NCBI RefSeq assembly: GCF_910592395.1
Contig: NC_088309.1
Coordinates: 20,338,599-20,402,598 of the forward strand
Direction of reading: 5' to 3'
Origin: Lineus longissimus
Taxonomy: Eukaryota; Nemertea; Pilidiophora; Heteronemertea; Lineidae
DNA length: 64,000 nt
Shown: one piece after another, positions 1-64,000 of the stretch
Numbering within the stretch: position 1 is the stretch's first letter
Layout of the letters: the number at the start of each line of letters is the position of its first letter
The notes under the pieces: generated by a model
The model's input: the letters and a program-made list of their open reading frames with translations, nothing else
Told to the model about the DNA's origin: nothing
Database searches by the model: none
Made by a program: the position numbers and the translations under genes

Positions 1-105
1 GTTAAAGGAGCAATCTCTGAATAACAAATGCCCATCCCTAATCCGTAGTACAAGAGTTCCAGCATGCAGGGAAACAATTATCAGTGTCAAAAAAGAGGTA
101 ATGGA
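1..105 (-). CDS. Candidate C-terminal (tail-anchor) exon of the BCL2-like gene, running off the window
   Basis: After a possible acceptor (tgtcag) at 106-111 the minus strand stays open in the phase required by the upstream exon, from 105 to the window edge. It encodes a hydrophobic stretch, SFLTLIIVSLHAGTLVL, followed by basic residues, as expected of a BAX/BAK tail anchor. The polypyrimidine tract is weak and no stop codon is reached, so this is only a candidate. Confidence 0.25.
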
Positions 106-424
106 CTGACATTTCTCTTTTCATTATTCGAATTATTCAAGGCACTTGATTTTTTTCACAGTGTTGCTAATGTAATTTATTGTCCAACAAAAGAGTTGCC
201 TTTCACACCACCAATGCAACTTTCAGGGAAGTTGTCTTGCCTCCCTGGCAAGGGTTCAATAGTAACCCAAATGGCTGTCTCTTAGGGTCAATGTGGGGGA
301 AAGATTATCGTCGATGCTGTGATTTTTTTCACATTTATAACAGAAAGACAATTAAGCTAATTGATTCCTATTGTCATCCACAATTATGTGTAGCTATAGA
401 ACAGTGACTCTGGGCATTAGCTTT

Positions 425-575
425 TAATGCACATGAAGAGCCCCTGGACAGCTTTTTCCTTCATCACTCATTCCTATTACTTCTTTGTTCTTTGATCCCT
501 CATGAATAATATTTTCAAATAAAGTTTGTGCAAGTGAAGCCCCTGGACAGTTCATTTCTTCATCACTTGGGACCT
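425..575. repeat. Diverged local tandem duplication (about 100-bp period)
   Basis: A block with the words 'agcccctggacag' and 'cttcatcact' occurs at about 430-475 and again at about 530-575, in the last visible intron of the BCL2-like gene. No coding potential is evident. Confidence 0.4.
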
Positions 576-772
576 GCGATGAGAATCCGTTATCGCAGCA
601 ACCGGCAATTAATATCAAACTGGTTTTACCTGCAGGTGAGAGAGCTTTTTGTCGCACACAGCAGTGATTACAATCGCATGCAGCAGCAATTAAAATCACA
701 CGTTTGCATGGTGCTTAAGCAACCAAAAGAGAGTATGAAAGAAAGTTAATTGTTACATGTACGTGTACTTAC

Positions 773-3700
773 CCATCCTCCTCGACCTTTTACCCATTCA
801 CACACTCTTTCCGCTATGTACTTCAATGACCATTGAATAAACTTCTCAAAATAGTTCATCTGAAGGCGGAACGTCCGAATGGCAAGATCAGAGCAGAAAA
901 AGAAGAGGACGACAATGCGCTCGCGTGTGATTGTATTGCAGTGAAACAGCTCGGACAGAAGATCTTGAAATTGGTCAAATGTGATCTCATTAACTTCAAT
1001 CTGAAAATACAGGAAAGAAAATTGATGAAACCACAGTTCTGATATCTTATTATTCAGTTTCAACGATGTTAAAGATATTCAGCTGTTTCATGTTCTGAAA
1101 AGAATGTTCAAGTCTGAAAGTTGATGATGTCATTTATAATGGACGTGTCCTGATCACAAGTGCTGAGAGTTCAACCAAAAATGATGTTTTGAAACTTCAG
1201 CCAATGTTTACAGCATTTTCTTCAACCAAAAATGATGCTATGAAACTTCAGCCCATGTTTACATTATTATCTATAACTCCTATTGACAGCGTCGAGTATC
1301 AGAAACGGTAATATTGATATGATATATAGTAATGCAGAAGATCGAATTAAAGATTGCCTGAGGTTACCTCAATAACAGGAAGTCAAGGACGCACGCCTAA
1401 AGCAAAACGCGATTCAATTTGGTATCAAAGACGGTGGAAAGGATTAGGAGGACATGCAACTGATGGGATGTCTGTACGGATTCAATATCAAAGTTTCTAC
1501 CCTTAAAGAATGCGCCCTGGCACAGAGCTATCTGTGGTCATTATTGGTCAGGCGGGGGGAGGGGGGTATCCTATTATGGAAAACTTCAGTGATAATATCC
1601 TCTAAATGGCTCGAAGTGAATACAGAGAATGGCAAGAAAATGGACCTCACTATATGTAGGTAACATCACACAGGGCTTGCGGCAAAATGCAAGTTTCATT
1701 TTAAAACCTAACAATTGCGTGGAAACTAGAAATTATTCAGGCAAACAAACTGGTGGAAAGCTTTTTAAGATGCATGGATAATGTCTTTTCCTAATTGGTA
1801 ATATCATAAAGTCAGATGGCACTGTCCAACCACAGCCTGAAGGCGTTTGACAATAATGGTAAGAACTGACTTGCCGAGGGTAGTACTTCCCCAAATCTTC
1901 TGATGACATTATCTAAATAACCATTCTAATTCATGTTGCAGCTGAACCCATTGCTTGAGGTGACAGATCACAACAAATACACTTTGTGTGTCTTTGTCTT
2001 TTTTTCCAAGAGGCAGCAGGTAGTAAGAAAAGTTTTAAAATGTACATTCAACCCTAACAGCTTTGCGATATTGGCTTCCAGTGATGAAGTTAGACAATTA
2101 CCATCTTGTTATATCAATCGATGTGACAACAACAATGAAGGATCATTTCATGGGTCTGGTATCACTTTATCAGTATGCCTGCAGGGTGAGCCCTAGAGGA
2201 TCAACAGTCACAGTATCTTTTCCCATTCACTGTGATGCAAATTAAAAAGATGTTGTCAACATGGTCAATAAGATCAATCTCACTCTCAGGAAACTAATTG
2301 GCCTTCATAATCTGGCATAACATTTGATGGAATCAGAGGTGAGAAGACTATCACCTATCAGTATACTTCATGTTTTTAACACTTTGATATGTGATAGTCT
2401 GTAAGATTCTGTTGAGTCGAGAAGCACCTACATAATATAGGAGTAAAAGCTGCTTCGATTTTCAATTTGGCTGAGTTTACATAGAAGAACGCACATGGGC
2501 AGTTGTCATAAGACACGTCTTACTAATCATGTGTAAGCGAAAGACTTTTCAGACCGACACCAGTTAGCTAATAATTTTCAACTTGTTGAGGGAGAGAACT
2601 TAAATTGGAAAAGACAGATGCCTTTGAAGACTGCAATTTGAAAATGACCTGTTCATTCCTCAGTTCAAATGTGAAACATGACTAATAAAACGTGACTTTT
2701 CTTTAAATGCAGCCTAAGAAGGTATTTTGCCAGTCTGCACAGTGACACGCACTCTAACATGCAACAAGACAACACCTAGTGTCAATCATACTCACCACTC
2801 ATCACCACAGACGTGCAGAACTGGCAAAAAACTATCTACAAGTTGCAAAACAGAACCAGAACACCTGAAAGTGGAGCCAGAGAGGAAAAGGTCAACCACC
2901 GACATCAATACGTAATCGGGTTTAGAATCAGAAGATTACATATATCAAGTAATCTTCTCAGAAAAGAGACCCAATGGCGTTGCGAGGGGCTCAGGTATGT
3001 AAACAACCCCTTTAGGAAAAATCTTTGAAATTAACTGAGAAAACTCCTTTAGTAGAAATACATTTGACTGTGATCGGGACCAAGAATAGCATTAGTATCC
3101 CCCTTCACAAATCCTGGCAATGCCCATGGAGATCTCTTTACAAAGACCACATGAAAGTTCCTGTGGACAGTTGATTTCACCTCAAAGGGCTTGTTGAACT
3201 GACCCCAGCTCTTGTGATTAGGACCCCATCTACGAAAGCTCACAGAGATATCATCCTCAAAAAATTGATTAAAATATTGCTTGGAAGTCATGCTGATTTT
3301 AAAACAACATGCAAGCATGACCTCATTACAATAGTTTTTCCTTTTCCTTTTGGTTTTGCATGAATTCTATTTGACACTTGATTGGCAAAATAGAGTGAAT
3401 TTAGTAACATTCATGAACGAGGATGCAAACAATACAATTACGTGATTATTACTTACATCTTGTGCTCTCTTTTTCACCCTCTGCCTTTCTTTCGTTCGTG
3501 AAAAGGCATCTGCCATTTCTCGCAACTCCTTGCCAGCTTTGGCCCACGCCGAATGTCTGCAACCAACTGGAGTGCTGCAAGAAGAAGATAACCCAGATGA
3601 AAAATGATGCCTCAGGGTCTGAAGATAGCAAGCACTGTGATACTATAGCTGCGCTTACACCACGAAATATTGGTGGACCAATTGCACGTACACCACCACA

Positions 3701-6123
3701 TTGCCGCGACAAATTGGTTCGGCAATCCATTGCCGATACAAATTGCCGAGCGAATTTGTCCCACCAAGCTTGATGGTCCAAATTCGCCCGGCTTGTTGAA
3801 AGCTCGGCTTTGTCGTGGTGTAAGCGCAAATGGATCGGCAATTAGCTAGTTAGATGGTTCGGCTCCAGGTGGCGTTTTCGAAATGGCGCTTTCTGCTTAT
3901 TGTTTGCGCGCCATCTGTAGCCGGATTTTATAACTAGCTGCAGCGCTGGTGTAAGCGCTTGGTGGATTTTCAATGGTGCGGCATTGGTTCCCGAACCAAG
4001 ATTGGTGGTCCATTTTCAGGTGGTGTAAGTGCGGCTATCAACTTCTCTGGAAAGGAAACTTATTACAAAGGGTTTATCTATACAGTTATTGATAAGTCAT
4101 ATTTGTAAGATTTTGACCACCAGCATTTCATTAAACCTTACCATTGGCTTGGCCAATACGCATACCGGTACACTGTTTTCTCGCATTGAGGAGATAACAA
4201 CCAGCCCCTTCAACATCGAACTCTGCATCACCTTCCATATCATATCAGCATGGTTCCAATATTTTGGGGGAAAAAGTCTTTTAAAATGATACCACATAAT
4301 GCTGTTATTACTGTTAAGCAGAAGCTATAACCAAATAATACATATTTATCAACTTCATATCCCAATTTCATCATTGTTTTAACAATCATACAAAGTTGAT
4401 GTGCATGCATACTGTTCATGAGTGTCTCTGACTATGGTCGGCAGGTTCACAAACAGTAATTGGAAGAAGACTCAAATTGATCTGAAACTATCCGATACCA
4501 AGACTACAAGGTCGACAGACATCAGCATGCGAATTTCAACAACATCATTGTCAAACAGAATGGCCAATGGGTAGTCATTATCATAAGATCAGTCAGACAG
4601 TTTCCTGTCACAACATGGTCTGAAGGCCATTGGTCAGTGCCATGGACTAAATTTCTGGGGCAATTACCGACCACAGGAAATTAACGGATGAGCCAATAAT
4701 GCTGTTTTCATCCCAGTAATTTCTTTTCCTTTCAGACACTTAATTAGCAGTTGTTATTGATGTGTCTGGGGTATCAAAACTGTCATACTTTTGATCATTT
4801 ATCATAAATCCATTTGTCTGAAATCTCATCCCATGATATTGTACTTGGTTAAGGAGTACCAAGCATATCCAACTGCCTTGAAATTGTCTAATGAATTTTG
4901 ATATGAAGTGTATTGATTGGTAGAAATATACATGAATCAGTTCATTATGAAATCTCAAACATCGGTGAGCACATATCACTGCTATTTGAAGTGTTCCAAA
5001 TACAAACCAATTAACTAGTTCCCAAAATTATGTTTAGACTTCGAAAATAAAAGCAAAATCAAGAATTACACTATGATTCATAAATTGTCCTAAATTTGGA
5101 TAAGAAAACTCTAGTCTTTAGATAATAATATTCATGATGACATTGAAGCAAGCACAAAGTAAACTGGCAAATGACCAAATTATTTCTTTATACTTTGGAA
5201 GTGCAGGAAATCCGCACTTGCAAGTCCCTCATGACCAATAAATCAAACTTTCAATGTGTTCATATTCAATCAATCAAAACTAAAAAAAAACAAAAGGATT
5301 GAGTTAGACTCAAAAGTTAGGCCATGCCAAAATTTTGCAATGAAGGTTTTGCAATAAAGGTTTTTCCAAATGCGGGAAGTTATTATTTCAACAGTCTTCA
5401 ACTGATTCATATTGTTTATCGAACAACACTTGACACATTATCACTAAACCCAAGAAAGTCCAATGGGTTTTTTTATTTTAATTGGTCCCATTTTTTCCCA
5501 AAATGTGCATTTATAAATGATTTTACTTCATCACATGCCATCAGAGGATGACACTTTTGAATGGACCTGTTATGGCAAGATGGAATTTTTTTAGACTCTG
5601 CTACACACCTTCTTGTTCCACTCCAAACAAGATTAAACAGCTTCGATAACCCCACCAAAAAAAAACAAAATTTAACCTGTCTTATGACAGAGTTTGACAA
5701 GCTGAAAATATCTACATGCAGACACATGTACATGTAATATTTATCTTACCTGTATGATGGTGAAAAGCATTTCTCCACTTCTTTTGTCACATCCAGTCCT
5801 TCAATTTTCATCTCCTCCTTCACAAAGTTCCCAAACAGCTCCCGTCCTTCGCGCACAACGTCACTCTCCTCACTTCGCGGGTTGTACGGGCTGTTGCCAG
5901 AACTCAACAAAGCAGCCGGACTAATGTGTAGTGTAGCAGTTGGACTGACACCACCCGGAATCGTCAATGGTGGGAGACTCACTGCAGACAACCTCCTTTT
6001 TGCAATACCTCGCCCTTCTGCACCCGGGACATTGACATCAGGTATTGGCGAAATGACCTGAGGGTGATCAGGGTGCGGACAGACAGCTTCAGTTGCCATG
6101 ACTTTCACAACAGTCACAGGCAT
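773..6123 (-). CDS. BCL2-family apoptosis regulator, BAX/BAK/BOK-like (3 exons, 3' end missing)
   Basis: BCL2-family multidomain proteins control permeabilisation of the mitochondrial outer membrane. I read three coding exons on the minus strand: 6123-5750, 3574-3457 and 1000-773, with GT-AG borders and phases 2 then 0, giving 240 residues. Exon 1 ends with a BH4-like helix (VVREGRELFGNFVKEEM). Exon 2 carries the BH3 core LREMADAF (L142, D147). Exon 3 carries the BH1 region TRERIVVLFFFCSDLAI (about 189-205) and BH2 ending VKGRGGW (240). The BH3-BH1 spacing of about 47 residues fits BAX. Oddities: BH3 has Ala where Gly is usual, and BH1 lacks the NWGR Gly (TRER). The C-terminal tail anchor is not in these exons; the donor at 773 shows that at least one more exon follows. 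Family call is strong; effector versus survival type is inferred from the BAK/BAX-like BH1-BH2 spacing. Confidence 0.8.
1001..3456 (-). other. Intron of the BCL2-like gene
   Basis: This lies between the BH3 exon and the BH1/BH2 exon, is AT-rich, and holds only short accidental ORFs. The phrase 'caaccaaaaatgatg' with flanking 'gaaacttcagcc' is tandemly duplicated at about 1170-1250. I see no gene or RNA feature. Confidence 0.5.
3648..4035. mobile_element. MITE with 16-bp terminal inverted repeats and TA target duplication
   Basis: The left end GCTGCGCTTACACCAC and the right end GTGGTGTAAGTGCGGC are inverted copies matching at 14 of 16 positions, and TA flanks each side (3646-3647, 4036-4037). 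The 388-bp element encodes nothing. The phrase 'gtggtgtaagcgc' recurs inside at about 3815 and 3950. It sits in the intron just upstream of the BH3 exon. TA duplication fits a Tc1/mariner-type transposase acting in trans. Confidence 0.75.
4036..5749 (-). other. Rest of intron 1 of the BCL2-like gene
   Basis: AT-rich intron sequence between the MITE and the first coding exon. Only short spurious ORFs; nothing recognisable. Confidence 0.5.
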
Positions 6124-6584
6124 TAGGAACGCTCACACTTTCAATGTTCACAATAAATAGTCAAATCCAGAATAAGTTTGATTCAGATTATGAATATTAT
6201 GCTTGTATTGTCCAATCACTTTCACTATGCACTACTACGCTTTAAGACTAAACGTCATTGAAATATACCAGTATATAGTAAGTGCCCTGAAAAGAAAGAG
6301 AAAACAAATTTTTATATTAAGCAATTGGGTGAAAGATGTATAAGTAGGCCTACTATATTACATTGTATAACATCCCAATTCCAAACACCAACGTTAAAAT
6401 ACGAGTGTCTCTTGAGCGAATCAATCAATAGAACTTAAAACCAGCCAACATGCCCGACTGTTTTACACTTCATGTACATGTACATCTTTGGAAGCTTAAA
6501 TGGTTGACTTTTGGACACCGTGATTTGACTTGGATGATCCTGTAGGACATACGATAGGCCTACATGTGTACACACTGCATGGAG

Positions 6585-6783
6585 ACGGTCTTTACCGGGG
6601 CTAATTTGGCCATCTTGTATACACGGTAAGGGCCCTTGGTCATGTCAGATTCAGCACTAAATATATTCCTCGTACAAGCGTGAATCATTTTGACGTACTG
6701 TGAGATGTGAGAGACCCCTATTGGTGGCATTGTGTAACTTTATCTTGCCTGTCTATCTAGCTGCTGCCTATATTATTGTCCCT
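6585..6783. mobile_element. Dispersed MITE, copy 1 (diverged)
   Basis: About 200 bp that align with 58719-58902 on the same strand. Shared words include 'gagacccctattgg', 'actgtgaga', 'aacttgatcttgcctg'-like text and 'ctgcctatat..ttgtccc'. This copy has lost clean ends. It lies upstream of the BCL2-like first exon. Confidence 0.6.
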
Positions 6784-7380
6784 TCTAACTATAGCCACAA
6801 ACAAACAGCAACATACCTACAAACAGAAGAAACAGTATGTTGAAAATGTCAGCCATGCATGTCTGTACATTTCCTGCTGTCAAACCAGACACGACGAGGA
6901 AATCGATTTCATGAATCAGCTGATCACGATCCTACAAATTTTGGACACTCAGTCCAGAATCAGTGTCACCGCGAACGTCCAACAGTCACTATGTGCACAA
7001 TAGACTACCCCAGAATACGAACAAAGATTTAGAATCCTTATTTTAAACGTTCTGCAGCAAATATAATGATGACTCAGCCGTCAAGAGCACAGATATTCTT
7101 CCACTTCTAACCAAAACAAACGCATGCATGCGTCGAAAATATGCGATTTGTTACATCCTGGATGTACACATCGAGGGATGTCGGAGTTCTCCAGCATTAA
7201 ACAGGTGACGCCACCATGAGTTCCTAACGCGGGAAATACGAATGCCCACGTGTGGCGTGTTGCATGTCAGGAGGTTTTTAGATTTTAAAAAAGAAGGGAT
7301 GGCCCCCCTGTAGGATTTGTGAAGGGGTTGGGGGGGGGGAGGGGTTCTCAGCAGCTTTGGAATTCTGTTAGCCAGGATTC
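6784..7380. other. Intergenic, nothing recognised
   Basis: Contains a short G-rich run at about 7325-7345 and the word 'acgcatgcatgcg' at about 7120. The 75-codon ORF here has no recognisable features. Confidence 0.4.
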
Positions 7381-7384
7381 ATAC

Positions 7385-8010
7385 TGGTGATAAACCATTA
7401 TGGCATTAAATGGGAACTCAAGTGAATGTGATCGTCTGAGGGATATGGATTCATACTAGTGAAGACACATCCTTGGCGACATCTATCGTCTCGCGAGGAA
7501 GTATTGGGAGTGATGGGACAATTAACTTGAAATTTGTCGAGTGAGAAAATAGAATAGCTGATGGACGGGGGAAAGCCGCATCGAAATGAGATTCCAAAAA
7601 GGAGGGCGAGGGGCAAATCTTCCGAATGGAGCGCCTCCCGTGCTATCTTTTCAACATCAGAACGAGTGACGGGTAGGCCAAGTTATTCATGCGCTCGACG
7701 TCATAGATGTCGCCACTGGTGATAAACCTTTCAATGTGAAAATAAGTGACTGTGGTCATAGTGGGATATGGATTCATACTGGAGATAAACCATTCAATGG
7801 GAACTCAGGTGACTGTGGTCATCTGAGGGATATTGATTCATACTGTGATTAACCATTCAATGTGAAATCAAATAAATGTGGTCATGTGATGGACATGGAT
7901 TATTACTATAGGGATAAACCAATCAATTGAATGGATAGTCATCTGAGGGATATGGATTCACACTGGAGATAAACCATTCAATGGGAAATTCAAGTTAATG
8001 CGAACATCTG
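7385..8010 (+). pseudogene. Decayed tandem repeat derived from C2H2 zinc-finger-like units
   Basis: On the plus strand the units read (H)TGDKPFN... followed by DCGH and a WIH/DSY ending, with in-frame stops. HTGEKPF is the classic linker between C2H2 zinc fingers. Clear copies start near 7385, 7715, 7778, 7845, 7905 and 7965. The unit is about 63-66 bp, shorter than the usual 84-bp finger. Several stops (for example at the DNA of 'tgtgattaacca' and 'aatcaattga') rule out a working protein. I read it as a dead finger array or a transposon-captured fragment. Confidence 0.5.
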
Positions 8011-8098
8011 ATACAAATCCCCCAGATATTCCCCCTCATTGGCTAAAAGAAAGCGCACAATCCATCAGCCGAATGTCTTATCTTGAATGACAACTGTG

Positions 8099-8392
8099 TT
8101 TCTGCTTCAGATTATACCTCAATACGCCAGAGAGAAAGCGATGGTTGTGCAAAATGGTAGCTCTTCCTTTCAGGTTATACCTCAAGGCGCCAGAGAGAAA
8201 GCGATGGTTGCGCACGAGAGTAGCTCTTCCTTTCAGGTTCTTCAAGGCACCAGAGAGAAAGCGATGGTTTCACACAATGGTATAGCTCTTCCTTTCAGGT
8301 TCCTCAATGCGCAAGAGAGAGAAAGCGATGGTTGCACACAATGGTAGGTTTCCTTCTAGGTTCCTCTAGGCGCCAAAGAGAAAGCAATGATA
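8099..8392. repeat. Tandem minisatellite, about five copies of about 55-66 bp
   Basis: Five units share the core 'gagagaaagcgatggtt' (last copy 'gagaaagcaatga'), each preceded by a pyrimidine tract ending in CAG or AGG (for example 'cttcctttcag') and followed by 'aatggtag' or a variant. An open frame crosses most units (REKAMV recurs) but has no start context or homologue that I recognise. Confidence 0.7.
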
Positions 8393-9472
8393 TCGTCAAC
8401 GGGGAAAGCATATCTATACTATAATGCGCGTTGTGGCCGCTAAATAGGAGGCGATTTTTGTTTCAAAATTGGGCCTCGGAAATGTGTCGAATTCTTGCAA
8501 CCTTTGGCTTCGTAGGTCTGGATCATACGTAAGAGTGTCACTGAGGGTGTCATACGTCGAATATCTTCGTGGTTTTAGAATAAATAACAACTTTTCAGAG
8601 AGCACGTCGACTGGAGAGCTCCGCTCATTCTCAAAAGCATACACAAACTTCACGCATATTCTCCCTGCCACATCAGTATTAGCTTCCAGCACGTATGTAG
8701 TGCTATACAACCTGGTCCATGGTGCAGGGTATTAGCAGGGAGATTAATGATTAGCCTATTCTATTTTAGTTCTATTCGAGAAACACTGACCTGAGTGATG
8801 AGGCAAATTCTGCAGAGTGGCCTACCGGAACATGCAGTCAGGGTATCAATAAACAGTTATGCCAGGATGGACAAAATATGTACAGTGGCCAGCGCTTGCT
8901 CTTTGTTTTATTCTTTACTGACTGATGTTGTCAGTTTGAATTGCGTTCTGCATCTCTCCATGCGCCTGGCTTTGGTCCGACAGTGGCATTGGGTACGGGA
9001 GTGGGTAGGTAATATGCCTGACATGTGAGGGCCTTATTTGGAACAGGACCTACTGTCACTTGTCTCAATGCATTGTGCAAAATAGCATACTCCAATCAAT
9101 CTATTGGGGGTTGCATGTAGATAGCAGCAATAAGTCCCTAAATGCAGTTCATTTCGTGTTTAACCTTTAATAAAACTTCAGTAACGTTAGAAATTTAATG
9201 TAGCTCAATCATCGTGCCCATTTAACTAATGTATATTACATTTCAACTTTGCCCGCTCCATGGGTATATGCTAGTTGTATAATGGACATAAGAGAAAGCC
9301 CAAAAATTAGATTGAGGTTACAGGAAAATCATACATTTGAATCACCACTGACACTGGATGCCGTGGTTGCCAACAAGAGTGACTGTCGTTGAGAATGAAT
9401 AGAACAAAAGCATTACAACGCGATTACATTTAAGCACTATTTATAAAAGTCATATTTTAATGTCGCTCCTGA
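8393..9472. other. Intergenic plus likely 3' UTR of the Kv-like gene
   Basis: No gene is recognised. The part nearest 9472 is probably the 3' UTR of the minus-strand channel gene, with a possible poly(A) signal at 8907-8912. Confidence 0.4.
8907..8912 (-). terminator. Candidate poly(A) signal of the Kv-like gene
   Basis: AATAAA on the minus strand, about 560 nt past the stop codon at 9473. Confidence 0.3.
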
Positions 9473-12395
9473 TCATTTCGACCATTTGTCCATTTCTGCT
9501 ACTGTTATTGTGTGATCTAACTGATGATGTACTTTCGGGTAGCACTTGCGAATTCTCGCCATTGCCAGATGGACATGGCGGTAATAGCTGCTAAAGTTAT
9601 TGCTGAGGATTGGTATAGACAGACCAGTGATGATCACCCCGGATAACGCACAGAGAACACCAACACAGTAACCTGGAGAGGTTTGCGGATACATGTCACC
9701 GTAACCGACGGTAGACATTGTCACCATGGCCCACCAGCATCCCTGCCAAGGGGTCGTAAAGCTGCCATCCAGCGCTATCTCCGCCGCGTAAATAAATATA
9801 GCGAAGAACAACGTCCCAATGCAAAGGAATGCTACAATGGTCATGAAGTCTTCTACACTTTTGGTGAGCACCATCAGCAGTACTTTCAAGCCAACAAACC
9901 CGTTTGAGAGACGAAGTAGCAGGACCGGCCGAAGGAGCTGTATTCCAATACTTGCTAACCACACATACTTGATGCGAACCGATGGTTCGGAACCAGATAC
10001 ATGTGGTGAGATGGCAAATATTACCGTCGCCCAAAATGTTAGGATTATTAGACCATAAAGAGTCTTTCCCGACTTTAAATACACAATTTTATACGGACAC
10101 ACAATGACACGGACGATAAAATCTACGAGAATAATAAAGTTGACGTTGACATCAAGAATCAGGAACTCAAACCTGATGATAGTAGTGAAAAATATATGCC
10201 ATTTCTCTGACCCGACAAGCATCGTGATGCTATCGTTCGTACGATTCTCCGGAAGATCAAGTCGTTCTCGTAACGTCGTATCGAAGTTGAGCATCAGCGT
10301 GAGAGTAGACAGCACAACCATGAGGGACATGAAGATAGACCACATCTGCAAGAGGAAAGGGAATTAAACACATACATTTAGCGACAAGAATCAGCAAGGA
10401 CACATGCAGTTCAGGTCCAGATTGGGTCACCCCCTTTTCCATACACGGCCCTTTCCTTTTGTTCGCCTGACTTCCGACACTCTTCAATCTGATGAACTCA
10501 GGGAACATATAGCCAATGTTGATTAGATACGAAGCGTATACTGCAAATTTTTATTGACTATACTTAGCAGATGGCAGATTTGTAGTGCAAAATTCACTCA
10601 GAGTGATCGATGACACTTCACAAAAGACTAGGTTAGGATAAAGACAAAGGGTATTTGTGGCGATTTATGTTCCCTTCGACTCCCCCTTTTCCATTTACGC
10701 GCCCTTCCGGTTACTCGTCGTGGTGAACACACGAGGTACAGCTTATAGTCTGATGTGTGTTGACTCTGTTTTGATTTGTGGAGGAGATACCAAGCAGTAA
10801 TTGATCACCCACCACGCTCTTGAAAATCAGTGCCAGAGAACACATTTTGTATGTTTAATGCTGATCAATATTTTGTTATTCGAGTCATTTCAACTATCAA
10901 GTAGTTACATACTCTCTATTCTATGGTATCATGTTCCTTCCTCAAAAAGGACCAATATTGGCACACTATGTGTCTGCATAGCGGTGAGGCAATTTTACCA
11001 CTGTCACAAGTGACAGGTATTGACAACTTACGTCTGGCTAAGTAGCACTAAAATCATTGTCAGGTTGTTGGTGCATTAACTCAAACTATCAAATTCGGTA
11101 GCTTTAGAAACTGAAAAGCACCCAAGAATGGCGAAGGAGCGGATGGCTAGAACTACTGAATTCGTATTTTATGGTGATATTTATTTACGGTATTAGGCTA
11201 TGTCACCCAAGAGCCCTCAGAGCTAATGACTTTTTAGCTTCAAGAGGAATCGGCATACTCAAGTTTCACCGTTCTATAAAGACCGCTCATGAATATTCAA
11301 GAAATTGGTGAATGTGTGCACATTTTCGTTCGATCCCATTTATGAAAAGTTTCTATTTGGATAGATAATGTTTGGCGACCACTCCCGACCGATGGTCCAG
11401 ATGTAATTTTCCAGCTTGGCGTTTGTTGCGATTTCGTACTCGAGTATAAAAATAATTTTGATTAATATGTATCAGTACCAACTTGCTCCCCAATACCTTT
11501 CAGAACTTCTCACCGTTCATACCGTTTCTCGAACTCTGCGCTCTTCGGCCGTTCTTCTGTCTATCCCAAAGGCCAATGTCATGTCAGTCGGTGGTAGAGC
11601 ATTTTCAATTGGAGCCCCTCAGCTGTTGAACAAACTTCCTTCAACTGTTAGGAGCTGCAGCTCTCTGTTATCTTTCAAGGGACAACTGGAACATTTGCTT
11701 TTTAAAGAGGCCTATCAAGCGCTTTGAGCGGCCAGTTAATGGTTGGATACTGCGCTATATAAGACCCGTATTATTATTATTATCATCAGTTAAACTAGAT
11801 TTCTTGTATATCAATAATCGGCACGGGTGCCTATACTTACAGTAGCTGTTTTACAGAAGCAGGGAAACTCTAACATTATCCACAACCTGGCTGCGGCTTT
11901 CTTCCATCCAATTGAATCTTCATACATTTTGAGGCTCTTCTCAAAATCCCAAAGTATTTCTCTCCTGACTGTCTCCTCAACCGTTTTCTCCGACTCCGCG
12001 GCAGCTATTTTGCCAACGCAACATGAAGCAATCATTGTCTGTGGTATATTCCAAAACTCCATTTCTGTTAACATGTCATTCGCGCATGTATCTGATGGAA
12101 TATGCACCACACCCTCCCTGCATGCTTGAAGGATAGCGTTAAACAGATCAGGTCGTCTGTCAAAGTAATGCGCATCAAGATCCGCAATGAAATATCTTTC
12201 ACACTCCAAAATCGAAGCCAATTTTGAATGAGGCACATTTAAGAGCGTGTCCCTGGATGTCACAAAAACCGTTCCTCCAATATTCAATTTGATAAGATCC
12301 ATCTTCTTTGTTGTGTTTTCCTTTAGTCTGCCAACTTGCATGTTTGAAAGTACAGTGTGTGTACGTAATTTTTCAGATCTAGAGTTCGAAAGCAT
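9473..12395 (-). CDS. Voltage-gated K+ channel-like subunit (Kv family, non-Shaker T1) with a degenerate voltage sensor
   Basis: Two coding exons, 12395-11841 and 10345-9473, join at phase 0 (donor ACT/gtaagt, acceptor ctcttgcag/ATG) to give 475 residues. Residues about 33-130 are the T1 tetramerisation domain (LNIGGTVF, YFDRRPDLFNAIL). It has the HX5CX20CC zinc site of Kv2-4 type channels (H98, C104, C125, C126). S1 begins at about 186. The pore has TMSTVGYGDMYPQT (about 394-407) and ends in an S6 most like the Shaw type (GVLCALSGVI). Odd points: S4 (about 316-333) keeps only R324 and R330 of the usual five or six charges, the S3 Asp is absent, and the S6 PVP hinge reads SIP (428-430). It could be a silent modifier subunit or a voltage-insensitive K+ channel. 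Start codon chosen as the first Met of the open frame. Confidence 0.85.
11440..11790 (+). mobile_element. Truncated 3' end of a non-LTR retrotransposon (Jockey/CR1-like)
   Basis: The plus strand encodes a typical C-terminus of a LINE reverse transcriptase: LAPQYLSELL, then a region ending RAFSIGAPQLLNKLPSTVR, then LLSFKGQLEHLLF and a stop at about 11725. Next come 'gcgctatataagacccg' and a TATTATTATTATTATCATCA tail, the usual 3' terminus of this class. The 5' part is missing. It lies in the Kv-like gene intron, antisense to that gene. Confidence 0.8.
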
Positions 12396-13849
12396 CCATA
12401 AAAAATAGTCTTAACAAAATTTGATAGGCACTAATCACAGATGTATAGCATATAGGTGGCATATAGGTTCTACCTGTTGGCATGAGCGATGATGCCAACT
12501 GCAGACGACTATATATAGTAGACTCCCGCGGCATTCCATAGTCATACTAAATATACAGAGGGAGGGACGAGGCCGATCTACTGCGTCCGGAGTGTAGCTG
12601 ATACTATTAAGTATCCGAAACCGAGTCCAAACTGCGGATATAAAGAACGAATCGATGCTGTATATGATTCAATCCCTAATTCAATCCTGACCACCAATCG
12701 CGTTGTGATATCAAGAGCGCATTATGATTATATCATGATATGGGACCATCCATCGGCCCGGCGTTTGATTCAATTTCCAGCGCGAGTTTTCACTCAACAA
12801 AACGCTTTTCAGATCTTAAAAATTGGAAAGTTGATGGATGGTACATAAATGAAATGCCAATATCGAGCAATGAATAAACGATGTGCTTTTGTGTTGTATG
12901 GACGAAGTCAACATGTAACCTGACAGCAAGGAACTAACATGTTCAAAAAGATAAATTTGAACAGCTTGATCAGGGTGTTACCAGGTTCGGTCGATCGTTG
13001 TGTCTTCTTCAAATATTGGGTGATATCAGAGTCTTTTATATGAAATTTTTTAATGTGAATAAACGACTGGTAAATGCGTTAACCTCAGTTTTGTGCATTA
13101 CATTTCAAGTGTAAAACGGATTTTTAATTCTTTATTCGTCCCACCTAATGTCGAAAATGTAGGCTTAGCCTATAGAACATCTGCATCGCATATCAGTGAA
13201 GCTTGTAAAACGTGCTGGCTCTATTTGATAGGGCAAATATCCCTAAATTTACTGTGACGCTTTGAATATATTACGCACATCGTGTAAACTACAATCCCTC
13301 TACCATTCTACCAGGATTCTCGTATCTTTACTGATAACATTTTTATGGTCGAAATATCATTTTTTTGGGGGGTAAAATTTCTTTGTTGTTGAAAACCTGC
13401 ATTTTTGCGCCGCAAGTCTTGTGTTTCTTATAGTTATGTATCTGCATTAGCTGATGAGATTATGAAAGTGGACGTTTGAGGCAAACTGCATCATCTATTA
13501 AAGGACCACAACACAGAAGGTTCGTTTTGGTGATCGAAGAAATTGCCAGACGTGTTGTTCAGTTGGAACAGGGCCCAATACGCACGTGCAGGGGCCTGCT
13601 GGCAGTTGCTCATTATTTTTGGCACAAACTTGTTCAGTGGCAGGTATTCAAATAGCCTAGCTAATATAACACATAGGCTAAGTGGTTAATACTTAAACCT
13701 TGGTGCAGAAAAGGGCATGTGTGGCGAGAAGAAATCCGTTAGAAAAACTAATCTCAATTTCCTATAAATCTAAGTCCCAATCCAGTATTTGTCAAAGTAT
13801 ATGTAATAAAGTTATCGCACCAATACACATGGTTTAGTTCGCAAGCTTT
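12396..13849. other. Intergenic between the Kv-like gene and the Kunitz gene
   Basis: The two genes diverge here, so promoters for both are expected. No ORF or repeat is recognised beyond short A/T runs. Confidence 0.4.
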
Positions 13850-13855
13850 TATAAA
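13850..13855 (+). promoter_or_regulatory. TATA box of the Kunitz gene
   Basis: TATAAA lies 105 bp upstream of the ATG. An initiator-like 'tcattcag' follows about 25 bp downstream, which would give a short 5' UTR. Confidence 0.5.
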
Positions 13856-13954
13856 GCTATCCGTCATCATTCAGCTAAGTTGTGAAACTCAGTTCTTGTG
13901 AATATTTGAGACCTTTATTTCCCTTAATTTGAGAAGAGATTTCGCCATCCGAAA

Positions 13955-14856
13955 ATGAAGGCTGCTCTTATGTTGGTCCTGGCTTTGGTCCTAGTGGTTG
14001 GAGTTCGTAAGTATTTGACACTGTTTGTCCCTCTAACAAAAAACGTTTTCGTCTCTGATTGTGACCAATGGGTTTCAGTGTATGCTCCACAGTGCGACTG
14101 AATTAGACGCATAAACGCAATTTAAGCTGACTATGTAGTACATGTATATATGATATTGATATAAGTCTATGTATAACACCGACACCTTGTCATGCAAAGA
14201 CTTCTGGTTGTTAATTTCTGTTTAATTTCCCAACTTTTCAATTCGTCGATCCAACTCATATCGTGCGCGATCGCACGACTTGTGAATTCGCCCCTTCATA
14301 CTTGATTCCGATTTTTCAATTTTGTCGCAGTTCGGCTGAGGGGCATTCCATCATTGTCGCATCATTGTTCCAAAAGCTACCTGTACCCGAAGCTTCGGGC
14401 GGTTAACCTTGTTGCCTCAAAAAAAGACAAGGAAACGAAGACAAGACAAATTTGGCTTCGCATCGTTTCTCGAGCAGGGTCTGTGCCATAGCTTTCCTCG
14501 TCTGATACTCTTGTTTTGATATGCATTGTATTGTCTCTGCTCTGCATTGTGCTTTGTCTTGTCTTCGTTAAATTTGTTTTAGTCTTCGTTTCTTTTGTCT
14601 TTGTCTTCATTTCCTTGCCTTTATTTGCGGTATTAACGGCCTATACACCTTTCCAGATTCCTATGACTCCCAGTGTCAAATGGAGGCCGACCCAGGCCCG
14701 TGCCGCGGTAACATCATCCTCTACTACTTCGACACAGAGACCGAGTCGTGCAGACTCTTCACCTTCGGGGGGTGCAAGGGAAATGCCAATAGGTTCCCCA
14801 ACAAGGCAGCTTGTGAGGAGGTCTGCATGTACAAATCAGTATACGATGAGAAGTAA
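13955..14856 (+). CDS. Small secreted single-domain Kunitz-type serine protease inhibitor
   Basis: Two exons, 13955-14006 and 14657-14856 (phase 1, C/gtaagt and tttccag/AT), encode 83 residues. Residues 1-17 form a classic signal peptide (MKAALMLVLALVLVVGV). The rest is one Kunitz/BPTI domain with six cysteines in canonical order: CQ..., GPCRG, SCRLF, GGCKGNANRF, AACEEVC. P1, the residue after the second Cys, is Arg, as in trypsin-like protease inhibitors. The usual FxYGGC reads FTFGGC. A short tail, MYKSVYDEK, ends the protein. One domain behind one signal peptide indicates a secreted inhibitor, perhaps defensive; the target protease cannot be told from sequence. Confidence 0.92.
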
Positions 14857-15632
14857 AGTTGACGGAAGATATTTTTCCAGGAATGAGCCAGTACCGACTC
14901 ATGACGACTAAAGATGATAATGGATACAGGTTTCTCTTCTATATGTCACCTTTCAACGGATTCACGTCTTCAGACGTTTCCTTTTTCTTCACTTTGTGTG
15001 AATGATTCTTTACAAGATGGATTATCAAAACTAATGTTAAACGAGAAACAAAACGAAACAAAGCGGCCCACAGCGTAACAGTGCTGGTCAAAATAACATC
15101 GCCAGTGGTGCCGCGCACTCTCGCATGTTTTTTATTGCCCATAGCTTATTTGTGATGTTTTTACATGTATTTGTATTTATTTATATCCGGCTTGCTGTAC
15201 CAGAGGTCATGTCATATACCGCATGTGTGTCTTCGCCCGTGTGTCTCCACTACATGTATATATCGAACCTAGTTATCCTCTGTCGGGCTCACGATGGGGT
15301 CCTTAGAGGGGGATGCAACGTGAAAACACCAAGAGACATGATTTCATACATATTGCCCATGGTCATCTTGTGCATTTGGAGTAAATCGGATCATAAAGGT
15401 AAAATTGGCTGTGTCGTCATTTCATTACACCACCACCCTCCGGAAGGGACCGCTTCAACCATGGACACCAGAGTAATGAAGAAAACAAATAGTGGACTAC
15501 CTTTGCACTAACGAGCAGCCGTCTTGTGTTTTTTGTTTCATTGTCATCTGTCTTCGAATAGTGTGATCTCAATGATTGTGCCAAATTCGTTATCATCAGT
15601 TATTGCTGTCTGTATTGTATATATTGTACGGA

Positions 15633-15638
15633 AATAAA
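15633..15638 (+). terminator. Poly(A) signal of the Kunitz gene
   Basis: AATAAA 777 nt past the Kunitz stop. It is the first clear signal, so 14857 to about 15655 is probably 3' UTR. Confidence 0.5.
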
Positions 15639-15764
15639 ATTTTCCCATTTGAATCCCAGCACTTCACTTATAGTCTTAGTCTCATCTGACATAACCCCTT
15701 ATTTGGGCAAGCTGCGCACAACCTACACTCTGGTGCCACTTAAGCTGCATTTCCGTCGATCGCA

Positions 15765-16215
15765 ATCAGGCTTTATTGGAGACAGTTTTGAAAGGTCGAC
15801 ATTTTCAATTTGTGAATCTTAACCAGTCTTTACTTGAGACAGTTTGGATGAATCGCAATAAAGTTTTACTTGGGGACAGTTTTGAAGACAAGAGGTCCTG
15901 CATTGTGAAACACAATTAGACTTTAATGGAGACAGTTTTGAAAAGAAGACATCTTGCATTGTAATCAGGCTATACAGTGTGCAATTGTGAAGATCAGGCA
16001 CCCTCCATTAATGTATCATAATCCATCTTTATTAGGAATGGTTTGAAGGCAAGATATTTTGCATTTGTCGATTACTGCATGTTACTTGGGACAGTTCTAC
16101 TAAGAAGATGTCCTGCATTTGCGTATCATGCTCTGGCTTGAAAGTGCAGGGGGTTTTATGACAGGATGTTGTGCATTTGTTGATCACAATCAGTTTTGAC
16201 CAAGGACAATTTTCA
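15765..16215. repeat. Degenerate tandem repeat, about 60-70-bp unit
   Basis: The unit resembles 'gacagttttgaa-agaagac-tcctgcattgtg-atcac-atcaggcttta-ttgg' and is seen at least six times with heavy divergence (cores near 15780, 15838, 15878, 15925, 16025 and 16090). No coding content. Confidence 0.6.
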
Positions 16216-16496
16216 GCACCTGCATTTGTAGATGCCATTCTTTCTCGAGTGGAATGCATGTTAGACACTGCTCAAATGCTCTCTGCTCGCCCTCGCTCCA
16301 CTGTCATCAGTGTCAGTTGTAGTTTGGGCCGACTTAGCTTCTCTATGAGGTGCCAAATGTTTCCTAGGCGGGTTCCTTGGTCAGCAGGATTTGCCTTATA
16401 AGCACTTTGATCTCGGTGCCCTGTCAGGATCAAGTTAAGCTAAGCCATATACTACTACCTAACAAAAAAGGACCATTATTTTTACATCTACATGAA
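16216..16496. other. Intergenic beyond the basigin 3' end
   Basis: No feature recognised. Confidence 0.3.
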
Positions 16497-16502
16497 TTTA
16501 TT
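16497..16502 (-). terminator. Candidate distal poly(A) signal of the basigin-like gene
   Basis: AATAAA on the minus strand, followed by a T/GT-rich stretch ('tttttgttaggtagtag'), as expected of a cleavage site. It would imply a 3' UTR of about 3.1 kb. Confidence 0.35.
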
Positions 16503-19500
16503 ATACATTATGATATTGACAACATTCTATTGGCATGAAACAACAAAAATTACAACAATCCCAATTAATATATAGGTATTCGTTACATTACAAGCAAATC
16601 TCCAAACTGTTGTTAATGAGGGAAATGTTTGATTAGAAAGGGTATCAACAATTTTATCATCAAATATTATGAATCCAGAATTCTACAAGTTCGTGCAAGT
16701 ATGAACTTATCACAAAGAGAAACAAAATGCAATACAACATGTAAAACATGTGAAACAAATTCAGCCACTGGAACAAGTTGGGGGTATGCCTAATCGGCAC
16801 CTGACATATCAGTGCCAATAAATTACTGGTATTACCTAAACGGTGACCAATTACTTATACGGTTCGACATTGTTTAGTAACAAGTATAGGGAATGACTTG
16901 ATTATGAATTTAAAATGTCCAATATTAGATGATGACTTCTTTTGCATATCATTTGGCTGTAAATACAACAAAAGATCTTCATCAACTCCCTTATCATTGA
17001 GAAATAACCCAAAGAGAATGAATAATACAGACTTTCATTATCATTTTTCCAATTGTGTATGTGACACAGGTTTTTGTTTCCCAAACAATGCTTTTAAGAC
17101 TAGGTCAGGAACTCAAAGGTACAATCTGTGCCCATGAACTTATCGTGACCCAGAAATAAAACAGTCAAGTGAGTCATTATGTTTGTGTACACAATTCTAT
17201 GTAACAAATTGGCAATAGTCTGAAGGTATTACTGTGTATCATGTACAGGCATAGACATTCTACATGAATAACTTAGACCTTGGTGATTTTACTGAAGTTA
17301 TCATGGACATGCTAAAGACAACAGAATATATCACTAAAATGCTCTTTCTAACCTGCCTAACCTACATGGTACACCAAGATATACATTTGAAAAATTACAC
17401 ACAGATCATTTTTAAGTGAAATATTATGTTTGTAATGATTAATTAGTTTATCTAATGCCCTAGCAAGAACCTTAATTTGATTGTGCCAATATAAGACAGT
17501 CAAGCATTTACTGAATACTCAAGACAGACTTCAATAAACTTATTTGACTAATCTGACTAAATGACAGTGAAATTGAGATATCAATGAATGAACAACTGAA
17601 TGGCATCACAGTCACTTTACATGCCGATTGGTGATGCAAGAATAAAGGCATTTATAACTAGAAAATAAACCCCCATGGTCACAGGTGAATAATTCTGATA
17701 TATGAAGTTATAACTTGCCAAACAATTGGAGCATGACCATTTGCCTAGAACAATAATTGTCTCAGAGTCTTGCTGTCACACACTCACACAAGGCCAGGAC
17801 TTAAGACGTGATGGCTTGGCAAAGCAGCTTTACTTTTGCTCTCTATCTAGAAATAACATTACACTTTCAGCCAAAAGATGATTTTAAAGTGTCTCAAACT
17901 CACACCACCACACTCAAAGACGTACAAAACAAAATATAATCATAAATTATGCTATTGATCAATAAAAGAAGTGTATAAGAGGTGCAGAAATAACCAATAC
18001 TTGCTGGACTTTAAAATGACGCGAAGCATTAGTTGTCAAATGGTAATGCACTTCATGTACATTTACGTCCATTCCTCTCGTTTTCAAAGTAAGTGTACAA
18101 AGTCCAGTTTATAGGACTTTTATCATCATCATGGAGGAATACAAAAAAAGCAGTTCTTGCCCTGCATTTTCAAAATACGAGTCTTTATGAAAAAGTCTTG
18201 GCTGCTTAATTTCCAAACCAGTCCCAAGAGAAAATGTACATTTTCATAACGATGTGGAGTACAAGTTAGTTTATTACAAAACTGACTATGACAGATTTCA
18301 TTCTTTTTCAAAAGATATCATACTCTCAAAGTTCACCTTTACCCTTGGCAGGTCAACCTGCCTGAATATCAAATATTTTGTCAAGTGCACCAACAGTAGG
18401 ACAAGAAAATTGTTGCTAATCTTTTTACATATAGTGCAACAGGCCAAATAAGTGGACAGGATCTCTTCCGTTAAGTATAATTTCAAACCAATGAAAGATT
18501 TCAGACCAATAACCTTAATTAAAACAGTTTAGAGCTCGAGACTCCTTCGAGTTTGTCCAACATAGACTTGTATAATACACTATGTACAACTATCACACCA
18601 TTTCGTTCCACATCTAGATAAACATCCGTAAAAGGGTTAATTATGAATTCTGCACAATAAGCATTGGACTGCAGGCAGACTCTCGTTACTGTAGTTCGCA
18701 CAATGTTCAGAAATCTTTCATATTTCTCTAATATCTGTATTTTGGTGAGAATTTTAAGGAACTACAGTTTTGGTTTGCGGTGCCATTTTTCTGACAGGCA
18801 AGGTTATATTGTTAGACAGTGTGAAAATTCAAAATTAACCTAAGGATCATGCACAGTTCAGCAAAAAAGAATGTCAGCATTATCTAAACAGAGGCAGAAA
18901 GAATTTATACATTCATCAATGAAAGTTCTTTTCACACCAACTTTACAACTTGACTTGATAACAATCTACTCTACTTAAAACATAGATATTCACAATTTGA
19001 AAGATTCTAAACTACTTATGGGTACAAAATATCAACAATCTTGATTGCTGTTACAACTGTCACTGTCATCCCAGAACTTCTCACTGGAATTACACAACAC
19101 CACTGGCCTATTTCGCAAGGAGCTTAACCTGTCCTTCAACAAATCTTCAAATAAAATGTGCTACTTGGACTTGTAAACTCCCCATTTTCAATTTAAAAGG
19201 AGGAGTTTCCTTGTAAAATAGACACTGGTGCTACCTCCTCTGATATTGCATAACTACGGTATAACAGACAGGACAAATACCCCAAAGTACACATGTACAA
19301 CTATTAAAGTCAGGTGGGTTGGGGCAAAACTTGGATCAGAAAAGATCAACTTATATATATTAATTTATATACCGGTAGCTACTTTCATAGGGATGTCATA
19401 AAGTCCAGGAAAAATATGTCACGATTTATTTCACAACCATTTTCTGGAGTGTGGAGTTCAACAGATAAACTTTCTACACTTTTGAACTATTATTTTTCTA

Positions 19501-19604
19501 TTAACTAGATTTTTCCTGATTTATGCATTTTGTACACTCTTAGTGACACTGTAAAGACCCCACATATTTTCTTAATTCAGTTCCCCACTGTAGTTCATTT
19601 AATC
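16503..19604 (-). other. Probable long 3' UTR of the basigin-like gene
   Basis: Three kilobases of AT-rich, ORF-poor sequence with no splice-bounded coding block, directly after the basigin stop codon. The alternative is plain intergenic DNA. Confidence 0.45.
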
Positions 19605-22600
19605 CTAGGCTTTAATATTCTTGTTCCTCTTTCTCAGATCATCATCTTTGTGGTCATGGGAGTTGGTTCTGGAAAAAAAGAGATATTTTCAAAAATATTT
19701 CAAGAAATATTCAAATGAATTTTTGACACATGCAAACTAACACACCACAAGAGGAATCCCAGCCAGATTTCTTTAGTTAAGCCCAATATCCAACAGCACT
19801 CAGGCCTATTTTAGTTCACCGATCACAATTGATCAGCAACAGATCTGTTAACTCTTAGTTGGTTTTCAAATGTCCATAACCAGCCTTAAAATTTGTGTAT
19901 CGGATTGCACTTTTGATATGTGTCACCTTGGTTTGAGCTGAGGTCGACACTTACTTTTGAACATCGGGGGAGTCATCCTCTTCATGACGCTTGCCACGTT
20001 TCTTCTCATAGATAAAGATGATGACACACAGAATGACAACTTCGACGACGATTCCAAGGAAAGGCCATAGAGCAGCATATTTGTCTGAAAAAAAAGAGGT
20101 TAATATATACCGTTTAGTGATGAGAGAAGACCATTTGGGAATGATATCATATTTTTCCGTGTATTGTTACCACCCTTAATGGTCACATTGAAGTGCATAC
20201 AGTTTTGTTGTGTTGTTTTGCAAATACATGTACTTAAACAATTTCGTGCTGTGACAACGACACTAAAATGGGTCACTGCATAATGAGCGTTGACCCACAC
20301 AATATTTTTGGCTGTCTAATCAATAGAGTGTCAATCATGGCAGAACAAGATTGGAAATGTAAATATAAATGACACACCAGAGGTTCAGAATTGACTGAAA
20401 AGGTGACTGTTCAGCATTTTACTTTAAAGTCCAGGTGTAGGTGCCTTACACTCCAAATGCAGTGCATTGGCCTCATCCTACTATTAACCACTCCAAGAAC
20501 ATGTAGTGGTGGGCTTTCTGGAGGTGTGCACATACACCACAAAGAAATTTTGCAGTTGCCAAGCATTGTTACATGTATAATGAATGCAGTTAGTCTGAAG
20601 TCCTCCTGAAGAAATAAGTTTTCTTGATGAAAACATTTGTTTCCTAAACTGTTTTTTGTCTCTCCCTAAAGGTTAGAGAAACCTGGCTGAAACCTTGCAC
20701 GAACTACCCAAAGCAAGATTAAAGAACTAGGGGGAGATGAATTATTCCCTCAATTTGACAACCAAGACAGAGGGCAAACACATTTAAATGGACAAAAGTG
20801 ACATACCTTTGACTCGCACCAAAATTGTGGCACTGGTGGAATTGAATTCATTTGTTGCCCTGCAGCCATAAGTTCCAGCATCTTCCATCACAAGTTCTGA
20901 GATTTCCAGCTTAGCGTTAGGGATGCCATTTGCAGCTGAAATGATGGTCCTATTCTCAGCTCCGCTAAGTGGCTTCTCTGTCTCATCGTCCATGACTCTG
21001 AACCATGTGATTGTTGGGATGGGGTAAGCGAATGCCTTGCATTCAATCTTGACAGTGTCACCCTGGACGAGGTTCTTGGAACGGTCAAAGTGGTTAATAT
21101 ATGGCGTGGCTGAAAAATATATTTAAACTCATTAGAATAACTAAAATCTTTTTTAACTACAATGCATTTTTAGAAGAATTTAGATAAATGGCTTTACTAG
21201 TGGGCATCCACTGCCATCGGCATAAAAAGACACAGCCAAAAGTTACATGGCGTTCCCTTTTGAATTACCAAACCTTCACATTCCACTGTTGCCATGGCGC
21301 AGGAAGTACTATTGACTGGACTAAAATTTCTGTATTTATGTCCCATATCCATTGCCTGATTGATTAAACAGTCAAAACAATAGGAGACCTACATTCAAGT
21401 ACATGTACAATGACTCACTCACTTCGCACCAAATTTAACCCGCTAATTAATGAGACAACAACGACCATTGTCGACACAATAGTACTTATTCATATTGTTG
21501 TCTGTGTGAAGGGTCAAATGACAGATTATTCTGGTCTCAATTGTCTACTTCAAATCATTCACAACGAGTCAATCTTTCGAGTCCTGTGATGTGCAACAGA
21601 TCAGCACTATCCTGCAGATGACAGTGCTCATCTTTTTGTGAATAATGAGTGTTTTGAAAAATAATTCCAACTGTCATGTTGAATACCTAAAAATTATCCT
21701 GCAGCAAGTTTCAGGCCAAGGTCACACAGGCATTGAATGGCATAGCCTCTAAACATCACCTAGCATACTTACATTCAACAAAAGCAGACCCAGTGACGTT
21801 GACATTTGGAAGTTCCTCTTTATCAGGGAATACAACACAATCAAACTGCCCAATGTTGTCACGAGCTAATGAGAAGAATTATATAGAATTATATATGTAA
21901 GCTATCAGTGCAATATGGTCATTGTCCAAAAAGGAAAAGTCTTAGTTCGGTCTTTCAAAACATTTTAAGCAAGAACTTTTAGTTCTGCAAGTGCTCCAAG
22001 AGATCGATCGACCTTCGTACAGTACAGAGTGCAATAATGCATCTGAATGATGAACTCGAGGAGAAGGCAACACAGGTGATTCAATCCAATAAGATGGCTG
22101 CAGGCCATGTGGCATAGATCCAGTTACGCACAACTTAAAATTCAATATTGTCAAGTTAGGAATGGAAACATCATTAGAAAATTCAACATCGTCAAGCTAC
22201 ATGTAGGAATAGGAACAGCATCAGAAAAAAGGAGGTGATGTTCACCAAGTGCATAATCTATTCAACTTACTAGCTTCATTGATAGTAATGGTATCATCAA
22301 CTCTACTGATGTTGTATACAGTTTCTTCTTTGCCACTGCCATTGGCACCATTAACCAACTCTTTGCCTTTCCTGTACCACATCAGAGAGTAACCATTCAA
22401 CGTGCCAACAGAGCAACCAACCGTTACTGTATCAAGTTCGTTCTTCAAGACATCATTTTTACCAGTAACTGTGGATAAGAAGTGAGAGAGATGTACCATT
22501 TCTGATCTGTTTTATCAAGATGAAGTGCAAGTTTAAAAGAATTAATCACTCCACCTTCAGACGAAGTGTAGTTCAAGGGCGAGATTGTTTGATGAATACA

Positions 22601-23611
22601 AAAAAATAAGATAGCCTATGATCAGTCAATGGATATTTACTCCAATACAAGTTTGTGCTGTAAAATGTAGAAAGAAAATACATTTTAAACATTACTAAAC
22701 TTTCAAATCCTTTTAATTCAGCTTTTTTTAAATGTCACTTTGTGGTGATTGCACAACAATACTTACTGTTAACAACAAGGATATTCATGGTATCTCGGGC
22801 AGCTTTGTTTTTCAATTCACAGATATACTGGCCAGAATCGGCTATTGATACCGATTTTGATAATTTGACTTTGTAGATTCCTCCTTCAAAATATGACCTA
22901 AACCCTGGGGATCCGTCTCCAAATGTTTTGCCAGCATTGAATCTAAGCTCACTCTCTGAAGAGGTGTGATATTCTAAATAAAGTTTATCATTTGGTTTCA
23001 AGAATAGTCGAGTTACTGAAGGCTTTGGGCTAATTCGTGTTACTGTATCTTGTGCAGCTGAAATGAAACAGACAAACAATCTTGAGTTTTGAGCGAGAAG
23101 AAGCTTATCAACAGTTACTAGTATTGGAGACAAACACCATCACAATGTCATGTATAGTTCTTAAGCTAGCACCATACCAATAGTCACTTACACACCAGTC
23201 GGAGGAAGTCACTGCTAGTGGCATAGTGCTAGCCAAAACCAACCTCAATAGGCCCTATAGGGACAACGATAGAACAAGTGGTATGCGACCATGTGATGTG
23301 GTCTTTTCTTTACTGCTGCTTCATGCTAGTTGATTCTGGCAATGTGAGTATTTTAAGATACTTTGGACTACCTAAGAGGCCCAAGTAATAAAATAGGGCG
23401 TGATGAAATAAAACATGTAAAGAAGCCATTCCTCGGTCGGCCATGTTGTCAGCTGATTTCTACTGTACATCCCATGTACATTCACAGTCGTTGCATACAA
23501 ATCAAAGACAGGTTGCCGAGGAGAAAACTCATCATTTTCACACTCACCTATAGCTGACACCAATATCGCTAGCGTGCATATTTTTATGCACAATGATTCT
23601 CTGAACATCAT
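19605..23611 (-). CDS. Basigin/neuroplastin-family membrane protein, three Ig domains
   Basis: Seven coding exons: 23611-23548, 23057-22767, 22468-22271, 21865-21773, 21109-20807, 20084-19955 and 19668-19605. The first five junctions are phase 1 and the last is phase 2, giving 380 residues. Order: signal peptide (about 1-21), three Ig domains, one membrane helix, short basic tail. The membrane exon reads YAALWPFLGIVVEVVILCVI then IFIYEKKR. It keeps the buried Glu and the FIYEKRR motif that define basigin/neuroplastin, partners that carry monocarboxylate transporters to the surface. The tail ends DDDLRKRNKNIKA, like the neuroplastin NVRQRN end. Ig domains 2 and 3 have normal Cys-Trp-Cys sets; the first lacks its B-strand Cys (KLYLEYHT). 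The second Ig is split by an intron. Several N-glycosylation sites occur. The transcript from ANKLE1 starts 1.4 kb upstream on the other strand. Confidence 0.9.
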
Positions 23612-23757
23612 TCTGAGAGAATATTATGTTTTACACGATCAAAATTGAAGAAGTTCGAAGAAAATTGAAGGTGTTTGTTCCAACCCCTGGACAAATCTTA
23701 CGGAAGTCGGTAGACAAATCGGACGATCACACACGTCACATGACCATGTCGTCATTC

Positions 23758-23810
23758 GGTATCCGGTCGTTTCGCTTCCTGACTTTTTCGCCCCCAGTCG
23801 TTTCGCTCCA
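23758..23810 (-). repeat. Short dispersed GCGAAAC/GGGGGCGAAA repeat, copy 1
   Basis: Its reverse complement aligns with 55854-55905: both read 'ggagcgaaa.gactgggggcgaaa' and end 'ggatacc'. This copy is about 150 bp upstream of the basigin-like start codon. Confidence 0.6.
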
Positions 23811-24111
23811 AATCGTATTCACGTCTACTCTCATGGTTGGTGTTTTTTGAATTTCCGGTTTGTTTTGGTAATTAAACTGCAATTTTAGTCACTTGCATTG
23901 CTCGTCTTGTTAAATATTTGGGTACTTACGATATCTATGTGTTTTCTTATTAATTGATTTTGAGTATAAAAGTGATGTTGTATTTATTGCAGCCATTATT
24001 AGGCAACTGTACCGTTAGTATTGTTTTCCTATGCATAGACTAGAGGATGGGCAGCGAAATCCGTTTGACACTCGCCTCTTTTCGTCACTGTCATAGTATA
24101 AAACTAAAAAA

Positions 24112-24135
24112 TATATATGTATATATATATATATA
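24112..24135. repeat. AT microsatellite
   Basis: 'atatatatgtatatatatatatata'. Confidence 0.9.
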
Positions 24136-25044
24136 ATACCGTCATCGGATGCCACAAGTTTTAGCCTACAGTTCCCTATTCCGTCGTGCCGACAAGTGAA
24201 TATCAGTCCTAAACTAAGTCTCCTCTCACTGCCAATAACTCCCGCCAGGTAACAGCCCTTCTGACGGCTGATCAGGGGGGAGTTGTCGGCGGTGAAGGAT
24301 GGATGTACGCACAACGACGGTGGATCGGCATGCTTACTGTCAACATCACCGAAGACGGGTGCCATGAGATTTACAGTTCCTTTACCGCCATCAGATGCGC
24401 ATCTGAAATGCCACACACACTATACCATCATGCCACGAAGTGTGTTTCAAATAGGCTGGGGGACGACTTGGGTATGCGAACCCCAAGGTCGGAACCCCAA
24501 ACCCTCTCCCAGCTTACACGAATGCGACTAGACTGTCGGCAATGGGCCCTCACAACAGGCATGCATGCACGCACCCACAGGACTTAACTCCGGGCCTCCT
24601 TCTACCTCACAACCTATATAACAACAAACCTCTCTTATATGTGTTGCCTTTTTCCTATGCGAATGCATTGTTCCCATGGTGTACAATCATGTTAGCTAAT
24701 ACAGAATATTCAGTCAGTGGAATTACACTTTTTTCCATTATTGTTTGCTATTGATATTGCCCTATTGCCCTTTTCAGGAATCAATTTTGAGCATTATGTT
24801 TACAACATATTTATTATAACACGAAATATGACTTTAAAACGCCAACACAGAAATCTTAGTGCACTATCTATAGACTATCTATTGACTGTGTCAAAGTCAA
24901 CCAAATGTGATAGAAAATTATTTTGATCAGCTAGTCCGCTGTTGCCCCGAGTCGATTATCGCTTTAGATCAACTGCAAGCAAGACTGCCCTGACCTCTAA
25001 TGACTTTTGATCTTTTTCCAGATGGCTGCAACACATGATTAAAA

Positions 25045-28000
25045 ATGTCATACTCTTACATGTACAGTAGAACAAAGGTTGAGCTGAGCAGTGCTGGGAA
25101 GTTATTCAATGCGTTACTGGAGGAAAACGAAGAGTGAGTGTGGATCATCATTTTTATTGCAAGGAGGTTCATTTTTTGTCAGACCCCTGGAAACCAATTA
25201 TGGTGTTATCATCATAAGCAACTACTGAGAGACCAATTACAATGAATTAGGAAATGAGTAAGCTGAGGGCAGTTCCAAATCCTGCATGAAATTCAAAAAC
25301 TTTGATAATAATATCATTCTCTCCAAAAATACTGATATGTAATGATTAAAATATGATTTTTCAGAAATGGGCTGTATCTATTGAAAGGTGTTTCAAAAGA
25401 ATGGTGTCATTACAATGCAGTGCTGTTTCAGACATTTTCTCCTCGGAGCCCTAAATGAAACTCCTCCTTACTTCAGAATTTCCAGGTTAAAGGGACTGCC
25501 AACTTGAATATACTGTAATATATTTTTTACAATTTCTAGCGCCATTGCCTTAGAGCTAGAACATGGAGCCAACCCTAATCTGCTGCTGCCAGAAGAAGGT
25601 ATAACGCCATTTCATTATGTTGTTGGAGGAGCAGAAGATAAGCAAGACCTCACAGCCCTGTTCCTGTGTTATCATGCCAACCCTAATGTCAGGTTAGAAA
25701 TGAGTACATTTTTTTCAATTGTATGTTCTGCCAGTGATCATCTCATTTATGTTTACAGTTTAGTGTCAAGGAAAGTGAAATCCTCTCATCATCAAATATG
25801 AAGATAAACTCTTTAGTTGGGAGTGATTTTAAGTGTATCTTCTTTCAAGATACCGTAAACCTGGAAATATTTGCACGCCTTTTATTTCTGCCTTCACAAC
25901 CCAGTTTTTGTCATAGTTCAATAGCCACTGAAGCGTTAATGAGTAAAGACTACTCGGACATTTACAGAACAGCTTCGTAAGAGTTGTAGCAAGAGTGCTC
26001 TGAAGTTTCAGCATGGTTCAACTTCTGGTTTTGCATCGGTATCAATAGCTCTCTTCTTATTGATCACTACTCGTGCAAGGAGCTTTAATGTGCCTGAGTG
26101 TTTTCTTTTTGCTGTTTAGATCATCAGAGGGCCTCACTCCACTGCACGTTGCCGCTACATGGGGAAGGGAAGAATCTGTTCGGCTCCTTCTACAGAATGG
26201 TGCCAGTCCAAATGCTCAGGATGAGGTAATGCCTTAACATTGTATTTTGCGATACCTAAATATTTAAGAGCAAATAACCAAATAATCCTGCCTGGCTCTG
26301 GTATAGTGAATTCATAGTATTTTGGAAGTGAAAGTCTCACTCATTATTCATATGAAATGGGAATCTATGGATTAAATCCATTCAACGGTGCTATAACTAT
26401 ATCCAGAATCCATTCCATATGGTATGGGGGGGGGGGGGGCATAATTTGGTCTTGCAGTTATGATAGATGTTTAGAGGACATTAAAACAAGGAGTGACTCT
26501 ACCTTACAGTGCATTAGGGACTATGAATATCATGGCATTGAGTGAATTACAAAATAGTTGTAAAAGTTTTACTTTTGGTTTTGGAAGGTTTGTCAAATAT
26601 TTTAGTCAGAAGTTATTTTGGTTGATTTCCAGAATGGCCAAACAGCTCTTGAGATGGCATTTGAGAAGGGACACCTAAATATCATCTCCATTATTCAAGC
26701 ATCTGCAGTTTGCGATGAAAAGGAAGAGGAGTCGGAACTGCCCAAATATGTCAAACAATTACGTAAGTGTTTCATGGGCAATCTATGACCATTGACTGTC
26801 ATAACTTAATCGTTTGAATGAAGCAAAAAAACTGGGAGGTGAAATGTTGAATTCATTTTTCATTGTGAAAATAAATGTAAGGCAACCAAATTATACCCAT
26901 GACATACACAGATTGGCGATGTCCCAAATTATATATTGATAACGATCTTGACTGATAATCAACTGTTATATTGTGTACACTAACCTGAAGTTATTCCATG
27001 GGTTTTTATGCTAGAAAAAAGTGTAGGTCACACACTTTCGTGATTTTAATGGAAAGTGCATGAGACCTCAATTTGGTTGCACTGCTCATGATTTCGCAAG
27101 AAGCCTTTGGGTAGAAAATCCAAGAAAACTTTATTCCAGAGTATGAGCTGCTGACAAATCGGACTGATTGAGCATATATGTAAATTCTCAAATGTTGTTT
27201 TCAGGGTGCATTATAGACAGTGAAGCTCTCCCTCGATGTTCCAACTCTGAAAAGCTCACTCAGGACATGATAGATGAAGTGACGCATGGTGTTGGCAACC
27301 TCATGCGGGACAGCAGCTTTGATTCTGATACAGACAACTCTCTTGTTAGACCTGCGAACAATGGGAAACAAAGAGCGGACGACTGGTCTAGATCCAACTG
27401 TTCTCTCTCCAAGGACAAGTATCTTCCTCAAGGTATTGGAGAAGGCTTCATGAAGGCCAGTTTCGAATCTGATGATTCTGGAGCAGAGAACCATTCGTAT
27501 GATAACATATCTAGTGAAGATAACCATTTGTGTGTTTACAAATCTAGCGGAGATGACCATTTGTGTATTAACAGATCTGGAAAAGAAGACAATTTGTGTG
27601 TTAACAGTTCTAGAGAAGATGACCATTTGTGTGTCAATAGGTCTAGAGCAGAAGATCATTTGTGTGTTAACAGATCTAGAGCAGACGGTGATGGTGCTTG
27701 TACATGTAGCTTGAATGTTACACAGGAATTGCAGAAACTCTTGGAAGATATCGAGGGGCAGGGTGCCGATCCAAATGGTACGGCAGAACTTGAACAAATC
27801 TTGCATAATTTGACTTTTTCGAAGCATAGAATTGACGTCACTTCCCCTGACCACCCTTGTGTTCAAGTCAAATCTGATCTAGATATGGCAAGCGACTTGG
27901 ATGCAACCATTGCAACGTCAAGTTCAGGTAGTTATCATTCATGTGAGGAAGGTGTTCAAAATGGCAATGAACTTGAGGACATGCATACAAATGCTGGTGG

Positions 28001-31000
28001 TGTCGACACAAGGGTCAACATGACACTGGTACATTCAAAATTGAATGAAACTTTTACGCTTGATTCAGAGGGCAACATCATTGATGCTCAGTTTGAAGGT
28101 GTTCAAGAAGATAAGCCAAATGAACTTGTTTTATTGCGTGACAAAATCATGCCCCCGCCTTCTGCTTCTTGCATTCCTAGTATAACGTTTTCAACAGTTC
28201 CTCGGGTTGTGACAGAAAAAAATCCCTTTACAAAAGTAAACCGCCATGGTTCACCATTGTCAGGGCAGTTTGATGATGCTGACAGCCTGCTTAGTGAAGA
28301 CATCTCCTTGCTATCATCAGATCACTCGAGTGGTCATTCAAGTCTTTCAGACTCTACCATAATATATGAATACCAGTATACGGACATTGAAGATGGCCAT
28401 GAACTGATTGAGAGACACTTTGTCTCAAGATCTGTGACACCGAGCCCGGACACCACTGTCTGTTGCTGCAACTCCTATGACAGTGCACCATCAGTGGCCT
28501 CAAGTCTTCCCTCGGTGGCGTCCAGTGTGCGGAGACTCGATAATCTTCAAGTACGTGAAATGCTGCAGAATTTGGGTGATGTTCCAGGACCGGTGACTGA
28601 ATCAACACGCCTTGTGTACCTAAGACGATTGACACATTTGAGGAAAGATCCTTCTGCCCCAAGAAGAGTTGTGAAACCGACTTGTTCAGGTAAAAAAATT
28701 AAATTTCGGGTCGTTCCTGATATGCATCTTTGCAATTTCCGAAAGGTATGCTCCAAATTGTTTAAATTTGGAAAAGTGTGTGTCAAAATAGCGATAAAGA
28801 TACATGTACCAGCAGAGCTTGAATGTGGTTCTTTTACTTAGAATCTAACGATAGAATACATGTATTTCGATAAGATGAAAGAACCTGGGGTATTCTGAGA
28901 AATAAAAAGGTTTGTGCTCACTTTCATTTAATGGAATGTAATAATGATTATATATGTGTCCGACTTTCAAATTGTAAATCATTCAATTCTGAACTGTGTG
29001 GGTCATATTTTCAAAGATCACACCATTCGAGAACAGTGCAATTCTTTGCAGAAACAACTCAACTGCTGAAAACTTTGAACACCAAACCACGTTTTTGAAT
29101 ATGTCACGATATAGGAACTGCTGTTTTTCCTCCAGGCTACTCCCAACAGCTGTCAACCATTCTCCAAGGAAGCGATGACCTCTCTGTTAAAGACTTCACT
29201 GCTATTGATGAGCAGGAGATGAGTTCAAGCTTCAGTGATCCAACAAGGACCTGGCGAGAAGGATCCCTAAAAGCTTCTTTCAATTATCTTCTGCTGGATT
29301 CATCTGTCACGCAAAATCTTCCCATGGCGACTAATCTTAGTAAGTTTTCAAAATTTTTAATGAAAGCTGTATTTGGAAATGTAAACATTCAGAATATTTG
29401 GGAGACCCTTTCTGTCAGTGCATACAGTCCTCGTAAATGTTTCTTGTTGTAACTGGAGACCTGACCCGAACCGGGGTGAGGTTCTCCGGGTTCAAAGAAA
29501 CTTACTTTGAGCACAATAACCACTTACTTTTAGCTATAGACAAAATAATTCTGAGGATGAACAGTTCAGTATCAGTAAATTCTCTCAATTCATTTGGTTG
29601 GCACTCAATTCAGTGTCAGAAGTTTATCAACATTATCTTGTCACTGCCAAGCTTCTGGTCCAAGTTGATTATCAACTTCAAAACCTCAGTCGTAGTGAAT
29701 TTCACTTTGTTCCTCAAGTTATGTCTGTTCTTCTTTCAGCCGAGCATGAGAAGTTCAAAATATTCATCAGCGCCGTGTTATACATCGGAAAGGGCAAGCG
29801 ATCTCGTCCTTATTGTCATTTTTATGAAGCTTTGGACAGCAGGAAAAAAGGCTGTACCGGTAATGGCAAGGTACTGTATTTGAATGAATATGCTACTGTT
29901 ATGCAAGCTCAAGGTTCATTCCTGATGTCTCAGTTTTTCTTGAAGAAGATCATAATGCTATATCACCACTTTTTCAAGGTTAAATCTCCTGTAGATATGT
30001 TATCATGTATGCGATGGAGACCGTGTTGTTTCTGTAGATTTTGATATTGACATATGTAGCCTTTCACAGATCTCTTGCTGAGAACATATCAACGATTTTA
30101 AATGTGTTTTCAGGTTGATGCATTGAAATTATTGTAATCATTTTCAACTATAATGTGTACTTAACTAACACCTTTCTGGTAGAAAGAGGCTCTCAATGGC
30201 TTACACCAATTCATGTCCATTATATTTTCTTGTGGCTCTGCTAGATAGAGATAAACATTGCCCGAGTGCATATATTGAGCTTTTCCTTTTCACAGGTGTC
30301 GAACAAAGTGGAACGAATCCTTGATATTTGGAACCAAGGCCTTGGAGTTGTGTCTCTCCATGTTTATCAGAATGTGTTACCCGTGGAGGCGTACACTCGA
30401 GAGGCTGCCATGATCGATGCGATGGGTAAGGAAGGTTTCCCAAGCATCCCCAAGTGTTATTCACGTCATGCCTTTCTGTCTGAAATTTAGTGTGAGGTCG
30501 TATTGTTTGCCACTGTCCGTCAACCTCTTCAACATCACATCCTACATCTAGGCTGTAAATAGTGCAACCACTTAATACCTGACTGACCATTAAGACGGAG
30601 GGATTTGTTTGTAAGGATATGCTTGTATTGAGTTGGAAGATCAAAGAAATGTAGTGCATTACTTGGTGTGGTACAACTCGGGTTCATACTAGACATGCTG
30701 TCTTTGTTGATTTGACCTAGTGTCCAGGACGGAGTCTTTACCAAGTACGGCACTCCTGATTGAACTCCTACCTGAAAGTGAGATGTTTACATTTTCTGTT
30801 TAAAAATCATCCATTAGACAGTCAACTCTGCTTGCAGAAGTCTAATCCAATCCAATAAACCTTTGAATCTCTTTTGCGTGCATGTAATCACATCGCTTGG
30901 AAACCAATATTTCTGATCATTTCTCACTTCTTTTTAAGGCATGGCGAATCTCACAAACATTCAGAAGGGAAACTATTATGGTGTGGCGTCCACATGGACT

Positions 31001-31111
31001 CCCAACAAAAAGCGAGATCTTGGAACGTTTCTTCTGTTGAAGGCTTTCCATATCTTCATGCTGGAAGGTGAGAGACAGATTCGACCAGGAGATATAAAGA
31101 CAGGCGAGTAA
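25045..31111 (+). CDS. ANKLE1: Ankyrin repeat, LEM domain and GIY-YIG endonuclease (ANKLE1 homologue)
   Basis: Nine exons: 25045-25133, 25540-25692, 26120-26225, 26633-26762, 27205-28689, 29136-29339, 29740-29870, 30296-30425 and 30939-31111. All phases agree, giving 866 residues. ANKLE1 is a nuclease that cleaves chromatin bridges at the end of mitosis. Residues about 10-145 are ankyrin repeats (LELEHGANPN, GLTPLHVAATWGREESVRLL, NGQTALEMAFEKGH). A long acidic middle follows, with five 11-residue repeats. LEM is at about 602-638 (MLQNLGDVPGPVTESTRLVY). The GIY-YIG domain (about 700-850) has YLLLDSSVTQNLP, VLYIGKGKRSRPYCHFYEAL, VEAYTREAAMIDA and ANLTNIQKGNYYG, which include the catalytic Tyr, Arg, Glu and Asn positions. 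Some introns contain short extra open frames but no competing exon. Confidence 0.93.
27510..27674 (+). repeat. Five 33-bp in-frame repeats inside ANKLE1
   Basis: Units read SSEDNHLCVYK, SSGDDHLCINR, SGKEDNLCVNS, SREDDHLCVNR and SRAEDHLCVNR. The DNA units are about as similar as the proteins ('gatgaccatttgtgtgt'), which suggests recent expansion. Confidence 0.9.
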
Positions 31112-32768
31112 GTGTTGTCTGCATGCCTGCAATTTGCTAAATTGTGCATGCGTTGCTTTGGAACTAAACGCGTTTAAGGGTATATCTGGACATGAAATAT
31201 TCGTCTCGATTCATCGCTGTATCGCCAATGATGAAAAACCCTGTTTTGGCATAAAGCAGCGGAAAAGTCACAGACAAAATGTTTTTATATCAGCGTGATT
31301 TGTAATTTGTAGCTCAGAGCAATTTGTATGTCATGAATGACATTGGTTTATTTCCCATTCCTGTTTTTGTCATGACATTACACAGCCCTTAAAATATGTT
31401 GTTGCAATCCGACATTTGAAGTAAAAGCTTGGGGAAATGTGTGGTAATATCCCAATATCATCTTGTGCATTTGGAAAGAAGTGTTAATGGATCCAGGTTT
31501 CTCATGAGAATGTCGAGTCCAGATATACGCTTTAAATGGATGTTGATTTACTTCTTTAGTTTATATGACTGCCATTGTAAGACAACGGCTACATTTTACA
31601 TGTATATTAACATACTTCTGATCTGAGGAAAAACAAAATATTGTCATGTATAGACATACAAGTTTCATTTGTTGAGTTGAACGTGTTAATAGGTTTACTT
31701 GGTGTACGCTTACTTATTTGTTATTGCAAAACTTGTTATCTGTGCATTTTAAGAATCTGGTTCTTCTGAAAATGGTTGTAACCTCAGTAATGCATTCCTG
31801 GTGCCGACCTTATCCCAAAATGTACAACAGATTTGGCCTTCAAGGGTAATTATAATATAGATCTAAATGTATGGTAGAACCTCTACATTAAAAGGACACT
31901 GTACTGTACATGCAAATGAAGAGGTGACCCACAGGTCATAACAGATAAAGTTGAATAGAAAGAACCAAAGTGGGACTAAAAAATTTAGTATCCATGCTAG
32001 AGAGAGTTCCCCTTCCCCTAGGGAGGTTCCACTGACTGCTCCTGTTAGTGCCCTGATGTTCGTGGATTTGTATTCAGAATAAATGTTGAAATTATGTGCA
32101 ATATCTTGAAATAATGATAAAAATTTGGATACCAAAACACTGGATGTCAGATAGGATTAGTACTGAACATAAGATTAGGACTGTAGTGGTTAACCCTTTG
32201 GAGTCTTAAGCTGAAGTGAAATAGAATTCCTGATTTTCCCACTGCAGCATATCATGTCTGTGTTTAACATTTTCAAGGACTGCATAACCCTGCCCTAAAT
32301 CATGTCAAGAATGCCCACAAGCTATCAAGATTTGTTATAAGATGGTGCATCTGTCAATTCGAAAATGACCATTCAGGCTCCAAAGGGTTAATATTGGATG
32401 CATAAATTTATAATAACACTGTTTTTTTATTGTTTATCACACCTTGTGAATCTTGTACTGCTGCTAAAATTGTCACTGTTTTTATGTATGACATTTTTCT
32501 TCGGCAAACATAATGCTCACAATGAAACAAATGACATGTTTTTTTCAATAAGAGCTTTAATTCCTGCTGCTTCTTTCTGCAAGTTATAGCTTTGAACTGT
32601 TATACTTTGAATAAATAACCTGCATAAATACTGTTATAATTTATACTTTGTTTATCATTTTGTTGATGAAATGCATACCATACCATGTTTTAACATGAGT
32701 TTGACTGTGTTCAGCCTGAGGTCAGAACCTTTAGAAAGATGCAAGAAAGGTCCATAAAATGTGTTTAT
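31112..32768 (+). other. ANKLE1 3' UTR and convergent intergenic DNA
   Basis: ORF-poor and AT-rich. Poly(A) signals for ANKLE1 are possible at 32078-32083 and 32610-32615. The OATP array converges from the other side, with a candidate signal at 32764-32769. Confidence 0.45.
32610..32615 (+). terminator. Candidate poly(A) signal of ANKLE1
   Basis: AATAAA about 1.5 kb past the ANKLE1 stop. An earlier one lies at 32078-32083. Confidence 0.3.
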
Positions 32769-32769
32769 T
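32764..32769 (-). terminator. Candidate poly(A) signal of OATP cassette A
   Basis: Minus-strand AATAAA 516 nt past the cassette A stop. Confidence 0.35.
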
Positions 32770-33284
32770 AATCGGAATAAGATAATGTAAATTTTCAATA
32801 CATGATAACCTCATTGACCAAATCACTGGCTCAATCAAAATAAGCAGTGACAAATATGATTTACATAATTTACAAAAACCAGTGCCTTAGTTTTCAATAT
32901 GAGCATTTAAATGAAGACTGTCACTGACTCTATAATTGTCTGTATGTAAGTGCAAGTTCAGAGATACATTTGGAAATTTACTGGTCGCTATACTGATCTC
33001 ATCAGTCTAATAATCTGTTTGGGCGAATTCTTGCTTTTTAAAAAGATAACCCTACATCATTAAGCTACTTCTACCCTGACAGAATTTTTACTGGTTTTGA
33101 CATGAATGTATTTTGTTGAACTGTCGACATCAATCAACAAGCTACTTTAATCTTGACAGAATTTTGAACAAATTTTAACATGAATATATTTTGTTGAACT
33201 GCTGTGAGTAAGTAAGTTAAGTTTGTCTGTGAAATCAGCAAAAATCGGAGTGCTGTTTTCTCATGAAATAGACTACAGGCTTGC

Positions 33285-35756
33285 TCAGACCACAGTTTGT
33301 TGATCTATGACACACATGTCCTTCCCATCAAATGTCACAACTGCATCTTTTAAGACCTGGTCCCTTACTCTATTTTGTTTTTTGGCTTTTGACCAAAGAT
33401 ACCACCAAATATACAGTCCAATGAAGATGGGGAAACTTCCCATTCCTATGCTGGTCCCAAGCATGCGTGTCCGGAGTGGGTCCTTGTCGTAGATAAGGCA
33501 TGCACCACAGGCTGTGGGGTCTTGGAACATGCAAGTTCCATCTATGATGGAACCAAAGACTATGGGGGCTGGAATCCCTGCAAAAATCCACAAATTACTT
33601 ACGGCGCTTTGATCATGTTTATTGTTATGAGAAACTTTGGAATGTCATCTTATCTATTCATCACGATTTATGGGAATTCTTAAACATGATGACCACCAGA
33701 GTCCCAATAGGTCAGTTGTGTCCACAGACATCAGCAATAGTTATACTGTAAAGGTCTGGTTTCTCTGACCAGCTTATCTGTTGATGTTATGTCAATGTCA
33801 TGTGAGGGAAAGTACGACAAGGGATTGGACTATAAAGTAGAGTGTACTAACTCAGTAAGAGTACTTTTAACAAGTCATCCATGAGGAATGTTTTACAATA
33901 CGTTTGGTGGTGGTATTGTGTTGATGCCGGTTCCTAATTGAACTTCATACTTACCAACTATGGAGAAAAGGAACATTAGGAAGCCAAGTGCCAGAGACTT
34001 ATCCTGGTCTTCAGTACTTCTGTTGAAGAGAAAAGGCTTGAAGGGAAACGCTGATATAATGGAATGTCTATTGGTACATAATGATGCATGACTTCTTCAA
34101 GATCTTCTTCAGTGTTTGCTCTGCACTTGGATGCTATATTCTCCTGAAGTAGTTCTCCTCGAAGGCGGGATAAGCATATTTTGTGTGCCACCTTTGGGCT
34201 TTGTTCTGCATTCTCTGCAAGTCTACCCCTGCAGTCTTGCTTAGGCAATCAAGGACCACCAACTCAGTACTAATTCCTAAAATTTTGCATGCACTATTAA
34301 GGTGGCCATTATGAGAGAAAGTTTTGCTTCTGATTCTACAAATAATACCATTTAGTAGGAGAGTAAGATTTTTTTAAATGCCTACCTCAATAGGAGCATG
34401 ACACCAGGCATCATTCCTAATCCATTTAACAGGGCTGCAGCAAACAGAACAGCGGCAAAGGGGATGAGCATGCCACAGCCCTTGCGACACGAACCCTTCC
34501 TGGCACCACCATCAGGAATGCAGGAACAATTTTGAAAGGCTGTCTGTGAAATTGTCTGTGTAATAAAGATATATCAATCACACGGCCCTGACATATGTAT
34601 GGCAAACCATTTTTTCATCGGGGGAAGATTGTGAAAGAAACAACGTTTTTTGGCGAAGAAATCACTTGGTATTTTCCCCCAAGAAACCCCTGATATTATT
34701 CCACAAAGCGGTTATTTTTGTTTCCAATCCTCCCAAAGACTAGGATTATTTATCTCAGTGTGTTTGAACCAAGTCTCTCTGAGTCGATAGTATAGCTTAC
34801 AAAGATAGTCAGCTGGCATTGAAGTTTTGCCATTTACTAGTGATCATTTATTTTGCTGAATTGGGTTACCAATGGTCCACACTCCTTCTGAACCATACCA
34901 AAGAAAGGTGGTTGTTCTGAACCTTACCGAGTTGAAGTCGGAGCATCCCGCGTGACAAGGAGAGTAATAAGTGATGTCATCACTCCCACAAACAGGGCTG
35001 AAGTAATCTATACCACAGTCACATTGTCGATTGCAACTTTCTGTGAAGTTGTACCTGCAAAAGGAATGCCATTTTTTAAAATGCTGAAAGTCATCTTTGC
35101 TATTCACACTTGTACCTATAGTCTGCCTTCAATGATTTAAAACAGTTGAGCTGCATAAAATTACCAAGTTAGAGGTTTCTCAACCTTGATACAAGACAAT
35201 GGTGCGTGAACTTACTGGTCGTATCCAGTCAGCCCATGTATTGGTGTGGATGAACATCCTAGCCCTATGAAGATAAGTCGAAGTGCGATGGTCCCTATGG
35301 CTATCAGACAGTTGCACCTGGCCAATTCCACCATACCCATGTGCAGTTTGGATGTCATGAACCCACTGGAAAATGTTCCTATCGTGGCTGGAATTGCAGA
35401 TGCCACAACTGAAAATGTCAAAAGAATATGCAATGTTTGATAGTTCATTCAGTACTACTTACTCATTGAAAACTGAATTGAATTCACCACTCTGTTCAAT
35501 TTAACTAAAATTATTTAAGTTTCACTTTAAAGATGATGTCTTTTTAGCTTGATATAATATCAGATCGATTGAAATGTTTGAACATCCTTACTTAAAATCA
35601 TACTGGCGTGGGAAGCAGTTACATCAAACTGATTTTCTATGTATTTGGGGAGGAAGGTGAAGAATCCGATCAGTCCAAATGCAGTTAGAATGATCCCGCA
35701 GCAAGAGAGGCCATATACACGATTCTTCAAGAGTCGCTTCATTGCAGCAGGTAAGC
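33285..35756 (-). CDS. OATP/SLCO C-terminal cassette A (TM7-12 with Kazal-like loop)
   Basis: Six exons: 35756-35592, 35408-35216, 35054-34928, 34543-34386, 34019-33955 and 33577-33285 (stop at 33285). Incoming phases are 1,1,2,0,2,1, and all borders are GT-AG. The first exon reads AAMKRLLKNRVYG and ends ITAS-like (VTASHASMIL), the OATP TM7-8 region. The third and fourth exons hold the cysteine-rich extracellular Kazal-like loop (CNRQCDCGIDYFSPVCG, CHAGC, CSCIPDGG, GSCRKGC), ten Cys in all. The last exon ends in TVV, a class I PDZ-ligand form. No start codon or N-terminal half lies upstream within 5 kb. Joined to the N-terminal module (51165-49552) it gives a 690-residue transporter. It is closest to cassette B, so the two are probably recent duplicates. 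Confidence 0.88.
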
Positions 35757-36487
35757 CTGTAACAAATAGAGACCGTAAATAAAGGAGCGTCTCAAAGTAA
35801 GGCCAGGCTGGTATTAATGTCGTATTTATATTCCCTCTACAAAGGGTGCTGCAGGTATACACCGATGTATTTTTTCTGATATAACACAAAAAAACTGGAT
35901 TCTGGCTCTTATAATAGGCCCTTACGCATCTTGTGTGACTCATTGGGTAGCAACAGCATAGGTATATACATTGGTGTGGGGTGTAGGCTATGCATATTTG
36001 GGTATAACCAACTTAAGGTCCCTCCACCTGGAACTGTTGGTCTCATTGCCCAATTTTGAGTAAATAAACCACTGTACAGGACTGCTCTACAGAATTATCA
36101 TTGGACATGTTCAATATGATATAAACTTACCTTGCTTAGTTCTTGGTATATTGTCCTTGAACCTCTTCAGTAAGAATTAAATCTCCTCTTGGTTTCAAGT
36201 AAAACGGACTAATATGAAGCCATATATCAGCAAATGAGTGCTTTGGAATTTTGTACCACTGTCGTGAAACAGGTCAACAGTAGTGAAAGGGTTAACAGCT
36301 GATAAAGGTTCCCTTGTTCCTGTACATTCCCCTCCTTCAAGTTACTTTTTCCAATATGGCCACCACAGCTTCCATCTTAAAACGACTCGAAGTTAAGAAT
36401 TCATGAATTTGGTATCATAATAGGTTACTGTCCACAACTCAAAGAAATCAATGCAGCCAATCGATGTACAGTCACATATATATCTTG

Positions 36488-36493
36488 TTTATT
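36488..36493 (-). terminator. Candidate poly(A) signal of OATP cassette B
   Basis: Minus-strand AATAAA 393 nt past the cassette B stop. Confidence 0.35.
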
Positions 36494-36885
36494 TTTGTAG
36501 CTTGGCAATGACAAATAATACAGGATGGTCCCCATACTAAAAAAACTTACACCATTATATAATAGCAGTTGAATATAGTATAAAACAGATAAAAAATGTA
36601 CACAAGCAACTATCCATCTGGCATCTAAGAATAATGATAATGTTATCCATGTCATTGTCAAATGTGAGAGGTCTAAGACCCAGTTGTCATTGGATGTTTG
36701 CTTCACAACTCCCTTGGCAAAGCCCCATGTAATTCCTTAGCACTGGGGAGCAGTACCAATATGATCAATGATACAGGCATATTTAAAGGCATACCCCATT
36801 TGTTCAAAATTTTAAATTTCCAACTGTGCATAAGATACATTGCATTGAGGGATGACTGTTGTGATTTGGACTGTAAAAACTGATC

Positions 36886-39656
36886 TCAAACAACACTGTT
36901 TTGTTCACCAAAACATGGGTCAGTCTCACCGACATCATCATCATCACCATCACCATCATTGTCATCATCATAATTGAAGCTTCTTGGCCTACTTGGATCT
37001 TTGCTGGTCCTATCAAAGGTCACCTGAGCCACGTCATCAATGACCTCATCCTTAGCCTGTTCTTCTCTCTTTGCTTCTGACCAAATATACCACCAAATGT
37101 ACAGTCCAAACACGACCGAGAAACTTCCCATTCCAAGACAGCCTCCTAGCAATCGTGTCCGCAGTAAATCCCTGTCATAGATAAGACAAGAACCTTTTGC
37201 GGAGCTCTCGTAAATAAGGCATGTTCCATCTATGATGTGACCAATGATAATTGGGGATGGAATGCCTGAAACACATCGTAATATAAGTCGGTGTGAATAT
37301 TTGATAAATGAAGACTAAATGCTGAAAGATTTTACAAAGATGTAGATGTAGATATTGATACAGCACCTTCGGAAAGACTCTTCGAAAGTGACACTCTCTT
37401 TCTTTTACACAAACGCATTCTATTGTGTTTCCAAAAAAGTATGTCACTTCTTGAAAAAGCCTCTGCCCATGTTGACGCTCGTTGTCTGGAAGCTGGGCGA
37501 TGTCAATGACATTGTGGGTCAAGATGGAAAATAGGTGTCTTGTTGAAAACATGAACATCTCTGTGTGCCAACTAATAGTGATGTAGGTCTATGTCGAGAT
37601 GTGTTGCGTGTATAAATCACTGCTTGAATGCTTACCGACTATGCCGAAAAGGAACATCAGGCATCCAAGTCCCAGGGCTTTGTCCCGATCGCCCATAGTC
37701 CTGCAAATGAGTAAAGGTACAGTTATGTTTTGTTCAAAGACAAGATCATGTTTTGAATGATAATAACAAAAAGGTTATGGATCCATTTGCAGTTCCGAGG
37801 GCTTTCGCTGACCATTAAACATTTGCCAGTGCCCGATCCGAATGGAGTGGTCAAGCATGTGTGTTCTTCGTTCCTAGTAGGAATGCGTCTTTTCCAATTA
37901 CTATGTTCCCTTCCATTTTTTCTTTGCACAGTACAGAATAACAAGAAGTGCATGGTGAATGATGAAAAAGTCTTTACCTTAATATCAGCATCATACCAGG
38001 CAGTGATCCTAATCCATTCAGGAGTGCAGCAGCAAAGAGAATCACACAGAAGGGGATGAGCATATCACAGGGTTCCCGACACAGACCCTTGATAGCGTCA
38101 CCATCAGGAATGCAGGAACAGTTTTTGAAATTGGTCTGAAAATGACGGAATGAACGAAAACATGTTGAGCACAGCCATTGCCTGTTATCACTATCGGCTA
38201 CTTTGTGATCATTATTCTGGCCCATATGGTTCCTGCCTTATGTGTCCCTTTATGAGGAGGAGGCTTATGGCTAATTGTTAAATGTCACCACTGGTATAGT
38301 GGTATCAATGGTTATCAACAAATCGAAAATTTAGAAGTTGTGCTAATTTGCACCAAAGATATGATCGATAACCTTACCGTAGAATTGTACTCTGAGCAAC
38401 CTGCATGACATGGAGAGTAATATGTAACATTGTTGCTCCCACAGACAGGACTGTAGTAATCTAGATGACAGTGACATTCCAGATTGCAAATTTCTGTGAA
38501 GTTGTACCTGAAAATGGTACATGCAGGTCATCAACATGTTCATCTTGAACTAACAGCATGCTTTTTTGATTTTCATTTAATCGAGCTATGGTCGTTGTTT
38601 CTCTAACATGTTACATGGTTGAGTTTTGTGCAATATAATCAGTTGAGAAGGTTTTATTGGGATAGGGGCAGTTGATTTTCATTCAAGGCGTGCCTGATAT
38701 TCCATGAGCAGATATAAGATGTGTTGTATTAACTCACTCATCGAATCCCTGTAGCCCTTGCACTTGTTGGACTGAGCAGCCGATTCCTATGAAGATTAGC
38801 CGCAGTCCAATGGTCACAATTCCTATCAGACAATTGCACCTAGCCAATTCAACCATACCCATGCGTAGTTTGGATGTCAGGAACCCACTGGAAAATACTC
38901 CTATTGCCGCCGGTATTGAGGATGTCCCGACTGAAAGTGGTGAAGATTGACGATGCATTGATTTACTATAGACCAGTGCGGTAGCCAGAACGGGCCCAGA
39001 GGCTCCGTCAAAAAAGCAAAGCATGGAGATTTTTGCCGATGTTTAGACTAATGGAGCTGTTTTGCCCCCCCCCCTCACCACCACCATAACCAAAAATCTC
39101 ACTGTGTCCTTCTAGGCCAGTATGATAAATTCTGTTCATTGGTACCTCACATGAGGAAAGGGCAAACCAGACTTGGCTTGTGAGACACTCTTTATTCCTA
39201 AAACTATCTCTAATGTCACGCACTAGATGAGAAGGCAGTTTGTACCATTCCTGTTAAGCGAGCAGACAGTGAACAAGCTTGTCAGGTTGGCAGAAGTCAC
39301 CAACAGGTCTGAAACCTTTGATTTACCCCTAACTATAAAAACTTAGTTTATGGCCTACTCGTGTAGCTAGATTCCGTCTATTTCAACAAGCTTAAGATCC
39401 CATGAACAATAACTTTCCGAACATGGCTCTCATCTGGGTATAAAAAACTGTAGAAACAGAGATCATTTAAAGAATTTGCAAAAGTCCTTACCTAAAACCA
39501 TACTGGTTTGAGAAGCTGTGAGACCGAACTGATTTTCCAAATATTTGGGCAGAAAAATGAAGAATCCAATAAGCCCAAATGCAGAAATCAGCATGCTCCC
39601 ACATGAGCAGATGTAAACCCGATTTGTGAAGAGTCGCTTTATCGCTAATAGGAACT
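36886..39656 (-). CDS. OATP/SLCO C-terminal cassette B (TM7-12 with Kazal-like loop)
   Basis: Six exons: 39656-39492, 38930-38738, 38507-38378, 38135-37978, 37700-37636 and 37265-36886. Phases match the other cassettes. The second exon (IPAAIGVFSSGFLTSKLRMG) is nearly the same as that of cassette A. The loop exons read CNLECHCHLDYYSPVCG, CHAGC and CSCIPDGD. The last exon is longer than in A, C or D up to its tail: an acidic Asp-rich run encoded by a GAT-rich stretch (about 36925-36970), then a C-terminal NSVV, again PDZ-ligand-like. No N-terminal half is found between this cassette and cassette C. With the shared module the product would be 720 residues. All borders are consensus and the frame has no stops, so it does not look like a pseudogene. 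Confidence 0.88.
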
Positions 39657-41684
39657 CTGTAATGTAGAAATCATTTTCTTAGAGCATCTCGGAATTGGCA
39701 ACTTCCCTCACATGCTTAGGATTTCATAAGCCCATCTTGACGCACAAAGATCTCAAAGACCCTTTAATGAGCTCTGCCTGTTGTAAAGCTCTGCCTGTTA
39801 TAAAGCTGGGGATTGGACTTATTGGGGTAAAGCTACACGCACATGGCAGACAAATTACAAAAAAATATTTTTCACATCTATTTGTCTAATCTGTGTGGTG
39901 GGTGATCAAAACCAATACATATAAAATCTGCAATATTTTTTGCACAGAATAATGTTTCTGTCTGTCGTGTGTGCTTGATGCAAAACATTTGGAGAACATT
40001 CCTCAGTGAAGCCACTATGTTGAAAAACAGATCACGCATATGGTGCCCCCCCCCCCCCGTTGTTTTTTCACGTGACCGCTTCGTTTGTTTGTGTGTGGGA
40101 ACCTGAAAATTTGTCTGCCGAGTGCGCATCAACCAGCAGGTAGGCCTACAGGTACTCGGTACTGGGATAGTCCAGTCCGTGCAGGATCTTTCACAAACAG
40201 TCAAAAAACGGGCTTACCTTAAATAGGTTCACATTCCTTCACCCGACAGTATCCAATATGGCTGCTGAAGTTGCAATTTTGGCTTAGTTGCCACCATATT
40301 ATGCCTTGAATAAGTTTTGCATCATAAGTCCACCATGGCCAATTATCGGTTTTGAAAACATGTGTTGAAGTTGAGGTGTGGCCAAGAACAACAAAAGTTT
40401 CTAAAGATGTGTCGTTATACTATGTGGAATTCTTGGTGAGAGGAAATATTCATTACTCAACTAACACTACATCTTTTAAAATATAAATATAGTTTATTGC
40501 AGATTCTAAAATATACATACAGTGGATAGGGAACTAGTTTTCTTGGTCCCATGCAAGGGGGTACCTTGTAACAAGGTTCGACTGTGTAGCTCATTTTGCT
40601 GGAGTTGCAGAACTTAAAAGTCCCACTATTTCGTATAGATTCTTACACTCAGTATCAGAAATGTTTAAAACTGGTTGGTGCATTGCCTTTTAGGCAGTCA
40701 TAAGTGTAAGTGATGCCTCACGAAATCTTGAAACAGGCCACAGTCATTTAAAACATTGAATGATACATGTACTAGTAACAAATGAACATCATTAAAAAAT
40801 TATTACAGATTTTTTTTAAAAATGAAAAAGAGCACAAAATATAATTATCCGTGTGATGTGAGTATAAACTATACTTTCTGTCTCCTCATGTTTTAAAAAC
40901 TGTCAATGTGAATTTGAAGATAAGGGGTGCCACTGACTCACTGACCATATCCTATTCTATCACACTCTTTGATATTACCAAGTATAAATTTATTGATAAT
41001 ACCTGCAATGAAATGTACAACCCTTTAATCTATAAACATCTACCAGGTCCAACCACAACAGCGTCAGACATTTCATTAAATTTGCAAAATCGCGGCGGCA
41101 AATAGAGCCGATTGCTGGATGTTGGCTATATAACTTGCCTCCAGGGCAGAATCTTGCATTGATCTAAGCAGCTATGGAACTGAACTGTAGTCCTTTAAAA
41201 CATTTGTTAAGATTCCTTTGATAACTGTGGTCTCAGTATCCAGTATAGAATTATCTTGATTTCCTTACTTTCTTCACTTCAGGAAACAAAAAATTGTCAC
41301 TTTATGTCATTATCTGGAGAAATATATACATGTAATCTCAGCCAACAAATATGTGATTTTTTTCTCAATTTCTTATATGTTATAATGGGATATCTGATGA
41401 ACACACATGTACATTTTTTAGCTGATTGAAAGCTCTTAATTACACATTTGACCCTGAAAAACCTTGCACAATGAGTGTGTTAGTTTTGAATAACAATTTC
41501 TAGTGACCCATCCTGATATCCTCTATCACAAAAGTCCTCACCGATTCTGAATGATATGACCATCGCAACTGCTATATACACAATAATAAGTTGATTAAAA
41601 CGTTAATTATCAATTTTACATGGAATGTTTTGCATTTTTGGCATATGACTTCCTATGATTCCTTTACTAGAAGCATTAAACAGT
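39657..41684 (-). other. Spacer between OATP cassettes C and B
   Basis: No OATP N-terminal coding is seen. A minus-strand donor-like site, AAG/GTAAGC, lies at 40218, and a 'ccaatatggc' word at about 40252. A C run is at about 40047-40060. A candidate poly(A) signal for cassette C is at 40989-40994. Confidence 0.4.
40989..40994 (-). terminator. Candidate poly(A) signal of OATP cassette C
   Basis: Minus-strand AATAAA 691 nt past the cassette C stop. Another is near 40493. Confidence 0.3.
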
Positions 41685-44532
41685 CTAAAGGTCATTCCCA
41701 CTGGTGATGTCATAGACGTCCACGTTGCCATTATCTGCAAGGCTGGCCAAAGCCTCTCCGCCATGTTTTTTCTCCCTCCGTTTCTTCTTGTACAGATAAA
41801 TGAAGATGAACACACCAAATGCGATGCCAGGAACTTGGCTGCAGACAAACACTCCGAACATGAGGTTCTTCAAGGGCGTCTTGTCGTAGACCAAGCATCG
41901 TTCTAAGCCACACTGGTTGCTGTGCACCATACATACATTGTCGATCAGACTCCCAAAAACAATTGGGGATGGGATCCCTGGGTGAAAATAAAAGATTATT
42001 ATGATCTGGGACTTGCCTATGTGACAACTGGTAGACTATTGTGGAACTTTACCAAGAATTGTTTTGCTCTTAAGATCCACCTGAATTACTTCTTGACCAC
42101 CAAGGTTTTTCCATCCCCAACTCATCAATGCAAGTATGTGTAGTGTGCTGTACATTTAAAGTAAGTTTAAAACAATGAAAGCCAGAAACGGCATCACATA
42201 CTAGCCATTGGGTAGGATTGGTTGATCCCCTTACTTTGGAAAACCCATCTTGACTGTAGCTAAATGCTTGTTGTGCTCAGTCTCTACATCTTACCTCAGC
42301 ATTTTTATGATATTATTACATGCTTTCCAACTACTTCTGTTTGACCAGACGCCACATTTTCTTACTACCCTTAAACCAGGTAGGTTCGTCTACTAAAGGA
42401 CACTGCTTGTGATTTTGCAAGAATTCTAGAGAGGTTGCCTCATAGGCACTATCATGTGTCTACTCACCAATGACAGAGAAAACGAACATGAGCAAACCAA
42501 GGCCGAGCGCTTTGTCTCTCTCTTCCATGGATCTGTAATCAACGTGAGAACAATGGTATAGGATGGAACCAACAACCTTAAATTGATACTTAAATGGCAA
42601 ATTTAGACTTAAACTGTGTACCTATTCGATATGATTTTTCTTCTCTGCTCAAACTGTTCACTGGATAAACATCTGCAGTTTCACCATTGACCAAAGCGGA
42701 TGCCTCACCGTTCCTCACTGACGTTCCTCTCACATGAGGTTGCAAGATCAGCCTTAAACAACATCTGTCCTGATGAAGCCGATGTGGTTAATGTGAAAAC
42801 TATAGAGACCTATCAGTAAACATTTATCCAGTGAACAGACTGAACTTTCTAGTATGGTAATGAAAACGTAATGTCACAAACCCCAATTCGGCAATATAAC
42901 GGATATGTTGTGTCTTACCTTAGATTTAGCATGACACCAGGCAACATTCCGAGTCCTGATATAAACGTGGTCACTAGCATCAATATACCAAAAGGTATGA
43001 TCATGTTACACTTTTCAACGCATGGACCCAGGGTTGCTACACCGTCTGGAATACAACCACAGTCTTGGAATGTCTGAAATTTTAAGACGTGACAATCTTC
43101 TAATAACACCAAAACCAAAAACTGCACTGCTATGAATAAATTGTGAACCAGGAAGTATGTATATATGATGTAAGTATTTGAAAGCTCTCTCAAACTGATT
43201 CTCCAAATTTTGATTTTTTATGATGAAACACTGCTAATGCTCTTTACCTTGTTGCCATTGGGTAAATCAAGACAGCCGGCATGGCACGGCGTGAAGTACG
43301 TTTTTCCGTCACTTCCGCAAACAGGGCCGTATTGTTTCACACTACATCCACAGTTGGCGTTACACGACTCTGTGAAATTATAACTGGAAGGCAATAGTCG
43401 AAGACACAATTGATAGCCTTTTGATCAGATGGTACAACTACCAACTAGCAAGTTCAGGAGAAGTGTCAGCCCTTTTGGGCACCATCTTGGATTTCACCTT
43501 GATCTCGTTTCAAACTACAATGAATATAATTACCGCTTATAAAGCATCCCTATCTCATCTGACAAATAAGGACCAATATCATTCTATATGAGGTGGGACA
43601 TCGACTTTTGTTGATATGTCGGAAAATAGTCAACAGGTAGCTGATACATCATACCTGGGCTTACAAGACAATTAGCCCATTATGATAATGTTACAGAGCT
43701 TTTATGTAAGTACGTTAGATGAGGTCCTATACACTAATAATACATACACATCATTAGCTGTCACTCCGTTAATGACATCATTAGATGGACATCCCAAAAA
43801 CATGAACACAATACGTAGACAGAAGGCGATGATACCAAGAATTAAGTTGACCTTGGCTAGGCCAAGGTGATCCAGTCGAAGCCTTGAGGTCATGAGCCCA
43901 CTGCAGAAGGTCCCAATGGCAGAGGGAAGGGCTGAGAGCAAGGCTAAAAGGCAAGCATTATATAACATCAATACTTATGGTGAAGAAAATGTGTATGGAA
44001 AAAGAGGTAGCTCGATATTGGTTGTTCTTTCTTGTGGCATTGTCAGTGAGCTTGGCCCTTTTGATTTCATTTTCTAGTTGGTCTAGGTCTTGCTATGGAC
44101 AGCCTTTTGAAAGAACCTTGGCTTGATCAAAGTCATACCCTATAGAACGAGGTGATTCTGGTAAGTTCAAAGTAGAAATGCTTTACAAACCAAACAAGTG
44201 ACCAATACTGTCAAATATCTGGTGACCTCTGAAGCAGGGATCTGCAAGGTCAGGGCTACATGTAGGTTCACCTTTAAACCTCGTTTATTTTCCCACCAGG
44301 GCAAGGTTAACGCAGCACACCCTTGAACTTTTTCAGAATAGATTTTGCCATGAAACAACCCACCTACCTAGAAACATGGCAGCTTTAGATGCAGTGATAT
44401 CGAACTGGGTCTCGAGATATTTCGGTATGAAGGTGAAGAATCCAATGAAGCCAAAGATACTGAAGACAAGACCCAGAATGATGGACATGTATATTGGATT
44501 GGTAAGGAGGCGTTTCAATGCCTTTACCAGGC
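41685..44532 (-). CDS. OATP/SLCO C-terminal cassette C (TM7-12 with Kazal-like loop)
   Basis: Six exons: 44532-44368, 43943-43748, 43383-43248, 43073-42919, 42532-42468 and 41977-41685. Phases are again 1,1,2,0,2,1. The first exon reads ALKRLLTNPIYMSIILGL and FIPKYLETQFDITAS, a textbook OATP TM7-8 entry. Loop exons read CNANCGCSVKQYGPVCGSDG, CHAGC and CGCIPDGVATLGPC. The fifth exon (EERDKALGLGLLMFVFSVI) and the sixth (PSPIVFGSLIDNVC) are typical. The tail ends SGNDL. The second exon is one codon longer than in A, B and D, by use of the donor GAT-GT/gtatgt; the alternative donor two bases upstream would break phase. With the shared N-terminal module the product would be 693 residues. Confidence 0.88.
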
Positions 44533-44925
44533 CTAGAAAGAAAAAATGTTAGAATAAGCTTAGAGTAACCAGTCGATGGCCAGTTGCCCAGCCAAGGACA
44601 TCAGAGAGAGCCAACAGAATAAAGGTTTTGTTGCCAAGGATAAGGTGTGTTATTGCAAGAATTAATGGAGGCTAATCTTTGGTAACTGGTAAGCTAGCTA
44701 GTAAGGATATGAAAAAAGGTTAGACTTAGAGTTAACGATGTTACGGTTATGGCATAGCAAGGAAGTTAGCCACAGCTTGAGCTATATATCGTTAGCATTG
44801 GTGCTTTATGAAGAAATGGTTTATCCTAATCTGAATACATCTGATCTCATTTCCCGAATGACATCTAAAGGTATGCAAGTAGGTCGGGATTTTTTCCGAG
44901 CCCTGGCTGTTAAAAATATACCTAC

Positions 44926-44989
44926 CTTTTTGATGCTCGTGGATGTTGTTTTCCCTTTCAGTCAGTTTCGATACGATTAACCAATACAT
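44926..44989 (-). CDS. Possible cassette C leader exon (start codon plus 21 codons, phase-1 donor)
   Basis: An ATG at 44989 opens a frame (MYWLIVSKLTERENN...HQK) that ends exactly in phase 1 at a good donor, AAAAAG/GTAGGTAT. That is the phase cassette C's first exon needs. If used, it would make an N-terminally truncated six-helix product. It has no signal peptide and no homologue that I recognise, and it may be chance. Confidence 0.2.
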
Positions 44990-45193
44990 GAATCAGTTGG
45001 CATTTTCCTCCCTTTTTACTCAGAGTTGCTTGCATGGGCAACCGATTATAATCCATTTATCAAAGCAAATGAGCATTTTTTCATTTTTATTGGGCACAGT
45101 TGAATACAGATGCGAATATGTTTCAATATCTTTTCATAACTAAGGAACATGAAACAAGTGTTTTTTTATATACATGTACATGTATTTTTGAAT

Positions 45194-45199
45194 TTTATT
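45194..45199 (-). terminator. Candidate poly(A) signal of OATP cassette D
   Basis: Minus-strand AATAAA 350 nt past the cassette D stop, inside the spacer before cassette C. Confidence 0.4.
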
Positions 45200-45548
45200 A
45201 TTTTATAAATTCGTATTAACAGTATTCTATAAATGTTCAGTATCAAAGCTGTGGCATCATATTTATACATCTTTATACATCATTCATTAACATATACTTG
45301 ACTCCGTCATCAGTTAGGCCTATCACTGGTACATGCATGTGAATCACTTTTTTAAAAACTTTGAATATATTCATTTGCACATTGTGCATGTACTAATAAT
45401 GATATTATACAAAAGGGCGGTTAAAATATTTAAATAATTTTATAACAAGTTAAATGAAAATAGAGAAAGGTCATCAGTTTGCCTCTCGCTGTAACCGTGT
45501 TGGTTGTATGTATTGGCCTGACATTTGCTCTTGCAAATACAACGCATT

Positions 45549-48500
45549 TCAGATGCCCACATTACTGAGATCTCTACAGCTTCCCTGCATTGCCGCACTG
45601 ATGTCATCCTTGGACCCCACATTCAGGGTCTCCGGCTCAGCTCCAGTGACTTGGATAACTGGCATGACTCCCTTTCTCTCCTCATTCTCTTTCTTTGCCT
45701 CTTGCCTCTTGGCTTGTTTCACCAGGTCATACCAAACATATATGATGGGTAAAATCATGAGGGTCCTCATTACGCCCATGATAGACATGATCCCGTAGCG
45801 GAGGCCATCTCGGTCGTACAGGACACACACATCTCGCCCGCAGCCAAGGCTGTCTTTGATGAGGCAGAAACTATCAAAGATGGCTCCTATAATGACTGGA
45901 GATGGGAAAGCTGTAATAAAGATAAGAAGTATATCACTAGCTTTCATTTCTTTTTCACACGTCATCTAGTCTCATTAACACATGTTTCTCTAAACTGAGA
46001 AAAACCTTCTATCATGCATTGTCCTGATGTTCAATACTCCTTAAAAACGGCGCCTTAACAAGCTGAAGCGATACTTTTGGTTCTGATCGAGGTTCATGTT
46101 CTTTTAACACCATTTTCATATAAATGTTCATGTGCACTTATTCACACGAATGCAGGATGCATTGGTCTAGAGATAACATAAAAAAACAACAACTTGTGAG
46201 AAAGTTGATTTGATCGATGACTATTATATTGAATTCAATTGCCAAACATCAATGGAACGAAATCTAGAAGGCAACTTACAGAAAATGCTGAAGCTGAACA
46301 TTGTTACACCGAGACTGAGGGCTTTGTCCCGAGGTTCAACAACCCTGAAAAATGGCAATTAGTACTGGTGGATGAATGCAGGAAAACTTGAACCATATTA
46401 ACTTTGGAAGAGGACAAATGGAGTAGATGTAAAAGTTTACGGCCATCAGGGAACATCTTGATTCAAAAATGTACTTTGGCATCTCAGGTCAAGAGAACCC
46501 TTATGTATATTGATGAAAGTGAGTAGTCCTAGGTTTGCCTACCTTATGGAAAGTATGATCTTAGGTACAATAGACATTGCCCCAGCGAATGCCCCACAGA
46601 ATGTGAATACAGCATAGGGTATCAGCATACCACATGTGGTATCACACACACCAGACACGGCACTGCCAGCATCAGGGATGCAACTGCACTCCGAAAATGT
46701 TGTTGCCTGGATACATGAAAAAAAGAAAAAGGAGATCTTTAAGAGATCACAGTCAACAGCAAAATGCAAAGGTAGACACGTTAATGTAGAAATGAAAAGC
46801 AATTGTTATTGATATGACCTTGAACTGACCTTGCCAGAAATGTTACTCTTTTGGCAGCCAGCATAGCATGCAGAGTAATACATCACATCGTCATCACCAC
46901 AAACTGGAGAAAAGCGTCCATTTGTGCATTTGCAAACATCCGCACATGATGTGCTGTTGTCGCCATTGTAGTACAATTGCCTTGAGCTGAAAAATGAGAA
47001 AGCAAGATGAACGAAAATTAACAACTTTTTTAGAATATTGCTACAAAAGGCTAGGTTTTCATGTGAGAAGTTGTACTAGGTTTGATCGTCATGGTAGACA
47101 AGAAAATGGCTAATCACACCTACACACACATTGAACCCCAACACCTTATCTCAGGCCAGTGTCACTTCCTGAAGCTAACAGGTTATTATTTGATGAATTC
47201 GAGATGTCTTGTTCAGGACTTTAGTGTGCATGACATTGTATGAAATGAACCTATCTTCAATTTTCAACACTGACACCCACTTTACTTTTTGAAAAGAGAT
47301 GTGGGCATAAAATGTCGTCCTCGCTTGTCTGAGGCTAAATGGGTAGGTCTATGATATAGCGCATACTAAGAGTGAACCAGCTGTTGGTCTACCTTTACCT
47401 CTCCACTCCTCTGAAACCAGCAGTATTTGGCTGAGGGCATCCAAAGACCACAAGCATAGATTGGCTGATGGCAGTGATGACGTAGAGAAGTGTACAGAAC
47501 TTTGCTGTGCTGATTACACCAAGTTTTAGCTTTGACATAATGATGCCTGAAAATCCAGAGCCAAGGAATGCCGGGAGTGCACCGCTAAGACCTGAAACAG
47601 ATGCAGAATCTTATGCATAAGCATGTAATTTTGCTTCCCCGAGGTTGTAGTTTAGACTTTTTGACTTGTCAGAATACTGCATTACATCCTTATGTGGAAA
47701 CTGGAAAAATCATGAAAAATCATGATTGAGTGAAGTCCATTAACATGTATTGTGAGATGCAGGAAATTTTTTCCATTTTACTTACCAAGAACCATGTTAC
47801 TCTTCGAAGCTGAAATTCCGAACTGATGCTCCAGATACTTGGGTTTGAAGGCTGCAAGTCCGCTTACCACGAACAGGGCAAAGCAAGTAACGAGGACAAG
47901 GACCACGTAGAGCTTGTTTGTCAACAATCTCTTCAGTGATTTCAAAAAACCTGAAACAGATTGAAAGATTTAGTGTTTGCTGTTATCCTGGTTGACAGAT
48001 TTGGTGTTTGCTGTTATCCAGGTTGACAGATTTAGTGTTTGCTGTTATCCAGGATGACAGATTTAGTGTTGGCTGTTATCCAGGTTAACATATTTAGTGT
48101 TGGCTGTAATCCAGGTTGACAGATGAAGAGTCTGCCGTTATCCAGGATGACAGATTTAGTGTTGGCTCTAACCAAAGACTACAAAGTATTTTCCATGGCA
48201 TTAACAATTTCCCCTTGGACAATGTGACTCTTGGACGTTTGCTCCCCTGGAAATCTCCCCATAGGACATTTGCCCCACTGAGGCAAAAGTCTATGGGGAT
48301 GTCCTACAAGGGGCCCCGGAGATGTTACATTGGGAGATTTCTAGGGGGAGTTGTCTAGGGGAGATACCCTATGGGGGCAAATGTCCAGGGAAGATGTCCT
48401 ATGGGGGAGAGGTCCAGGGGTAATTAGTAAAGTGGAGAAGTCCAGGGAACGTTGTCCTTTAAACTATTGCAAAATGATGAGCAATATGCAATCAAGATAT

Positions 48501-51165
48501 TTGGCTACTGCTAAACCGAGTTCATTTTGTCAAATCTCAGATTGACTTTCGTGTGCGTTACATTGACTTTGTACATGTAGATGTTTTTCAGTCCCTAGAA
48601 ATGTGTTACCATATGGCCTATTATATATACTGATATTGGTAACCCGTTCACATACCTTCCACTAGAGGCTGACTATACCTAATCAGAAAGTGCTTCTCAT
48701 TCGGGAAATTGAAAAAAGATGCCCGTCTGATGTACGATGAAGAGGATTCCTTGAAATATCACGAGGTATATATTTATGAAAAATGATGTCGGTCCATCCA
48801 ACGTTCCTGGGTGACCTGATCGGAAGATGCGCATTTTTGTTACGAACCTGTCATAGAAATGAATTGCATGTGTATTTATAACATACCGTTAGTGAAAGGT
48901 GCATGGTTATGTAAGGAGAAGTTAGTTACATGCAGATTTCCCTTTTTAATGATATTTTCGTTTCAAAATTAAAGCCACAGCAAATTCGATCACAAATGGC
49001 AAATCCCCAAATTAATTGAAGGAAGCGCTTAACTCAAATGGTAAGAACTATTCCGTCCAATTTTCTCAATCAAAACTGACAAAAGGGAACCAATGACGAC
49101 AATCACAAACTTTCTAGTGGTATTGGACAGTTGAATGTGGGCCTCAAATCACGAATATGGAACACGTCACAACAGGTTACTATATAGATGTTAATGAAAA
49201 ACGTTATAGGCTAAATAGGAGAGAATGGTTATTTAGGATCAGATCGGAAAGCTAAGGCGAGTGTAGTCTAGCATGGTGGTAGATAACGTTTATATATACA
49301 TTCCTTATATTTACATAAACACGAAGGCCATTATCAGAACAGTTTCTAAACAATCGAAATAACACAAAATCAAAGATATTTGGATGTGAAAAGAAGAGCA
49401 CAACAATAAAGTTGTTTGCATTTCCGTAGCAGCCTTATTTAATGGCTTGCATCCGAACTATGACAGCACAAGAGGTTGATACTTGATGGGTTTCGTGGTT
49501 CTCTCTGGAATACGTAAACAGGACGATGAGAAAAATGAGAAGTGGTCCTACCTTTCAAATCTACCTTCTCATCGCCACCTCCTCCACCCATCATCATCGG
49601 TGACTCCGTAAACGGGCGTTTCTTCTGTTTCTTGTTGGCTTTTTTCTCCTCTTTCTTTCTTCGCTTCTCGGGGTCATCTTTCGGTATTGGCAGTTGCCTC
49701 GGGAAGAAGAGTAGTGGGATGCCGGCCAGGAAGATGATGATGCCGCATGCTAGGAATCCTACCCACCAGGCACCCACCCATTGGGGATCAAAAGGAGTGA
49801 GGTTCGTGGCTAGAAAACAAGGTAAATTTTACATTTAATTAAAGAGTACATATTACATCAGTTTTCCTTTATGTCGTTGCCAGGGGGAAATTTGCCCTTG
49901 TGCCCTTTGGATCCATATTGGTGACCTAATGACTTTTCAATGAGGATATTGCCATTACAGAAGGATATCGAATACGACACTGTATTAAGCTGTTAATTAA
50001 AGAAAGCGGTTGCCGAAGTCAACATCTGGTGAACACGACTACACATTACTTTAATGATAATTCTGGTAACAAAAAGAATGGCATTTTTATTCTTATAATG
50101 CTGGTGCAGCCATTCAAGCTGGTGCCGTAACTTACGCTTCAGGTCGACAGGCTTGCTTGTGAACACAGCTCCGAGCACAAATCCAAGGATGGGTGACAAA
50201 GTCCTCAGACTGAACAGGATACCTGAAAATATTCCGTAGAACCAAGAATTGATAAAGATCATTCTTGAGTGGTAGAACTGATGACAATATGCAGGTTAAG
50301 AGACACGGAATGACTAAGATAAGCCATTTAAGAAATTCCTTCCCAATAAGGATGACACCGAAATAAAAAAAACCGTCAACAGGTAAAGGTACAAAACCCT
50401 GTAGGATCGACATTTTAGACGTAAAAAGGTTGGCTTACCCAGATATATGGAGGACACGTGCTTCTTCACATTGTCATCAATGAAGGTCATTCCAAGAGAC
50501 CAGAGCGTCGAAGCAGCAATTCCTATGATGACCTGTGCGATCACAAGCGTAACATAAGCCCCCGTGCTCCGAGCCGCAACTTCATCTGACAACTCTTCCT
50601 CGCATGCGTTCGTATCATTCAAAGCAGTGTACACGCTCTCATTCCTGATGGTGCAAAGACTTGATTTAAGAAGAGCCATAGGCGGTGTTAACTGCTCCGT
50701 TGAGTTGAAGGCAACTTCAGTCGCTTTGCTCTCATGCATACCGCCTCCCCATATGAAGTAAGGCATCGCACTGAGGACCCCGCTTGCTCCGATGAACAAG
50801 CCCGAAATCCCGATGACCATGGGTTTGTGTGCCTTGCTGGCCATGTAGCTGACAGGGATGACAGTTATCAAGAATCCAATGTCATTGGTGCTGGTAATAA
50901 AGCCTGATTTTGAGCTAGGAAAACCGAAAGCTTTCTCGATGGTTGTCAACACTGATACAACATATGTTGCAAGTGCGCCATAAAAAGCGACAAGAATCGC
51001 CAAAGATGCTGTGAAGAGTTTTATATTGGCTAAAGGTCTCATGCATTTGGGTTGACATGGTCCCAGTCCACATGTTGTTACCACTGGTTTCTTTGGCTTC
51101 TCTATTTCGCCGTTGGGTTGTTGAAGTTCGAGGCCGTCGTTCAGCGGAATGCTTTGGTCACCCAT
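45549..51165 (-). CDS. Organic anion transporter (OATP/SLCO), N-terminal module plus cassette D
   Basis: Nine exons. N-terminal module: 51165-50439, 50222-50136 and 49809-49552. Cassette D: 47950-47786, 47591-47399, 46986-46830, 46706-46543, 46344-46280 and 45910-45549. All phases agree, giving 725 residues. OATPs are 12-helix plasma-membrane carriers of organic anions. Exon 1 has a cytoplasmic N-terminus, then TM1 onwards ([39 protein letters not shown]) and a glycosylated loop. Exon 3 carries the family signature [13 protein letters not shown] (from about D279; usual Arg is Gln here) and a long Lys/Glu-rich loop 3. Cassette D has the Kazal-like loop ([37 protein letters not shown]). Cassette D is the most diverged of the four. 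Start chosen as the first Met ahead of the conserved region. Confidence 0.92.
47959..48170. repeat. About 31-bp minisatellite, about seven copies
   Basis: The unit is near 'agtgtttgctgttatccagg' plus 'ttgacagattt', directly behind the acceptor of cassette D's first exon, in the intron joining the two halves. Confidence 0.85.
48239..48421. repeat. G/C-asymmetric inverted repeat
   Basis: Arm 1 (48239-48276, 'gctcccctggaaatctcccc' onward) is inverted in arm 2 (48374-48420, 'gggggcaaatgtcc', 'tatggggga', 'ggtccagggg'). Arm 2 carries a 13-bp duplication ('agggaagatgtcc'). It could fold in the pre-mRNA of the joining intron. Confidence 0.6.
48422..49551 (-). other. Rest of the joining intron (N-terminal module to cassette D)
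   Basis: AT-rich, no ORF or exon recognised. Confidence 0.4.
49552..51165 (-). CDS. Shared OATP N-terminal module (TM1-6, loop 3), present once in the array
   Basis: Three exons of 727, 87 and 258 nt end in phase 1 (AAA-G/gtagga). This donor is compatible with the first exon of every downstream cassette (47950, 44532, 39656, 35756), each 165 nt with a phase-1 acceptor. The module encodes 357 residues. The adjoining loop 3 is rich in Lys, Glu and Gly and hydrophilic, and it is where the joined halves meet. Confidence 0.85.
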
Positions 51166-54100
51166 CCTGCCGGTCAGCTCACTGCGGCACTGATGCGGTG
51201 TCTTCTAAGCAAAGCGCTTTGCCTTCACGCAGCAAAAAATAACAAGCCTGAAAAACAATTGGAGTACTGTAAGGTAATGGGTGCGGCAAGCAAGGCCTTC
51301 TTGGCGAACTCATTGATCATTTAACGGCCTTTACGTTCTCCGCCTCTTCCTTCTCCACGACGGTTCCCCTCTTTGTGCTCATCTGACGAACATGTAGCCT
51401 GCCATGGCAGGCATGGTATTGGTAGTTGAACATTTCTGTAAACGGAACAGGGCAGCACAATCATATATACGATCACACAAACTGATAACCGAGTCTGGCC
51501 AGGGGTGCTCGAGGGTCCGGTCAAGGAGTAGGCTAACACAGATCAGAATTGACGCGCTTTCGCGATTTCGAAAAGGTTCGACGAAAGGGATAGCTTACCA
51601 TCCGACTATGGCGAAATTGCAACCAGCACTATGGGGAAATCTCGCTAATGTTTAGATAAAAACGAAATTGTACTAAGAACAATTAGAGAGGTCCCGCATC
51701 CAACGAACGACGTTTAAGGTACGAATTTGTAACAGGTGGCGTCAGTGAGTGACTTCTACAAACTATAACAACCTCCCCCCCGCGCTATGGAGCACATCGA
51801 CATTGTTTAGCCTATTCAGTAAACGAAGAGCCAGATACGACCAGTTCTTTATTGACATTTCGTTGATTGGCTTCACGAAGGATCGTTCAAAAAAATTTCG
51901 TTTTCGTTTGTCACTACTCGACACCACAGATCAAACAAAACCATTGATAAGATAGTGTCGAAATAGTGCCTCGATGTGGGGCAACGCTGGCAAATACAGT
52001 AGACAGACCTATACAAATTCATAGGAATTCACTTACACTAGAATTTATTTCCAGGTGATAACTGTCATGACTGTTATCATCAAAGTCACTAGTCTTCGAA
52101 TGAACAACTCTGCTTGTTGTCTTCATTCAGGCAGCATAATTATGACAGGCAGACATGCATGGGTAAATCTATACAGGTCCAATGTTGATGTCACCAGAGT
52201 CCTTCAATCTATCTTTATTGAAAGACTCTGATGTCACCAAAGGTTTGATGAGGTTATCGTGGTGACCTGAACTTTTTGATCAATCAATATGATTGATCAC
52301 TGCGTACTATACCTGGTCTAGTTCAGTAATCAAAACTGTCAGATGAAAAGCACTTAATTACGAATATCACGGACTGAAGTGTATACCCTACTTTGGCGAC
52401 ATTGAAGATTAAATCTTACACTTAAGACAATATAAGTCAAGCTCTGGGTTCTAAGTAATACACGTTTGCAAACAGAATGAAACTCAAGTAGATTATATTC
52501 AAGGCGTGATCAACAAGGAAAGATTTTGCCATTTGATACAACTATCGAAGTAAGTAGTCAGTGGGTCTGACTGGCCACGCACTTCCGAAAGTAGGCTTTT
52601 GAGACTATGAAACCTAAGCTTGCCGACGACATCATAGAAGTGACATTTAGCAAAAACACATGAGCGAACCATAAATACAATATACATGTACATGTATCAA
52701 TACTGATTTAGCTAAAATTGGGTTGTTTATGTCTAGCAAACTTCTTTCCAAAGGGCGCCGTGCAGGTCGAGTATATACCTGACAAAATAAATATGACACT
52801 GTCGATATAGAGGTATCAGATCCAGATAACGGGACGAGTTCTTCCGATAATAGGTCGCATTTCAGTGCTGAAAGTATAACCTATGTCTATGCCAATGACC
52901 AGGCCATTGACCCAGCAGGTAATGATTGATAAGGGCCTATTTACGACAAGTTTGGTGGAGATCGTATTCCGTCCAAATCGACTATTCCCAGCGGACCTCA
53001 AAGACTTTATACTAACAACTTTTTAAACACCAATGAATAAGGAAAATGCAGGAGTTTCCAAACTTATTTCGGACACAAAAATGGGCGTGACACCAGCAAT
53101 AAAAGCTTAGGCGTTGAACTTCGTATATTGAAGTTTCAAAACCTCCCTAATGCGCGAAGATTGCTTAAAAAAGGCAGCTTTTGCCCAGGCATATCGATCA
53201 GTTGGTTTCGCGCCCTATCAATGGTGTATACTGGTAAGTGTATAAATACTTGTCTTCCAGTCACTTGATCCACGTTATAAGGTGAAAAAAGAGGAACTTT
53301 GAAAAGAGCGATATTTCACATTGGTTGCACATGCTAATATATTACGCTAAAATCCATTATGACTTCGCTGACAAAATCGAGAACGTTTTCTACCTTCTTG
53401 AAAAGAATACAAAGACAATATTTGCAATAGGTTTCTTCCACTTCGATCCCGTAAAAACGCTCTCAAAAGACAATCAGGCTTTTTGAGGCCATCCAGGGCC
53501 CGGATCAAAGATAGGTCACGATTTGAAACGTTGTCTGTCCATGCAGTGGAGACCTTCGAGTAAAAATGAGTGATAAGAAGGGAACATATATGGAAAAGGA
53601 GGTGCCCATATCACGTCATTTAACGCACAGCTCTCCGGATTTTGGTTTTTCGCACATCAATGCATTATTTGAAAAAGGATTTATGTTTCATCTGAAAATG
53701 TTTAGTCGTTACTTTCCCATAATCGGATCAAGCATGGCCAAGAACGGGGATTTTTGGCGCGCGCAGCCGTACTTTCGTGACTCTCGTTCGTTGTGATTTG
53801 ACGCAATTTTTTTTGTGGGTATAAGGGAGATATCATTTGGGGGAAAGGTTATCAAGGAATGCCCTCGATTAAGATGTGCTGATACTCTATAGCGTTTCGG
53901 TCACTATTGTTTTCTTTTGCAATTATCGTGCTGGTTACGCTTTGCCGAGGAAAATACTTTAGCTATAGGAAATGGAAATGAATGGTTGATATTTTGTGGT
54001 TTTATCGTTAAAAAACGTTTCTGGTAAGGATTGTCCTTTTAGACAAGGTCTAGTTATCGGCTGATCAAATGACCCAAAGCCAATTTATAAGTCAATGTAT

Positions 54101-54844
54101 TAAATACAACCATTTAAATATCTGAATGTCGGATTCAAGTTTGCCCCGGAGCTTGCCCATTGCTCGAACTTGTGTGCGACATGAGCGTTGAGTGCAAAAG
54201 TGCTAGTTCTTAAGCAGGTGCGGTGGCTTACTGAATTGGACGGTCATCGCGCGTTCCTGTCTTTGCCTGGCACGATCATCTAAGCCGCTGGTCCTAATAA
54301 TTGACCCCGTTGTAAGCAACGGTTGCTATATGGTTGGCTATAGATATAGTAGTCGGTGACAAATAAATAGTCAGTCTAATTCGGGATTGGTCCGGAAATT
54401 GCTCACAGGGAACTTATCTCAGTCTTTTATAACGGGACAGGGACGTTAGTTCCCCCGCCCCCCGCGGTTCCCTTTCCTCCGGCCTGTCACAACTATAGTC
54501 GCATCGCGTCGCCTTCGAATATTTTCTTTAATTCACGCATCTTTATATAATTCTTTTATTTTACAAACAAGGGTTCTTTAGTATAAACTGCTTCGCTGCG
54601 CTATGTTTCGGGTTTGCCTTCACATGAAATTTTTTGAGGGATTCATCAGCAGCCCATTTTAAATGTCTGGCCTGTCTAAGATTTCAGGAATTCAGGCGCA
54701 AACACCCGCACAAAAAGCAAATTGATACCAGTCCACTGAATGGCAGAGGCTGTGACCATCAGCACCAGTCAATCATCTGATCAACAGTGCAATATCACGA
54801 TACATTATTAAAGACAATGGTAAAAATAATTATGCTTATAAAAC
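51166..54844. other. OATP 5' region and intergenic DNA
   Basis: The first few hundred bases are probably the 5' UTR and promoter of the OATP gene. Further on I see only short ORFs. A GC-rich patch at about 54445-54490 may be a promoter. The missing first exon of APC11 should lie between here and 56867. Confidence 0.35.
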
Positions 54845-55581
54845 ATGGTCTTACCTTCACCTTGGACTCTGAGACTGATCGTGTTCTTTCCTTCGTCAGT
54901 CAGTACAAAGGCCTATCAGTCTATACAAGAGCTAGGGCTTATACTCTCAGGTATACTATATAAGGAGTATTTTTGCAAATACTGCAGAGTCATTACAATA
55001 ACAAAGGCCCTTGTTGAGTTTCTGAATGCCGCCGTGACCCAGGCACGTGGTTTTGCGATGACCTAGTTAAAGTTCTTTCATGACTTCTAAGTGATTTTCA
55101 AGAGAGCATCGATAGGATCCTTCAAAGAGGCCAATCAAGATTATCATTGTTGAGTTCACCAATCTATGCATCTTGACCGGGTTCTTGACTTTTTAAAGGT
55201 TAACCGTCTTAAATTACCTGTTCGTGGTAATCAGAATGTTTTTCTTTGAGTATTATCCCTTATGGTGACAATATGATAAACTTATCATGCAGAATGAGAT
55301 TGGTGAATTCAATTTACCATGGTGAAGTCAGGTTGTGCGATGGTAAATATCATCTTATTATATTAAAATGCTATTCTCTAAGATTTCACTGTTCACCACA
55401 TGCTTTCAATTACCATGGTGACGTGAATTGTGGATTCCATGGTGAATAAGGAAACAAATTTCTAGTAACTGAGACCCTCGCAGATTCGAGATAAAGGGAA
55501 AGTATAATTCCATTCCCAACGAACGTTTAATACATACCCCACAAATCGTACAAGCCAAGTCTGATTAGTTGGTTGCGTAGC

Positions 55582-55606
55582 CGTACGTACGTACGTACGT
55601 ACGTAT
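55582..55606. repeat. (TACG)n microsatellite
   Basis: 'cgtacgtacgtacgtacgta', self-complementary. Confidence 0.9.
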
Positions 55607-55853
55607 GTTTCGAATATCTTAACCTACCTATAATCTACATTGAGAAAGGTAACGCGGCACAATGATTAGATTTGTTGAGATTCATGGATCAAATCCACAT
55701 GTACAATATTATTGGCCATTGGTGATCTTCGGCAGGTCAATTGTCTTTGCTTGCAGTTATCACGGTAAAGCCACATTTCTAATGGGCTTTTGAGAATTTG
55801 TGATCTTGGGCAAGTCACTAATTGGGAAAGTACGAAGGGAACAAAAGTCACAC

Positions 55854-55905
55854 GGAGCGAAATGACTGGGGGCGAAACGTTCTGGGAGCGAATCTACAGG
55901 ATACC
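55854..55905 (+). repeat. Short dispersed GCGAAAC/GGGGGCGAAA repeat, copy 2
   Basis: Aligns, inverted, with 23758-23810. Confidence 0.6.
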
Positions 55906-56867
55906 CACTGCCACCTATCGAAGTTCGAATATACCAGTGGCGCTACATTTGACTTCGTCTGGTCGCATTTCAGCTGAATAAAACTGCTTTTTGCGGTCTA
56001 ATACAGGAACCGACATGTCACTCTACTAACAAAGATAATCCCGAAGTGTTATAGATACATTAGATCCGTATCACACAATGAAATTAATCGTAAAGAGTAC
56101 GTTTTTTGCCTTTCGAAATTGCTTCCTGACATGCTGAATCGCTGTGTACACTGACATTGACATAGCACTGAGTGTTGGCATGCATTGAATGTTGTGTCGT
56201 GGTGTAGAAGCAAATGTAGTCCTCCAAGAGAATCGGTCATATTTATACGAACATGATACGCTAGTTGTGAGGTATTTTTGACCATGTCATCTGAAACGGC
56301 GTCCAGCTGCCCTTTGAAGATAGATCTCGCGATACACTGTGATACGGACTGATGATACAGCAGGCAACTGCTCTGACTTTTCTCACTGTTCGGCCGGTGC
56401 AACTCGATCAGACATAACTTTTTTCCAAATGCTATGGTGAATGGTCCATTCCTAAATGCTTTTCCGCATTGTACATATATGATGGTCAAGACAATACTAA
56501 CATATCATTTTTTGTTTTTCCATTTTCATGTTCTTGCTTGGCCTCTCCTGTGACGACTCCAATTTTGATCTTCAAAAATAAAAAGGGTAAGATTTCTTCA
56601 AGTTTGTTGACATCAAAGCTTCTTTTAGTATCTTCGATCAGCAGAGACGTATGCAACAGTTTCCCAATAAATGGGTCTTTGATAAATTTGTTAGCAGATC
56701 TTAAAATTTGCATTCTCCAGTTCTAAGTCCGTTTGATGTTTACCGGTAGCGCAAAAAATGACCTGACAGAAGGATCTGCTCCAGTTACTGAACTTGAGAG
56801 TTGTAACTTTCACCTTACAAACTATTATGCAATTAATAGTATTATAACCTTTTTATTTAATTTCTAG

Positions 56868-57357
56868 TTGGACTGCTGTTGCAACGTGGCGCTGGGTTGC
56901 TAATGATGACAACTGTGGTATATGTCGGATGCCTTTCGACGGATGTTGTCCAGATTGTAAGCTCCCTGGTGATGACTGTCCATTAGGTAAGAATCTTGGT
57001 GGCGTCCTGGGAGCCCTAACTACTGATCAATAGCCAACTTCAGCTGGGGAAACTTGCTAGAGATGACTTTCAGTTTTACAAATAAGACCTTTTCCTCAGT
57101 TTTACTAATTCTGTTGAAAATATGTGATTACGCTTTTGATTAGTGAGACTTCTCTGTGATAGTGTACCCCTTGAAGTTGAAGTCTGTGTGAAAAGAGTAA
57201 TTCCTTGTGATATCTTCTAACTTGAATTCATTTCTCTTCAGTTTGGGGCCAGTGTTCCCACTGTTTCCACATCCACTGTATCGTCAAGTGGCTGAACTCG
57301 CAACAAGTCCACCAGCTCTGTCCCATGTGTCGCCAGGATTGGAAATTCAAGGAATGA
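56868..57357 (+). CDS. ANAPC11: Anaphase-promoting complex subunit 11, RING-H2 (first exon not found)
   Basis: APC11 is the RING subunit that recruits the E2 to the APC/C ubiquitin ligase. Two exons, 56868-56986 and 57242-57357 (junction phase 1), encode the protein from its first Trp to the stop. The text reads [20 protein letters not shown], then [31 protein letters not shown], and [12 protein letters not shown] at the C-terminus. The zinc-binding Cys/His set is complete, including the extra CCPDC and DDC ligands special to APC11. Only about seven N-terminal residues are missing. The acceptor enters in phase 2, so the leader exon lies upstream, but I could not identify an ATG exon with a matching donor. 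Very highly conserved, so the call is firm. Confidence 0.93.
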
Positions 57358-58061
57358 AACTGTCGTTGTCAAACTATTGTGCTATCTTTCCATTCGTGTC
57401 AAAATGTGAGGACAAGAATTGAATTGATTCTGACCATGAAGGTATGCTAAATTTCAGGCACAACGGTTCTGCCTCTAATGGATTACTCTCCGACAAGGCT
57501 TGTATCAGTTGACGGACTCAAAATGTTGGGCGACATGACCACACCCAGATGGCCTGTCAATTCCGGTGAAAACAGAACGGACGAAAGTTGACTTGTCCAT
57601 GATACGTGGCATGAAATGCTTATGGGAAGACAGGCCTTAAGATGTGGTCATCTATGCATGAAAGTCTGAGGTTCTGCAGTTCGGTGATAGCTTACTGCAT
57701 GTATTTCTTCTAGCAATTATGGCTGATTGAGGGTGCTGATCTTTGACCTGGTATTCAAACTGGCCTACAGAAAGTGCCAAGTATAAAAGGAGATTCATGT
57801 CTTCAACAGATGAATTGTTTATATACATGTATATGTGACTGACTTCCTCAGAAAATGTTAAGAGGTGGACTGTCAGCTGCTGCCATCTACACTTTATTGG
57901 TGTAACTAATCCAGTTGGATGCTGTACCCTGCTGCCATCTATTTCATTAATCAATTAGGGGCCTAGCCTCGAAACCAAATATCAAGATATTTTTTGTTTA
58001 GTTCTTACTTGCTGTCAATTTCCAACCCAAAAATTACGTGATCATGTCTTTAATTATATGA

Positions 58062-58067
58062 AATAAA
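58062..58067 (+). terminator. Poly(A) signal of APC11
   Basis: AATAAA about 705 nt past the APC11 stop, followed by 'gtgtgaagtgatatgag', a GT-rich downstream element. Confidence 0.5.
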
Positions 58068-58258
58068 GTGTGAAGTGATATGAGAGTCATTTTCCTCTGG
58101 TATTTGTGTATTAGGCCTATTTTTCAACTCGGTCATAGCACAATCATGGGTTAGAGATTATCACTAAATATCAGAAAAGCTGAAGCTCGTGAGAAAGTAG
58201 CTGTCAATTTCACCAATGTTTTCGTAATTTCAAGGATATTCTGTGCGAAATAAGCAGT

Positions 58259-58369
58259 ATGCTTCGCAAGAGAAACAATACAAAATCAGGCAAGAAAGAT
58301 GATATTGTGGAATATACCTGCACGATCAGATTTCTGGATGATTCTGATCCTATGCAGGTCACTTTCCAG
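58259..58369 (+). CDS. Probable first coding exon of an FHOD-type formin (gene continues off the window)
   Basis: An ATG is followed by 37 codons ending at a clean donor (TTCCAG/gtgagt, phase 0). The peptide has basic residues, then YTCTIRFLDDSDPM, close to the conserved start of FHOD formins ('C-R-V-Q-F/Y-L-D-D-T-D-P-F'). FHOD proteins build actin cables downstream of Rho-ROCK signals. The frame has an upstream stop (about 58188) and no earlier ATG. No further exon is recognisable in the remaining 5.6 kb, so a long first intron is implied. The call rests on one short motif. Confidence 0.5.
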
Positions 58370-58718
58370 GTGAGTTACGTCATTTGTCAATCAAATGAAT
58401 GAAAATGATTGGCGGTTGTCAATTACATGTCATGACTGATGGGCATTGTCCAGAGGTCAGTCCTGAAAAATGATACATTGTGGTTACTCTAAGATTGTGA
58501 GTACCATACTCTTTTTTGTGGCCATTTTTATGGTATTGAAGGGCAGGTAATGAAGTCCACAGGTACAGAATTCATAAGTCCCACAACCCGCTCCTACTTC
58601 TCAGGCCTATAAAAATGGCTATCACCCACTTATTGAACACCGATCATTTAACGAAGTACCGACAGAAGTTTTATAACTAACATTAGTAAATGTATAAGCG
58701 AACGAATGTTTCCCTTAA

Positions 58719-58902
58719 AAGGGGGACTATTGGCAGGAGCATAGGGGCTAATATGACCATCTTCTGGTAACTGATATGTACACAGTGAACGTCATAGTAC
58801 CAGCATAAATCATTTCGATGTACTGTGAGATTGAGAGACCCCTATTGGCGACTTCGTATAACTTGATCTTGCCTGCCTAGCTACTGCCTATATGTTGTCC
58901 CC
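58719..58902. mobile_element. TTAA-flanked MITE, copy 2 (piggyBac-like target)
   Basis: TTAA at 58715-58718 and 58903-58906 flanks ends that are partly inverted: 'aagggggactattggcag' on the left, and 'ctgcctatatgttgtcccc' on the right, whose complement begins 'ggggacaa'. It aligns with 6585-6783. Non-coding. Confidence 0.6.
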
Positions 58903-59042
58903 TTAAAGTAACGATGCCAAAGTATAGGTAAAGGCCAACTCAACTGTGCATGTTATGTTTCCCAAATTGCTGTGAAAATCATGTTCAGATTATCATCACC
59001 ACAGTGATATAGTATTGGTCTAATACATATTATAAACAAAGT

Positions 59043-59240
59043 GGCTATTCTTACGACTAGTCGTAACTTAGGATTTATGCGATTTCAGAGATTAAACTGA
59101 GGATCTAGGGAGATATAAGACTAGTGTAAAGGAAGGGTTAGGGTTAGGGTTGGCGCTAGGAGTAAGTGTTAGGGTCAGGGTGAGCGTCAGGGTTAGGATT
59201 AAGGCCCAAAAAGGTGAAAATGATCGTCGTAAGAATAGCC
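59043..59240. mobile_element. MITE with GGCTATTCTTACGAC inverted ends and telomere-like interior
   Basis: GGCTATTCTTACGAC begins at 59043 and its inverse (gtcgtaagaatagcc) ends at 59240. Between them, at about 59130-59205, is a run of GGGTTAGGGTTAGGGTT and variants. The element is 198 bp and non-coding. Confidence 0.7.
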
Positions 59241-59454
59241 GCGGCCTATTATAAAATGTGTGCAAAAGTAAGTTTGCTGTCCTGCCCTTGATAGGGCTGA
59301 CATTGAATTTAAAAAACAAATCAACAAAAGTAAAAACATGCTTTTCTATAGCGCTTGTGTCAGTAAGCTTGGTCGGTATCTGCTCACAAGCGCGAGAATC
59401 TCTCAGAATGCTAGAAAAACAGACCAGGCAAATCCTGGACTCCATTGAAAACTA

Positions 59455-60509
59455 CAGTGGAACCCCGGTCGGCGACCACCTCAGTAACGCGACCACCCCG
59501 CGAACACGACCAAAATTCTCCGGTCCCGAATGGTTTTCTCTCTAATTCCCATTAACTGGCCCTCGCTAACACGACCACCCCGGTACCCAGACCGCGACCA
59601 CCAGCTTGGTCGGTCCCAAACTGCAAATTAACCCCGCTAACGCGACCATGAGGCCTAATTGCCGTAATCAACCATGACTGCATGGTATCAATTGGCACCT
59701 TCTCGCAAATCCGTGTTGATAATTAGCACCTCGAACACAATGACCATGGGAATCCATATGAAAATAAATGATGTGTAAGTGAGTTTGATCTTGGAGGAAC
59801 TATACTTCAAGTATAATTCCTCCAAGGTTTGATCAAATGTAAGCGCAAATAAAATGAAGAATAAACTTTCTTTTCGACTCACGGTTTGTTTTTTCATCAT
59901 TTAGTATTAAATGATGTCAAGAGGCATGCACACGTAGTTTTTAGGACAAATAAATTATGTTGATTAGTAAGAGTACCGATACTCAAAGTAAAGAATGCTT
60001 ACTACGTCGTAATGTTGATAAAATACGTTATTAAAAAGATGATTTAATCAGTACCAGTTCAAATTGGCTAATGTTAAAGCAGGAAGACATCAGGAAGAAT
60101 TCTCAACATCTTCTCACATCACCTCTCTCAATGTTAGCGGGAATATTAGCTTGACATCAAGAAGGGCAGCTGCCGATGGTGTGAATTACATGCTTGTTCT
60201 AATTAGCATGCTCAAGTTTTAATGTAATGTTTGGTCTAATTAGCTCTCGTCAGTTTATTTACTCATTTACATAAGTTGCAAATTAAACGCAAAACACTCA
60301 AGAAAATGATTTTTTATTCGTAATATACACACAAAATTATCGAATCACCCGGTGGCGTAGTCATTAATGCATGTCAATGTACACACAGCAGGACGATGTT
60401 TTGGCGGGAAAACCTACTTATGATTCTTAAATTCACTAACGCGACCACCCCGGTAACACGACCACTTCGGCTTAGTCCCTTGGGTGGTCGTGTTACCGGG
60501 GTTCCACTG
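59455..60509. mobile_element. Non-autonomous Tc1/mariner or pogo-type transposon, TA duplication
   Basis: It begins CAGTGGAACCCCGGTCGG and ends ACCGGGGTTCCACTG, with TA on both sides (59453-59454, 60510-60511). Sub-terminal tandem words ('cgcgaccaccccg', 'aacacgaccac') mark both ends, as is usual for such elements. The 1.05-kb interior has no transposase frame. Confidence 0.75.
59784..59835. repeat. Near-perfect hairpin inside the transposon
   Basis: TTGATC, TTGGAGGAA, TATACTT, then the inverse AAGTATA, TTCCTCCAAG, TTTGATCAA. The loop is only two bases; arms are about 23-25 nt. Confidence 0.8.
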
Positions 60510-60511
60510 TA

Positions 60512-63500
60512 CTGTTTTTCCGACATTTTCATTTTATGAAAAACTCTCTGATTTCCCAAGACAAGCAAGCTTGGACAGTTGGAAGGCATGCCTGATTCTC
60601 GGCAAGCTTTGATAATGATTCTCCTATTTGAACTTGATTATGAGACCAACACTCTTCTACTGCAGTATCGCTGCTCCCTCTTGTCTGGATGATAAGAATA
60701 CACAATGCAAAAAATATCACCACCTTGAATCGGTCAATGTCTGAAAACCAAGTGTGCTGTATGGTTCCATATTCAATAAAGATGACCATGACATTTCCCT
60801 GCTGGGTTTCTCTTTATGTTTTATGTCATTCAACCCATCTGTTCAGCCTATCCCTAATCCTCTAGTGATGCAAGTTTCCGCTCTAAGCGTGTCATGTCTG
60901 TAACCAGGTGACAATAAATCTTTCAAAGCATAATAATATTCCTGTTCTTTCCTTGCCGCCCACCTGTTCTATACTGGGTGCCTGCCCTTCGGGATGTATC
61001 AAATTCTAAAATGGCGCCCTGAAATCATTAACGGTTGCTACGGCAACAACATGTTTATTCAGTGTGTTATAAATCACTCCATTGTCTTGTAAATTTATTT
61101 CAACAATTTATTAAATTTATATATAAAATTTGTTTTATTATATAAAACAATGCTCATGTATTGATTTTGAACGCAGGTTTCACAAATCACCGATTCCTGT
61201 CTCGGGTACATGCTATGATAACTGCCAACAAGATGTTGGTCAGCTTACATGACGTCAAAACTCCGACAAAATTGACATCTTGCAGTCTCTGTCGCAACAG
61301 TGGCTACCCTAGTGACAGTCGGCGCATTGTATCCGCAGCGGAAGTTTTGCTATGGTACCCTATTGCTTGTGGAATGTTGTCAATGACCACTGGAATAAGG
61401 CTATAAGTTCTCACCCTGTCATTGAGGTGATGCATACATGTACAATGCTTCCATGGCCGCGACAATAAGTTGATGGCATGTATGGAATCCAAATTAATTT
61501 GCTAAATGACATTGTGCTAATACCTTATCGTGGAAGAACACCATCATTCACAATTCAGTGTGCTAGAAAAGAAACCCAAGGCTACTCATCGGGAAATTAA
61601 TGAATGAAAACTTGATTCAGTCAATCAGTGAAGCTACTTTTGGAATCCTACTCTGTGCAATACCAGTTGACCCTCCTTGCCAGATTGAGACTTGTACATA
61701 CTGTCAAGCACAAAACTCCCCTGAATATATTATTGGCCTGAAACAATAGTCATCCAAACAAAGTCAGGTTTTTGAACCGTCGAGGTCATTAATTCAAAGA
61801 ACCATTCTTCTCTGTATCTGAAGTACAATTCCCATTTTAGAATGAGACCAGCCAGCTACCGCATCATTCCTGAGAAGATAGGTTGGATGGTTGTTACTGT
61901 TTTATAGCAAGTCTCATTCTCTTCATTCATTCCCGAGTCTGCTCACATTCTTGGGAGACGATTTTAAATTGGATGATGGAGAAATGAGACTTGATACACA
62001 GTTATATCATCAAAAATTTGCATATTCCTAATGACAAAGCGGAGGTTGACTACACAATTTCATATGAAGTTCAATAATCCGACTGAAAATAACTATTATA
62101 TTTGCCTGATATTCAGTTTTTTATGCACAGCAGTATAATGGCTGTTCTGGCGACAAATGGACCCATACACCCATTCACCTGGTACCTTCTTTATACTGCT
62201 GATAAACTAAGAAACGCTGGAAGCAGACGCTCTTGAGTCATCCGTGTGTCATCTCCTGCCAGTAATCCAGGGTCTGATCTTCTCTCGCATGCGGTGAGCA
62301 CATTCGTTGTGGTGACATGCTCGGCTGTGATGTGAGGGCACCCTTGAGAGCAGTCCTGGGTTTAAGACGAGATTGAGATAATTCTGTGCAATGAGCGAGA
62401 CAGCAGAATCGCGATGGTTCTAGATTTTTAAGGAATACAAATCATATAAATCATAAGTAAGTGTCATGATGACGTAAGTATGTACATCGAACCAGACAAG
62501 ATCAGACCGGACCACATTCATGCGCGTTTACACGACAAACTTATCTACTCTGATCCGGATCGATCTGGATTGGTTTAGTCCCGTGTAAACGGCCCTAATA
62601 TTTGATGGAATATATCAAGCCATGCCCTTGGAGCCTTAAAACAACATGCGATAAAACCATCTAATGTAATGGTGGCTGTGAGCACGAGTTAGTTCCTGTC
62701 TCTTTGATTTCCCTTGGGTCCTGTCGGGTTAACCTTGGCCCCGGGACGATCTGTGCCATTAAACATAGCTGCATGGATGGGCAGGTGTAGACTGCCTGAT
62801 GAATTGACTGATTTTGCTGATCCTTTATCTTGGCAAAATAGTCCTGACAGAGGCCCAGGTATTTTGGTGTCGAAATCTATGATATTTTCACTCTCACAGC
62901 ATCAACTTGTGAGAAAGACTATGTCTTGGACTTGCCGGAATTGTGAATGTGGATTCATGCATTGACTTGATCAGCATGGCAACTGGGCATTATGCATTAT
63001 TCATCACTGCGACACTGAAGATCCTGCTGTGTTCATTCCGCATGTATAATGCACCAACTAATGAAATGTCTTCAAAAAATAAGATTGAAAATAGCGTTAT
63101 TTGATTTCTGATTAAAACAACCATCAGAACTTGTGACAGGCTGCTGCTAATGCGTTTAATTAAATCTATCATTTGAAAATGCACAGGCCTCTCTGATTCA
63201 TTATCATGGATCCTCTGTATAAATTCAATTGTGACTATGTCATAAGACTAGTTTTGGATGAATGTAAATTTAGACAAACGTCACAGAATCATGCGCTTTC
63301 TGTCCATGTTTGTATACCAAAAAAAAGAACACTGGAGGTCATCTTTTTGTCCTTAAAATTTGGTAATTTCCGGCTTCCTGCAGTCGGCAAAACGATGGCC
63401 ACATCTGTGTCAAACCCCAAGCCAATTCCAGCAGACTGGCTTTAGCAGAGACATTAGGGCTACCTAGCATCTAGTTGAAAATTTCGATAATGATCTTGCA

Positions 63501-63769
63501 AGCGCAAGCTGAAGTTGGATGATGATGGAACATAGTGAAACGTTAGACTCCCAGCATGCCCAATCCAATCTTCCCTGTCGCGGGTTTCTAATTATTTGAA
63601 GTGGAAGTTGGTTTCTATGGCATGAATGTTGGCACTAAAAGGAGATGGATTCAGACATTATTGATGTTTCTAGGGCTGTCTTGCCAATTAAGAGCCCGCA
63701 AACGAGCAATTTAAATTGCTATGACCTGCAATTTATATTGCATGCAACAATAATCATACTTTTGTGGTT
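60512..63769 (+). other. Presumed first intron of the FHOD-like gene
   Basis: AT-rich with no exon recognised. It includes a strongly AT run at about 61090-61150. 'gtttacac' and 'gtgtaaac' words flank about 62528-62590. Confidence 0.35.
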
Positions 63770-64000
63770 GTGGAGACGCCAGATGCCACGTTAGAGTCAC
63801 TGTCACAACTAGACACAACAGTCGCCACGGTGGAGACTCTGTCACAACTAGAGACACCAGTTACCACGGTAGAGACACTGTCACAACTAGTCACACCAGT
63901 CAAAACAGTTGATAAACTGTCACAACCAGACACACCAATCACCATGGTGGAGACACTGTCTCAACTAGACACACGAGTCACCACGGTGGAGACACTGTCA
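63770..64000 (+). repeat. 39-bp minisatellite, about six copies, open in one frame, cut by the window edge
   Basis: After a degenerate 21-bp start come five full units and part of a sixth. Each 39-bp unit has 13 codons, so the plus frame stays open: VETLSQLDTPVTT with small changes. The unit begins 'gtggagacactgtcacaact'. It may be an exon of a repeat protein, or a non-coding minisatellite that is open by virtue of its length. Confidence 0.75.

What the first reader, a model, noticed from the sequence alone, without database searches (positions are those of the whole stretch)
33285..51165. One OATP N-terminal half followed by four interchangeable C-terminal half cassettes
Seen directly: a single three-exon TM1-6 module (51165-49552) ends in phase 1, and four complete six-exon TM7-12 sets follow (first exons at 47950, 44532, 39656, 35756), each with a stop codon. 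The first exon is 165 nt in all four, the second 193/196/193/193, the fifth 65 in all four, and phases are identical. Each set joins the module in frame to give 725, 693, 720 or 690 residues, normal OATP sizes. No ORF resembling the 727-nt N-terminal exon is present between sets, so three sets have no front half of their own. Stop-free frames and consensus splice sites argue against pseudogenes. Inference: one gene makes four transporters by alternative 3' cassette choice, like a protocadherin-style cluster turned around. I know of no described transporter with half-protein cassettes.
Basis: partly seen in the sequence, partly recalled or inferred. Interest (0 to 1): 0.92.

Follow-up and report, generated by a model that had tools for sequence, protein, structure and literature searches.

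The report
One transporter front, four alternative backs
A ribbon-worm gene carries one copy of the front half of a membrane transporter followed by four different, intact versions of the back half, so it can probably build four transporters by choosing one back half, although no RNA evidence was available to prove the joins.

Summary
On the minus strand one three-exon OATP front half (51165-49552, phase 1) is followed by four complete six-exon back halves with identical phases, open frames and GT-AG introns.

The window is from Lineus longissimus, Nemertea. I found 13 other OATP genes there, each with both halves; this front half is single-copy, at most 38% identical to another. The back halves form one clade branching in chromosomal order. 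They differ by up to 66% in protein, yet keep 38-40 of 43 conserved positions and show selective constraint. Dead partial copies at another OATP locus look different.

Most likely the front half is spliced to alternative back-half cassettes. That is inferred: no transcript was seen, and the one public protein model found joins cassette 1 to two small exons instead. Partial precedents are mod(mdg4), Gr39a and human LST-3TM12. Four swappable halves of a 12-helix transporter appear to be a new variant.

The parts
50439..51165 (-). N module exon 1 (ATG; 727 nt)
   Evidence: Pfam OATP E 4.9e-39
50136..50222 (-). N module exon 2 (87 nt)
49552..49809 (-). N module exon 3 (258 nt), ends phase 1 at donor AAG|gtagga; holds [13 protein letters not shown]
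   Evidence: Pfam OATP E 2e-18; donor ranks 42 of 1110 GT sites
47786..47950 (-). cassette 1 exon a (165 nt)
   Evidence: acceptor rank 7 of 1098 AG sites
47399..47591 (-). cassette 1 exon b (193 nt)
46830..46986 (-). cassette 1 exon c (157 nt, Kazal loop)
46543..46706 (-). cassette 1 exon d (164 nt)
46280..46344 (-). cassette 1 exon e (65 nt)
45549..45910 (-). cassette 1 exon f (362 nt, stop)
44368..44532 (-). cassette 2 exon a (165 nt)
   Evidence: acceptor rank 20 of 1098
43748..43943 (-). cassette 2 exon b (196 nt)
43248..43383 (-). cassette 2 exon c (136 nt)
42919..43073 (-). cassette 2 exon d (155 nt)
42468..42532 (-). cassette 2 exon e (65 nt)
41685..41977 (-). cassette 2 exon f (293 nt, stop)
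39492..39656 (-). cassette 3 exon a (165 nt)
   Evidence: acceptor rank 29 of 1098
38738..38930 (-). cassette 3 exon b (193 nt)
38378..38507 (-). cassette 3 exon c (130 nt)
37978..38135 (-). cassette 3 exon d (158 nt)
37636..37700 (-). cassette 3 exon e (65 nt)
36886..37265 (-). cassette 3 exon f (380 nt, stop)
35592..35756 (-). cassette 4 exon a (165 nt)
   Evidence: acceptor rank 12 of 1098
35216..35408 (-). cassette 4 exon b (193 nt)
34928..35054 (-). cassette 4 exon c (127 nt)
34386..34555 (-). cassette 4 exon d (170 nt)
33955..34019 (-). cassette 4 exon e (65 nt; lowest-scoring acceptor of the 22 scored)
33285..33577 (-). cassette 4 exon f (293 nt, stop)
48887..48904 (-). first coding exon of the public NCBI model of cassette 1 (P0056), inside the N-to-cassette-1 intron; true 5' end unknown
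   Evidence: mapped from P0056
48656..48749 (-). second exon of the same public model, joined in phase 1 to 47950
   Evidence: acceptor score 3.5, donor 8.2

Best explanation
A single OATP (SLCO) gene in the ribbon worm Lineus longissimus with one front half (TM1-6) and four alternative back halves (TM7-12 plus the Kazal loop). The primary transcript starts upstream of 51165. The phase-1 donor at 49552 is spliced to the first-exon acceptor of one cassette (47950, 44532, 39656 or 35756), and the transcript ends after that cassette's stop, giving four full-length transporters with the same N domain and different C domains. In MFS transporters the substrate site lies between the two domains (recalled), so cassette choice probably changes substrate range. 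Shown: anatomy, open frames, phase identity, selective constraint on the cassettes, a single copy of this N half in the genome, common origin of the cassettes. Inferred: the splice joins themselves, that they occur in cis with alternative 3' ends, and the change of substrate.
For: Exact exon/phase match of four sets to one donor. The N half occurs once in the 391-Mb assembly; the closest other N part is 38.2% identical over 283 columns, while the 13 other OATP genes found all carry both halves. Cassette 4 as query finds no further set elsewhere, only those paralogues and the partial copies at C2:16.95. No N-half match between sets. Constraint: dN/dS 0.23 for sets 3-4; in lineages 3, 4 and 2 the second codon position changes at 0.24-0.29 of the third-position rate (0.088/0.366, 0.093/0.366, 0.178/0.621; lineage 1 not tested this way); 38-40 of 43 conserved columns kept by each cassette. 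Simulated random substitution at 0.25 changes per site gives 6.8 stops on average and no stop-free run in 500; at only 0.1 it still gives 3.3 (2.8% stop-free); the real sets have none. All four first exons keep a good phase-1 acceptor (ranks 7, 20, 29, 12 of 1098 AG sites, scored with a model trained on other introns of the locus), which needs an upstream phase-1 donor. Cassettes form a clade, SH-aLRT 98, in the order (1,(2,(3,4))). The cut lies at an intron that 7 of 12 paralogues tested also appear to have (165-nt phase-1 exon), at the boundary of a six-helix domain.
Against: No RNA read was available. No N-plus-cassette protein (396-1260 aa) appeared in a protein search of a database that holds other L. 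longissimus models. The one model found for the locus (P0056, 405 aa) joins cassette 1 to two small exons, not to the N half. Poly(A)-type hexamers follow every stop but only slightly above background (11 in 5,458 bases, 2.0 per kb, against 1.25 per kb on the strand). The N3 donor is only moderate (rank 42 of 1110). Conserved Cys at column 628 is kept only in cassette 2, and Ala408/Gly413/Gly632-type columns vary.
Confidence: 0.66

Rival explanations
1. Half-transporter or split-gene model: cassettes have their own short leaders and promoters and make C-half proteins, as in the public 405-aa model of cassette 1; the N half is used with cassette 1 only or makes its own short protein.
For: P0056 maps to exons at 48904-48887 and 48749-48656 joined to 47950 in phase 1. 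No public N-plus-cassette model appeared. The N3 frame reads on through its donor for 37 residues to a stop at 49441-49439 that overlaps an ATTAAA, so an N-only protein of 394 residues is conceivable; it would lie just under the length limit. A crude scan found five single-exon ATG leaders with a phase-1 donor before set 4.
Against: The leader of P0056 does not supply the six missing helices and is modelled with low confidence (mean pLDDT 43-57 for residues 1-30). Its second exon has a low acceptor score (3.5; 2 of 22 scored acceptors are lower). The same crude scan found no single-exon leader before sets 1, 2 and 3; it cannot see multi-exon leaders and missed that of P0056. The model does not explain why four sets are constrained as OATP back halves when no front half was found for three of them.
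Confidence: 0.15
2. mod(mdg4)-like trans-splicing: cassettes are transcribed from their own promoters and joined in trans to the N transcript.
For: The architecture and the public cassette-1 model with its own 5' exons resemble mod(mdg4), where common exons are joined to 3' units transcribed from independent promoters (PMC12692577, abstract in listing). LST-3TM12 is described as trans-splicing of SLCO1B3 and SLCO1B7 (PMC6090214 passages).
Against: All four cassettes lie in cis on the same strand within 16.3 kb of the N donor, so ordinary splicing suffices. Nothing found here is specific to trans-splicing.
Confidence: 0.08
3. Sets 2-4 are decaying remnants of partial or whole-gene tandem duplication.
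For: Partial 3' duplication happens here: three partial 3' copies lie downstream of the OATP gene at C2:16.95 Mb.
Against: Those copies are 91-97% identical in aligned stretches, introns included, and carry stops or a frameshift. The window sets are only 34-65% identical in protein, blastn matches between sets reach at most about 10 bases past exon edges, no stop or frameshift is present, and the codon-position pattern shows constraint in lineages 2, 3 and 4.
Confidence: 0.05
4. Assembly artefact (collapsed or lost N halves).
For: None found; raw reads were not available.
Against: No N bases in the window. The published assembly uses PacBio reads, has contig N50 10 Mb and 0.4% duplicated BUSCOs (PMC8593623, passages). 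Gaps between sets are only 1.0, 2.0 and 1.1 kb. A collapse would need three N halves to be near-identical while their C halves differ by up to 66%.
Confidence: 0.03

Closest known systems
OATP/SLCO family (SLC21), e.g. human OATP1B1, OATP1C1, OATP2A1
   Same: Both halves match Pfam PF03137; Kazal-type fifth loop with the conserved cysteines; the fold of the cassette-1 half matches solved OATPs.
   Different: The 13 other OATP genes found in this animal have one complete C half per N half (one also has dead partial 3' copies); here there are four complete C halves for one N half.
LST-3TM12 (SLCO1B3 joined to SLCO1B7), human
   Same: Front part of one OATP joined to another OATP gene's exons, reported to give a functional transporter (PMC6090214 passages, citing Malagnino 2018).
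   Different: Two separately named genes and one partner (their being neighbours is recalled); here one front half and four cassettes with no other front half found.
mod(mdg4) (and, recalled, lola) of Drosophila
   Same: Common 5' exons joined to one of many alternative 3' units (PMC12692577, abstract in listing).
   Different: There the 3' units (recalled) code for short C-terminal domains of chromatin proteins, and the joins are made in trans; here each cassette is six exons coding for half of a 12-helix transporter.
Drosophila Gr39a (also Gr23a, Gr28b)
   Same: Alternative large segments (six helices each) of a membrane protein spliced to a shared part (PMC2204066, abstract and introduction).
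   Different: Mirror image: single large 5' exons vary and three small 3' exons are shared. UGT1A and protocadherin clusters (recalled) are of that orientation too.

Membership tests
OATP/SLCO transporter | Pfam PF03137 in both halves | tested here: met
   N exons 1 and 3 E 4.9e-39 and 2e-18; all 4 cassettes match
OATP/SLCO transporter | Large fifth extracellular loop with Kazal-type domain and conserved cysteines | tested here: met
   Kazal_2 in 4 of 4; the 10 loop-5 Cys columns (residues 491-554 of set 1) conserved in at least 90% of 52 relatives are Cys in 4 of 4. Outside the loop the Cys column at 628 is kept only in cassette 2
OATP/SLCO transporter | Family signature D-X-RW-(I,V)-GAWW-X-G-(F,L)-L (recalled) | tested here: inconclusive
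   [13 protein letters not shown] in N exon 3: one fixed position differs (Q for R); human OATP1B1 also departs at one position
OATP/SLCO transporter | Twelve membrane helices | tested here: inconclusive
   Crude hydropathy gives 5 + 6-7 peaks; the cassette-1 model gives six long helices or helix pairs and matches solved OATPs
OATP/SLCO transporter | Transport activity | not testable with these tools
   needs expression
Gene with common 5' module and alternative 3' cassettes | One 5' module, several complete phase-compatible 3' units, each with a stop | tested here: met
Gene with common 5' module and alternative 3' cassettes | No separate OATP front half for each unit | tested here: met
   small leaders as in P0056 not excluded
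Gene with common 5' module and alternative 3' cassettes | Transcripts joining the module to two or more units | not testable with these tools
   no RNA available; no joined protein in the protein search
mod(mdg4)-type trans-splicing | 3' units transcribed from their own promoters and joined in trans | not testable with these tools
   needs allele-phased RNA

The most novel reading that the evidence does not exclude
One gene encodes at least four full-length membrane transporters by choosing among four diverged six-exon C-domain cassettes for one invariant N domain, so that substrate range is set by swapping half of an MFS transporter at its natural inter-domain linker, possibly by tissue.
Probability: 0.62. 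Interest if true: 0.85.

Novelty: new variant of a known kind. Interest (0 to 1): 0.68.

Why it matters
If the joins are real, nature has run a domain-swap experiment in a drug-transporter family: four C domains, down to 34% identical, that must all fold and alternate with the same N domain. That would show which N-C interface residues are needed and how much of the substrate range the C domain sets, a question usually approached with artificial chimeras. It would also be a transporter gene built like mod(mdg4), with alternative 3' ends half a protein long, and would show that gene counts miss transporters when back halves are called separate genes.

Tried and rejected
Pseudogene array: rejected by codon-position constraint, zero stops, and contrast with the dead copies at C2:16.95. 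A codon-position count on those dead copies was not decisive: too few changes (3/3/7, 2/2/6, 4/5/13) and a slight third-position excess. N halves elsewhere: the closest other N part is 38.2% identical; short stretches of conserved exon 3 reach 57% over 46 residues. Paired intron elements (docking/selector type): in the one scan made (part of the N3 intron against 400 bases upstream of sets 2, 3, 4; set 1 left out) the best energies were -37.5, -40.5, -32.4 against 6 mononucleotide shuffles each of -29.3 to -34.2, -32.5 to -39.2, -30.6 to -43.8. Sets 2 and 3 thus beat all six shuffles and set 4 did not; too weak a test to claim or exclude pairing. Poly(A) hexamers: slight excess only. A phage search was pointless. 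Paper searches for OATP with sea-urchin splicing (0 papers), OATP with mutually exclusive (29 papers, 15 listed, judged by title and start of abstract), organic anion transporter in Nemertea, shared N-terminal/alternative terminal exons with transporter and solute carrier with mutually exclusive exons (unrelated) showed no description of such a transporter; the library lacks most subscription papers.
Full report
WHAT IS THERE. The exons were located from sequence context and joined in a script. On the minus strand a three-exon module (51165-50439, 50222-50136, 49809-49552) codes for 357 residues and one extra base (phase 1). Four sets of six exons follow, starting at 47950, 44532, 39656 and 35756 and ending in stops at 45549, 41685, 36886 and 33285. 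Start phases are 1,1,2,0,2,1 in all four; exons a and e are 165 and 65 nt in all four. Pfam finds OATP in N exons 1 and 3 and OATP plus a Kazal domain in 4 of 4 cassettes. N plus cassette 2 aligns with solved human OATP1B1 over residues 31-683 at E 2.2e-87.

WHERE IT COMES FROM. The neighbouring potassium-channel protein (my approximate join) is 98% identical over 82% of its length to a Lineus longissimus protein on a 29,188,318-bp contig. The window's own assembly has 391,118,348 bases, and the contig holding the window has the same length of 29,188,318. The published L. longissimus assembly spans 391 Mb, with a longest scaffold of 29 Mb and contig N50 of 10 Mb (PMC8593623: abstract in listing, passages). 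The window is at contig C2:20338599-20402598.

IS THE FRONT HALF REALLY SINGLE. In the window, tblastn of the N half finds only itself (next E 5.4). A family profile with filters off finds no N-half match between sets or in the 10-kb flanks. In the whole genome (37 of 37 candidates scored) the N half matches itself at 87-98% by exon; other first exons reach 38% and short exon-3 stretches up to 57% over 46 residues. Over the whole N part the closest paralogue is 38.2% identical over 283 columns. The Pfam search scored 80 of 104 candidates, so the gene count is a lower bound; the 13 other OATP genes rebuilt from profile hits all have an N part and a C part. The cassette-4 query finds the four sets here and otherwise only those paralogues and the C2:16.95 partial copies (61 of 61 candidates scored); the cassette-1 query did not complete. 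So for three of the four back halves no front half was found in the assembly.

ARE THE CASSETTES ALIVE. Protein identities are 65% (3-4), 49% (2-4), 43% (2-3) and 34-36% (1 with the others). Synonymous sites are saturated for all pairs except 3-4, where dS is 1.03, dN 0.23, ratio 0.23. Assigning changes to single lineages, second codon positions change at 0.24-0.29 of the third-position rate in lineage 3 (0.088 against 0.366), lineage 4 (0.093 against 0.366) and lineage 2 (0.178 against 0.621); first positions lie between (0.184, 0.109, 0.263). Lineage 1 was not tested this way. Of 43 C-half columns conserved in at least 90% of 52 relatives, cassettes 1-4 keep 38, 39, 39 and 40; the N half keeps 22 of 27. 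Random substitution of cassette 4 at 0.1, 0.14, 0.25 and 0.5 changes per site gives 3.3, 4.3, 6.8 and 10.8 stops on average, with 2.8%, 1.4%, 0 and 0 stop-free runs of 500; the real cassettes have none. Exons align between sets 3 and 4 at 67-79% nucleotide identity; their introns are at or slightly above the shuffled level (42-52% against 41-46%), and blastn matches end within about 10 bases of the exon edges.

A BUILT-IN CONTROL. At C2:16.95 Mb one complete OATP gene is followed by three partial copies of its 3' exons. Aligned stretches are 91-97% identical, introns included, and the copies already carry stops or a frameshift. That is what dead 3' copies look like in this genome, and it shows that 3' ends of OATP genes do get duplicated there. 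The window sets are much more diverged and intact. A codon-position count on those copies was too sparse to decide anything.

ORIGIN. In a tree of 69 C halves (13 paralogues, four cassettes, 52 relatives) the cassettes form one clade, SH-aLRT 98, branching (1,(2,(3,4))), which is their order on the chromosome. Cassette 1 has a long branch and the tree was a quick one. In the tree of 66 N halves this N half lies in a group of nine rows with five L. longissimus paralogues and three other relatives (SH-aLRT 98). The cassettes' nearest company is less clear. The cut between halves appears to be an inherited intron: a 165-nt phase-1 exon with a convincing acceptor is found at this place in 7 of 12 paralogues tested (an eighth has a 165-nt candidate with a poor acceptor), while the C8 gene has one exon across the linker. 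Stepwise tandem duplication of the 3' half, starting at that intron, is the simplest history; loss of three front halves from whole-gene duplicates is not excluded.

HOW IT PROBABLY WORKS. An exon whose acceptor is held in phase 1 needs an upstream phase-1 donor. All four first-exon acceptors score well (12.1, 9.2, 8.1, 11.1; ranks 7, 20, 29, 12 of 1098 AG sites) under a model trained on the 22 other introns of the locus. The N3 donor is moderate (7.0; rank 42 of 1110). It ends the only OATP front half found near. So the best reading is alternative joining of N3 to one of four terminal cassettes, each with its own stop and 3' end. The cassette-1 half, taken from the public model P0056, folds as a six-helix domain with a Kazal-type loop (mean pLDDT 83.7) and matches solved OATPs (E 1.2e-19 to OATP1C1). 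The cassette boundary is therefore a domain boundary. Change of substrate range is inference from the MFS architecture, in which the site lies between the two domains (recalled).

EVIDENCE AGAINST. No transcript was seen. The search with N plus cassette 3 could have found a public joined protein of 396-1260 aa and found none, although other proteins of this species are in the database. The only public model found for this locus is a 405-aa protein in which cassette 1 follows two small exons at 48904-48887 and 48749-48656. It may rest on RNA reads (then cassette 1, at least, has its own start) or may be a prediction filling a missing 5' end; the neighbouring channel model P0141 also starts inside the coding region seen here. 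The N3 frame reads through its donor for 37 residues to a stop, so an N-only protein is possible and would have escaped by length. Before set 4, a crude scan found five single-exon ATG leaders with a phase-1 donor; before sets 1-3 none. Poly(A)-type hexamers show only a slight excess (11 in 5,458 bases after the stops, 2.0 per kb, against 1.25 per kb on the strand). A pairing scan was equivocal.

WHAT IS KNOWN. Human LST-3TM12 joins SLCO1B3 to SLCO1B7 and is reported functional (PMC6090214 passages; the cited work itself was not read). Drosophila mod(mdg4) joins common exons to alternative 3' units in trans (PMC12692577, abstract in listing). Gr39a swaps six-helix exons on a shared end (PMC2204066, abstract and introduction). 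Searches, judged by their listings, turned up no OATP or other transporter with half-protein cassettes in the held library. I therefore rate it a new variant of a known kind, with the transcript evidence still to come.

Noticed in passing
L010:8108-10000 with L011:1-142, L011:6796-7496, L012:854-2719 (C2:16968108-16970142, 16976796-16977496, 16980854-16982719): Three partial 3' copies of a second OATP gene, 91-97% identical in aligned stretches including introns, with stops or a frameshift; the first two lie in a shared 1.8-kb block that is 99.8% identical.
   Followed up: partly
47957-48167: A 31-bp minisatellite (6.8 copies) ends six bases before the cassette-1 exon.
   Followed up: no
49439-49551: The N exon 3 frame reads through its donor for 37 residues to a stop that overlaps an ATTAAA, so an N-only protein is possible.
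   Followed up: partly
9476-12410: Kv-type channel gene (minus strand); the public model P0141 starts at an internal Met and lacks most of the BTB domain that the window encodes.
   Followed up: partly
27168-30041: Two plus-strand open frames, one with a LEM domain and one with a LEM-3-like GIY-YIG domain, probably one gene; a 33-bp tandem repeat at 27490-27685 lies inside the first.
   Followed up: no
59134-59201: Degenerate AGGGTT array (11.2 copies, 69% matches), the telomere-type hexamer (recalled), far from any contig end.
   Followed up: no
L018, L019 (C10:12939535-12967311): Two OATP genes arranged head to head, first N-half profile matches about 0.8 kb apart.
   Followed up: no
L029 (C8:1858234-1858629): The C8 OATP gene has one exon spanning the TM6-TM7 linker, so the intron used as the cassette boundary is absent there.
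   Followed up: no
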